Positions 1 to 64,000 of a stretch of 64,000 nt of DNA are shown in pieces. Below the pieces are notes generated by a model that saw only the letters and a program-made list of their open reading frames with translations, ran no database searches and was not told where the DNA came from. The stretch's first letter is position 1, and every line of letters begins with the position of its first letter. A program made the translations under genes and the position numbers. Origin of the DNA: Phytophthora quininea (taxonomy: Eukaryota > Oomycota > Peronosporomycetes > Peronosporales > Peronosporaceae); NCBI GenBank assembly GCA_011947345.1, contig JAAVTG010000525.1, forward strand, positions 186,001 through 250,000, given 5' to 3'.

Positions 1-3000
1 GAAAGTCAACATGCTGATCCCAGGACTTTATTCTTCCAGAAAGAGAAGCTCAATCTGGATCAGCGACGGAAGAAAGCTCTAGACGCTCACAATCGACTGA
101 TTGAAGCCATGAAAGCTTGGAAAGAAGCAGAGTTATCTCTTGTCGAGCTGCAACGGAGTCAGCTTCGAGTGAGTCCTTCCTACCCGCTTTTACCTGAACA
201 TCGTACTCGATGGAGTGATCGCTTCCATAACGCTTTGCGTCGTGGAGAAACTGATGCAGGCGAGGTACAAGCAAAGTACACAGAGATATTGCACGTTTGC
301 CAAGACTTTATCGACACAGCGACGGCGATCGCTTTGATTCTCGTCCGTGAATATTACTTACCACTCAAAGACAAGTCGGTGCTGCCTGCAAGAGAGACGT
401 CAATCGACGGCCGTAAAGATGAAATCCGCTCCACGTCTCGACTAAAATACGAAGCCCACAACATTTTATTCAAGATCTGCACAGACGACCATGGCCGGTT
501 CGAAAACTCGCACGAATTTGCTGCGAAAGCTGGTGGCCATGAAGTGCGGAATTCGGCGCTTTACCTACGAGAATTGAGTTCTTTCAGTAACATCCGAGTC
601 CCGTTGCAGTGTACGGTTGACTATCAAGGCTTCCGAGTGGTATGTTCCTCGAAAATACCAATCGAAACGATCACATGGGGCGAGTCGGGAGATATCCAAC
701 GAGTGGCCAAGCAGCTCGTCCAAGGCAGCGACAACCGAGGCAAGACGGTGGTTTTCCAAAGTAAAGAGTTAGACGACGCCTTAACTGCTGCTGCTGGTCG
801 ACTCAACCTCAGCCGACATGGTACTCGAGGGTATCAAGATCTGACGTCCAAGAGTTTAAGTTGTGCTGCAGATATGCTGGGCTATCTCAATGGTCAGAAG
901 CAGCTCGTGGTGTTGAATTTCGCCAGAGCGATGCCGCCGGAAGATCCGGATGTGACGCCGCATTTGCTGCAGTCGACGAGAGGGATGAGTATCATGTGGA
1001 GACAGCTACGACCCGAGTTAGTAAGAAGCTTCCCTACTCCATTATCCCCTGATGCGTTGTCATCGCTAACATATCGCACTCCGGATTGGCAAGAACAAGC
1101 GCTCGGAGTCGAAGACGCCACGAAATACCTCGTGTCCGAAGTCATCCCGTTGTTCGCTGTCAAGCTGTCGCAAAAGAGCGACTACTTTGACTCGCCAGAG
1201 TTTGATCTGGTCAAGGAGATGCATCGCCATGGAATTAACATGCGGCATTTGGGACTTTTACGGTCGCAATTCCTGTTTCAGTTGGCTGGGACTGCTACGC
1301 TGCAGTACTCGACCGCGGAGATCCAAACTACGCAAGATTTTACCCGAGAAGTTGACCGCGGATCACTGCTGTCTATCAACGGAAAAGTTGTGCAGTAAGC
1401 AGCGATCAAAGCCACCGCTTCGATGCTGCGTGCATTACGTTGACTACGGTTCATCTCGGCGACTCGATCCAGAATGTGCCGGTGTATTGTGGTCGTCAAG
1501 AATGTCAAGAGCGGTCGGTTAGTGTTAGACGCTTGCTGCTGGCCGAGATGGTGGCGCGTGCGTTCAAGAATATTGTCCGGCATTTTATGCGGCAGGCCTC
1601 AAAAAGTAATTCAACAGGGTTAACGCCAATGCTACACAAGCAGATATTGATCCAGTCGCTGAATCTGCTGAGTGGCAGTCGCAATGGGAGTGAAACCTTG
1701 TGGAATGTCCATCTCTACGAAGGCATTCGAGCTCGGTTTGGGTTACGGGCTGTGTCCGAAGTCGACAAGCACAATTTACGGACGAAACTCTTGCCGATGT
1801 TGGAGTACATCGTTCGACGAGTAGCGGACATGATGGCGGTGCCAATCTCGCTGCTTTGCTTGGAGAGAGTCGCTCAACTCCCGGACTGCTACACGTTCGT
1901 ACTTGACGATTTACTACCGTCAGGAGACCACTACAGAGTCAAGCACAATGTCTCGATGCTGTACTTCTCCATGGCTTCTCTGCTACTGCTGCAAGCTACA
2001 GTGAAACAAGCGACGTCGTACAAGCAATTGATCGTGTCGGATGAACCCCAAGGATATTGGCCGCTGTGTGATCGTCGAGGGACTTTAGAGCCGACAAATC
2101 TTGGCACATATGGGGTAGATTTCAAAGGGAAATACCTACCTGGATGTACTCTCGAAGGTGACGGTCCAATCCTCAACGCCGACTTGAACCGATCGCTGGA
2201 GCTTCGCAAAGCAGCTCGGAGTTGCGTACATTTCCCGTATGTCGAAATGTTTTACCCCGCAAGTGTTGAGACCTACGTATCACTGGAAACGTGGTGTAAA
2301 TGCGACGGTCACGAGAGTACTCGACGGGTGGTATTAACGCTCGGTCGCTTTTGCATTAGCGCATTGAAAGCGAACGTCTGGGCCTTCAGTATCAACGTGA
2401 AGAGCATCGACATTGTGGCGTTTGGTTCGCACGTAGTTTTGGGGAAGTGGACGCATTTGGTCGGCACGTACGACGGCACAATTCTTCGGTTCTACGTGGA
2501 CGGACTACTACAAAGCGAAGTCGAAGTGGACAGTGTCGTGGACTTAGAGATCCAGAAACGAGAAGCGGTGATGGCTAAAACTCGAGAAGATATCGCTGAC
2601 TTGGAGGACGAAGCTAAAAGTACGTGTTTCAAAGAGATCGACCGTGAGATGAAGGTCTTTTCACCACGAAAGAAGGCAAGAAACAGATTAAAACAATCAC
2701 CGACAAGCTGCTAGATGAGCATGAGTTTCGTGTGCGGCTGTCTCGAAATGCAGCCAATGCTGCAACGACTGACGGGAACGCTTCAGCTAAGACGGAGAGT
2801 GCGCCAATTCCTACATCCAAAGCTTCTCGTACAGATTTTGAGCCGGTGGCAAAGAAGCAACTTCTACGTGAGAAGTTCGAAGAGAAATGGCTAGTAGTCT
2901 CTGCGGAATTCAAGCAGATGAGAGAGAGTGTTAACGTGAAGATCCAACGGGAATTGGACGAGCAGTCCAACCTGGAGGCTCGTCAGCTACGTATTGGATG

Positions 3001-5400
3001 TTTATCTTCCGTACGTCGACGAGACGGGAAGTACTTTTCCACGGGAGTATAGCGCACGTCGCGTACTACAACGGGAAGATGTTGAGTCGTGACGAGATCA
3101 ACGCTCACTACGTCATGGGAACTCGCGACCGAGCTCACGAATCGGACCATTTATTTGCCTTAGCTTCCAGTCGGTTCTCAGGAGCATTGGAGTACGCTTC
3201 GGACGATAAGAAAATGTTGGAGAAATTTGCAGAGAATATCTGTGCGTCTCTCAAATATGATCTGGACCATCGACATGCGCAACAAGTCTACAAGAAGAAG
3301 GTTCGGTGCGGGCTAAAGCCTTTCGTGGCGACCGAAAACGCCCACGGAATTGCTGAGATCATGAAGAACTTGCCACGAGATCCAATGTTCAGCGACTTGT
3401 TCCTGCTGTGTTACCACAGTCTACTGAAGATCCAGCCACAGTATTTCCAAGCGGTCGAATCGGATAGTTGTCGATTGGCGTTGAAAGAGCTGGCGCGTAT
3501 GCCGTTTGCGTTCTTTCTTGGCTCTCGATCGGCCAGTTCGTTGACGAGTATCATGAGCACGTACGACCACAACGATGAGGAGGAATTAATTGTCTCTACG
3601 TTTGCTGATATTATCTGCAAAGTTATGGTGGAATTTCCAACACTTTACGGCGACGGACTGACGAGTATGGTGTGGCTACGTGATCTCCATAACCCCAAGG
3701 CGATTGTCTACTTTATTCTGTCCATGGAGACGAGTGAAGACGCTCGATATATTAACTTGAAAGATGTGTCGGATATCTCGGAAGACGACATGAGCGTGAT
3801 CGCCAAAAACAACCGGATTTGCAGTGGCTTCGTGTTGGCGAGATGCTCGTTTTTAAAGGATTTTACGATGAAGAATATCGCGCTGAGTTGTTCTCAATTG
3901 GAGCTGCTCGACATTTCGTATTGTACTTTAATCACGGACCTTGGACTTGGGGTGATCGGCAAGTACTGCAACCGTCTCGTACGGCTAAAACTCAAGCATT
4001 GTTCTCAGATACGAGACGTCGGAGTGGAAGCGATTGTACGAACTAACCCAAAGCTTGAGGAGATCACTCTGAGCTTCTGCGAGAGAATAACAGACCGGTG
4101 TTTCCTTACAATCGGCAAAGCTTGTCCGTTGTTAACCACTTTAGAGATGGAGCTGTGCGTCCAACTTGGCAATAGCGCTATGAAGTATTTGGCATCAACG
4201 CTGAAAAATCCCAACAAGCTTCGCACACTGAATATTGGCGGATGTCGACGGATTACTGACGAAGGGCTACTGGGAATTGTCAAAGTCTGCACGGGTTTAA
4301 GATACGTCAACGTTCGTCTTTGTGACAGGCTCACGGACACGTCTCTAAGAGCGTTGACGCACAGCTGCTTGGAGTTGGAAGCGTTGAACGTGGAGGAACT
4401 CGATTCGCTCTCGTACAAAGTGTTTATGTTCGACCAGGAAGGCGACGGCCGCGCTGTCGTGGATAAGAACTTGCTCTTAAAGCTGAAAACCCTCGACGTC
4501 GCTGGCTGTAGTGGTCTAAACGACTTGGCTCTGGGGCATGTCGGACATCGAGCGAAAGCGATTGAATCGTTAAACATTTCATCGTGCGCAGAACTAAGCG
4601 ACGAAGGGTTGCTGTGGCTGCTAGACGACATGCTCGACCACTCAGTCGGAGGAACTAAACTGACTCATTTTGATGTGAGCTACTGCTCTCGGTTGACGAC
4701 GTTTGGAATCCATCGCGTAGTTCTGCGCTGCCCAACGCTAGTGTCGTTGAATCTCTCTGGATGTACGAACTTAAGTGACACTAACGTAGTGGACATTGTG
4801 AATTCATGCGAGAAGCTCGTGCGACTGGAGCTTGCATACTGTCGAGAGTTGACGGATAGTGTGTTGGTCTCTATTGCCAAACACTTGAGTCTTGAGGAAT
4901 TAAACGTAGCGCGTTGTATCCAAATCACGGACGATGGAATGCTCGACATTGCTGGCCAGTCAGCAGTGCTCCGTCGCTTAAATATTTCTGCCTGCAAGAA
5001 ATTAAGTGAACGAACACTTGTGGCTTTGCTGGAAGGCTGTCGACTTCTTGAGGAATTGGACGTAACTCACTGCCCAAACTTCTCACCGGAGACTCTCGCT
5101 CGATTCGCCAAGCGTAAAGTCAACGTTATCACTCGAAAGCTTGAACAAGTTTTGATCACATCGGCAGTGGAGACTTTAGAGTCGAGCGAGTTACGGGAAC
5201 GAGAAGAAGCCAAACAACAGCAAAACGAGATGCCTTCGGAAGCATTAAAGTATATGAGTCCAGAACGTCGAGCAAAGTACGCAAAGGCATTGAAAGTAGA
5301 GAGACCAGCGGCGATTCCAACGGAGACTGAGACCAAGAAGCCAAGCAAACCGACTTCGAATAATCTACCGCCAATTATTAGGAGGAGTGAGCATGAATAG
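1..5400 (+). CDS. Large CLU-like / LamG / leucine-rich-repeat protein, 5' partial, frame-broken
   Basis: The reading frame is already open at base 1, so the gene starts left of the window. Four stretches in different frames (to 1398, about 1399-2640, about 2642-2990, about 3000-5400) form one protein. The first resembles the CLU (clustered mitochondria/TIF31) core: a HNILFKI segment, [45 protein letters not shown] and [15 protein letters not shown]. The second continues with [17 protein letters not shown] and then a LamG/concanavalin-like unit ([27 protein letters not shown]), interrupted by a charged helical insert before its last strands ([15 protein letters not shown]). The last part carries about 15 cysteine-type LRRs (C..L..L..SYC..ITD) like AMN1/F-box LRR proteins, ending in a basic tail and TAG at 5398. 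CLU proteins act in mitochondrial distribution and mRNA binding, but the role of this combination is unknown. The frame changes near 1395 and 2645 each fit one lost base; the LamG end near 2990-3040 needs more than one indel. Confidence 0.75.
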
Positions 5401-5465
5401 TATTCAGTGGAATATACTTTTGAAACGGACATCCGAAGGGACAACTTTGTTCATTTTGCTATAGA

Positions 5466-6633
5466 ATGGATCGCAGCGATGTGGAAATTGAGAATCTGGA
5501 GAGCAAAAGCGCCGGTCCGATGCCTTCGCACATCGAGCAATCTATCTGTAAGTTTAAGCACAACGTTATTGATTGAGTAACTACTTTACAAAGTGTTGCT
5601 TGTAGCAATCTCTGAACAGGACGAATTAACCTTACTTCGAGAAGAAAATGAGTTGCTGAAGAAGAAGCTCAAGGCGTTGGAAAAAGGAGCTCGTGGAGAC
5701 AAATCCGGCTTGTCGGTGAACTATGTCACTTCACGGGGATTTGTTGTGAATTAGAGATTGATATGACATATCGATGGCAGAAAACTTGTCGTCGATGAGA
5801 AGGAGATGCACGAGATAGACAAGTTACTGAAGAAAGCAGAGGTAAGTCTTCGGCTCTGTCAATATGTCCTGTGGCCAAGCTAACTGTTATGTGAATATTA
5901 TAGGAGGCGAAAATGGAGGCGATGAATTACGTTGCCAACTCGTCGCGTGAGAAGGTCAGTCGCTAGTTTTTGAACTGCTGGGAAGTGAATAAAACTCCAT
6001 AAAATTTCGCGGATATGGTGCACAGCTCGGCCAAGACGTCCAAGTACTTCAATCCATTCTGCAAAAAGTAAAAGCCAACTGAACCTATGTTTTTTCTTTC
6101 TTTCTAACGCTTGCTCTCATTTTTGAAGGCGAAAGCGGAACGTCACGCTTTCAAAAGAAAGTGAAAGTCAGCGAGGAAAAGCTGCGTGTCGAGCAGGCGA
6201 AGATGGCTCAGGTAACACAAAAATATATTCGTGGGAGAATCACTAACAAAAGGAGTGCCTCAGGAGGAAATTCGATTCCAAGTGGACCGAGAAATATTTG
6301 CCAAGATTATCAAGGTATGCTGCAACTTCGTTATCACCATGTAGTTGTACAGAGTCACTGACGGTATCAAAATGACAGGACGACCGAGACTCATACAACA
6401 AAGAAGTGGATCTCCTGATCCAGAAAGTGACAGCCATCCAGAAAGAAAAGTACGAGCTGTTCCTATGGGCACAGGAGCAGCAAGAACGACACCTGCAAGA
6501 GATCCGAAAGCTCACGCGAGCTCTTGGCAAAACGAAGCGAGATGTGGATGACCAGGCCACCAAGAGCATGGCTGTTCTGAGCGGAGTGCGCCAAGTTGCG
6601 TCCACGGTGTTCCCTCGCACCAGTAGTGCCTAA
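5466..6633 (+). CDS. Small coiled-coil protein, about seven exons
   Basis: Not recognised as a named family. ATG at 5466 opens [15 protein letters not shown] and the first intron is 5548-5605 (GT-AG, phase 1), after which [20 protein letters not shown] continues the frame. Further short exons encode charged heptad-rich peptides ([79 protein letters not shown]) and a last exon from about 6380 to TAA at 6631-6633. Introns are 50-70 bp. The last exon is rich in K, E and Q and ends [12 protein letters not shown]. The splice near 5715-5780 does not keep frame as printed, so either a base is missing or that boundary differs. The composition suggests a structural or trafficking coiled coil of roughly 230-250 residues; nothing more specific can be said. 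Confidence 0.6.
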
Positions 6634-6698
6634 ACAGCGCGATACTTCAGAAATCATCCATCGGATGCAAACCTATCGTGTTCCTTTAAGACCTTTTC

Positions 6699-7270
6699 TT
6701 ATTCCAGCGGACTGTAGATGATTCTTTGGAGACCTTCGCGCTGCTCCGACACTTGGATGACCATTTTCAGGTCGAGGATGTCTCCGTCGTCGTCTTTGAA
6801 CGAGGCAATCAGCAGGCCGCAGTTGGTCAATTGGCTGGGTTGGATCCCGCTAATGTTGATTTGCGGGGCCTGGGCAGTATGATCAACGTCAACAATACGA
6901 CAAGCAACAAGTTTTCTAAACCAAATTGACTTTACCGTAAATTGGAAGTTGTTGTCTCCGCGCGCATAGTCAGCAGCTTCGACTTGTCCTAACTGTTTAG
7001 ACAAAGCAAACATGAACGTGTCAATTTGTTGTTGCTATTGCTTCACTTCATGAGACTGACTTTGATAATGTGGCGCTTGGTGACCGAGTCCACCAAATAC
7101 TCAATGTCCCAGACGCCGTTGGTGACGGGGGCGTCCAGATGGAAGTCCACCTCGAGGTTCAGCTCGTCCGTGAGCGCCGCCGGGTTGGGCGAGATGTCCA
7201 CGGCCGTGACGTCCACCGCCGGTCGCGAGCGCAGGTAGTCGTCCTTCTCCTGCTGCTTGCTCTCGCTCAT
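6699..7270 (-). CDS. Conserved small beta-rich protein, three exons, function unknown
   Basis: Minus strand: ATG at 7270 (MSESKQQEKDDYLRSRPAVD). Exon 1 runs 7270-7061, intron 7060-6993, exon 2 6992-6936, intron 6935-6870, exon 3 6869-6699. All junctions are GT-AG and rejoin cleanly (RHIIK/LGQVEAADYARGD, NNFQFT/APQINISGIQ). The spliced product is about 145 residues with alternating hydrophobic strands and short acidic turns (VDVTAVDISPNPAALTDELN, KDDDGDILDLKMVIQVSE) and ends LQRIIYSPLE. The strand pattern faintly recalls the ASF1-type immunoglobulin-like fold, but I cannot name a family. It ends about 65 bp from the end of the converging coiled-coil gene. Confidence 0.6.
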
Positions 7271-7821
7271 CGCTGTTGGATGTGCGCGGCGACTCCGTAG
7301 GTTACTTCACGAAGTAAACGATGAGTTTAGTCATTTTCGCCGTTGAATCTCGCAACATGGGCCGTTACCAATGCTCCCGGCCGGCTGGTTTGTGCGCGAA
7401 GCGATCCCATCTCGGCATTGCGGAGGCCGCGACAAGCATCGATGCTTATGGAAGGGCTCACTTGCTCGAGGCTTCTAACAGCCGAGCTTCAACACCTTCG
7501 GAGATGAAGAGGTTACTCTCTTTCTTGTTTCGATGATCCAGTATATGTTTCCCTTCGATCGAACACTGCAGTAGATTTTTGTCGGAAGTTCCCCTTCAAG
7601 ATTGCTTTCCGATGTAGAGGACGAGTCGAGGGGCAATTTGCCCCTCGGGAGACATGAAGACCAGCGACCGTGGCAAGAGCCACGGCTTGCGCTGACGTTT
7701 CAGCACGCGGGGGCAACTCGCTGCAGATGGGTTCAGCCACGCATTTTTCATCCTCCAAAGGCTGAACCGCCAGTTGGCAACTTGCAGCGTCTTATCACCA
7801 ACCTCTCCACCACCACGATAA
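7271..7821. other. Divergent intergenic region, no gene seen
   Basis: About 550 bp separate the start of the minus-strand three-exon gene (7270) from the ATG of the PH-phosphatase gene (7822). Open frames here are short and uncharacteristic. The interval probably holds the promoters and 5' leaders of both genes, with a pyrimidine-rich stretch (7796-7820) just before the plus-strand ATG. Confidence 0.5.
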
Positions 7822-9184
7822 ATGCCCGCCGAGATCGTGCCGCTCGTCATGCCCTCTCGGCCGCAAGACAACCAGAAGCCCCCGGCCAAGAGCCCCAAGA
7901 CCGTGCACTTCGCCAACACCAAAGAGCTCGAGAGCTGCACGCCACACTTGGACTCGCACTACCCGACCCCACCAGCCGCCAGAGTCATCCCCCAAAACGG
8001 GTCCACCACCAGACGCTACACCATCGACGAAGTGGAGCTCTACTTCAGCGAGGACCGCCCGGAATGTCCCGTGGGGGTCCACGACTACGCCGTACAGAAA
8101 GCTGCCAAACGAGAAACGTTTGTGCTCTGTGGATTCACAGAGACCCGCAGAGTAAAGCTGGGGTTATCCAAATGGGTTAAATGCTGGACCGAGCTCTACC
8201 ACGGCATTCTCGTGCTCCGTAAATTCAAAGACACGGTGCAGCGCAAGCGGTCTTTAGTGCCGGTCGCCTCCAGCAGACTAAAGTTCCTCGATTTTAAGGA
8301 CAACCTGCTGCAGATCGACTATCTGTACCAAGGCCGCTCCGAGACGAAAGTCATGAGATTTCCAAGCAAGCAAGATATGTTTATGTGGTGGTGGGCCATT
8401 CAGGTGGCGGGGAGAGTTCCGATGGAGCCGCAACTACTACACAAATGCATGGGTCGAGAGAGTCTGTCCCCGTTCCAGATCAAAGAAGGCACGTACCAAG
8501 TAGACAATGTGCTTTTCCCAAAGTCCATCCAGCCGTCTCCACATCCTTTAAGAAGGTGATGGCGCCTAGAGGAATTACCCATTTAATCTTCATTCGACAC
8601 GGCGAGACGGAGAATATTAACTTTCGAGTCTGCGACCGAGACAAGCAGTTGACCAAGCGAGGCGAGGAGCAAGCGAAAATCACAGCCAAACATTTGAGTA
8701 AGATGTTCAAAATGAATAACGGAACAGGCCGACCAAGCGTCACAATGGTCTACGGAGGGCTGCGGCGCACTGTCGAGACGGCCGCAATTTTTCAAGAAGG
8801 ATGCCATGGATCACTAAGAAATACGAGTGCTGCTTCCTAGAGGACGGAGCTCCAAAGAACGTCAACACGTTCCAGCGCTTCGACTACCGCGAATCGATGC
8901 ACAAAATGGCGTTCCAGAATATGTGTCGATGGGACGGAGATGACGACTTGGTGCGCGGCCCCAAGGGCGGGGTGGAGAACTACAAGATCATTATCGCTCA
9001 CACGAGCTTCATCCAGTTTTGCATGGCCATGTGCTACGACGTCCCGAAGGAGATCATCCAGTTGGGCGCTCCAATCAGCCATTGCAGCCTCACGCAGATC
9101 GACCTAAAACCGACCGAAGAAATGGCAGGACGATACTCCAACCGCGTCTCGCATCTGCCGCTCACGCACCAAACCAGCGAGTAA
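7822..9184 (+). CDS. PH domain - histidine phosphatase (PGAM5-like) fusion, frame-broken
   Basis: ATG at 7822 starts MPAEIVPLVMPSRPQDNQKP, followed by a proline-rich leader. A pleckstrin-homology-like domain follows (residues about 95-195: ETFVLCGFTETRRVKLGLSK, YHGILVLRKFKD, then MFMWWWAIQVAG at the end with the typical late Trp). The second half is a histidine phosphatase: THLIFIRHGETEN (RHG nucleophile motif), YGGLRRTVETA (second Arg) and IIIAHTSFIQFC (second catalytic His), ending in SHLPLTHQTSE as in PGAM5-like enzymes. It probably dephosphorylates a phosphoprotein or small phosphoester at a membrane recruited through the PH domain; that is inference. The frame changes near 8530 (AAA run) and 8798 (GG), each fitting one lost base. 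Stop TAA at 9182-9184. Confidence 0.8.
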
Positions 9185-9375
9185 CTAAGCAGAGCAGTCC
9201 ACGTAACTATGAACGGAGTGCGTTAAAGTGATCAGGAGATTTCCTTTATTCTACGCAGGTGTTCCTTACGTGTCCAGCACAACTACGCAGGTAAACATTT
9301 CAACTTTAGAGGAAATCAAGGTGAAGACGCAAAATGTATTGGAGATGTGGATGAGAGACAGAATCTACAGTCAGT

Positions 9376-11803
9376 CTAAGTGGCGCAGAGCTGCTTGCCG
9401 ATGTCGTTGGGGCAGTGGCTTCCCGAGAACGAGTTGGCCGGCGTGACGTTCAACGTTGTAGAAGCACTCACGATGGCCAAGTAGTGTCCTCGATCCGATT
9501 TCGTGCCACATTGAGCTGGTGTCAACGAGTCCGCCGACGTTGTACTGACACGAGCGATGGCCTCGTCAACACTGAGCGGGAACCGCCCCACCACCAGAGT
9601 GTAGTCTCCTGCCGGGAGAGCCAACGACATGTACGGGTCCCGGAAATTGATGGAGCGGTAGTGCGTTCGCTTGACGAAGTTATCATCGTCGTCGTCCGAG
9701 TTGATCAGGTCGGCTGCAGTGAGTCCTGACGGGTTGGCTCGGAACAAGTAGGCGGTGGCGTCCACGTATGCGCTTTCGCAGAAGCCGTTGACGTCCTTGA
9801 AACCTGCGAGATCATCGGTGCCGTAGGACGCTACCTCCATCGTAACACGTCCAAAGGCAGCCACCGTGAACGGGATGTAGTCGACCGACACCGAGCTTTG
9901 GCCACGGACGATGGTGCCTTCCACACCCATAGCATTGATCAATGCAGCCTCGCGGTGGTACGGGCACTGAGTGAACGGAGCGTTCGGATCGACCGCACCA
10001 CACTGCGAACCGATGTAGGTTTTCGGCGAGGTCGCAGTAATTGCCACACGAGAGCGAATCGTCAGTCGGTAGCTGCCGTAGTTGGAGATGCCTTGGGCAC
10101 ACACACGAACGTTGGCAGACAGCGGCATGCGCTTGTTGATGGCTTGGTCCGTGGTCAATCCCGAGGCACTCACTGCCAGTCGGTAGCTGCCTTTCGTCAA
10201 CGGCAGATACAAGTACGGGTCGGCAGCGCTGATAGACCCGTCCACTTTGCCGTAGCCTGATGGAGCGTTGTCGTTGACCGCGACGGCCGTCATCGCGCCA
10301 GACGCAGCGTCCAATTTGAATAGAATGATACTCGAGTCGAGGTATCCAGCATTGCAGTCCTTGTTGACGTCCACGTAGCTGCCGCTCAGCTCCTCCATGG
10401 ACAAGATATCCAGCTCGACGCTGCCGTCCGACGGTAAATTGAAGTCGACGTAGTCGACGGACGTGTACGTCGTTGTCGACGTGATGGTACCGTCAATCAC
10501 CACCTTTGGACGGTTGATGCCGAGGTTGGTGCCGGTGTTGGCGCTTGTGTGGGCGGCGAGGTGTACGGAGCTTGCGTCACGGCCTGGAAGACTGCGTCCT
10601 TCGGAAGGATGTTGAGCGACTGCATGTCGTTGATGAGCTTGTAACTGTTGATCGCGGTGTTGGGGCAGCCGCCGCAGTGGTGCAGCGCCACCACCGAATT
10701 GTCGCTCAAGAGATGACCGGCGATCCCGACGACCCTCCCTGCGTGTCGAGCATGTACGCCACTTGGTTCGGAGCGCAGCCACCGGTGTTCAGCGACGTCA
10801 CCTTGCCCCAGCCGTTGTCGGTCTTCATCGCAATGTGCTTGCCCCAGCCTGCCGGGTGCTGAGGAATGTAGATGCGTTCGTTCAAGACGGCGCCAGCACC
10901 ACGTAGTTGCAAGAAGCCGTAGTCCTTAGACAGGTTGTCAGACAATTTCACAATCGCGTAGTCCAGATTTTCATCGGCGTGGACGAACGTAGCTGACCGT
11001 GCTCGGACTTTGCCACCGCAAGCAAGACCCTTGTCACAATTGGTAGCGCAGGTGGCACCCTGCGCCATGAACTCGAATTCCGTCTTGCTAGCATGGGCCT
11101 GCGACGAAATGCAGTGGTGGTTGGTGATGAGGTGGCCTTCGCTGCCGATTAACCAGCCTGTGCAGAAGAAGGAGCCTTCAGGCTTGTGGATCAGTAGGCG
11201 AGCGACCGCATTGGAAGCCTTGTAGGCGTCAGTGAAGCTGGCGTAGCAAACGGCCTCTTGACTTTCATCAGCACCACAAACTTCTTCCTGCTGCGATTTA
11301 GCGTTGAGAGCGGGCTGGGCCATGAACCGGTAGCTGTCGACAGTGAAGCCCATGCACAGGAACGTGTTCACGGCTTGCGCACCGACGCTGGGATCGGTGC
11401 TTTGAGTGAATAGTTCCACCACTACCGACGTTGTCTGCAGTGCCGTAGCGAAAAAGTCTCCGCTAGCTTCGTCACCGTGATACTTGACCACCGTCTTCTC
11501 GGTGTCGTTCGCGTTGGCCGCGTGGATCTGCACGTAGTCGTTCTTGGGCAGGTTAAAGTTGGTGAAGTGAATCGCGACGAATTGGGCCAGATTGTTGGTG
11601 ATCTGAAAAGCGAAGCGTGGTTGGGCGTCGGAGTCGACGGTGAATTCAGGGTACGCGATAGACGCGTTGCAGCCAACACCGAAGCTGACCGCTTGGACGC
11701 CGACCGGTGTGGTGCTAGTGCTGGTGCTTGTGTTTTGCGCGCTTGCAATGGATGCCAACGCTGCGACGGCGAACGCCGCAAGTTGGTGGAGCAGACGCGT
11801 CAT
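9376..11803 (-). CDS. Secreted Lys-C-like serine protease with C-terminal tandem beta domains, frame-broken
   Basis: ATG at 11803 begins a signal peptide (MTRLLHQLAAFAVAALASIA, cleavage near SAQ). An N-terminal beta-sandwich domain (residues about 30-165) precedes an S1-type protease: His in LITNHHCISS, Asp in ENLDYAIVKL and Ser in DTQGGSSGSPVIS. HPAGWGKHIAMKTDNGWG resembles the lysyl endopeptidase group. After the GGSSGSP motif the frame breaks near 10708 and continues in VVALHHCGGCPNTAINSYKL, then a T/P-rich linker, then breaks again near 10520 into about 380 residues of two related beta domains (YVDFNLPSDGSVELDI and YIPFTVAAFGRVTMEV), similar to bacterial pre-peptidase C-terminal domains. 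Both breaks fit one missing base. Likely secreted into the apoplast or medium for protein digestion. It is the only one of the three neighbouring protease copies with the tail. Confidence 0.85.
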
Positions 11804-12247
11804 GGTAATCTCTCGCTCGGTCTTGGGGCTGGTGGATCGTCCGACACGGGAGATTGGGGAATGGCAAGACTGAAGCGTGTCGAATTGGTAGTCAACGTGG
11901 GAGTTGCAGAGTTCCGGGACGTCATGAGAGTGTGCGTGTCCGGTGAGAGCGCTTGCTAGTCAAACGGTAGTTTTCTTGGTGGTTACTCGAATACTATAGT
12001 GCTCTCCAAAAATGCGATGAGGAAGTCGCTCAAGCCACTGGACGTATTGGGAAGCTACGGTGTATGTCGCTAGCGCGCAAATTCCTGGCCACTTCTACCT
12101 GGAAGTGCTCGATTTCTTGGTTAGCAATATGGATTTTTCTTTCCGCATCGATTCAATTCAAGTTTGAGGTTAAGCATAAAGCCAACAGATTTTTTCATTT
12201 TTCATTTACGTGTATGAAGTGCTAGTGGTAGTAGGCATCACAATCGA
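11804..12247. other. Spacer between protease genes
   Basis: This 444 bp spacer holds the upstream region of the first protease and the 3' end of the second. The part from about 12120 to 12240 is AT-rich. No coding evidence is seen. Confidence 0.5.
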
Positions 12248-13449
12248 TTAGGCGCAGGCGTTTGCCGGAAGGATGCCGCGCCAGTTCATATCATTGCACA
12301 GCTTGTAGCTGTTGATGGCCGTGTTGGGGCATCCGCCACAGTGGTGGAGAGCAACGACCTTGTTGTCGTTGTACGACAGGATCGGGGAACCGGACGAGCC
12401 TCCTTGGGTGTCCAAGTAGTATGCGACTTGGTCGGACGCACAGCCTCCCATGTTGAGCGACGTGATGGTGCCCCAGCCATTGTCGGTTTTCAATGCAATG
12501 CGCTTGCCCCAACCAGCCGGGTGTTGCGGGGCGTAGATCCGCTCCGACAGGACGGAGCCACTCCACCGAAGCGTAAGGTATCCGTATTGCCACGTCGGAT
12601 TGACCGGCAACTTCACAAGCGCGTAGTCGAGCGTTTGGTCGGCATAGATGAGCTGAGCAGTGGTGGCGACCACATTGCCACGACAACCCCGCGGACTGGC
12701 GCAACTCACACCGCATCTCGAACCTTCCGCCATGAACTCGAACTCGACGTTGTTAGCGTCGGCCTGGGACGAAATGCAGTGGTGGTTGGTGATCATGTGG
12801 CCCTCACTACCGATCAACCAGCCCGTGCAGAAGAAACAGCCCGTCGACTTCTTGATGAGCAGGCGAGCGACCGCGTTCGAAGCCTGGAAAACAGCGGTTT
12901 CCCCATGTAGCACCGGGCTTCTTGACTGTTATCGGCCCCGCATACTTCTTCCTTTGATCCATTGAGTGTCGAGCCTTGAGCTAGGAATTGAAAGCTATCC
13001 ACCGAGAAGCCCAAACACGTTGACGAGTTCACAGCCGACGTGTTGACCCCTTCCGTGAACAGCTCGACAATGACCGCGTTCGTTGAAATAGCCGACGAGT
13101 AGAAGTTGCCGGTCGTCTCGTTGCCACGGTAGGTTAACACGGTCGTGTCCTTGGAAGCAGGATCAGCAGCCCGTAGCTGCACGTAGTCATTGGCAGGGAT
13201 GTTGAAGTCCTTAAAGTGCACCGAGACGAACTCCGCCAACGAGGTGGTCACCAGGTATGCGAATCGAGGCTGCATCGTTGAATTATCCGTGGTTGTTGGG
13301 TACTCCATGTCCCCACCGCACCCGACGCCGAAGTCGAGTTCTTCAACACCAGGAATGGGGTCCAAGTAGGCGTCGCTGGAGTTTGAGGTCGCCTCCGCCA
13401 CTGCGAAAGCTGCTGTGAACGCCACCGCCGAGTGAAACCAACGCGCCAT
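12248..13449 (-). CDS. Secreted Lys-C-like serine protease, tailless paralogue, frame-broken
   Basis: ATG at 13449 (MARWFHSAVAFTAAFAVAEA) gives a signal peptide. The N-terminal domain (ELDFGVGCGGDMEYPTTTDN, RFAYLVTTSLAEFVSVHFKD) is followed by the S1-type protease with MITNHHCISSQ, TLDYALVKLP and DTQGGSSGSPILS, and ends WRGILPANACA with stop at 12248. The frame changes near 12905. Restoring one G in the GGGG run of the minus strand rejoins CYMG to ETAVFQASNAVARLL, which matches the paralogue. The product is about 400 residues. It lies between two paralogues in the same orientation, indicating tandem duplication. Substrate preference for Lys is suggested only by similarity to the lysyl endopeptidase group. 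Confidence 0.88.
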
Positions 13450-13774
13450 GAGCTTGCCGAATTCTTGTAGTTAGAAGTGGTTGCAGCGTTGCCAATTCGC
13501 GAATGACTCGATCCGAGCGATGCCTGCTACCTGGTGAACTAGCACACCCGGTAAAACTCCTCCCACGACCGTTAGGTTCTAGCTCTACCGTTTTCAACAA
13601 CTTCTTCCGACACCGTTATCCAGAATGCCCCTTTGACTCTCGATGCACGTTGCAACATCCTTCTTCTGATCGTTTTACTTCGTAGCAGTAGAGTAGAACG
13701 GAAAGCAAACATCATTAATGCAAATTGATATACGTGTTTGGATGATCATTACCGTCGCTGTAAACGCACGACCA
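13450..13774. other. Spacer between protease genes
   Basis: 325 bp with no coding evidence; presumed promoter of the second protease and 3' flank of the third. Confidence 0.45.
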
Positions 13775-14997
13775 CTAAGCGCAAGCGTTTGCCGGTAGAA
13801 TGCCGCGCCAGTTCATATCGTTGCACACCTTGTAGCTGTTCAGAGCTGTGTTGGGGCAGCCACCGCAGTGGTGGAGAGCAATGACCTTGTTGTCTTTATA
13901 CGACAGGATCGGGGAGCCCGATGATCCACCCTGGGTGTCCAAGTAGTAGGCGACTTGACCGGCCGTACAACCTCCCAAATCCAGCGACATCACAGCTCCC
14001 CAACCATCGTCCGTCTTCATTGCAATGCGCTTGCCCCAGCCTGCAGGGTGCTGCGGGGCGTAAATCCGCTCGGACAGGACGGCGCCACTCCAACGGAAAG
14101 TGAGGTATCCGTACTGCCACGTCGGATTGACCGGCAACTGGACCAGCGCGTAGTCGAGCGTTGCGTCGGCGTAGATGAGCTGGGAAGAGGTCGCTACGAT
14201 GGTGCCAGGACAGCCTCGAGGCTGCTCGCAGTTGACGCCGCAGTTGGCTCCTTCCGCCATGAACTCGAACTCGGTGTTGCTGGCGTCGTCCTGGGACGAA
14301 ATGCAGTGGTGGTTGGTGATCACGTGGCCCTGGCTGCCGATCAACCAACCCGTGCAGAAGAAACAGCCCGTCGACTTTTTAATGAGCAGGCGAGCGACCG
14401 AGTTCGAGGCTTGGAAGGCTCCGACTTCGCTTAAATAGCACCGCGCTTCTTCACTGTTATCGGCCCCGCAGACTTCTTCCTTCGATCCATTGAGTGTCGA
14501 GCCTTGCGCGAGGAACTGGTAGCTGTCCACCGAGAAGCCCAGACACGTCGATGAGTTCACCGCCGAGGTGTTGACCCCTCCGTAAAGAGCTCGATCATGA
14601 CCGCATTCGTCGAAAGCGCCGACGAGTAGAAGTTGCCGGTTGTGTCATTCCCGCAATACTTGAGCACGCGCGTCTCCGTAGAGCTGGGGTCTGCTGGCCG
14701 CAACAAAACGTAGTCGTTGGCGGGCAAGTTGAAGTCCTTGAAGTGCACCGAGACGAACTCGGCCAGCGGGTTGGTCACCAGGTACGCGAACCGAGGCTGC
14801 GTGGTCGAGTTGTCCGTGGTCGTCGGATACGCCATGTCGTTGCCGCATCCGACCCCAAAGGCGACGTCTTCGACGCCGGGGGTGGCGCTGTCATAGACGT
14901 TGGAGTTGTCGCCGTTGCTGCTGTTGGAGGACGTTTGAGCCGTGGAGGATGCCAACAACGCCGCTAAGGGGACGGCCACACGAAGGAAGCGCTGCAT
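13775..14997 (-). CDS. Secreted Lys-C-like serine protease, second tailless paralogue, frame-broken
   Basis: I place the start at ATG 14997 (MQRFLRVAVPLAALLASSTA) because it opens a clean signal peptide; an upstream in-frame start at 15123 would bury it. An S/N-rich spacer leads into the same N-terminal beta domain (VEDVAFGVGCGNDMAYPTTT) and an S1-type protease with VITNHHCISSQ, TLDYALVQLP and DTQGGSSGSPILS, ending WRGILPANACA. The frame breaks at about 14575, where the minus strand has GGAGGGGTC. One more G gives ELFTEGVNTSA exactly as in its neighbour. It is closest to the 12.2-13.4 kb copy, with many identical blocks. Confidence 0.88.
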
Positions 14998-15404
14998 GGT
15001 CGTCGCTTGGAACGGCAGGCTGCAAAATTGCAAGTGAGCTCTTGAGCTGCTTGGCTGCTTGGTCTTCTTGCAGTTTCTCTTGGAGATGCAAACGGAGACG
15101 ACAGGCACAACGCCCTTGATCACTTTGATCCGGTCGAGTCGAGCACGTTCCTGCGCAAAACAAGCGTCATTGCTTCATAACAACCAAAGAGCAGCAACCG
15201 TTTCCTCACCGGAAGTCCAAAAGCGCTTCTGGTCAACTGCCATCGCCACAAACCGTCCGCCAACGCTTCCAACAGCTCCAATTTCTAGTGCGTAATGGTG
15301 GTGTTGAAAAACACCGAGGGATAATGAGGACGGGGTGGCTCTAGACCTTTCACCCGCGTAATAAATCTCCGACCTTAAACAGATCAGCCAAAACTCAACC
15401 AAGT
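14998..15404. other. Spacer between protease 3 and histone H1
   Basis: About 400 bp. The part next to 14998 is the upstream region of protease 3, and the part next to 15404 is the 3' flank of histone H1. No gene seen. Confidence 0.45.
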
Positions 15405-16143
15405 TTACTTCTTGGCCGCCTTCTTGGCGGTCTTGGTCACTTTCTTCTTGGTCGTCTTAGCCGTCACCTTTTTGGGGGCGGCCTTCTTCTTGGGGCAGCC
15501 TTCTTCGCTGCAGGCTTCTTGGCCGCGGCCTTCTTAGCCGGAGCAGCCTTCTTGGTCGGTGCCTTCTTAGCTACCGTCTTTTAGCAGCCGCCTTCTTGGT
15601 CGGCGCCTTCTTGACGGTCCGTTTGACCGTCTTGGCCGCAGCCTCCGTCACCTTTGCGCTCTTCTTCTTAGAAGCCGCGGGCTTCTTCAGGTCAGGCGAG
15701 AGCTTGTAGCTGCCCTTGTTCTGGATCAGCTTGCCGGCGTCCACGGCCGTGCGCAGCGCCTTGTTGAGGAAGTGGCTGGCGTAGTTGCTCTTCTGGGCCT
15801 CCACGAGCTTGCCGATGGCCTGGCGGCTCGAGCCGTTGCGCTCCTTGAGCTCCTTGATGGCGTCCACGATCAGGTCGAAGTAGGACGGGCCGGTCTCGCC
15901 GTTAGCAGGTTTGGCCTTGGCCTTGGCCTTCGCGGCGGGCTTGGCGGCGGGTTTAGCGCGCGGCTTGCGGGTCTTGGGAGCCTCCTTCTCCTTGGGCTCG
16001 TCCTTCTTGGCGGCGGCCGCGGTCTTGGCCTTGCGGGCGGCTGGGGAGCGCGTCGGGGCCGGCGCGGCGGCGGCGCTTTCCTCCTTGGCAGGGGTAGGGG
16101 CAGGCACGGCCTCGGCGGCCTTGGCGTCGTCGGCAGGAGCCAT
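15405..16143 (-). CDS. Linker histone H1, frame-broken near the C terminus
   Basis: ATG at 16143 (MAPADDAKAAEAVPAPTPAK). An Ala/Pro/Lys-rich N-terminal tail is followed by the winged-helix H15 domain (residues about 85-155: GPSYFDLIVDAIKELKERNG, ASHFLNKALRTAVDAGKLIQ, NKGSYKLSP) and a Lys/Ala-rich C-terminal tail of AAKK/APKK repeats. Linker histone binds nucleosome entry/exit DNA. The frame stops early at 15571, but the AK-rich tail plainly continues to TAA at 15405-15407 if one A is restored in an AAAA run (about 15583) and one C in a CCCC run (about 15497). This copy keeps its 3' end; a second, truncated copy lies at 19.1-19.6 kb. Confidence 0.9.
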
Positions 16144-16420
16144 TGAAAGCGGGAAGGAGCTAGGAAGCGGGAGCGGTCGGGGCCGTCGAAGTCGAGTTCT
16201 TTTCTGCCATTCAGTTCAAGTGTAAGCTCGCGTTTGAACGAGGTTTTGGAGGGACGTGAACGGGCCAATGAGAGCGGAGCAGATAAGATTCCGCCAATGG
16301 AAGGAGATAAAAGAAGAAATTCCGCTGTAATTGGCGGAAAGTTTTCTCACGGGTACCCGCGGCGGCGGCACGGTGACGAACACAAGCGGTGGACACTTTG
16401 TCAGAGGTGTCCACAGGAGT
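16144..16420 (-). promoter_or_regulatory. Histone H1 upstream region with CCAAT boxes
   Basis: Within about 200 bp upstream of the H1 ATG there are repeated CCAAT elements in either orientation: GGGCCAATGAGAG near 16262, CCGCCAATGGAAG near 16291, and TAATTGGCGG near 16330. Clustered CCAAT boxes are usual in eukaryotic histone promoters. The same block is duplicated at about 19606-19882 with single-base changes. The regulatory role is inferred. Confidence 0.5.
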
Positions 16421-16551
16421 GGACTGCGACACTATCCATTGCGGCGCATGAAGGCCCTGCGAAGGCTGCGAGGATTGAATAGTCGCTAGAAATCCGACAT
16501 CATGGCATCTTACTATTAGGTGGAAACCTGCCCGGCCAAAAGCAATATATG

Positions 16552-17148
16552 TTATAATAATATTATGTTATAACCGTAGGAGATGAGTGTGGTCTGAAGT
16601 GCGATGTTCGCCGCGGCCAAGAGGAAGAATATTTTTGGGGGTGAGTGTTCCGACTGGGAGCCATCACGCACTTGGGAGACGGCATCGCGCTCAGACCTAG
16701 CCTGATCCAACTCCTGTCGGGTCTGCTGAAGCGTGATCAAGGGGGCGTCGTAGAGTAAGCGAAGTTGGGTGAGCTCGTGTGTCAGCCGGGAAGACTCCTG
16801 CTCAGCCGCGCCCGCAACAGCACAGGCAGCAACCAACTGAGTCCCAACGACTCCAGCAGAGTCCGGGGCCGTGGATCTGCCATCCGAGGTCATGAATCTA
16901 GTGCGATCCAAATCCGCTACCGCGGTTGCTTGGGTTAGGAGAGCTTGGTCGCGATCGCGTTCGACCGCATAGATATGGGACTGCAGAAGACGGAGATCCG
17001 CCTCTGCGACGTCCAGAGTTTCTTGGCAGCGGATTCGATCGGCTGTAGCACTTGGGAGGCCTCCTTGCGGCTGAGACGGGCAAGACTGCGGCTGAGACCC
17101 ACTCGAGCGGCGTCCCGACAGCGGATACTGTGGGATCTGCGTCTCCAA
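16552..17148 (-). CDS. Element-borne coiled-coil ORF (copy A)
   Basis: 198-residue ORF beginning METQIPQYPLSGRRSSGSQP. The middle has long charged helices (ETLDVAEADLRLLQSHIYAV, TLQQTRQELDQARSERDAV), a pattern common in retroelement Gag N-terminal regions. It overlaps the start of the plus-strand S/P/G-rich ORF by about 97 bp in opposite orientation. The heptad pattern argues that this strand really codes. A copy at 20014-20610 is predicted to be the same protein. Function unknown; Gag-like is an inference. Confidence 0.45.
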   Translation of the reverse strand: METQIPQYPLSGRRSSGSQPQSCPSQPQGGLPSATADRIRCQETLDVAEADLRLLQSHIYAVERDRDQALLTQATAVADLDRTRFMTSDGRSTAPDSAGVVGTQLVAACAVAGAAEQESSRLTHELTQLRLLYDAPLITLQQTRQELDQARSERDAVSQVRDGSQSEHSPPKIFFLLAAANIALQTTLISYGYNIILL

Positions 17149-18066
17149 CTAGTGGATTTTTCGCCCGGACCTCTGTCGGTCCCGCTCACGAGTCTCTGCC
17201 AGGGGCTCCGGGTGGATTACCACACGGATCTCCTGATTCTGGATCTCCGGGAGATTCGTCTCGCGGTTCGCCTTCTGGATCACCTCTCGGATCTCCTGGC
17301 AGATCACTCCCTGGTCCTTCTGCACCTCCTGTCAACCTCTTCGCTCCATATGAGGAGTTTATCCCGGGTTTCGATCGGCTCCAACAATTCAGTCCAGCCG
17401 AGGTGGATCCGTGAGATTCCGTGTTCCTAAGCCGGATCCAGGTCACCGGCATGATCCCCTCGACTTGGGTTCACCGATTTCCACTGCGGCCGGAATGGAT
17501 CTTTTCGTTGAGACCGACCCGAGCTCCCGCCGTACATGCTCACCAATACTGCGCGGATCTGATCACTGCTAGCAACTTGACGACGCTGTTGGCGACCCGT
17601 CCTTGGGAGGACCAGGAAAATTCCGAGCCACCGCTGACCTTTGATCTGCGCGCACACCGCCATGCGAAAATCAGTCTCGCGGCGGCGTTGGATCTGTATC
17701 TCATCAACGAGGAGCGTGATCGTCAGGCCTACTGGGAGTCGACTCATTATCTCCCCATCTCGAAGGCAATGCGTCAAGCGGATCCGGCACTGGATCGATA
17801 CTACAAGGCACGGAAGAAGATCCCACGCCGGTCCGCGCTGGAGCAAGTTTATCAAGCTGGTGTTAGTGGCGATGCGAGGTGGCTGGTGTGATATAGACGT
17901 CTTGCTGGATCCGTTCTTCCTGCATTTCCCCAGATCCGATGAGAGCGTCACTTGGTACCCTGGTCGTGCAGCGCGGCTGTTGGCTCGCTCAGCGGCTGCC
18001 GTGGGTGCTGTCCGACCACCTGCCCGGGATCTGCCTACGGATCTGCTCGAGGCTCTCGCCGAATGA
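17052..18066 (+). pseudogene. Element-borne plus-strand coding remnant (copy A)
   Basis: Open, coding-like frames: an S/P/G-rich segment to 17414, an in-frame TGA, then a 156-residue stretch to 17891 with amphipathic helices (ISLAAALDLYLINEERDRQA, DPALDRYYKARKKIPRRSAL). After a frame change near 17880 it continues as CDIDVLLDPFFLHFPRSDES to 18066. No family recognised. It reads like a decayed element protein. Copy B has the same ORFs at 20514-21528. Confidence 0.4.
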
Positions 18067-18619
18067 GATGATGTGGATCCGTGGCGTAACTATTACTGTG
18101 ATCTCCTGCTCATCACCCGGCGGGCGATATTGCACGCCTCCTTTCCGCTTCGACGCTACAGCTCGCAATCCGGATCCGCAGGCTCGTCCGGCAGGTAGAT
18201 CTCGGCCACTCTGAGCACCAACCAACCGGTGCCTCCCCAGATCCAGCCTCTCTTCACGTTCGTTCATGTGGATCCGTGGGTGCTGTTCCGCTAGCCACTA
18301 CGCTGCTGGAGTCTGTCATCTCTCGACGGCAGGCAGTTCTCCACCTGATTAATCCACAATCAATTTAAGTCTCCATTTCTCCACATTCATTATACATAGT
18401 TCGGTCTTCACCTCACCGGTCTTCAGGTTGATCATTCCCCTTGCATGGTCAACTTAACTTGGATCCGAAATGTCTTGACTTTAAAGTGGCCTTCTGCCAC
18501 ATACCTTGCGTATGGTGACTGATCACAGCTCGTTTCTCGCTCACGATGGTTACCCTCAAATACTGTGTCCTCCCGGGACCGTTCACAATCGTTGGCACCC
18601 AGCGATCTCCACGGATGAC

Positions 18620-19057
18620 CTACAATTTTTCATGATCTTGCGTTTTCAAGAGCGTAGGTAGCTGGATCGACTCTGCCACGTCAATCCACACGTTTCGATC
18701 CACCCTCAGTTGTACCGTTTTGTCACTATAGAGCTGACGGCACCCAGTTAGCTGGATATTGACCTCGTCGGGCAAACAAACCACTCCGACGGCTAGATCC
18801 ATGCGGATCCCGGCCGGGATCATGAAATCCATACCCAAGATCGCCTCCTGTCCGGCCAGATCACCTACCCAGATGTCGAAGAAATATACCAAATACCCTG
18901 CCAACGTGATCTTGATCCGCGTTCTTCCTTCCGTTCGGTACACATTTTCGCCCATTCCCACACCGTCTTGACTCTGATTCGCGTCGATGTAGCAGCCTAC
19001 CTTACGAGCAAAGGCGGTATCCACAATGGACACCTCGGCGCCACTATCTAGTAGCAC
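18620..19057 (-). pseudogene. Retropepsin (aspartic protease) fragment, copy A
   Basis: The ORF opens with MLLDSGAEVSIVDTAFARKV, the D-S-G-A active-site motif of LTR-retroelement proteases, and has the later hydrophobic ILGMDFMIPAGIRMD segment (I-L-G-x-D-F) typical of the second half of the fold. It would process a Gag-Pol precursor. No reverse transcriptase follows downstream. The upstream Gag part is lost from this copy because the duplication junction lies immediately beside it. Confidence 0.75.
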
Positions 19058-19605
19058 GATCGCCTTTTCATTGTTGATCTTGCCTGTGATCTTAGCTTGT
19101 CAGAACCATTTACCAGGTGCGTGACGTTTCCAATATCCGCGCGACTATTCAGGTCGGGCGAGAGCTTGTAGCTGCCCTTGTTCTGGATCAGCTTGCCGGC
19201 GTCCACGGCCGTGCGCAGCGCCTTGTTGAGGAAGTGGCTGGCGTAGTTGCTCTTCTGGGCCTCCACGAGCTTGCCGATGGCCTGGCGGCTCGAGCCGTTG
19301 CGCTCCTTGAGCTCCGTGATGGCGTCCACGATCAGGTCGAAGTAGGACGGGCCGGTCTCGCCGTTAGCAGGTTTGGCCTTGGCCTTGGCCTTCGCGGCGG
19401 GCTTGGCGGCGGGTTTAGCGCGCGGCTTGCGGGTCTTGGGAGCCTCCTTCTCCTTGGGCTCGTCCTTCTTGGCGGCGGCCGCGGTCTTGGCCTTGCGGGC
19501 GGCTGGGGAGCGCGTCGGGGCCGGCGCGGCGGCAGCGCTTTCCTCCTTGGCAGGGGTAGGGGCAGGCACGGCCTCGGCGGCCTTGGCGTCGTCGGCAGGA
19601 GCCAT
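19048..19605 (-). pseudogene. Truncated histone H1 fused to retroelement sequence
   Basis: ATG at 19605. The first about 155 residues equal the 15.4-16.1 kb H1 (one K-to-T change in the helix, DAITELKERN) and contain the whole H15 domain. The Lys-rich C-terminal tail is replaced by SRADIGNVTHLVNGSDKLRS and 20 more residues read from the retroelement. The promoter block with CCAAT boxes is also duplicated, so it may be transcribed. A linker histone without its basic tail would bind DNA weakly. I call it a pseudogene, though it is an intact 185-residue ORF. Confidence 0.85.
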
Positions 19606-20013
19606 TGAAAGCGGGAAGGAGCTAGGAAGCGGGAGCGGTCGGGGCCGTCGAAGTCGAGTTCTTTTCTGCCATTCAGTTCAAGCGTAAGCTCGCGTTTGAA
19701 CGAGGTTTTGGAGGGACGTGAACGGGCCAATGAGAGCGGAGCAGATAAGATTCCGCCAATGGAAGGAGATAAAAGAAGAAATTCCGCTGTAATTGGCGGG
19801 AAGTTTTCTCACGGGTACCCGCGGCGGCGGCACGGTGACGAACACAAGCGGTGGACACTTTGTCAGAGGTGTCCACAGGAGTGGACTGCGACACTATCCA
19901 TTGCGGCGCATGAAGGCCCTGCGAAGGCTGCGAGGATTGAATAGTCGCTAGAAATCCGACATCATGGCATCTTACTATTAGGTGGAAACCTGCCCGGCCA
20001 AAAGCAATATATG

Positions 20014-20610
20014 TTATAATAATATTATGTTATAACCGTAGGAGATGAGTGTGGTCTGAAGTGCGATGTTCGCCGCGGCCAAGAGGAAGAATATTTTTGG
20101 GGGTGAGTGTTCCGACTGGGAGCCATCACGCACTTGGGAGACGGCATCGCGCTCAGACCTAGCCTGATCCAACTCCTGTCGGGTCTGCTGAAGCGTGATC
20201 AAGGGGGCGTCGTAGAGTAAGCGAAGTTGGGTGAGCTCGTGTGTCAGCCGGGAAGACTCCTGCTCAGCCGCGCCCGCAACAGCACAGGCAGCAACCAACT
20301 GAGTCCCAACGACTCCAGCAGAGTCCGGGGCCGTGGATCTGCCATCCGAGGTCATGAATCTAGTGCGATCCAAATCCGCTACCGCGGTTGCTTGGGTTAG
20401 GAGAGCTTGGTCGCGATCGCGTTCGACCGCATAGATATGGGACTGCAGAAGACGGAGATCCGCCTCTGCGACGTCCAGAGTTTCTTGGCAGCGGATTCGA
20501 TCGGCTGTAGCACTTGGGAGGCCTCCTTGCGGCTGAGACGGGCAAGACTGCGGCTGAGACCCACTCGAGCGGCGTCCCGACAGCGGATACTGTGGGATCT
20601 GCGTCTCCAA
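20014..20610 (-). CDS. Element-borne coiled-coil ORF (copy B)
   Basis: Identical at protein level to the ORF at 16552-17148: 198 residues, charged heptads, possibly Gag-like. Preservation of the frame in both copies reflects the recent duplication and is not evidence of selection. Confidence 0.45.
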   Translation of the reverse strand: METQIPQYPLSGRRSSGSQPQSCPSQPQGGLPSATADRIRCQETLDVAEADLRLLQSHIYAVERDRDQALLTQATAVADLDRTRFMTSDGRSTAPDSAGVVGTQLVAACAVAGAAEQESSRLTHELTQLRLLYDAPLITLQQTRQELDQARSERDAVSQVRDGSQSEHSPPKIFFLLAAANIALQTTLISYGYNIILL

Positions 20611-21832
20611 CTAGTGGATTTTTCGCCCGGACCTCTGTCGGTCCCGCTCACGAGTCTCTGCCAGGGGCTCCGGGTGGATTACCACACGGATCTCCTGATT
20701 CTGGATCTCCGGGAGATTCGTCTCGCGGTTCGCCTTCTGGATCACCTCTCGGATCTCCTGGCAGATCACTCCCTGGTCCTTCTGCACCTCCTGTCAACCT
20801 CTTCGCTCCATATGAGGAGTTTATCCCGGGTTTCGATCGGCTCCAACAATTCAGTCCAGCCGAGGTGGATCCGTGAGATTCCGTGTTCCTAAGCCGGATC
20901 CAGGTCACCGGCATGATCCCCTCGACTTGGGTTCACCGATTTCCACTGCGGCCGGAATGGATCTTTTCGTTGAGACCGACCCGAGCTCCCGCCGTACATG
21001 CTCACCAATACTGCGCGGATCTGATCACTGCTAGCAACTTGACGACGCTGTTGGCGACCCGTCCTTGGGAGGACCAGGAAAATTCCGAGCCACCGCTGAC
21101 CTTTGATCTGCGCGCACACCGCCATGCGAAAATCAGTCTCGCGGCGGCGTTGGATCTGTATCTCATCAACGAGGAGCGTGATCGTCAGGCCTACTGGGAG
21201 TCGACTCATTATCTCCCCATCTCGAAGGCAATGCGTCAAGCGGATCCGGCACTGGATCGATACTACAAGGCACGGAAGAAGATCCCACGCCGGTCCGCGC
21301 TGGAGCAAGTTTATCAAGCTGGTGTTAGTGGCGATGCGAGGTGGCTGGTGTGATATAGACGTCTTGCTGGATCCGTTCTTCCTGCATTTCCCCAGATCCG
21401 ATGAGAGCGTCACTTGGTACCCTGGTCGTGCAGCGCGGCTGTTGGCTCGCTCAGCGGCTGCCGTGGGTGCTGTCCGACCACCTGCCCGGGATCTGCCTAC
21501 GGATCTGCTCGAGGCTCTCGCCGAATGAGATGATGTGGATCCGTGGCGTAACTATTACTGTGATCTCCCTGCTCATCACCCGGCGGGCGATATTGCACGC
21601 CTCCCTTTCCGCTTCGACGCTACAGCTCGCAATCCGGATCCGCAGGCTCGTCCGGCAGGTAGATCTCGGCCACTCTGAGCACCAACCAACCGGTGCCTCC
21701 CCAGATCCAGCCTCTCTTCACGTTCGTTCATGTGGATCCGTGGGTGCTGTTCCGCTAGCCACTACGCTGCTGGAGTCTGTCATCTCTCGACGGCAGGCAG
21801 TTCTCCACCTGATTAATCCACAATCAATTTAA
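20514..21832 (+). pseudogene. Element-borne plus-strand coding remnant (copy B)
   Basis: Matches 17052-18066 with the same in-frame TGA and frame change. Two C runs are one base longer here than in copy A (near 21568 and 21605). That keeps a small overlapping frame open further (to 21832) and shows that one of the copies carries one-base run errors or mutations. Function unknown. Confidence 0.4.
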
Positions 21833-22083
21833 GTCTCCATTTCTCCACATTCATTATACATAGTTCGGTCTTCACCTCACCGGTCTTCAGGTTGATCATT
21901 CCCCTTGCATGGTCAACTTAACTTGGATCCGAAATGTCTTGACTTTAAAGTGGCCTTCTGCCACATACCTTGCGTATGGTGACTGATCACAGCTCGTTTC
22001 TCGCTCACGATGGTTACCCTCAAATACTGTGTCCTCCCGGGACCGTTCACAATCGTTGGCACCCAGCGATCTCCACGGATGAC

Positions 22084-22521
22084 CTACAATTTTTCATGAT
22101 CTTGCGTTTTCAAGAGCGTAGGTAGCTGGATCGACTCTGCCACGTCAATCCACACGTTTCGATCCACCCTCAGTTGTACCGTTTTGTCACTATAGAGCTG
22201 ACGGCACCCAGTTAGCTGGATATTGACCTCGTCGGGCAAACAAACCACTCCGACGGCTAGATCCATGCGGATCCCGGCCGGGATCATGAAATCCATACCC
22301 AAGATCGCCTCCTGTCCGGCCAGATCACCTACCCAGATGTCGAAGAAATATACCAAATACCCTGCCAACGTGATCTTGATCCGCGTTCTTCCTTCCGTTC
22401 GGTACACATTTTCGCCCATTCCCACACCGTCTTGACTCTGATTCGCGTCGATGTAGCAGCCTACCTTACGAGCAAAGGCGGTATCCACAATGGACACCTC
22501 GGCGCCACTATCTAGTAGCAA
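22084..22521 (-). pseudogene. Retropepsin fragment, copy B
   Basis: Same 145-residue ORF as at 18620-19057, with LLDSGAEVSIVD. Here it is still preceded on the minus strand by Gag-like sequence with a zinc knuckle (22973-23197), so this copy preserves the Gag-to-protease order of an LTR element. Confidence 0.75.
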
Positions 22522-22972
22522 GATCGCCTTTTCATTGTTGATCTTGCCTGTGATCTTAGCTTGTCAGAACCATTTACCAGGTGCGTGACGTTTCCAATAT
22601 CCGCGCGACTATCCTGGCAACAGATCCGTAGATCCCGGGTTGGATCCATACGCATTTATGCGTCAGGACCCCGGATCTTCGGGGTAAACTTCCTCATCCC
22701 CGGGAGTAAACCACCGATCCGGAGCGTGCTGCTTCCAGTAGCTCTTCGGTTCGTCTCGATCTAGATCTATTACCATTTGGGCATCCAATCTTGCAATTCG
22801 TCGACAGGGCGGAGACTCGACACAGCAGTAGTACTTCCCATGCGCAGATCACATGTATTATCGCGTGGATCTCGTAGATTACGTCGTGGATCTACCGATT
22901 TCTTGTTCACAAATGCATCGATGCAATACGTAGAGCGCTCGGCTCGTACCAGTTTCCAACCTGGCGAGCGTC

Positions 22973-23197
22973 CTAGTTTAACATCTTCTCAACAGCGGCG
23001 GGCAATATGCCTGCACGTTTAGTTGGGTTGTACCACTGGCGGATCTGGTTGTAAAACTCCTCCATAGGGCAGGATCCAACATTATGTAGCTCCCCACATC
23101 CTCGGCACACGAACAGGCAGCGATCCGATGGATGACCCTCCTCGCCCCACTTCTGGCACGTAAAACGTCTCCAGCAGCCTAGATCCAAATGCTTCAC
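22973..23197 (-). pseudogene. Gag zinc-knuckle fragment
   Basis: The 74-residue ORF contains FTCQKWGEEGHPSDRC, a C-x2-4-G-H-x4-C retroviral-type zinc knuckle, then a second Cys pair (FVCRGCGELHNVGSC). Such knuckles bind element RNA during packaging. The stretch between it and the protease (22522-22972) has no open frame, so the element is decayed. Confidence 0.65.
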
Positions 23198-23235
23198 GGA
23201 CCCACAATGCGAGCTACGATATAGATCTGATCCCT

Positions 23236-26200
23236 TGTCCTTCTTCGGTGCAGCGGGGCTGCGTAGCAGTGCACGTGCACAGAGGAAGACGTAGGACTCC
23301 CCGAGTCTGTCTCTTTAGGCGTCCCGCCTTCGGCTCTATACAAGAACCCCAGTACAGTCCCGTAAGTAGGCCCGCAGAGTCAGTGCTCCTTAAAACAAGC
23401 ATAACACTAATTAACTGCAAAAATAGAACCAATTTGAATTGTTTATCTGTCCTTGGTGTAAATGTACAGACTAAACTATGTAGCATAGTTAAGCTAAGAG
23501 ATATGTAGATGAGTGGTGGAGGACCAGACAATTACAGAGTCGAAACTCTATACACGGTTAAAGGTTTCGTTTAACCTCCAAAGTCAATGCACGGTTATGA
23601 CTTTCGTGTAACCCCGTTACATTGGGTCTTCTACGTGTCAATGTAATCCATTTCATCTTGCAAACCAACTTCAGGAAAACTCACCTCCCATACATATGAC
23701 TAACAAATTTATCCGGTCCTCTCAAGACCAAGCCAAAGCAACGCTCCGAGCTCACCAACCTGGAATATGACTCATTCGTCTTCCACCAACGAGCAATACA
23801 CACGGAAGGGTTTTTCTTCGGATGCAAATCCCATGTACGAGGAAACAATGACAAAGTGTTCTGCCGTGCAGTGTTGGATTGACAAGTTTCGTCTCGACTA
23901 GTGTTACAGAGGCAATTCGTGCGCAGGAGATCACCAAATACCATTTACAGCTCAATATTAAGTATATGATATTCACGAATGAAGGGAAGGGAACAGCTTC
24001 GTTCGCATTACATGGGACACGGATATTAAAGGAAACACCGTGATTGAAATTTGTGGCTGGAAGATAACCTTGCCCTAACCTGCTGTCATTCAATGAGACC
24101 AACAAGCTTAGTCAAGTTGGCTAAACAAAAGCCGATAACCTCAATCTCTCAACCAATATCACAAACAGGCAATTATCGCTTCCTCGTGGCACAACTCGTC
24201 CAAAGCCTCTTCGGTTAGGATAACATCCCATATCTTAATGCGGCGCGTTAGCATTTCAGGCTTGAGAGAGAAAATGTTCGATCAACCAAACAAAATTTGA
24301 GAATCACCACTAACTTGAATTCCGTCATTTTTGCTAGGCGACAGGGCTCCTTGTGCACTTGACTTTGCTGTCGCCGCTCTAGTTAGCAACCTGTATGTAC
24401 ATACTGGTTTGGTGGGCACGGTAGTCAATTGAGCAAGTGGAGAGGAAGTTACCTGCAGAAGAAAGCATGGCGACATGAGCCAGCACCGTGGGCACAATCT
24501 TGGGGCGGACACAAGGTGACATACTCCTCGAGAGACGCTTCACGCAGGCGACATTGCCACATATTTCACCAGACAATTTGTGGCTGGGAATAGCCGCGGC
24601 TCCAGAGATGCAAGAATCGTGAATATTGACACCAAACGCATCGAGTTTCCTGTCGTTGTAAACAATGGCAACCCACTGTCACATGACACGATGATTCGTT
24701 GCGCGTCCGATCAGTTCAACAACCGCTTCCACGAGGAATGTGCGTGGTGCCGAAAACCCAGTTTCTACATCCTCGTGGACGACGAATTTTGCGCGCTGAC
24801 TACGATCAGCATCGTAAACGATTACCTCCGCCTTGCCGTGCCATATGTGCTCGCGATGTGCGCGTGGAACGAAAGAGCTGACCCCCCGCCGAGCAAACCG
24901 TCGATGACGGAGCATGTATTGCCTCGCCAATAGCATTTACGCGGACTGGCCGGTGTTCCTGAAAATTACTCTACAGCCAGCAACCAAAAGCAACGCTAAG
25001 AAGCAAGAAGGGTGCTGGATGGGCGTGGTGGGAACTTTGGGTTCATCAAGCGCGGTGGTGAGTTTTGGAGATTCCATGCCTCTCAAGGGATCATTTGAAT
25101 ATGTTCAAAACGATACGAGTGTACCTTATGCTGCGCAATCTGACTGTGTGCCGGCGAACACTGCCGCGAAATTGACTTAATGGAAATAAATGAGCACTGA
25201 AACAACAGTCAAATCGCATTTTTATGAATTGTGTTTCATACACTGTTAAAAATAAATAACTCCGTCAATACGTTGTCCTCTATAGTGCTATTTTTACATG
25301 CATCACTTCAGCGACGTGGATATGACCTCCGTGAAGTACGTTAGAACACCGCAACCAAGATCATCACCGACGAAGGCAGCCCACAGTGTGGAGAGAGTCG
25401 TTTCACTTATAACGGGCTGAAAAGGCATTCATTGGATGAGAAATTGAAGTGTCTTTCGGTGGCACAGTACTTTTCGATACTTTGTAGTATTGCACATTCC
25501 GGTGCAAGGTACATTTCAGCAAAACGCTGCTTTGGATGCGTGGCTCTTGCGGCTTATGTCTCTGGCTGGAGAATTGGAACCGGCTGACTCGCACACTTTA
25601 TCTTTTTTACCGAAAAACTGTCGTAGTATGATTGCAGCACAGTATTTTATTGCAATTTCTTGATCCAAAACCTGACTAGACGACAGCAGTGGAGCAAAGC
25701 AGACGTTCCTAAAGGTCTTAGCTCTTCGAGGTGTGTATAATCGCGTTGGATACTAGGTACATTTTGTAGTCCACCAAGTGCTGGATGTCGGCAAACGCGT
25801 CGAGTCTGTGCGAGCCACGCGCCTTGCGGCGTGCCCTTCGTTTGATTGGCAGGTCCTACAAGTCGATTCCTGACTGAGATGGGGTCCCGCGTTTGAAAGA
25901 TTTGCTGTCTGTGAGAATTGAAGCGTTTTTACCTTTTGCTGGGGTTGCGCTGCTGACCGGCTGCCTAGAACGTCTCCTATCCGTCCAGCTTCGTCCTTGA
26001 CACCCTTTACAGCAACCAAACCTCCGCAGGTTCTGCTGGTACGATTCTGGAGCGTGACTGTACCGAAAATCACGTCTACTTATTGCTGTTGCAGTTTTTA
26101 TCGGACCACTGCGTCCTGCGCACTTGGTGGGGCTAGAGAATGCTGCTGAAGATCGTCTTGCACCGCTGGTTTAATTTATTTAGTCGCGGGAATAATTAAA

Positions 26201-26853
26201 AGTGTGTTGCTCTGTACACGCCGTTGTCGAAGCTTGTGGCCTTGATGACGCAGTCCCGCACCTTGTTCCAACGTCCAGCCTCCTTGTCTCCGATTCCCGC
26301 CCAGACGAAAACGCGAGTGGCTCTCGTTTTTGGCCGAAGCGCCCGTATCATTGATACAGGCGCCAGCTTTTGGGATGGGGGTCTTGTCGAGCGTCGCAAC
26401 GGTGGGATCCGCGCCGTCGAGTCTCTCGGTGGTGTGCGGCATCGTATCGTGCTTTCAGGCCAGCCGAATCACTGCGGGCACGCGCCAATTCTGCTCTTTG
26501 TGCGCGGCGGGCCCTCATTTCGATCATCGCCGCTAATCTGACCCGTTCGGACAGAAAAAGTTGAGCTACAGTACGGTTTCGTTGCCTGCTCTCTACAGAG
26601 GCGTCGACCACCGCATTGGCCCGAGGCACGCGTCTACAGGACACATTTCTTTCCTTTGGGCTCGCGCTGAGCCGAACCATGCAACCACACGGTATCACGT
26701 TGAAACACAAAAGGATGAACTAATGTCCAGGAGTCATCCCTTGGCACCTGAGAGCGAACACCTGCCCACCGACGGAAAGCGGTGGCGACCACCTCATTCC
26801 GCAATTCACCGGCAAGTCGACAGGTCTTCACAGCTCACCCCAAAGTCGAAGGA
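23236..26853. other. 3.6 kb of degraded repeat-like DNA
   Basis: No complete gene seen. The block is more AT-rich than its flanks, with short unrelated ORFs. One patch resembles a PIF/Harbinger transposase (listed separately). A minus-strand helical frame at about 26380-26640 (RRAQRAELARARSDSAG) has no start or partner and is not annotated as a gene. The last 200 bp should hold the promoter of the first MCO-ZIP gene. Confidence 0.5.
24580..25180 (+). pseudogene. PIF/Harbinger-like transposase remnant
   Basis: The frame from 24914 reads YCLANSIYADWPVFLKITLQ then KKQEGCW, which lines up with the conserved Harbinger DDE block (Y-L-A-D-x-I-Y-P-x-W-x-x-F followed by a K-x-x-Q-E segment). The expected RKDVERAFGVLQ that should follow is scrambled. 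The preceding ORF (24580-24933) has no recognised motif and may be the decayed upstream part. Confidence 0.45.
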
Positions 26854-29564
26854 ATGCTTTCCGCCGTCGCATTGGCACTGGGGGCGGCCGCCGTCATTTC
26901 GCCGGTCAATGCTCTCACGGATCTCAAGACCGACTGGGAGGCCTACGTTAGCAAGCTTCCTACTCCCGAGGTCATTGACATGACCCGCGGAGGCGCCATC
27001 GACATGCAAATGGGCCGTGCCAAACACAACTGGACCGAGGACGGATCCGTTGCCGGCGACGTCTACGGATACGGACTCACGAATTCGACCCCAACGACGC
27101 CCGGACCCACCATCAAGGTCGCAAGAGGAGTCCCCATCAACATCACCTGGCACAATGAGCTGGAGGCGCCGCATCTGCTGCAAGAGAGTGTCGAGTACAC
27201 CCTCATGGAGCAGGCTTCGTCCTGCTACCCGTACTGCGGTGTGCCAGTCGTCACCCACATTCATGGTCTCGAATCGCCACCCCGGTATGACGGTCTCCCG
27301 TATCTGTCGATCTACAAGAACCAGTCGCAAGAGATGGTCTACCTCAACAACCAGTCGGCCTCCACCAAGACCTACCACGACCACGCCAACGGCCTGACCC
27401 GTCTCAACGCTTGGGCGGGTCTTCTGGGCGTCTACATCATTGAAGACGCTGAGCTGGACGCGAAGCTCAACCTCGACATCGAGACGGATATCCCGCTCGT
27501 CATCGCCGACAGGCTCATCAGTAACTCCGGCAAGGTCTTGTACTCGGACGACAACTGCAACGCCGGCGCTACGCTGTGGGTGCCCGAGTCGTTCGGCTCT
27601 GTTAACACCGTCAATGGTGTCGTGATGCCCTACGTCGAAGTGCCACCGGCGCAAGTCCGTTTCCGCTTGGCTAACGTAGCCAATGCTCGTCACTACAACT
27701 TCACGGTGCCGTTTGCGGACAAGTGCAAGGTCATCGCCACCGATTCGGGCTACGTCGGGTCGCCGAGCGCACTCGATGAGAACCTTGTGGTGTTCCCATT
27801 CGAGCGTCTCGAGTTCGTGTGCGACTTCAGCGCTGACACCAACGGCACGACGTACGATCTCGAGGACAAGCAAACGTCCGACCAAGCCACTCCGTACGAC
27901 AACCGCGTCATGCAGATTCGTGTTGTGTCGAGTTTGAAGACCGACAGCATGGACGTCAAGGAGATCCCGTCATCTCTGACCCCATACAAGTCGCTCAAGT
28001 CACTGTACGAGGCTGGAGGCAAGGAGCGCACGCTGATTCTGGGAGAGATCGAGGCCTCACTGCTGTGCCCAAGCATGGGCCTGCTGCTCTATCGGTCGCA
28101 CCAGGTCAACGTGTCAGGAATTACGGGCCACCTGCATTGCACCAAGGGCACGGTCGAGAAATGGAACTTCCAGAACCCCACGGATGACCCGCATCCATTC
28201 CATTGGCACTTGGTGAATGCGCAGTGTGGAGAAACCGAGGAGACGATCAACACAAACGAACTCAAGGACGTCGTTGTCATCCCCAACGCCGGTGACCGAA
28301 AGAAGTCTACGATTACACAAGTCTGCTACGTGGCCTGCACTCCAGGTGATTATCTCCTCGAGGGGAATACCCGTGGAGCCAAGGAGTTCAACTTCGACAC
28401 CACCGACCCGTATGTGGCTCACTGCCACATTCTGGAGCACGAGGAGAACTCGATGATGAGTTGGTTCAACGTTATGGATGTAGACGACGGCTATGCAGAT
28501 GACAACGGGATCACCCCGGCACTCAAATCACTAACACTGTGATTTGGACGGCAATGGGCATGAGTGTGCTGGGTGGTCTCGCTACTACGCTATCGGTGTT
28601 GGTGATCTCTATCAAGCGTCTGAATTTCCTGGCGAGTCCGTTGGCGCTGTCGGTGGCGTTCGCTTTATCATCTGGTGTGATGTTATTTATCGGTTTGACC
28701 GACCTCTTCGGCGAAGCGTTAACGTTCTACCGAGCGCACTACACGACGGGTAATGTCGACCCCGAAGCGTACGAGAAGGGTGGCTCTACTTCCACTGGAG
28801 TGTGTGACGACGTGTGCAACGGCAATGCCTACTTGACAACATTGGCCGCGTTCTTCGGCGGCGTGCTGATCATTTTGCTTGTGGAGTTCGTTGTCCACAC
28901 CATCTTCGGGAGGAAAGAGGCTGCCGGGGAGAAGGCTAACGCTATCGGTCGCGCAGACGCCGACATGGAGGAAGGTGACAAGGCAATGTTCGCCTCTCCG
29001 GTCGAGAACAGTCCTACCGGTGTTCACAACGACATTGAAACCCCCGTCGGAGTCGAGTCGTCCAACTTGCTGGAGCCAAACAATGGGGCCAAGGAGGAAT
29101 ACCGTCGTGCCGGTGTCATGACGGGTATCGCCGTTGCCATCCACAACTTCCCCGAGGGGCTTGCGCTCTTCGTGTCGTCGCTGGCCGGACTCAAGTCGGG
29201 TATCGTCCTCTCGATTGGAATCATCATGCACAACTTCCCGGAAGGTGTCGCGGTTGCTGCGCCGGTTTATTACGCTACTGGTAGCAAGTTGGAGGCGTTC
29301 AAATGGACGGCTTTGAGTGGCATCGCTCAGCCACTTGGTGCTGGCATCGGCTGGGCCGCTGTTTCCGGCGGCATGAGTTACGCGCTCGAAGCCTCGCTGT
29401 ATGGTATCGTTGCTGGTATGCTCGTGTGCATCACAGTGAAGGAGCTGTTGCCTGGAGCGTACAAGTTCGACCCGAGTGGCAAGGCCTTCGTGATTTCGTT
29501 CTTCGGCGGCCTGGGTATCATCGCCCTCAGTATCATGGCGCTCAAGTACGCAGGCTCCAGTTAA
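26854..29564 (+). CDS. Multicopper oxidase - ZIP transporter fusion 1, frame-broken at the junction
   Basis: I choose ATG 26854 because it opens a signal peptide (MLSAVALALGAAAVISPVNA). The oxidase half (about 540 residues, CotA/bilirubin-oxidase type) has all four copper motifs: THIHGLESPP, TYHDHANGLTRL, HPFHWHLVNA and the T1/T3 motif HCHILEHEENSMM, plus many N-glycosylation sequons. TGA at 28540 interrupts, and the ZIP half continues in the next frame from 28539 with eight hydrophobic segments, two HNFPEG motifs (TM4 and TM5, ZupT-like) and a Cys pair in the TM2-TM3 loop (CDDVCNGNAY). Restoring one base near 28538 gives a junction of the same length as the intact fusion on the minus strand. 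Predicted extracellular oxidase plus divalent-metal importer in one chain of about 900 residues. The metal is not deducible. Confidence 0.87.
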
Positions 29565-29931
29565 ATCCAACTCGGTCTTTGTGAATAAGTTGTCGGCCCA
29601 ATACATAACACGAATTGCCATTCATCCGTTTCTAGCATCCCAACTACCGAAAACGGCAAACCTTCGGCTGTCCCCAGTAGCTGAAGTTTCAAGCATCACT
29701 ACGACGTCAGATTGGTCTAAGGCACGCGCTACACGTTATCACAGCAACGGATGGCAGCGGAAGTGAACCGCAACGGATGCAATATCAAATGCTAAGCCCC
29801 TCCACTGATGGTCGTCGAAACTGCTTGGTGCTAGCAGTTTCGACCAGCTATGAGGTAGACTTCGGACTTGGAGGGGTTCATTCCGTCTTTTCGTTCTTCA
29901 CCACACTACGTGTATTCAAGTGCAGACGGCC
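29565..29931. other. Spacer between MCO-ZIP 1 and 2
   Basis: About 370 bp containing the 3' flank of gene 1 and the promoter of gene 2, with a pyrimidine-rich stretch near 29885-29905 just upstream of the ATG. No coding evidence. Confidence 0.5.
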
Positions 29932-32646
29932 ATGCGTGTATCAGTTGCGGCTGCAGCTGTGGGGTTAAGCCTTGCAGTGGTGTTAGACCCGACCAATGCT
30001 CTCACGGATCTCAAGACCGACTGGAAGGCCTACGTTAGCAAGCTTCCCATTCCAGAAGTCATCGACATGACCCGCGGAGGCGCCATCGACATGCAAATGG
30101 GCCGTGCCAAACACAACTGGACCGAGGACGGATCCGTTGCCGGCGACGTCTACGGATACGGACTCACGAATTCGACCCCGTGACGCCTGGACCCACCATC
30201 AAAGTGTCCAAGGGAGTCCCCATCAATATCACCTGGTACAACGAACTAGAGTCACCGCACTTGTTTCAAGAAAGCGTCGAACTCACATTGACGAAGCAAG
30301 CATCGTCCTGCTACCCGTACTGCGGTGTGCCAGTCGTCACCCATATTCATGGTCTCGAATCTCCACCCCGGTATGACGGTCTCCCGTATCTGTCGATCTA
30401 CAAGAACCAGTCGCAAGAGATGGTCTACCTCAACAACCAGTCGGCCTCCACCAAGACCTACCACGACCACGCCAACGGCCTGACGCGGCTCAACGCTTGG
30501 GCGGGTCTTGTCGGCTTGTACGTGATCGAAGACACTGAACTGGACGCGAAGCTCAACCTCGACATCGAGACGGATATCCCGCTCGTCGTCGCCGATAAAC
30601 TTGTGAGCAATTCGGGCAAGCTGATGTACTCGGACGACAACTGCAATGAAGGCGCTACGCTGTGGGTGCCCGAGTCGTTCGGTACGGTCAACACTGTGAA
30701 CGGCGTGGTGATGCCCTACGTCGAAGTGCCACCGGCGCAAGTCCGTTTCCGCTTGGCCAACATAGCCAATGCTCGCCACTACAACTTCACGGTGCCGTTC
30801 GCAAGCAAATGTAAGGTCATCGCAACTGATTCAGGCTACGTGGGGGCGCCGAGTGCACTCGATGAGAACCTCGTGATGTTCCCATTCGAGCGCGTCGAAT
30901 TCGTGTGCGACTTCAGCAGCGATGCAAACGGCACGACGTACGAACTCATGGACAAGCAGACGTCGTCGCAGTCGACCATCTACGACGAGCGGGTGATGCA
31001 GTTCCGCGTTCTTTCCAGCTTGAAAACCTCTTCGATGACCAACCGTGCTATTCCGACTACGCTTACGCCGTACAAATCCCTGAAGTCACTGTACGAGGCT
31101 GGAGGCAAGGAGCGCACGTTGATTCTGGGTGAGATTGAAGCTTCTCTCCACTGTCCGAGCATGGGATTGCTGTTGTATCGATCGCACCAGGTCAACGTGT
31201 CGGGAATTACGGGCCACCTGCATTGCACCAAGGGCACGGTCGAGAAGTGGAACTTCCAGAACCCCACGGATGACCCGCATCCGTTCCATTGGCACGTGAT
31301 CAACGCGCAGTGTGGAGAAACTGAGGAGACGATCAACACAAACGAACTCAAGGACGTCGTTGTCATCCCCAACGCCGGTGACCGAAAGAAGTCTACGATT
31401 ACACAAGTCTGCTACGTGGCCTGCACTCCAGGTGATTATCTCCTCGAGGGGAATACCCGTGGAGCCAAGGAGTTCAACTTCGACACCACCGACCCGTATG
31501 TGGCCCACTGCCACATTCTGGAGCACGAGGAGAACTCGATGATGAGTTGGTTCAACGTTATGGATGTAGACGACGGCTATGCAGATGACAACGGGATCAC
31601 CCCGGCACTCAAATCACTAACACTGTGATTGGACGGCAATGGGCATGAGTGTGCTGGGTGGTCTCGCTACTACGCTATCGGTGTTGGTGATCTCTATCAA
31701 GCGTCTGAATTTCCTGGCGAGTCCGTTGGCGCTGTCGGTGGCGTTCGCTTTGTCGTCTGGTGTGATGTTGTTCATTGGTATGACCGATCTCTTCGGCGAA
31801 GCGCTGACGTTCTACCGAGCGCACTACACGACGGGTAGTGTCGACCCCGAGGCTTACGAGAAAGGTGGGTCGGCGGCTACCGGAGTGTGCAATAACACGT
31901 GCAACGGCAACGCATACCTCACAACCGTGGCGGCCTTCTTCGGCGGCGTGCTGATCATTCTCTTGGTCGAGTTCTTGGTACACGGCATTTTCAACAAGAA
32001 CAAGAAGAAGAAAACGCCACCGTCCGAATTCTCGGACATGAAGATGGAGGAAGGCGACGAGCACGGGATTGCTTCTCCGGCCGTCGACAGTCCGTGTAAT
32101 GACCATCCTCGAGAACTGGAGAGCCCAACAACTGCCGAAGAAGCCAATTCGCTGACACCAGCTCCGAAAGTCAAGGAAGAATATCATCGAGCAGGAGTCA
32201 TGACAGGTGTCGCCGTTGCCATCCACAACTTCCCCGAGGGGCTTGCGCTCTTTGTGTCGTCGCTGGCCGGACTCAAGTCGGGTATCGTCCTATCAATTGG
32301 AATCATCATGCACAACTTCCCGGAAGGTGTCGCGGTTGCTGCACCGGTCTATTATGCTACCGGTAGCAAGTTGGAGGCGTTCAAATGGACGGCTTTGAGT
32401 GGCATCGCTCAGCCACTTGGTGCTGGTATCGGTTGGGCTGCCATCTCTGGTGGTATGAGCTACGCACTCCAAGCTTCACTATATGGCGTCGTTGCTGGTA
32501 TGCTCGTGTGTATCACCGTGAAGGAGCTCATTCCTGGTGCCTACAAGTTCGATCCACGAGGGAAGGTGTTCGTGATTGCCTTCCTGATCGGGCTCGCGAT
32601 CATGGCTTTCAGTATTATGGCCTTGAAATACGCCGGGTCAAGTTGA
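29932..32646 (+). CDS. Multicopper oxidase - ZIP transporter fusion 2, frame-broken
   Basis: ATG 29932 opens MRVSVAAAAVGLSLAVVLDP, a signal peptide. Copper motifs match copy 1 (THIHGLESPP, TYHDHANGLTRL, HPFHWHVINA, HCHILEHEENSMM). A break at about 30178 (STP then TPGPT) fits one lost base. At the oxidase-ZIP junction (31620-31640) this copy has the same stop as copy 1 and is one base shorter still (GATTGG versus GATTTGG), together equal to two lost bases. The ZIP half has the HNFPEG pair and the loop Cys pair CNNTCNGNAY. Its cytoplasmic loop (31985-32190, KKKKTPPSEFSDMKMEEGDE) is quite different from copy 1, although the flanking TM segments are nearly identical. Tandem with copy 1, converging with copy 3. 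Confidence 0.87.
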
Positions 32647-32747
32647 TGCGAGACCTTCATCGTACACTAATCAAGCGATAGATTTCATTAAGAATCGATC
32701 AAACACATAAGCAATCTCCTCACTTTCATGCCATCCACGGCTCTGTA

Positions 32748-35521
32748 TTAACTGGAGCCGGCGTAGTTGAGAGCCACCAGACTCAGCGCGATGATAGCGA
32801 TGCCGATAAAGAAGGACGGCACGAAAAGCTTGCCGTTGGGGTCGAACTTGTAGGCACCGGGCAGTAGTTCCTTGGCGGTGATACACACGAGCATACCAGC
32901 GACCACAGCGTACAGTGTAGCCTCCAGTGCGTAGCTCATGCCACCAGAAACAGCGGCCCAACCGATGCCAGCACCGAGCACTTGCGCGAAGCCGCTGATG
33001 ATCGTCCATTTGAACGCCTCCAACTTGCTGCCAGTCGCGTAGTACACAGGAGCAGCCACAGCAACACCCTCGGGGAAGTTGTGCAGGATAATACCGACGG
33101 ACAGCACGATACCCGTACGGAGACCCGCGAGCGAGGACACAAACAGTGCCAGACCTTCAGGGAAGTTGTGGATGGCGATGGCGATACCCGTCAGAACACC
33201 AGCACGACGGTATTCCTCCTTGACGCGGCTTTCTTCCTTGAGAAGCCCCGACGACTCCTCCGTGGCAGGGCTCGCCAGTTCCTGATGGGCTGCATTCGCC
33301 GCCACCGGAGTACCTGGAACGGGTGAAGCAATGTGCACAACACTGGCCTTCTCACCGCCATCGTCCGCCATCAGAGCCTTCTCGCCGTCTGCTTGCTCAA
33401 GATCGGCCTGTGCAGCAGCAGCGGCTGCAGCCTTGTCCTTGCGCTCGAAGACAGAGTGCACTAGCCACTCTACCAACAAAATGATGGCCATACCCACGAA
33501 AAACACCCCGTGGCAGCCATGTACGTGTTGCCGTTGCACGTGTTGTCGCATGTACCGGTGGAGGTAGTGCTGCCACCGTGCTCGTACGCTTCGGGATCAC
33601 TAGTACCAGGAGTGAACGCGGCACGGTAGTAGGTCAACGCCTCCGCGTACAAGTCGGCGAAGGCGATGAAGATCATGACACCGGCGGACAACGCAAAGGC
33701 GATCGACAGCGACCGCGGGTCGGCAAGGAACTTCAAGCGCTCCACCGAGATCACTAGCACCGACAAAGTGGTAGCGATACCGCCCAACACACTCATGCCC
33801 ATAGCCGTCGCAATGACCTCGTTCGTAATGACCGTTCCTGCCGTGATACCGTCGTCGTCGGCGTATCCGTCGTCCGTGTCCATGACCTTGAACCAGCTCA
33901 TCATCGAGTTCTCCTCGTGCTCCAGGATGTGGCAATGAGCAACGTAGGGCTCCGTGGTGTCGAAGCCGTAGTCCTTGGCTCCACGGGTGCTGTTAGCGAT
34001 GAGGTACTCGTCGGGAGTGCAAGCAACATAGCAGACTTGGGTGATGGTGTCGGTGGCGCGATCGCCAGCGTTGGGGATCTTGGCGACGTCCTTGAGGTGG
34101 TTCGTGTCGATCGTTTCTTCGGTATCACCGCACTGCGCGTTGACCAAGTGCCAGTGGAACGGATGCGGGTCGTCCGTGGGGTTCTGGAAGTTCCACTTCT
34201 CGACCGTGCCCTTGGTGCAGTGCAGACTGCTGGTGATGGTCGACATGTTGATCTGCTGCGACCGGTACATGATCATGTCGTAGAGCGGGCACTGCAGAGT
34301 GGTGTCCATCTCGCCCAGGATGACGGTACGCTCCTTGCCGCCGGCTTCGTACAGCGACTTGAGCGACTTGTACGTGATGAGAGTGGACGGAATCTCGCGG
34401 TACTCCATGGTGTCTGTCTTCAAGCTCTCAACGACGCGGATCTGCATCATGCGTCCGTCGTAAGCCGTCGGTTGGTCGGCGGTCTCATTGTCCTCCAGGT
34501 CGTAAGTCGTGCCGTTGGTGTCGTTGGTGAAGTCGCACACAAACTCGATGCGCTCGAACGGGAACAGCACGAGGTAGTCTTCGAACGACTCTGGGTTCTG
34601 CACGTAGCCCGAGTCGGTGGCGATGATCTGGCATTTGTCCTGGAACGGAACCGTGATGTTGTAGTGGCGCGCGTTGGCGACGTTGACCATACGGAAGCGC
34701 ACCTGGGCAGGAGGCACATTAACGTACGGCATCACGACGCCGTTGACGAGGTTGACGTTGCCGAAGGACTCGGGCACCCACTGGGTCGACCCGGCGTTGC
34801 AGTTGTCGTCCGAGTAGAGGATGTCGCCCGTGGTGTTGATCAGTCGGTCGGTCAAGATGAGCGGGATGTCGGTCTCGATGTCGAGGTTGAGCGAGGCGTC
34901 CAAGTCGGCGTCTTCGATGATGTAGGCACCCATGAGACCAGCCCACGTGTTGAGGCGGGTGAGGCCGTTGGCGTGGTCGTGGTAGATCTTGGTGGACGCG
35001 GACTGGTTGTTGTAGTAGTGGAACTCCTGCGACTGGTTCTTGTAGATGGATCGGTACGGCAGGCCGTCGTACTCGGGCGGGGACTCGAGTCCGTGCACGT
35101 GGGTGACCACCGGCACGCCGCAGTACGGGTAGCACTTGGATTCGATGTTGTTGAGCGAGTCTTCGACCGAGTCCTGCAGCAGGTGCGGCTGCGACAGCTC
35201 GTTGTACCAGGTGATGGAGATCGGCACGCCCTTGGTGACCTTGAGAGTCGGGCCGGGCATGGTCGGGGTCGAGTTGGTGAGCGCGTAGCCGTAGATGTCG
35301 CCGGAGATGGATCCGTCCTCGGTCCAATTGTGCGAGGCGCGCCCCATTTGCATGCTGATGGCGCCGCCGTTGGTCAGGTCGATGACCTCCGGAATGGGCA
35401 GCTCGCTTTCGTAGGCCTTCCAGTCGGTTTTGAGGTTCTTGAGCGCTTGTGTTGGGGTGAAGACGCCCGTGGCGATGAAGGTCACGGCCGCAGCCGACAG
35501 AGCCGCTCCCGTCGTGCGCAT
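32748..35521 (-). CDS. Multicopper oxidase - ZIP transporter fusion 3 (in-frame junction)
   Basis: ATG 35521 opens MRTTGAALSAAAVTFIATGV. The oxidase part has THVHGLESPP, IYHDHANGLTRL, HPFHWHLVNA and HCHILEHEENSMM. The reading frame passes without interruption from the oxidase (SMMSWFKVMDTDDGYADDDG) into ZIP TM1-TM2 (TAMGMSVLGGIATTLSVLVI), which shows that the two domains are one gene. The frame breaks only within TM3, near 33508, where adding one G to a GGGG run on the minus strand gives TGVFFVGMAI. The remainder holds an Ala-rich cytoplasmic loop and both HNFPEG motifs. It is the most divergent of the three copies. Its 3' end is about 100 bp from that of copy 2. Confidence 0.9.
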
Positions 35522-38319
<2,798 letters not shown>

Positions 38320-38593
38320 GCCATTTGACCAGAGCCTACGTCCAGGCCTCGGCTGTTACGTGTTTCCGGACGGAGAGAACCAGATAGCCTCGGCGATCGG
38401 CACAGACTATTTAGCTCCATCGTTTATAATTCCATTGCAACCCCAACGGTAGTAGTTGCTTGTTTGTCATTCCTCCGTCGTCATGTAGGAAAATGCTAGT
38501 AGAATGTCCTGGAAACTTTGAAAAAGTTTGTGTGAGAAAAAAGTATATGTACCAGTGATTGGTACCAGTTGTCAATTGATTCGCAGAAGAAGC

Positions 38594-39143
38594 ATGGGGC
38601 TGCAGGAGAAGATCAACGCCAACCCGACAGTGTACGCGGTGGCCACACCGGCGCGCAAGAAGTTCGACGTGGACGAGGCGCTGGACGAGGACGCAGCCGA
38701 CCCGTTCGAACCGGAAGAAGTCTTCGGTGCGGGCCGCAACGAATAGGCTAATAGTCGCTTTGGTTTTACATGTTATTATGTCCTGCCTAGAAATTCTGCG
38801 CCACATCAACGACCCGGAGCACCCGCTGACGCTGGAGCAGCTCAAGGTCATGTCACTCGAGAACATCCACGTGGACGACGCCCACTCGCGCATCAAAATC
38901 TACTTCACGCCCACCATCCCGCACTGCAGCATGGCCACGTTGATCGGACTCTGTCTGAGGGTGAAGCTGCTGCGGTCGCTGCCGTCGCGCTTCAAGGTGG
39001 ACATCCTCATCACCCCCGGCACTCACTCATCCGAGGCGGCGGTCAACAAGCAGCTCAACGACAAGGAGCGTGTGGCTGCTGCGCTCGAGAACTCGCACCT
39101 GCTGACGGTCGTCAACAAGTGCATCGCCAACACGGACAAGTGA
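38594..39143 (+). CDS. CIAO2: CIAO2/MIP18-type cytosolic Fe-S assembly factor
   Basis: Two exons: 38594-38726 and 38791-39143, with a GT-AG intron of 64 bp in phase 1. The spliced protein (about 161 residues) begins [20 protein letters not shown] and contains [40 protein letters not shown] with the conserved reactive Cys, and [19 protein letters not shown], the DUF59/MIP18 signature of the FAM96 family. With MMS19 and CIAO1 this protein delivers Fe-S clusters to nuclear and cytosolic enzymes. The acidic N-terminal region ([18 protein letters not shown]) is typical. Whether it is the 2A or 2B form is not decided. Confidence 0.93.
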
Positions 39144-39205
39144 GCGGAGTCTTCACGTGAGGGGTGAATACCAGTAAGATATTTGCACAGGTCTTCATTT
39201 TATTG

Positions 39206-40879
39206 CTATTGCTGTTGGGACTGGACCATGCGGTCAATTGCAGCGAGGCGTTGCAGCAGATCGTCACGCTCTTGGAGCAGTTTGTTGGTGTCGATGTCGG
39301 ACTGTAAGCTAGTTCTTGTGCTGTCTGGCGTGTCGAAGCTGTTGGAGCAGTCGTCTGCAAACAGGTCGAGGACTTCTCTCGAGTCTTCCAACGCGAGGAC
39401 TTGGCAAGACTCAAAGAATGAGGAAGTAGTGTCGAAGCCACTGGATGTGCTGGGACGGTCCGAACGCCACTTCTGCGGTGAGCCGCCAAGCGCTGGCTCA
39501 GCAGTCTTGACTCTCTTTTCAAAGGTGGAGGCTTCGCGCTCTAGTTGGGAGATCGCTTCGGGGACTACCAGTCCTGCTACAGTCATGGGACGGTTCTGCT
39601 CGGAGGTATGCGCCTTGCGGAATGCAGCACTCAGCAGCTTCATTTCACCCTCAAAGTCCAGTTCCCACCGCTCACGTTCAGCCTCGTACGCATTCGTGTC
39701 CTCTTGGATCCGCTCGAGCAAATGAGCCCGAGCACTTGTGGCGTCTCGAAGTAAGTTGAGTCTGCGCTGTTGGTTGAGACGTCGAAGTTGCTCGATTTTC
39801 CGTCGACGAGTCAGCTCTTCGTTCTCCACTCGATCCCGCTCGGTTTTCTCGCGCAGTTTGTCTTGTCGTTGTTTGCTATCGCGATAAAGCGCTTCTCTCC
39901 GCTGCTCACGTTGCTGCTGGCGGATTTCCTTTCCGACTGATGCGTCTCGGCTGAAGAATCCTTTAAAATGGGCGCTGCGTCTTGTACCTTCGTCTCGGAG
40001 TCATCGTCGCCACGGGCCTCGCGAGAATACAAGGAGCGGGTATGTACCGACGTGACTCGAGTGGTCATTTTGACTTCTTCATCTTCATCGCTTTCGTGAC
40101 CTCCAGGTTTCACTTTCTGCGCCACAGCACGAGAAGCTCTTCGCCCAGTGAAAGAACGTCGCTGACTATTGGTGCGGTGTTCATTAGAATCCCTACGGGA
40201 GCTGCGATTATCGTAGTGATCGCCGTCATCACTGTCAGCTCCAACATCACAGGAAACACTTGGGCAAGGACCAATTGCCATCACCGGAGACGAGCTGTTC
40301 AAGTCTAGAGACTTCTCCGACGATACTAACCGCATGCTCCGCAGGCTTGCAACCGAATGGTACGACGATGATTGTTGCTGTTGCGAGTCGAAAGACGACG
40401 AAGATGAACGTCCTGCTGACGTTTTGCTTGTGTCACTCACAGAAGCACCGAGAGGCATGACTTGAGTGCTCCGCGACCCGCTCATCTTCTTGCCACCTGA
40501 AAAATCCGCGTGCTCATGGCACTTGAGACTTTGGTCATCCACGACTCCTGTCGAGATCCGCCATCGTGGTCACTCCAGTCGCTGCGTCTTCGAGGTTGCG
40601 TCGGGTCGACGGCATTGAAGTCCTTGATCATGTCATCGCCGTAGCTGCTCGCGCTGCTTTGTTTGCGCCGCCTATCGGTCATAACTGGCGGCGAGGCCAC
40701 GTTAAAGTGGCGTTCCACTCGCGACACTCGCTTGTTGAGCTTGCAATCAGATCAAGTTCCTTGGTCTTTCCAACGCGAACAGCGTCCGGTCGAACGAGAG
40801 AGAGCCCAAAGTCGCGGTGGACTGTTTGGGAACATCCGGTGCTGCATACCAGAACAGCTTTAGCTCTGATCTCGACCAA
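39206..40879 (-). CDS. Serine-rich coiled-coil protein, frame-broken
   Basis: Four consecutive minus-strand fragments (from about 40879, 40727, 40542 and 39960 downward) move frame by the same one-base step each time, so they appear to be one gene of about 550 residues. The start is uncertain; no good ATG is seen upstream of about 40880. Regions are a beta-strand-like N part (RVGKTKELDLIAS), a long Ser/Asp/Arg-rich disordered middle (GRSSSSSFDSQQQQSSSYHS), then a charged coiled coil (EELTRRRKIEQLRRLNQQRR, LERIQEDTNAYEAERERW) and a final helix (NKLLQERDDLLQRLAAIDRM). TAA/TGA end at 39206. Possibly cytoskeletal or centrosomal by composition only. Confidence 0.6.
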
Positions 40880-41251
40880 CCTCGTCCTCTAGGCCCCCTG
40901 CCCGCCACGAAAATACCCCGATAAGATGCCGTTCAGATTAGTCCCAACCGAAAGAATAATCAGCGTCAACAGTACTCGGCAGCCAGGAAGACAAAGCACT
41001 GGGTATTGGAAAGGCAACTTCGACGTCAAAATGCTGCTCGAGCAGCTATATCAATGAAGATCGACGCGAATGGCGCTTACAGTACTGAGCTGACGTCCCG
41101 CCTTTCATCAAGCTGGAGGTGGCAGGACGTAGCCTGTCTCGCGTTAAATAACAGGAGCCGATGGGTGTAGCAGTCGGCTGCTGGAGAGACGATACGAGCA
41201 CGGCGGTGACGGACAACGAAGCTCTGGCACATCAAACCGAGCGGCGAATTC
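40880..41251. other. Spacer, possible promoter of the coiled-coil gene
   Basis: About 370 bp. The right part is the 3' flank of the PP2C gene, and the left part may contain the missing 5' end of the coiled-coil gene. No independent gene seen. Confidence 0.4.
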
Positions 41252-42625
41252 TTAAGAAATCTTGCCGCGAATGTCCACCACCAGGACCGTCACGTTGTCC
41301 AACGTGCCAAGCTCTACGGCGCGCTCTGTCAGCATGTTGGCGAGCTCTTCAACGCCGAGCCACGGGTTGTTCCTATCAAACAGCAAGCACCAACTAGTTA
41401 GAACGACATTCCACCAACAAATTAGACTGTCGGTTGCTCACCTGAGGCAAGTCGCGACTTGTTCGTTGCTGAGTACATCCCAGAGTCCGTCCGAAGCGAT
41501 GACGATATACTCATCTTCCGGTTTGAGTTCACGCACAGTCACCTCCGGGTCGGCAATCACCAGCTGACTCAGTTCTGCGTCTCCGAACGCTCTCGTGACG
41601 GCCAATCGGCCATTGACACGGGGCACTCCTTTCACATAGAGGACCATGCCTCCGCTCTCCTCGATTCTAGCTTTCTCATCTGCATTGGACGCTTTGTGGT
41701 CCGTCGTGAGCTGAGCCACCTGTTCCGCCTTCTCTTTCTTGGACACCAGCACTGCTCTGCAGTCTCCTGTGTTGCTAAGCACAGCCTTATTGTCTCGGAT
41801 CAGCAGGGTCACGGCCGTCGCGCCTCCTTCGCAATGACCGGCGTTTTCTCTCTTCAAGATCTCCTCATTGATGGCCAAACTAGCAGAGCGACATGCCGCT
41901 GGCAGGTCGCTCTTGTACTCTGCAGCAGCCAGTAAATAGATTGGGAACAGCAGCGCCAGCAGCGACGACGCTCTGGCTCCACCATGTCCGTCGTAGACCC
42001 CAAAGAACTGCGTGTCCTCGAGCTTGCTGTGCTTGAGCAAGTTCCGCAACCGCAGAGCCGGGGCGCGGCCTTCCACCACGAAGCTCTCGAGCACCTTCCC
42101 TTGCAGAAGGTCACTGAATTGCTGGGAGATGCCTCTCGGCGCCACCTCCAATAGCGCGCGTCCATACAGGTCCAAGTTGTCGATGGCTCGGAAGCGGTCC
42201 TCGTTGCCCGGTCTAGCGCCGTTCTTGGTGCTGACGGCGAAGGCTCGAGGCTTGTTGGCGGTGAAGGTGATCTCTGGGTCCACAGCGCCAATGGGAGGCA
42301 GCTCCGTGCGGGCGGAATTGCGTCGCAGTGACGTGGCTGACGCCACTGCGCGCATGCCACGGCTAGTAGCGTTCGGGTCCGCGACCACGGACACGGTGGA
42401 CGAGCGCCGCAGTAGACGCGCCAGCTGCCGCCCGAAGAAGCTCGGACGCGAGTATTGCTCCGTCGTGTACTGCTCCGTGCCGATGACGCTGGAGCGAGGC
42501 CCCTGGGGCTGCGGTGTCCCAACAGCATGGACGAACGAAAGTGCAAGAGTGCCAAGACGACTAACCCCTGATGTGAACACAGTGCGCAGCTGGTCGAAAG
42601 GCCGCAGAGCCCACAAATAACACAC
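41252..42625 (-). CDS. PP2C-family protein phosphatase
   Basis: Two exons: about 42625-41442 and 41372-41252, joined across a 69 bp GT-AG intron (CLR/NNPWLGVEEL). PP2C/PPM motifs occur in order: KNGARPGNEDRF, FFGVYDGHGGARASS with the metal Asp, GGATAVTLLIRDNKAVLSN, TGDCRAVLVS, TDHKASNADEKARI, GRLAVTRAFGDAEL, YIVIASDGLWDVLSNEQV and DNVTVLVVDI. It is a Mn/Mg-dependent Ser/Thr phosphatase. The N-terminal about 115 residues are low in motif content. The open frame begins at a GTG (42625), so the true ATG may lie elsewhere, for example in a short upstream exon starting at ATG 42672. Confidence 0.9.
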
Positions 42626-43111
42626 CTAGCCCCGACTGCATAGAAAACACTAGATAAAATTTTTCGAAGCAAAAATGGATAGATTTTTAGTCGACCAGAA
42701 AGTAGTACTTGAAAATAGTATCGCTACTATGCTATTATTACTATGTAGTCAATGATATTGTGTTAGTCAATGGTATATGTAGTAGTTATTTGGCTTGAAT
42801 TGTTAAAACTGCCTCGGCCAGGTACAGACGCAGGCAGAGTATTATGCATCGAAACCACCAGAATTGTGATTTGATGTGGTGGAAATACTGTTCCACTGTA
42901 ACCAGCAGACTAAGGGCCTGTAGCTGCAGTCTCAGCAGTGTTAATATTGTTGCCACTTTCCTCTGCTAGAGTATAGAAAGCTAGTTAGAACAATCATGTA
43001 CGTAGTAGTACGCTAAACGGTTGTCCGGTTGAACTATATTACGAAAACATTAGTACTAATATTAAAAAAGTGGAGCTTTCAAAGTATTCATATTTCTCGT
43101 AGAATAATATG
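42626..43111. other. AT-rich intergenic region
   Basis: About 490 bp, clearly AT-richer than its flanks, with no ORF of note. It lies between the 5' end of the PP2C gene and the 3' end of the GST zeta gene. Confidence 0.5.
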
Positions 43112-43971
43112 TCATTCCTGCTTGGCTGTGATCGGGGCGTCTGGCTGGCGGTTTGGCGCGGACGTGATGAACGCTTGCAGCTGCTCGAGCTCGCTCACAA
43201 CGCGCTGGATGGTCGGATACGCGGCCAGATCCACGCCGCAAAGCCGTCCGTTGCACACTTGAGGCAGCAGATAGACGTCTGCCAAAGTCACGGCGTCGCC
43301 CACACTGTAACGGCCCGCGCAGAGCTTCAGCTCCTCTTCCAGAGCCTGCAAGCCGCGCTCAATCCAGAGCCTGCTCCACGCGGCGACCAACGCTTGACGC
43401 TCCTCGTCGGTGGCCGGCGCCTGCATATCGGCGACCTGAATTTCATTGAGACAGCGCACCAGCAATCTAGTGAGCGCTCCACTTCTTCTTCCTCTTTCGT
43501 CTGACTCGTCCAATGTAGCTGGATTCAAAACAGCCATTCCGACGTACCTTGGTCGTGAGTGCTATGCTCTGCATGGGCTGGATATCGCAGCCCACGAGGC
43601 CGCACAAGTTGCGCACTTGGGCACGCTGCAGCAAGTCGGCAGGCAGCAGCGGCTTCTTCGGGTAGGCCTCCTCCAAGTACTCGAGGATCGCGCCCGACTG
43701 CGCCAGCGTATGGCCGTCCACAACCAGCACCGGAACACGCTGCGCATTGAGGAGACAGTGTCAATCGGGAGACGTCAACCGCCAAAGCAAGGAAAGTAAT
43801 TGCGGCAGGGACCTGGTTCGGATTCAGCTTGCGGTACGATTCCTCTCGCTGGCCGGCAGCACTCAAGTTGACAGAGACATACTCGTACTCGACGTCTTTC
43901 CACGCCAGCGCAATGCGGACGCGCCACGAGCAGCTGCTTCGCCAGTAGTTGTGGAGCTGGAACTTGGCCAT
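43112..43971 (-). CDS. GSTZ1: Glutathione S-transferase zeta / maleylacetoacetate isomerase
   Basis: Three exons: 43971-43813, 43739-43548 and 43466-43112, all GT-AG. The N terminus MAKFQLHNYWRSSCSWRVRI has the zeta-class S-S-C-S-W-R-V-R-I-A-L glutathione site. Exon 2 gives RVPVLVVDGHTLAQSGAILE with the conserved E-S/Q-x-A-I-x-E region. Exon 3 supplies the helical C-terminal domain (YSVGDAVTLADVYLLPQV). The spliced length of about 235 residues is slightly above the usual 215. The enzyme isomerises maleylacetoacetate to fumarylacetoacetate in tyrosine breakdown. ATG to ATG, it is about 255 bp from the divergent FkbM-type gene. Confidence 0.95.
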
Positions 43972-44226
43972 CGCGTAGCAGATTCGGGAATGAGGGCTCC
44001 TATCGTGTGGGGAAGCAAAGCGTTTGGCTACAGCACAGCTTGATTGCTGGAAACGGTACCTGCTATCTCATGGGACCTCCTGGTGATCACTATCCGCGTT
44101 AACGACCATCACTCCTTGTGCTTCAACTTCAAGCTTTCTTCCATACAAATCCCAGTACAGCAAAATTTAAAATCCTTCGTGGCGATCTTCCACAAAGATA
44201 CCGATGGCACTCGTCGATTTGCAACC

Positions 44227-46437
44227 ATGCGCACTTGGCTGTTGCTCGAGACCGTGCTGCTGGTTCAGGCATTCTCCTCCAGTACCAGCTTGCAATCGCA
44301 CTGCTCCAAGCTGCGCGTTCCCGTATCAAATATCGGACATGCATTGGTGCACGTGGACTCGTTCGACCCGGTCGAAGCCCAGGCGACAACCGTCTGTGCG
44401 GCCCATGGAGTGCCCAACTACAAGTGTGAGAGTGTGAGGCGAGAACTACGCGAGACGCTGCAGGAAATGGGTCACTTGGCGATCCGCGAAGCAGTGGTGA
44501 ACGTGTCATTGGACCACTCGCTGGCCTACGAGATCTTCATGGAGAACCACACCACATTGGAGCAAGTCAAGGCCCCCGAACTGCTCGTGGTGTATCCAGA
44601 GGAGCCGCTGGCAGACACGCTCTCGGCGTATTGCACACGGTACAAACTGGATGGACAGAGCTGCGAGGACGCTCGCGTCGGGATCACGGATATGGTGGCG
44701 AGAGATTGGGGCTGTGACGACCCCGAGGAGAGCGAAGTCAAACCTGAGAGGGAGTTTGTGGAGATGCAAATTGCTGTTGATGGGACACAGCACTCACTGA
44801 AACTTGACATAGCTTCCGATGTGGCGGTGGACGCGGCACGATTCTGCATCGATAGGAACGTGAACTTGGCAGACTGTGCTGCGCTGTTTCGCATTGTTCA
44901 AGAGCAAACTGAACTCGCTCGATCGAACGCCAGTAGGGATTCGATGCAAGAAAGCACGGAAACCACCTCCCGCCCTCGACTACGGCTTGATAGCCCAAGC
45001 TCGTCAAGACTGTATCCGCAGTCCGAACGAGTTTACCTCAAACCCAACTGGGTTTCGAATGAGTTTTCAGACGAAGCCTGCCTCTTTTTCAATTTCGCTG
45101 AGGAGGCTGTGAAATGCTTGAACATTCCTTTGGAAGACACCTTGTTCATCACTGCTAATGGGCTGAGTGAAGGATATCATCTCGTATACTTCACGGACAA
45201 AAACAAAGAGGAGATTTTGGCTGCCAAAATGATCCAGGTAGTGATTCCAACAGTCGAGCTAGTGGAGATTTTCACGGCAACAGCAACGGCAGCAGGAGAA
45301 GGCAGCGACAACGAGTACTTGATGGCAAAAATCAGCGCGACATTCTTTGATCCAGCTGACCGTGACTATCGAGTTTGTGCGATGCTTGATCACTCGTTCG
45401 AATGTCTGGACCCGGAGTGGATGGCGTTCGATGAGCGCGAGTTCCAGCACGGCACGAGAACAGAGCTCTTCCGCCAAAGTGTAACTTTCCATGCGCCTCT
45501 AGACCACGTGCATCTTGAGCGAAACGAACATCATCAGCTAAGTGTTCTACTGGTTAGCAAAAACAACAAGGCACTGGCGATGTCAGACACCGTGAGCTTC
45601 CAGGCAGCACCGAGTGTCAACCGGCAGACCTCTCGTCTCCATGTGCTGGACCCAAGAATTCACACGCCGCAGAAACCATCTGTCTGCCCAGAACTGCTTC
45701 TCTCCACGCCAAAGCTGCAATGGCTCTGCGATCTCTGGCGCCACGAATGGGGATTATTCTCCCAGAACGGAGAGGATGGTATTTTGCGCGAAATATTTCG
45801 TCAGATAGGGACAAAAACCAAATCGTATGTAGAGTTTGGCACGGAGAACGGGGACGAATGCAACACACGATACCTGCGCGAGGTCGACGGCTGGAATGGA
45901 TTGTTGATGGACTCACGTCACGAAGACGAGAGTATCGAACTCCATCCAGAATTCATCACTCGTGAAAACCTCATGCCACTACTAGCCGAGAAGTACAAGA
46001 GGCTTGTTCCCAGCGACTTGGACTTCATTTCCATCGACGTGGACTTCAATGACTACTGGTTGCTTAGCGCCATCGATTTAACACGCGTGGCTCCCCGTGT
46101 CGTTGTCGTCGAAGTAAACTCCCACATCCCTGCAAACGAAGCCCGGACGGTCGAATATGACGACAGCAGCGATGGGAGCGGCGGTTGGGATGGCTATTCA
46201 TCGTACTTTGGGGCAAGCGTTGCTGCCTTTTACCGATGGGGCACCCGAAATGGTTACTCGCTTGTGTACTGCGAGTCGCATGGAGTCAACTGTTTCCTTG
46301 TGCGCAACGACGTTCTTGGGGAAAATGTGTCAGCAGTGCTTGGACCGGAACAGCTCCAGAACCCGCCAAACTTTTTCGGGCAAGGTTGGAATTATCCAAA
46401 TGCGTGGCAACCACACCACAAGTGGGTGTGGCTTTAG
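44227..46437 (+). CDS. Secreted or lumenal FkbM-type methyltransferase-like protein
   Basis: The frame is open from 44044, but ATG 44227 opens a signal peptide (MRTWLLLETVLLVQAFSSST), so I use it. Of 736 residues, the first about 480 are Cys-containing repeats of similar segments (TVCAAHGVPNYKCESVRREL and SAYCTRYKLDGQSCEDARVG share a pattern), possibly tandem small domains. The C-terminal about 230 residues resemble FkbM-type methyltransferases: FSQNGEDGILREIF, YVEFGTENGDECNTRYL, GWNGLLMDS and DFISIDVDFNDYWLL. It ends HHKWVWL. The substrate is unknown; location in the secretory path suggests a glycan or protein target. A possible alternative is loss of catalysis with only the fold retained. 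Confidence 0.75.
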   Translation: MRTWLLLETVLLVQAFSSSTSLQSHCSKLRVPVSNIGHALVHVDSFDPVEAQATTVCAAHGVPNYKCESVRRELRETLQEMGHLAIREAVVNVSLDHSLAYEIFMENHTTLEQVKAPELLVVYPEEPLADTLSAYCTRYKLDGQSCEDARVGITDMVARDWGCDDPEESEVKPEREFVEMQIAVDGTQHSLKLDIASDVAVDAARFCIDRNVNLADCAALFRIVQEQTELARSNASRDSMQESTETTSRPRLRLDSPSSSRLYPQSERVYLKPNWVSNEFSDEACLFFNFAEEAVKCLNIPLEDTLFITANGLSEGYHLVYFTDKNKEEILAAKMIQVVIPTVELVEIFTATATAAGEGSDNEYLMAKISATFFDPADRDYRVCAMLDHSFECLDPEWMAFDEREFQHGTRTELFRQSVTFHAPLDHVHLERNEHHQLSVLLVSKNNKALAMSDTVSFQAAPSVNRQTSRLHVLDPRIHTPQKPSVCPELLLSTPKLQWLCDLWRHEWGLFSQNGEDGILREIFRQIGTKTKSYVEFGTENGDECNTRYLREVDGWNGLLMDSRHEDESIELHPEFITRENLMPLLAEKYKRLVPSDLDFISIDVDFNDYWLLSAIDLTRVAPRVVVVEVNSHIPANEARTVEYDDSSDGSGGWDGYSSYFGASVAAFYRWGTRNGYSLVYCESHGVNCFLVRNDVLGENVSAVLGPEQLQNPPNFFGQGWNYPNAWQPHHKWVWL

Positions 46438-46489
46438 AGATGGCAAACTGGCATGTCACTAAGCGAGACCATTGAATTGGTGGGAAGCC

Positions 46490-47754
46490 TTAACCATGAC
46501 GCTGGCGCAGCACGTACTTGTTTCTATGACCCATTGTTCTCTGTTTCGCCGTCGCCGTCGTCGAGATCACGCTCTGTATCCACACTGGCGATACGCAAGA
46601 AAACTTGTCGTTGGTCGGTGACCTTACGCTCCACAACAGTGACAATAGCGCCGCAGGGAATACGTCCAACTGGCGACGCTGATAACTCAGGCTCCGTGCG
46701 AATGGGAGCTCCCGAGTCTTGAACACAGCGATAGCTCTCTTCACGGCCCGACCATGGCCCTCAACTTCATTCAGCACGGACTCATTGTCAAGCGTGCGCT
46801 CGACGACCCAAGCAGCGCCGTCGAAATATCGGTCGTGAAGTCGCAGGAATACTACGCCATCAAGAGCCACAATAGACTTGACCACTTCCACCACGTCGCC
46901 GTAGAGCACATATCCTAGCTCAGAAATCTCAAGGTCAGCGCACTCGCGGACTTTGCAGCCTTCAACCACACATCGGAAAAATAAGCTACCCTGGTTGGTC
47001 TCGTGGATCATTTTGAAAGGCCCTCGGTGCAGTTCCAGCAGAATTTCATTGCGAATAGACCGGCAGGGCACCCACGCTTCCTTAACGAGTTTTGCAGCAC
47101 TATCATCTTCGTCGAGAAGCTTAGTCTCATCTCGCACGACAACCTCGGGCAATAAAGGCCCCTCTATCCGCACCATGGGGTCTCCTTGTTCGTTGCAGAT
47201 TGGTGCGGTAGCTCGAAACACACGCCCCAGAGGAATGTACCCAAGCAACGGCGATGCAATGTTGTGCTTGGTACGCACCGACACGCCTCCACTCTTGCCG
47301 CGATGGCTCACCCTGTAGTATCGATCAAAGCTCCACTTGCCTACAAAGAAAAAAATAGTAGTCATGAAAATAAGACTGCATCATTTCCAACGGGTGGACG
47401 TACTTGCAACGTGCGCTGGGAGGCGACAGCCGCTCGATTGAGCTCGTCCACGCAGTTAATGCACTTGGCATCCAGCAGCTGAGCCTGTCGCTTGGAGAAA
47501 CTCGACTTGGGGAGGCTCTGGAAGCACTGCACGCATCGCTTCAGCCTCGGCTGCGCGTCCGCGTCCGCCTCCACACACGTCTTGCACTTGCTGCAACATG
47601 ACAAAACTCACTTAGACCTGGGTGTACTTCTCGTTTCTTTTGGAATATTCGCCACGTACGAGCTCGTTTTCAGCAGCTGGTGCCTGGAGAACGCCCGGAG
47701 GTGCTGGAGCTTCCCGCAGACCGCGCACACGCGGCGCTTCTCGTTGGCGGCCAT
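46490..47754 (-). CDS. Protein with two Stc1-like zinc-binding segments
   Basis: Spliced from ATG 47754: exon 1 MAANEKRRVCAVCGKLQHLR ends before a GT-AG intron (about 47660-47590). Exon 2 (KCKTCVEADADAQPRLKRCV...) ends near 47400 before another intron (about 47399-47337), and exon 3 runs to 46490. The segments VCAVCGKLQHLRAFSRHQL...CKTC and RCVQCFQSLPKSSFSKRQ...CINC both fit the C-x-x-C...F-S-x-x-Q...C-x-x-C pattern of Stc1-type domains, which in fission yeast link RNAi to heterochromatin. Exon 3 contains repeated short beta segments (SHRGKSGGVSV, EILLELHRGPFKM, LEISELGYVLYGDVVEVVKS). Function here is unknown; the Stc1 link is a motif-level inference. Confidence 0.6.
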
Positions 47755-47897
47755 GCTCCAGCAGATTTATCCTGAATACGCAGCCAGCCTTTTCATTGGT
47801 CCAAAATCCGCCCCGATCATAGCCGCTGACAGCCATCAGCCTCCAGTCTTGAATTTGCTCGCAATTTCAGTGGGCACACGACCATCACTCCGGCGCC

Positions 47898-49735
47898 ATG
47901 AAGATCATCGACAAGATTAACGCCAGCGTGGAGCGCCAGGAGGTCTTCTACTCGTTCGAGTTCTTCCCGCCCAAGACGCCCGCGGGCGTGGACAACCTGT
48001 ACGCGCGCATGGACCGCATGGCCGCGCTGGAGCCGCTCTTTTGCGATATGACGTGGGGTGCCGGCGGCTCGAGCGCGCAGCTGACGCTCGAGCTGAGCGC
48101 CAACGCACAGAAGCTCAGCGGCCTCGAGATGCTCATGCACATGACGTGCACCAACATGGACGAGGCGGACATCAAGAAGGCGCTGGACCAGGCCAAGGAC
48201 AGCGGCATCCAGAACATCCTGGCGCTGCGAGGCGACCCCGTGCGCGGCGCCAGCAGCTTCAGTGAGTGCGACCGAGGCTTCAGCCACGCTGTGGACCTTG
48301 TGCGCTACATGCGCGAGAACTACAGCGACTACTTTTGTATTGGCGTGGCTGGCTACCCGGAAGGACACACAGAGAGCGAGGACAAGGCCGAAGACATCAA
48401 GTATTTGAAGGAGAAGGTAGACGCCGGAGCGGACTTTATTATTACGCAGCTCTTCTACGACGTCAAGGTGTTCGTGGACTTTGTCAAGCAGTGTCGCGCT
48501 GCGGGGATCACCGTGCCGATCATCCCGGGCATCATGCCGATTCAAACTACGGCGGATTCGAGCGAATGACGTCGTTCTGCAACACCTACGTGCCCGAGGA
48601 GGTGCGGAAGGCGTTGGAGCCGATTAAGGACAACGACGAAGCCGTCAAGGACTACGGCGTGCAGCTCGGCATCACCATGAGCCAGCAGCTCATTGATGCG
48701 GGTGTGCCTGGCCTGCACTTCTACACGCTCAACTTGGAACGCTCTGTGCGTCGCATTCTCGAGGGACTGTCGTCGCTGTCTAGCCGCGTCCCGCGTCGCG
48801 AGCTGCCGTGGCAGACGTCGTCGCTGTCCAAGCGTGCATCGGAGAGCGTGCGGCCGATCTACTGGTCCAACCGACCCAAGAGCTACGTGCACCGCACGGC
48901 CATGTGGGACGAGTATCCGAATGGCCGCTGGGGCAACAGCGAGAGCCCTGCGTTCGGAGAGCTCACGGAGTCGCACTTTGTGGCGTCCGTGACCTCTACG
49001 CCCGCCCAGCGTCGTGCGATGTGGGGCGAGGCGCCTGCTACCAAGGACGACGTGCGCCAAACGTTCGTTCAGTACGTACGAGGCGAGATCTCGAGCCTGC
49101 CGTGGTGTGATGCCGCGTTGCACGCCGAGACGTCCACGGTGCAGCATGAACTTGCCACCGCCAACGCTGACGGATTCTTGACGATCAATAGCCAGCCACG
49201 CGTGAACGGTGCGCTGTCGGATGACCCGATGTTTGGCTGGGGTGGTCCGGGAGGCCGTGTCTACCAGAAGGCGTACGTCGAGTGCTTCGTGTCACCTGAA
49301 AACATGAAGACCATCATCGACAACGCCGCCAAGAAGCCGTCGGTGCAATACCACGCTGTCAACCTGAACGGCCACTCGTACTCGAATGCCAGCAAGTCTG
49401 CCGTGGCTGTGACGTGGGGCGTTTTCCCCAACAAAGAGATCCTGCAGCCCACGATCGTCGACAGCAGCAGCTTCCTGGTGTGGAAGGACGAGGCATTCGC
49501 GCTGTGGCTGAAGCTCTGGGCGTCGCTGTACGAGGACGGCAGCCAGTCCGCCAAGCTGCTGCGTGAGATCCACGACACGTACTTCCTTGTAAGCATCGTG
49601 GACAACGATTTCGTCAATGGCAACATCTGGAACCTGTTCCAGGCCCCCACCTCCCCGTCAGCACTCCGTAAGGAGCAACAACTTGGGAAATACCCACGAA
49701 TCCGAAGTGGCTTTGAGGCTGCGTGCCTTGGGTAG
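47898..49735 (+). CDS. MTHFR: Methylenetetrahydrofolate reductase, frame-broken
   Basis: ATG 47898 starts MKIIDKINASVERQEVFYSF. The catalytic TIM barrel shows EFFPPKTPAGVDNLYARMDR, TWGAGGSS, LALRGDP, GVAGYPEGH, DFIITQLFYD and PIIPGIMPIQT. The frame breaks at about 48551, where adding one base restores YGGFERMTSFCNTYVPEEVR. The rest is the eukaryotic regulatory domain (WDEYPNGRWGNSESPAFGEL, VTWGVFPNKEILQPT, IVDNDFVNGNIWNLF). About 612 residues, normal for eukaryotes. It reduces methylene-THF to methyl-THF for methionine synthesis. The start is about 143 bp from the divergent Stc1-like gene, suggesting a shared promoter. Confidence 0.96.
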
Positions 49736-49979
49736 CCAAACTCAGCTCCCATTCTCGTCCTCCTAGACGCAAAAGCTCCAACAGACAGCAGAATGCCTCT
49801 GGGACGATGAGAGAGCACGCAGCACACGCCACGCACTGCATAGCGAAGCGCGGTCGCACTGGTTTAGAGATAGTAAAGTTTTTGAATATGATCGATGCCA
49901 CTGCGAGCACAAACGATGAACTTGCCGCCATTTTGCCTTTTGACCTGGTTACTGTATTGCACACTCGAAAGTCTCCGAA

Positions 49980-51345
49980 ATGCCATCAACTGTGCCCAAC
50001 ACCTGCGTGCGCGAGCTCCACGGCCACCACGGCCCTGTGAATGCCGTTCGCTTCAACAGTAAGGCCTTTGTATCCTGTATGGCGTCAGCTGATGCTAACA
50101 GCACGTAGCCAAGGGCACGTACGTCATGACTTGCGGTCAGGACAAGACGATCAAGCTCTGGAACCCGCACCGCAGTAGTGTGGAGAGGGACAGCGAGGCT
50201 CTGCTGGTCAAGTCGTACGAAGGAAGACATGGATACGATGTTCAGGATGTTGCGATGTCCGTGGAAATAGTTATTGCCGCATCCAACAACTAACTGATCA
50301 TTTGGCGGTGGGTTGGTTGGTGTAGCGCTCACGACAACAGCAAGTTCGCTTCTTGTGGTCGGGACCGAGATGTGTTTATGTGGGACGTACCAACTGGCCA
50401 AGTCATTCGCAAGTTCGAAGGCCACGAGCATGTAATGGGAGAATCTGTGTGAAGTGTATGACCACTACCTCACAACCATGCCTTTGTCTTGCAGGGTGTG
50501 AACTGCGTGCGATATAATGCCGATTCCTCGGTACTGCTTAGTGGTTCATACGATAAAACGATCCGCGCCTGGGATATTAGGTGAGAGTTCTTGGAATATA
50601 TGAATGAATGAACGCAGGGCTAACCTGTTGCCTGTAGAGCTCGCAATGCATACAAACCTATTCAGGTGCTTGACGATTTTAAGGACAGCGTCACTTCCAT
50701 GGTGGTCACGGATCACGAGATTATCGCAGGGTGAGCACGTCTTGTGGACTATCAACGACCATGCGTTAACTTGTTTTCGTGGAGTGTAGCTGCGTTGACG
50801 GAATTGTGCGCACGTTTGATCTTCGTGTCGGCCAATTGTTCCGCGAGCATATCGACGGTACGTGTGTGAGCAATGGCACATTAGCAAGCGATCAATTGTT
50901 AACTATTATGTTCGTTGCTGAGCGTAGAGCCCGTTGTGTCAGTTGACAATTCTCCAGACGAGCGCTTCATACTGGCGGGTTGTTTGGATGGATCTATCCG
51001 ATTGATCGAGAAGACGAACGGAACAGAAGTGAAGAGGTAAGGACGTTCATCGCGTGACTACTTCCCACTGCATTTTTTCTTCTTACTCGAGTTATCGCTC
51101 TTCAGTTACCGTGGACACAGCGTGCAAGACTACAAGGTTGGCTGTGCTTTTCAGTCGATGGCGCCTTCGTTCTTAGCGGATCGGAAGATGGCAAGGTGTA
51201 CTGGTGGGATCTACTGGATGCCACTCGGGCTCACTCCATTCCAGCGCACAAGAATCCTGTGCGAGCATTGGCGTTCCACCCCGAGAGCTTCATGTTTGTT
51301 ACTGGAAGCATCGACGGCTCTGCCAAGGTTTGGTCTGATGAATAA
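49980..51345 (+). CDS. WDR83: WD40 protein WDR83/MORG1
   Basis: Eight exons, all GT-AG: 49980-50058, 50109-50256, 50326-50431, 50495-50580, 50638-50731, 50790-50857, 50928-51036, 51106-51345. The spliced product (about 308 residues) starts MPSTVPNTCVRELHGHHGPV and has seven WD repeats (YVMTCGQDKTIKLWNP, FASCGRDRDVFMWDV, LLSGSYDKTIRAWDI, GCVDGIVRTFDLR, AGCLDGSIRLIEK, LSGSEDGKVYWWDL, VTGSIDGSAKVWSD). The order and the VVTDHEIIAGCVDG segment match MORG1/WDR83, a scaffold linked to MAPK modules and spliceosomal C complex. In the last exon (about 51150), one T is missing from a TTTT run (GCAF/SVDGAFVLSGSEDG). Confidence 0.92.
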
Positions 51346-51429
51346 GCTGACGTTCGTACAATTAACGCGGCAAATGTCAATCGTTAAATATGAAGGATCC
51401 CCCAGTCTTACTCTCTACTTACACTCAAC

Positions 51430-52242
51430 CTACGACAGAGTGTAGCGCATGCCGCCAACCGTCATGAGCAGGTCGTTCGCACTCGCCTTCTCCTTTTTGT
51501 CCTTGGAGAAAATGGACGCAAACACTTTACTCTTCTCCTTGTTCTTGGAGATGGCATCGCCAACGTCCTTTGCGATCTTGACTGACCTGGCATCTCCCGT
51601 CTCGCCCAAATGCTCCGCTTTGCGCTTGTTCTTCTTTTCACGGTGGTGTTTCTTGTGTTCCTTCGTCCGGTTTCCGTCTTTCTGCTTCTTCTTGTCTTTC
51701 TTGGCTCGTTTCTCTTCGGCTTTCACTTCCAACAGTTTCTTTTGGGCTTCGTCGTACCCTTCCTCCAGTGGCAACAGCGTCACCACATCGCTCTCTTGAA
51801 ATGGCTTGCCGCAGACTAGACACTCTGTCGTTTGCACTGCCTTAAGAGCACGCTCGGACAGCACGCAGCCGCAGGAGAAGAGCACCACGAACGGCTGCTT
51901 GCCATTGAGTTCGGCCATCGTGATGGGGCAGCACCAGGGCGCGTCCTCCGTCTCCTTCTCTCGATTAATCTTGACTGTCACCACGTCCTTGAGCGAAGTC
52001 ACGTGGCAGAACTTGTCGGGCATCGAGTGGGCTAGTAAATGCTCCAGTAGAGCCTGCTTGTTGTACAAGTTACCCATTTTACAGGCCACCACGGGCTCTC
52101 GCAGCGGCTCGGAGGAGATGGCGCAGGTTCGCGCCTGCTCCTGTCGAAGAGCCTCTTGGTCCGCCTTCTCACCACGCGCCTTGACGTTCGCGTGGCGCAT
52201 GAACTTGCGCTTGACAGCGATCACGCCGCCATCGTTCCCCAT
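51430..52242 (-). CDS. RTF2: RTF2-type replication termination factor
   Basis: I choose ATG 52242 (MGNDGGVIAVKRKFMRHANV) because RTF2 proteins begin M-G-x-D-G-G. The upstream frame to 52320 is untranslated by this view. The modified RING is visible: CAISSEPLREPVVACKMGNL, YNKQALLEHLL, CCPITMAELNGKQPFVVLFS, CGCVLSERALKAV and ECLVCGKPFQESDVV. The C-terminal third is Lys/Glu-rich and ends KASANDLLMTVGGMRYTLS. RTF2 acts at stalled replication forks and in pre-mRNA processing. Length about 270 residues, normal. The ATG is about 92 bp from that of the divergent BRCT gene. Confidence 0.92.
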   Translation of the reverse strand: MGNDGGVIAVKRKFMRHANVKARGEKADQEALRQEQARTCAISSEPLREPVVACKMGNLYNKQALLEHLLAHSMPDKFCHVTSLKDVVTVKINREKETEDAPWCCPITMAELNGKQPFVVLFSCGCVLSERALKAVQTTECLVCGKPFQESDVVTLLPLEEGYDEAQKKLLEVKAEEKRAKKDKKKQKDGNRTKEHKKHHREKKNKRKAEHLGETGDARSVKIAKDVGDAISKNKEKSKVFASIFSKDKKEKASANDLLMTVGGMRYTLS

Positions 52243-52333
52243 GCTTGGCAGGTGTCGGTTTTTGGAATGGATAATATACGTGGTGTACATAAGTGGGTAC
52301 ATTTCCATTTGCCATTCCAATTTTCAAGATTGC

Positions 52334-54253
52334 ATGGCCGACAGCGTGAGCGTGGGCGCCTTCGAGGACTCGGGGCAAGACACGCCCGCCGGGTTCCGCG
52401 ACTCGCCTGGGCAGTGGTACACCGCTAACCACCGCAAGCGCGGAGCGAGTCCCCAAGTGAGCGGCGAGGCGACGCAGCGCGACAGTCAGGCGACGCAAGT
52501 GGCGTCCGAAAGCTCGGCCCCAGTGTTTGTGGCTGGATTACCGTCACTAGAGGAGGACGATGGAGGACAGAGGTCCCAACCTAATGCAGAAGAAGTGGAC
52601 GAGGAAGAGACGCAGATCCGGATGACCAATTCTGAGGAGCAGGATGGTAAGTTCTTAGGTAGTTGATGGATATATATTCATTACACCTTACTTTTATTCT
52701 AGGCGATGCCGAGACAGAGAGGAGGATTTTGAGCAACAAGTGCCGCTGCCGATAGCGTCGACAGCTAGCGGTGGACTGCAGAAAAGTGAAAATGGGGCGA
52801 GGCAAGCAGGAGATACTGTTGATACAGAAGACGCAGACTCGGACATGTCGGATGACATGCTGGAGCAGGAGGGGTCCATGGCAGGACTGTCCTCTATTGC
52901 TGCTTCTTTTCAATTAAGAGAACAAGAGGAGCAGGCCATGAAAAAGGAGAATGCTCATGTGTACAAGCCTCGGATCCCGTTCAGAGTGTCTCCTGCTGTT
53001 TCATTGCGTGATGACGAGAGCAGTGGCGGCGAGACCGAGATTGAAGAGGATCGGAGCAGGAAGAAGACAGCCGCTCCTGACCATAAGCGTGGCAGTTTGA
53101 AGAAAACAACGGGCAAAGATAAAGCAGGGTCCGATGATAAGTCGACACCGCGACTTGTGAAGAGTGCGAGCGACTCAAAAGCGATGGAAGAAGCTCCAAA
53201 CACAAATGGTATGCAGCGCTCGCTGTCTACACCGGATCGAGGCGCAAAGCGGGACCTCGAGCCAGCGTCTAGCTCTGAGCATGGGAACGCGAAGCGATCT
53301 CGTCACAGCACAGTGGAAAAGTCACGAAGTTCAAGCCAGGATGCATCAATGAAGGGAAGGAGACAAATGTGGGGACACTGCCGCCGCCAAGCCTGAATGC
53401 CGTCTCCTGAAGAGGAAAGTGAAGTGAAGTGCACCCAGGAAAGCATCGAGACCGTCAGTGTCGCAGCAAATGAGATCTTGTCAATTGTACATGCCGACGA
53501 GGAAACGATCAAGCCAACACCGACAGCAACGCAGAAGGCGCCAGCAGCAAGCCACCGACGAAAGCGAGCAGCGAGCGACAGATCGGTTGCTGGCACGGAC
53601 TCGTCTCACTCGCAAGCAGTGCCCATTCGAGTGATTCTAACTGGACTGGACCCAACGCCTGCGACTCGGAAAAGATCAAGGCGATTCCTGGCGCAACGTA
53701 CGAGACCAACATCGAGAAAGCGACGCATGTGATTGCTCAGCAGAACCACCTCAAGCGTACCGTCAAGCTGCTGTGTGGGATCTCATGCTGCGAGCACATA
53801 TTGGGAGCCGAGTGGTTAGACGAGTCTGCCCGGGTGGGTGCTGCGGTCGATGAGCAAGCAAACTGCCTGCGCGACGAAGAGGCAGAGGCGAAATGGGGCT
53901 TTGATCTGCGTACAACAATGTACAGCGTGTCCAAGGAGCAGCGCGCGCGTCTGTTCGTTGGGCATCACGTGTTTATCACCGCGCACAAGTCGGTGCTGCC
54001 CCCGGCGAAGGAGCTGGCGAAGATCGTCGAGTGCGCGGGCGGAACTGCAACGTCGAAAGGCAAGCCTGGGCCGACGGATTTGGTCATCACGAGCGAGGCT
54101 GCAGTGGCGACGGCGACTGTGCAGAAGCAGCTCGTGAACGCAGACCCAGAGCGGATCTACTCATCCGAGTTGATCCTGAGCAGTATCCTGCAGCAACATG
54201 TAGCGCTGGGCAAGAACCACCTGAAACTTCCAGTTGCCAAGCGCCGCAAGTAG
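52334..54253 (+). CDS. BRCT-domain DNA-damage-type protein, frame-broken
   Basis: ATG 52334 (MADSVSVGAFEDSGQDTPAG). Exon 1 ends 52646, intron 52647-52702. An acidic, Ser-rich, largely disordered region follows (DTVDTEDADSDMSDDMLEQE, GETEIEEDRSRKKTAAPDHK). The C terminus has two BRCT-like units: IRVILTGLDP...ATHVIAQ...KLLCGISCCEHILGAEWLDE, and RLFVGHHVFITAHKSVLPPA...DLVITSEAAV. Frame breaks at about 52725, one or more near 53390, and about 53650 (CCC run); most fit one lost base. The layout resembles MDC1/PTIP-type mediators that bind phosphoproteins at DNA breaks. Overall about 620 residues. Divergent from RTF2 with a very short shared promoter. Confidence 0.75.
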
Positions 54254-54378
54254 CGGGAGGAGTTCAAGACAAGTCCACGGGTATGTTTTGACAGCTTTTT
54301 TCATTGTGCTAATACGTTAATGCCGCCATGCAGGCGGGTACGAGAAATAATAACTTAGTGAATGCTAGACGACCCGAT

Positions 54379-54874
54379 TTACTTGGCCGTCTGGCGGAGA
54401 CCGATGAGCGCGGCGCCGAGCAGCGACACGACGCACATGGAGAGCAGATGCTGGCGCGCGACGGTCTCTTCGATCCACGTGTCCAGACTGTTGCTGCGTC
54501 GCCGCGTGACGCGCCCCAAGGTGACCTCGACGGGCACGTCGCAGTAGCACACGGGCGCGTCCTGCGGACTGAACTCGCGCTCGTTGACGAGGTGCTGGCC
54601 GCGCTGGTCGGCGAACGACAGCGACTTCTTGGGCTCGGCGCTGTAGCTGACGGTGATGGTTTTGGTGGTGGACAGCTCGTCCAGGCGCGAGCTGCGGCTG
54701 GCGCTGAAGGCGCTCTCCTTGCGCAAGCAGGAGCGGCGACGGAGCGCGCGGCTGCGGCGGCGGGTACGAGTGGCGGTGGTGGCGTTTGCTGAAGGCGTAC
54801 TTCTGCCCGATGGTCATGGGCTGGTCCAGCGTCAGCCGCGAGCTGGCGGCGGAGCTGAGGCAGGCGGAAGTCAT
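54379..54874 (-). CDS. Small tail-anchored protein, frame-broken
   Basis: ATG 54874 opens MTSACLSSAASSRLTLDQPM. After a frame change within a low-complexity His/Pro/Arg stretch (about 54730-54780), the product continues RKESAFSASRSSRLDELSTT, a basic RRRSNSLDTWIEE segment resembling a phosphorylation site, and ends with a hydrophobic segment (LLSMCVVSLLGAALIGL) followed by RQTAK. A single membrane segment at the extreme C terminus suggests tail anchoring. About 165 residues. No family recognised. Confidence 0.5.
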
Positions 54875-56493
54875 GGCGACGTGCTTGCTTCCGACGCAGG
54901 TAATTCGGAAATGAGCAGCTTTTCCAGCAAGCAGCGCGAATTGAGGGCTGTGACGGAGGTGTGCTGGCCGCAAGAGGACAAGCGACGAACGAATGCTCAC
55001 TCGGACCGGCGGTATGTGGGCTCCGATAGAAACGCGACTTGAAGCGCTGCGGTATACTTTGTTCCAGTCAACGGCGGTTACCAGCGGGGTATGCAGGCGG
55101 GAGGGGTTTCGTGGGCGATGATGACACAGTGACCTTGGGGCGCTTGTGCACACGAGCACTCCTGCCAGCTTTGCCGTCGCCAGGCGCTGAGTGCACATGG
55201 CGCGAAAACGCCTTGCGTGTCCTTGGACGAGCGCCATTTGACGGCCGCAGCGTCTGGCCCAGACTCAGACTGCTTCAAGTTCAAAGCCGGGCGAGCCGTT
55301 TGGCCGCTTCAAAGAGCGACCACCTGCTGCTCGACAAGCAGCCTGCAAGTTGCTGCTGCTGCAAGGCCTCCATTTTCGGCGATCGTTTCGACGAGCAAGC
55401 AGACTGCGAGCGCTGGCCGAGCTGTGTGCGACGCGGCACCCACCCACCTCACTGTGGCACTCAGGCTCGTGGCATCGACAAGTGGCCCGTTTTCGCGCGC
55501 CGCTTGGTCTAAGGTTACCCCTCCTCTTTGCATTCGAAAAGATCCACGGGTAGTTTCGGAATCCGTCCAAAAACAGCAAGTCGCTCGTGGCACCGCCTTG
55601 CCTGCCTCGTTCATGACAGGTAACCTTCTTCTAGAAGCGAATGCGAAACGCTATCGGTTGCCACGAACGACCCACGCCAGCCAGTTTTGCGGCGTTAGCT
55701 GGCAGCGAGCTAACGATCTTTTTGGCGAGCGGAGACAGTCGTGAAACGCAAGAGCGATGAACAGACGAAAACATTCGGACTGGCCTCGGATGGGTTCGTC
55801 TCGGAAGTCATGTCATGAGCGCAGTCTTGCCTTGCACAAGCACCGCGGCCCGCTCAGAACTGGAAGGTATCCGATCTGGTTGTCCACTTGGCAATGGCCC
55901 TTCAAGCAGCAGGCTTGGACGCTTGTCTTGATCTGCGCGCTATTCCTGTTGCCGTCGAGCCGGGGCTGGTCACATTGACATCATCTCAAGCACGCGCGTC
56001 TGTGATTTTGGCCTGTGCATCGGTGCTTGCTCCAGGAGGTATCGCGATGATGGAGAATTCAGCGCTCGATGGCGTTTGTTTGAAGACGGTTGGCCGGTTT
56101 TCGACTTCCCTCGGCTGTAACTATATTGTACAATATCGTCATAGCTCGCTGCTCGATTCGTTCATCGCCATGGCTGGTACTGTCTGTTTGCAGGGCCTTC
56201 CTTGTTCTTGTTGGCCCTCCTTGGCCCTCTTGCTCAAGGAATGCCAAGTGGGTACACCAACTTCAACATGGATATCGTTCAGCGATATCCCAAGCACAAC
56301 AGCAACAAGCACAACAACAACAAAGCAAACGAAAAGAAGTAAAAAAGCAGTGCTGCATTTCTCCAACTGCTTACTGCTCGCTCTGGAAGCGGCCTCTGAT
56401 CATATGCATGTTTGTGTGTGTGTTCCTACTTCAGTGCCATCGCTTCCAAGCCTCCACTTCTTTCATATACTTAAGCAAACGCCGTTGTCGCGC
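54875..56493. other. 1.6 kb without a recognised gene
   Basis: Contains short ORFs on both strands with no motif. A frame at about 55888-56050 (QAAGLDACLDLRAIPVAVEP) looks protein-like but has no convincing continuation. The left part should hold the promoter of the tail-anchored gene. The part from 56290 to 56345 is A/C-rich simple sequence (CAA/AAC repeats). Confidence 0.4.
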
Positions 56494-57354
56494 TTACTTC
56501 TTGGGCTGCGGGCGGCACCGCCAGGCCTTGAGGCGCGTGGCGTTGATGCGGATGAAGCCCTGGGCGTCGGCCGGGTTGTAGTCAAAGTTGGCGCCACCGC
56601 CCTCCTGGTCCATGCTGGCCAGGTCGGCGCTGTAGAGCGCCTCGTCCGAGTAGCGGCCGATGACCGTCACGTTGCCCTTGTAGAGCTCCAGGTGGACGTA
56701 GCCCGTGATGTTCTGCTGCGAGAAGTCGACGGCGTTGCGCACAAAGTCCATCTCAGGGGCGAACCAGAAGCCGTTGTAGCAGTACTCGGCAAACTTGGCC
56801 GACAGCGAGTCGCGCACCTTCATGACCTCGCGGTCCATGCAGAGTCCCTCGAGGTCCAGGTGGGCGTGGCGCAGGATGGTGCCGCCGGGGGTCTCGTAGC
56901 AGCCACGCGACTTGATGCCGACGAAGCGGTTCTCGACAATGTCGATGCGGCCGATGGCGTGCTTGCCGGCCAGCTTGTTGAGCTCCAGGAAGAGCTCAAG
57001 AGCGCCGGTAAGCTCCGGGGTCTTGGCCGTGAGGTTGGTCACTCCAACGGGGATACCCTTCTCGAAGCGGATGCTGATCTGCTCGGCAGCGTCCGGGGCG
57101 GCCTTAGGGTCGACCGTCATCTTGAACATCTCGACCATGGGGGCGGTCATGGGGTCCTCGAGCATGCCGGCCTCGTAGCTCGTGTGGTACAGGTTCTCGT
57201 CCACACTGTAGGGGGCCTTGGGGGTGGCGTCGATCGGGATGTTCTGCTCCTTGGCGTACTGGATCAGGTCGGCACGACCCTTGAACTTCTCGATGAATTC
57301 GGCGTCACGCCAGGGGCGATGGTGCGCAGCTGAGCGTCCAGGGCCTGCGCGCAG

Positions 57355-57386
<32 letters not shown>

Positions 57387-57758
57387 CGTGGCGCCGTGGG
57401 CCACGTAGCGAGCGCCTTCGGCCTGGGCGATCTCTACCTGCTTCTTGGCGATGACCGGACGAGCCAACGACGTGCCCAGCAGATAGCGGGACTCGTAGAT
57501 GGCGTTGGCCTTGACGGCCTCGAAGATGTAGTGCTTGACGAACTCCTCGCGCAGGTCCTCAATGTAGACCTTCTTGGCGCCCAGGGACAGCGCCTTGGCC
57601 TTGACCTTCTCGTAGTCCTCGCCCTGCTGGCCCACGTTGGCGCAGTAGCAAATGACCTCGAAGCCCTTGTTGGTGAGCCACTTCAGGATGATGGACGTGT
57701 CCAGGCCGCCGCTGTAGGCGAGCACGACCTTGTCTCCGGCTTGGGCCTTGACGCTCAT
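56494..57758 (-). CDS. ASS1: Argininosuccinate synthase, frame-broken
   Basis: ATG 57758 ([20 protein letters not shown]) is preferred to the upstream in-frame 57815 start, because AYSGGLDTS, the ATP pyrophosphatase motif, normally lies near the N terminus. Further family signatures are [60 protein letters not shown] and [19 protein letters not shown]. The frame breaks at about 57317. The minus strand has GCCCCTGG, and one more C restores [14 protein letters not shown], the invariant reading. About 420 residues. It condenses citrulline and aspartate in arginine synthesis. Confidence 0.97.
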
Positions 57759-58098
57759 GGTGGTGGGGTGCTGGGGCTGGGTGGTGGGGGTTCCTGGCGA
57801 ATCGCGGAATGGCACGAAGAGATCTTAGCGAGCAGTCGGGAGGAACTGCCGCCGCCAACGGCCCTCTAAACACCATGATGAGGCTGACGTACGCGACCGC
57901 ATACAACCGCCAAGTCAAAAAGTATCAAATCCCCGAGCTTTGACCGGGCTTTGAAGCACGACCAGCCGTTGCCGAGACTGAAAGAAGCCGACAGCATTCG
58001 GGCTCGACAATCGAGAACGACAAAGCAAAGGTGTTGCAAAATGAATCATGTTCAAGTAGGGAAGTCCTCACTCATAACGCCACGCATCTCTTCTGCTA

Positions 58099-62996
<4,898 letters not shown>

Positions 62997-64000
62997 ATGC
63001 AGCCGGGTGGCCACCACCACCAGCAGACCAACGGCTACGAGTATGATGATTACCAGAGCTACAGCCAACCGCCGACGCCCGCTTCCGGCGGCGAGGCTCG
63101 CCCCTCAGTCCCCAGCATGCGACCGACGCTCGATGCGCCAGCCTACTACCCGCCGCAAGGCATGCTGCCGTCGCCGTACACGCCGCAGCACTCCTTTTAC
63201 CAGCCGAGCCGCACGCCCGTGGCCATCTCGCAGTTCCCCTACGCAGAGTCTCCGCTCGAGCACAAGCCTCCGACAGGATACCAGCGCGCCGAGCCGCTCC
63301 CGCTCGAGCGCATGTGTGACGTGTGCCAGCACCCGGACCCGGTTCTTGTAGCTCCTAACTGTAATCACACGTTCCACTCGCGCTGTGTGCACGCGTGGCC
63401 GCTGGACGCCTGTCCGGCGTGCGCCGCGCCATTAGAACAGGTCGCCATCTCGGGCAGCGTCAATATGATGGCGCAGCCCGCTCCTCGCAGCGGCAAGTGG
63501 ACTCGACCCGAAGAAGTTTTCATCGACGGCATTCTGCGCGAGTTTGACCGCCAGGCTTTGCCCCTGGCACACGGCACACCCATCCGACTAGTGCTGGCCA
63601 AGCTGCTCAATTGCTCGACGATGCGCTTGTCCAAGAAATTTCAGAAGAACGCACTCGGCAAGCGGACCTTCCGGGTCAGCAAACCTGCGCGTGGCGAGAA
63701 GGCGCTGCAATTTGACCAGATGGACCACACCCGACGACAACGCGAGTTTTCTCGCCTGGAGCAAGCTTTCCGACAGGAGCTGGTGGACCAGTTCCGCCGC
63801 GAAAACAACACGGACGAAGGCGCACTGGTCGAGACGCAGAATCTACGCTGCGCGGTGCAGCAGTTTTGGGTCAGCAACTTCCTCAAATTCGCGATCCTCG
63901 TGGGTCAACCTGTGGTGGGACTCGATGTCTCGGACGCCAAGAAGCGCAAGCACGCGCTGCAATTATTACGCAACGCCAAGTACGACGAGTTGTTATCACC
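62997..64000 (+). CDS. RING-finger protein with a W-x-x-x-E-E/SKKF domain, 3' partial
   Basis: The frame is open from ATG 62997 to the window end, so the gene is truncated at the right. The first about 100 residues are Pro/Tyr/Gln-rich (MQPGGHHHQQTNGYEYDDYQ). A RING-H2-like finger follows: MCDVCQHPDPVLVAPNCNHT, FHSRCVHAW and ACPACAAP. Next comes a helical domain with SGKWTRPEEVFIDGILREFD, GTPIRLVLAKLLNCSTMRLS and KKFQKNALGKRTF, a pattern I know only as a recurrent unnamed stramenopile domain. A charged helix follows (RRQREFSRLEQAFRQELVDQ). Possible ubiquitin ligase, with the second domain perhaps recognising DNA or a partner; that is inference. Confidence 0.8.
   Translation, partial: MQPGGHHHQQTNGYEYDDYQSYSQPPTPASGGEARPSVPSMRPTLDAPAYYPPQGMLPSPYTPQHSFYQPSRTPVAISQFPYAESPLEHKPPTGYQRAEPLPLERMCDVCQHPDPVLVAPNCNHTFHSRCVHAWPLDACPACAAPLEQVAISGSVNMMAQPAPRSGKWTRPEEVFIDGILREFDRQALPLAHGTPIRLVLAKLLNCSTMRLSKKFQKNALGKRTFRVSKPARGEKALQFDQMDHTRRQREFSRLEQAFRQELVDQFRRENNTDEGALVETQNLRCAVQQFWVSNFLKFAILVGQPVVGLDVSDAKKRKHALQLLRNAKYDELLS

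Follow-up and report, generated by a model that had tools for sequence, protein, structure and literature searches.

Three tandem genes of Phytophthora quininea each encode a signal peptide, a four-motif multicopper oxidase (MCO) and a ZIP metal-transporter domain. It is near certain that this oxidase-ZIP fusion is real and that its architecture is single-chain. Both domains have already been named in database entries, and the fused design is undescribed in the open-access literature searched, in agreement with the initial annotation of the locus, which knew of no single-chain example. Two well-studied protein families are joined here in one conserved protein, in a lineage whose members include major pathogens of plants and animals, and the design, kept across oomycetes (water moulds), may tie the uptake of a metal to its oxidation.

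Gene structure and reading frames

The window analysed is a stretch of 64,000 nucleotides, and the initial annotation had placed a cluster of three oxidase-ZIP genes at 26854-35521. All three are found there, as follows from reading frames and Pfam matches:

26854-29564, plus strand: copy 1, whole gene
26854-28542, plus strand: copy 1 signal peptide and MCO; first Met at 26854, open frame to 28542; Cu-oxidase_3 8.6e-10, Cu-oxidase_2 6.3e-12
28503-29564, plus strand: copy 1 ZIP half, in a frame different from that of the oxidase, overlap 28503-28542; Zip 3.6e-32
29932-32646, plus strand: copy 2, whole gene
29932-30183, plus strand: copy 2 signal peptide and N-terminal segment of the oxidase, as far as a frame change near 30183
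30184-31628, plus strand: copy 2 remaining oxidase; open frame 30039-31628; Cu-oxidase_3 3.5e-10, Cu-oxidase_2 9.6e-11
31621-32646, plus strand: copy 2 ZIP half; eight TM helices in an AlphaFold2 model, pLDDT 83
35521-32748, minus strand: copy 3, whole gene
33470-35521, minus strand: copy 3 signal peptide, complete oxidase, linker and start of the ZIP (TM1-TM2) in a single frame; ORF 33470-35683
32748-33596, minus strand: copy 3 remaining ZIP (TM3-TM8), overlapping the upstream frame at 33470-33596; unbroken on contig C67 (L009:1646-4579)

Pfam Cu-oxidase_3, Cu-oxidase_2 and Zip are above cut-off in every window copy. For Zip (cut-off 35.1 bits) the scores are 112 bits in copy 1, 117 in copy 2, 95 in the partial copy 3 of the window and 103 in copy 3 of contig C67, which carries a second copy of the locus with 97.3% identity over 11,015 aligned columns. 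None of the three window copies is a single open frame. The frame changes at the oxidase-ZIP junction in copies 1 and 2, additionally near 30183 in copy 2, and in the TM2-TM3 region in copy 3; the minus-strand copy had been described as running uninterrupted from the oxidase into TM1-TM2, and ORF 33470-35683 does so. On C67, copy 3 is one unbroken frame of 978 codons. An assembly artefact joining two genes is ruled out because of this single open frame and because most database relatives, which come from many sources including metagenomes, are fused as well. An intron at the junction is unsupported; the frames overlap there and no short intron was seen on inspection by eye.

Conservation of the fusion in oomycetes

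MCO and Zip domains occur together in 76 of 101 database relatives (a count by eye of the listed domains), and fused proteins are present in ten named oomycete genera. The search of other proteomes with the joined protein, which the initial annotation had proposed, thus recovers the same domain pair, and the case that it had set against its own claim, with the two domains always in separate genes, is the opposite of what relatives have, mostly one protein. A chance origin of the fusion is excluded by this conservation, together with dN/dS values of 0.09-0.22 for frame parts in 11 out of 12 pairings; the remaining one, of the copy 1 ZIP between contigs, was left out because the wrong frame had been matched. 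Trees unite the fused oxidases in a single clade and the ZIP halves that were sampled on a single branch. Oxidase-only forms lie within the same clade, namely P0080-P0082, which have long Ser/Thr-rich tails, and the Aphanomyces forms. Some genera having the fusion include animal pathogens, and therefore the fusion is not tied to plant infection. A word search of the main text of a Saprolegnia plasma-membrane proteomics paper found neither SPRG_19877 nor SPRG_11908 named.

The idea of oxidase and ZIP as neighbouring genes in bacteria was rejected after two scans. The first gave 0 loci, and in the second no frame of at least 60 aa matched the ZIP HMM at E 0.01 or better in the 80 top-ranking stretches out of 531 confirmed (lengths 3.2 to 11.6 kb), with an HMM that finds the ZIPs in four of our own loci, two of them with close relatives of its training rows, and that had no bacterial ZIP control. 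A ZIP behind a large N-terminal enzyme domain is also found in the metagenomic protein P0101, which has an M28 peptidase where the oomycete fusion has the oxidase and which retains the TM6 Glu (read by eye).

The oxidase half

Each of the three copies has the full set of four copper motifs, as had been annotated, and two further motifs carry acidic residues:

HIHG and HDHA copper motifs: copy 1 27256-27387, plus; copy 2 30342-30473, plus; copy 3 35101-34970, minus
HPFHWH and HCHILEHEENSMM copper motifs: copy 1 28174-28458, plus; copy 2 31260-31544, plus; copy 3 34183-33899, minus
WVPESFG, with the Glu aligned with LPR1 acidic motif 1: copy 1 27577-27597, plus; copy 2 30663-30683, plus; copy 3 34760-34780, minus
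NPTDDPHP, with the Asp of LPR1 acidic motif 3: copy 1 28174-28197, plus; copy 2 31260-31283, plus; copy 3 34160-34183, minus

The copper ligands of the four motifs are kept in every row having a residue (62 or 63 of 63). The closest solved structure by sequence is CotA (1gsk, 2e-46), and CotA entries are the top fold matches. The initial annotation of a CotA-like oxidase therefore holds for the fold, but calling the protein a plain laccase of the CotA type would be wrong, since LPR1-like acids occupy two positions that have no acid in the Bacillus subtilis CotA (spore coat protein A). CotA itself is soluble, a protein of the spore coat. Of the three acidic residues on which LPR1 ferroxidases rely, as defined for Arabidopsis LPR1, two are present (PMC9168544, the main text of which does not contain the word oomycete). 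E246, aligned with LPR1 E269 of motif 1, is E in 63/63, with the strict consensus of this motif in 1/63 and the relaxed form W.[PS]E[SA][FY]G in 60/63. D446, aligned with LPR1 D462, is D or E in 62/62, and motif 3, NXTX[DEG]XHP, is found in 61/63. Linker motif 2 with D370 is matched by 0/63 fused proteins and by 2 of 13 bacterial relatives, and a conserved Y-D/E with other spacing lies in the same linker in 63/63. The oomycete protein thus shares with LPR1-type ferroxidases a CotA-like MCO and the acids aligned to E269 and D462, but leaves linker motif 2 unmatched and adds a transporter domain. Judged by these residues, the oxidase is of the CotA/LPR1 branch and its acidic site resembles that of a ferroxidase, with Fe(II) as the likely substrate.

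Oxidase-only and bacterial relatives retain both acids to the same degree, so that these are uninformative on the fusion itself. Among 68 oxidase frames in the loci of the bacterial scan (best 80 of 531), 48 have both acids, 19 the motif 3 acid without a pattern match to motif 1, and one neither; one pattern of the scan demanded the motif 3 acid.

The ZIP half and its altered metal site

The oxidase is followed by a short acidic linker and a ZIP with several features of its own:

DDGYADD, acidic linker from oxidase to ZIP: copy 1 28483-28503, plus; copy 2 31569-31589, plus; copy 3 33854-33874, minus
CxxxC in the TM2-TM3 loop: copy 1 28803-28817, plus; copy 2 31888-31902, plus; copy 3 33536-33550, minus
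ZIP motifs, HNFPEG in TM4 and the TM5 motif: copy 1 29142-29255, plus; copy 2 32224-32337, plus; copy 3 33170-33057, minus
SGIAQPLG in TM6, with Gln replacing the M2-site Glu: copy 1 29316-29339, plus; copy 2 32398-32421, plus; copy 3 32973-32996, minus

The AlphaFold2 model of the copy 2 ZIP half predicts eight TM helices in the BbZIP fold. The M1-site motifs HNxPEG (TM4) and (H/Q)(N/D)xPEG (TM5) are present, with H781, N782, E785, H810, N811 and E814 in 63/63, and the NCBIfam model for ZupT scores 184, below its cut-off of 252. The M2-site Glu in TM6 (BbZIP E240) is Q in 71 and L in one of the 72 fused rows with a residue, and E in 109 of 110 standalone rows. Fused ZIPs have further gained the acidic linker, outer-loop acids and two cysteines, and are changed at many columns against standalone relatives, most of which lack the CxxxC. 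Compared with ZupT and BbZIP, therefore, the eight helices, HNxPEG in TM4 and the BbZIP fold are shared, but M2 Glu is Gln and outer-loop acids, two cysteines and an N-terminal oxidase are added; the eight-helix, ZupT-like ZIP of the initial annotation stands, except that its metal site is altered. The proposed placement of the oxidase at an extracellular N terminus also fits the features, which are those expected of a non-cytosolic oxidase joined to an N-out ZIP. Because the M2 glutamate changed once in the sampled tree, on the fused lineage, the fusion provides a natural experiment on how ZIPs select metals. M2 is auxiliary in BbZIP, and the M2 site of ZupT has, according to PMC11952358, been reported to prefer Fe2+.

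Possible functions of the fusion

Fungal reductive iron uptake couples a multicopper ferroxidase to a membrane importer, in yeast as two proteins, Fet3 and Ftr1, and FTR1 carries REXXE. We tentatively favour, at somewhat less than even confidence, a similar ferroxidase-importer in one chain, with the ZIP in the place of Ftr1. The protein would have a signal peptide, an extracellular or lumenal oxidase, the short acidic linker and a ZupT-like importer; Fe(II) would be oxidised at the outer mouth of the ZIP, and the product handed along conserved carboxylates, in the linker and in the loop from TM2 to TM3, into the ZIP, where the change of Glu to Gln would have retuned the transport site. With the oxidase feeding the ZIP, one chain would thus do what Fet3-Ftr1 does in two. 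The fuller version, a copper-dependent iron uptake of oomycetes in which freshly oxidised iron passes over an acidic bridge into a ZIP remodelled for it, is rather doubtful; if true, this ZIP would have no precedent known to us in receiving its metal from an attached oxidase, and it might be the first Fe(III) carrier in the family. A full-length model has a pTM of 0.59, and therefore the relative placement of the domains is too uncertain to read. FTR1 permease (PF03239) had 0 matches in this genome (G000) in a single exon-wise six-frame search, with matches in 4 of 14 genomes as positive control. The favoured reading would explain, in a form open to testing, how ferroxidase activity and uptake could be coupled in an oomycete in which no FTR1 is detected. 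Against it, however, ZIPs are known for carrying divalent metals and we know of none that carries Fe(III), an FTR1-like REXXE is rejected as a feature of the ZIP half (1/63), the LPR1 motifs 1 (strict) and 2 are nearly or entirely missing, both acids are no less kept in relatives lacking the ZIP, a ZIP that has lost the M2 Glu could just as well transport less iron, and NRAMP genes and other ZIPs of G000 could import iron.

ZIPs are divalent-metal carriers, which suits a redox selectivity filter, where the oxidase would clear Fe(II) at the mouth and the ZIP would import Zn, or Mn, as a redox-inert divalent metal while letting little iron through. The oxidase evidence is identical for this reading, and the fused ZIP lacks the Glu of a site reported to prefer Fe2+ in ZupT; that its replacement removed an iron-preferring site is, like the filter as a whole, unlikely though worth weighing. 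We know of no precedent, and a filter has no need for the fixed short linker or for the acids and cysteines of the outer loop, which are largely specific to fused forms. It is less probable still that the substrate at the mouth is Cu(I), Mn(II) or a phenolic, in a detoxification or laccase role, with import of Cu, Mn or Zn: the CotA fold and the annotation of some bacterial relatives as "spore coat protein A, manganese oxidase" speak for it, but the conserved E246 and D446 speak against it. Least probable is a tether for location only, with a membrane-anchored oxidase and an ordinary ZIP acting independently; the oxidase-only forms in the clade agree with this, but the ZIP half is altered at many columns in fused forms, and these are retained in ten genera.

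A distinct matter, compatible with any of these readings, is the state of copies 1 and 2, which may be broken at the junction and give only a secreted oxidase, or be pseudogenes, leaving copy 3 as the sole working fusion. Their junction frame change is found on both contigs, C514 and C67. This is improbable, however, in view of dN/dS between contigs of 0.11 and 0.10 for the oxidase halves of copies 1 and 2 and of 0.09 for the ZIP of copy 2, where 18 changes are synonymous and 5 non-synonymous. The window also has just 1 C/G run of at least 6 where 6.5 would be expected, as with run-length miscalls, a modest depletion scored with no control genome. Between the ZIPs of copies 1 and 2, dN/dS is 0.22.

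A cluster of oxidase–ZIP genes and its second copy

Each of the three genes listed below carries the Pfam domains Cu-oxidase_3, Cu-oxidase_2 and Zip together with all four copper motifs, which bears out the three-gene cluster of multicopper oxidase (MCO) fused to ZIP importer claimed in the initial annotation. Their N termini resemble signal peptides, as judged by eye. The window spans G000:C514:186001-250000 of the genome assembly (G000; 87 Mb, 993 contigs), which contains the same cluster in reverse orientation on contig C67, with 97.3% identity to that in the window, and this is probably the other haplotype retained in the assembly.

Oxidase–ZIP genes and the second cluster copy
26854-29564, plus strand, copy 1
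29932-32646, plus strand, copy 2
35521-32748, minus strand, copy 3
G000:C67:6500-22400, inverted orientation, second copy of the cluster (loci L009 and L016)

On C67, copy 3 reads through 978 codons without interruption (924 aa counted from the first Met), with the three domains present. A further family member, L015, lies on the same contig as the window but outside it; its first frame (760 codons) covers the oxidase together with what look by eye to be the initial ZIP helices, and its second frame the remainder. Copies 1 and 2 (26854-32646) share, by eye, long near-identical tracts amid more diverged stretches, for example at the oxidase end/ZIP start, a pattern that looks like gene conversion.

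Frame changes and selection

At the oxidase–ZIP junction, the window versions of copies 1 and 2 change frame; copy 2 has another change near 30183, and copy 3 changes frame after TM2. Since the junction change of copies 1 and 2 is common to both contigs, random error is disfavored as its cause; it may be a miscall common to both contigs or a genuine frameshift. The window has one C/G run of at least 6, where an order-2 chain predicts 6.5, and this shortage hints modestly at run-length miscalls. For copy 1 compared with copy 2, dN/dS is 0.14 in the oxidase and 0.22 in the ZIP. Between the contigs, where the comparison covers both oxidase halves and the copy 2 ZIP, the copy 1 ZIP row (wrong frame) being excluded, it is 0.11 for the copy 1 oxidase, 0.10 for the copy 2 oxidase and 0.09 for the copy 2 ZIP. 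Judging by these ratios, both halves of copies 1 and 2 are under strong selection.

Conservation and origin of the fusion

The 924-aa protein was used as the query for a search of relatives, in which 7995 candidates were scored and 101 matches obtained, the best from P. pseudosyringae (91% identity), so that its proteins place the assembly with Phytophthora. Judged by their listed Pfam domains, 76 of the 101 matches are fused, 20 are oxidase-only and five have Zip without an oxidase, a peptidase being present in one of these five, a ratio biased toward fusions because the length rule (0.55-1.75 x query) hides short standalone proteins. Named matches place fusions in Phytophthora, Nothophytophthora, Globisporangium, Pythium, Lagenidium, Albugo, Aphanomyces, Achlya, Saprolegnia and Thraustotheca; P. 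pseudosyringae has two, whose listed contigs are of equal length. A second, alignment-based search gave 136 matches, and among the 120 listed, all organism-named fusions are from oomycetes.

The database proteins P0080, P0081 and P0082, the latter two from Phytophthora, have oxidases of the fused clade and a long Ser/Thr-rich tail in place of the ZIP. P0101 is a metagenome ZIP joined to an M28 peptidase, another enzyme–ZIP fusion. On contig C704 of the assembly, a 593-codon frame (L010:3522-5300) has a ZIP domain only from residue 320 on; for the 300 residues at its N terminus, no Pfam match was obtained at E 0.001.

The oxidase-half tree was built by a quick method from 120 of 122 rows, two short ones being left out. 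All 72 fused rows fall in one clade of 88 rows (SH-aLRT 97), which also contains 16 oxidase-only rows; the other 20 oxidase-only rows and 12 bacterial rows lie outside. The fused label requires six changes on this tree, so losses or truncated gene models are frequent, and a single gain is a reading that goes beyond the change count. In the ZIP-half tree, which samples 36 of the 73 fused rows and 62 of the 110 standalone ones, the fused rows form one side of a branch (support 100). At M2, a metal-site position of TM6, the state changes between Q and E once on this tree. We read the two trees as pointing to one fusion event, which may have taken place in an oomycete ancestor.

Among the matches and passages listed from an open-access library, none was found to describe an MCO–ZIP fusion. 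A catalogue of oomycete domain combinations by Seidl and others from 2011 may list the pair. The pair is already in the database protein names of some relatives, whose source name reads ‘FtsP/CotA-like multicopper oxidase with cupredoxin domain/zinc transporter ZupT’.

Oxidase half and topology

CotA laccases are the nearest solved structures to the oxidase half (2e-46). According to PMC9168544, LPR1 ferroxidase requires the acidic triad E269-D370-D462, which CotA lacks; the paper also gives three motifs. Among 63 aligned proteins of the 76 fused, the position aligned with E269 is E in 63/63 and that aligned with D462 is D in 60/62 and E in 2/62. As strict strings, LPR1 motifs 1 and 3 occur in 1/63 and 61/63, respectively, and motif 2 in 0/63; the motif 2 linker has a conserved Y-D/E pair with a spacing different from that of LPR1. 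The fused oxidase thus follows the pattern of LPR1 but is by consensus not a strict member. In a wider set, E246 (aligned with E269) is kept in 72/72 fused, 35/37 oxidase-only and 13/13 bacterial rows, and D446 (aligned with D462) is D in 69/71 fused (E in 2/71), 34/37 oxidase-only and 13/13 bacterial rows. Since oxidase-only and bacterial rows keep these acids, they are a trait of the oxidase family at large and not of the fusion.

A simple hydropathy test gave a hydrophobic N terminus for 66 of the 74 rows. N-glycosylation sequons average 7.6 in the oxidase (~530 residues) versus 0.25 in a segment of 115 residues assigned to the TM3-TM4 loop, or ~1.4 versus ~0.2 per 100 residues. Both features fit an oxidase that would be non-cytosolic and a ZIP with its N terminus out; the membrane may be the plasma membrane or an internal one.

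Possible mechanism

The fused protein may, in the reading that we favor, be a tethered ferroxidase–importer functionally parallel to Fet3-Ftr1, in which the oxidase would oxidize iron and hand it over in this form to the attached ZIP. Such a hand-over is favored by the acidic bridge and by the failure to match FTR1 in the assembly. The main rival, which we regard as rather unlikely, is a redox filter that would shield a zinc or manganese importer from Fe(II); the change at M2 fits this filter no worse than it fits the hand-over. Other metal genes in the assembly include NRAMP (nine exon matches) and NAD_binding_6 (43 exon matches), which is of ferric-reductase type; NADPH oxidases belong to this family too. 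ZIP matches number 52, counting haplotype copies and the oxidase–ZIP family; many are other ZIPs.

Elsewhere in the window

At 15686-19148 and 19148-22612, a unit of ~3.46 kb is duplicated in tandem, with 99.8% identity between the two copies. The stretch is probably retroelement-derived, because a gag-type aspartyl protease frame lies within it. Two Trypsin_2 peptidase frames stand near one another at 10706-14644 on the minus strand, and at 1356-5400 on the plus strand a Laminin_G_3 frame is followed by an 821-codon leucine-rich-repeat frame.
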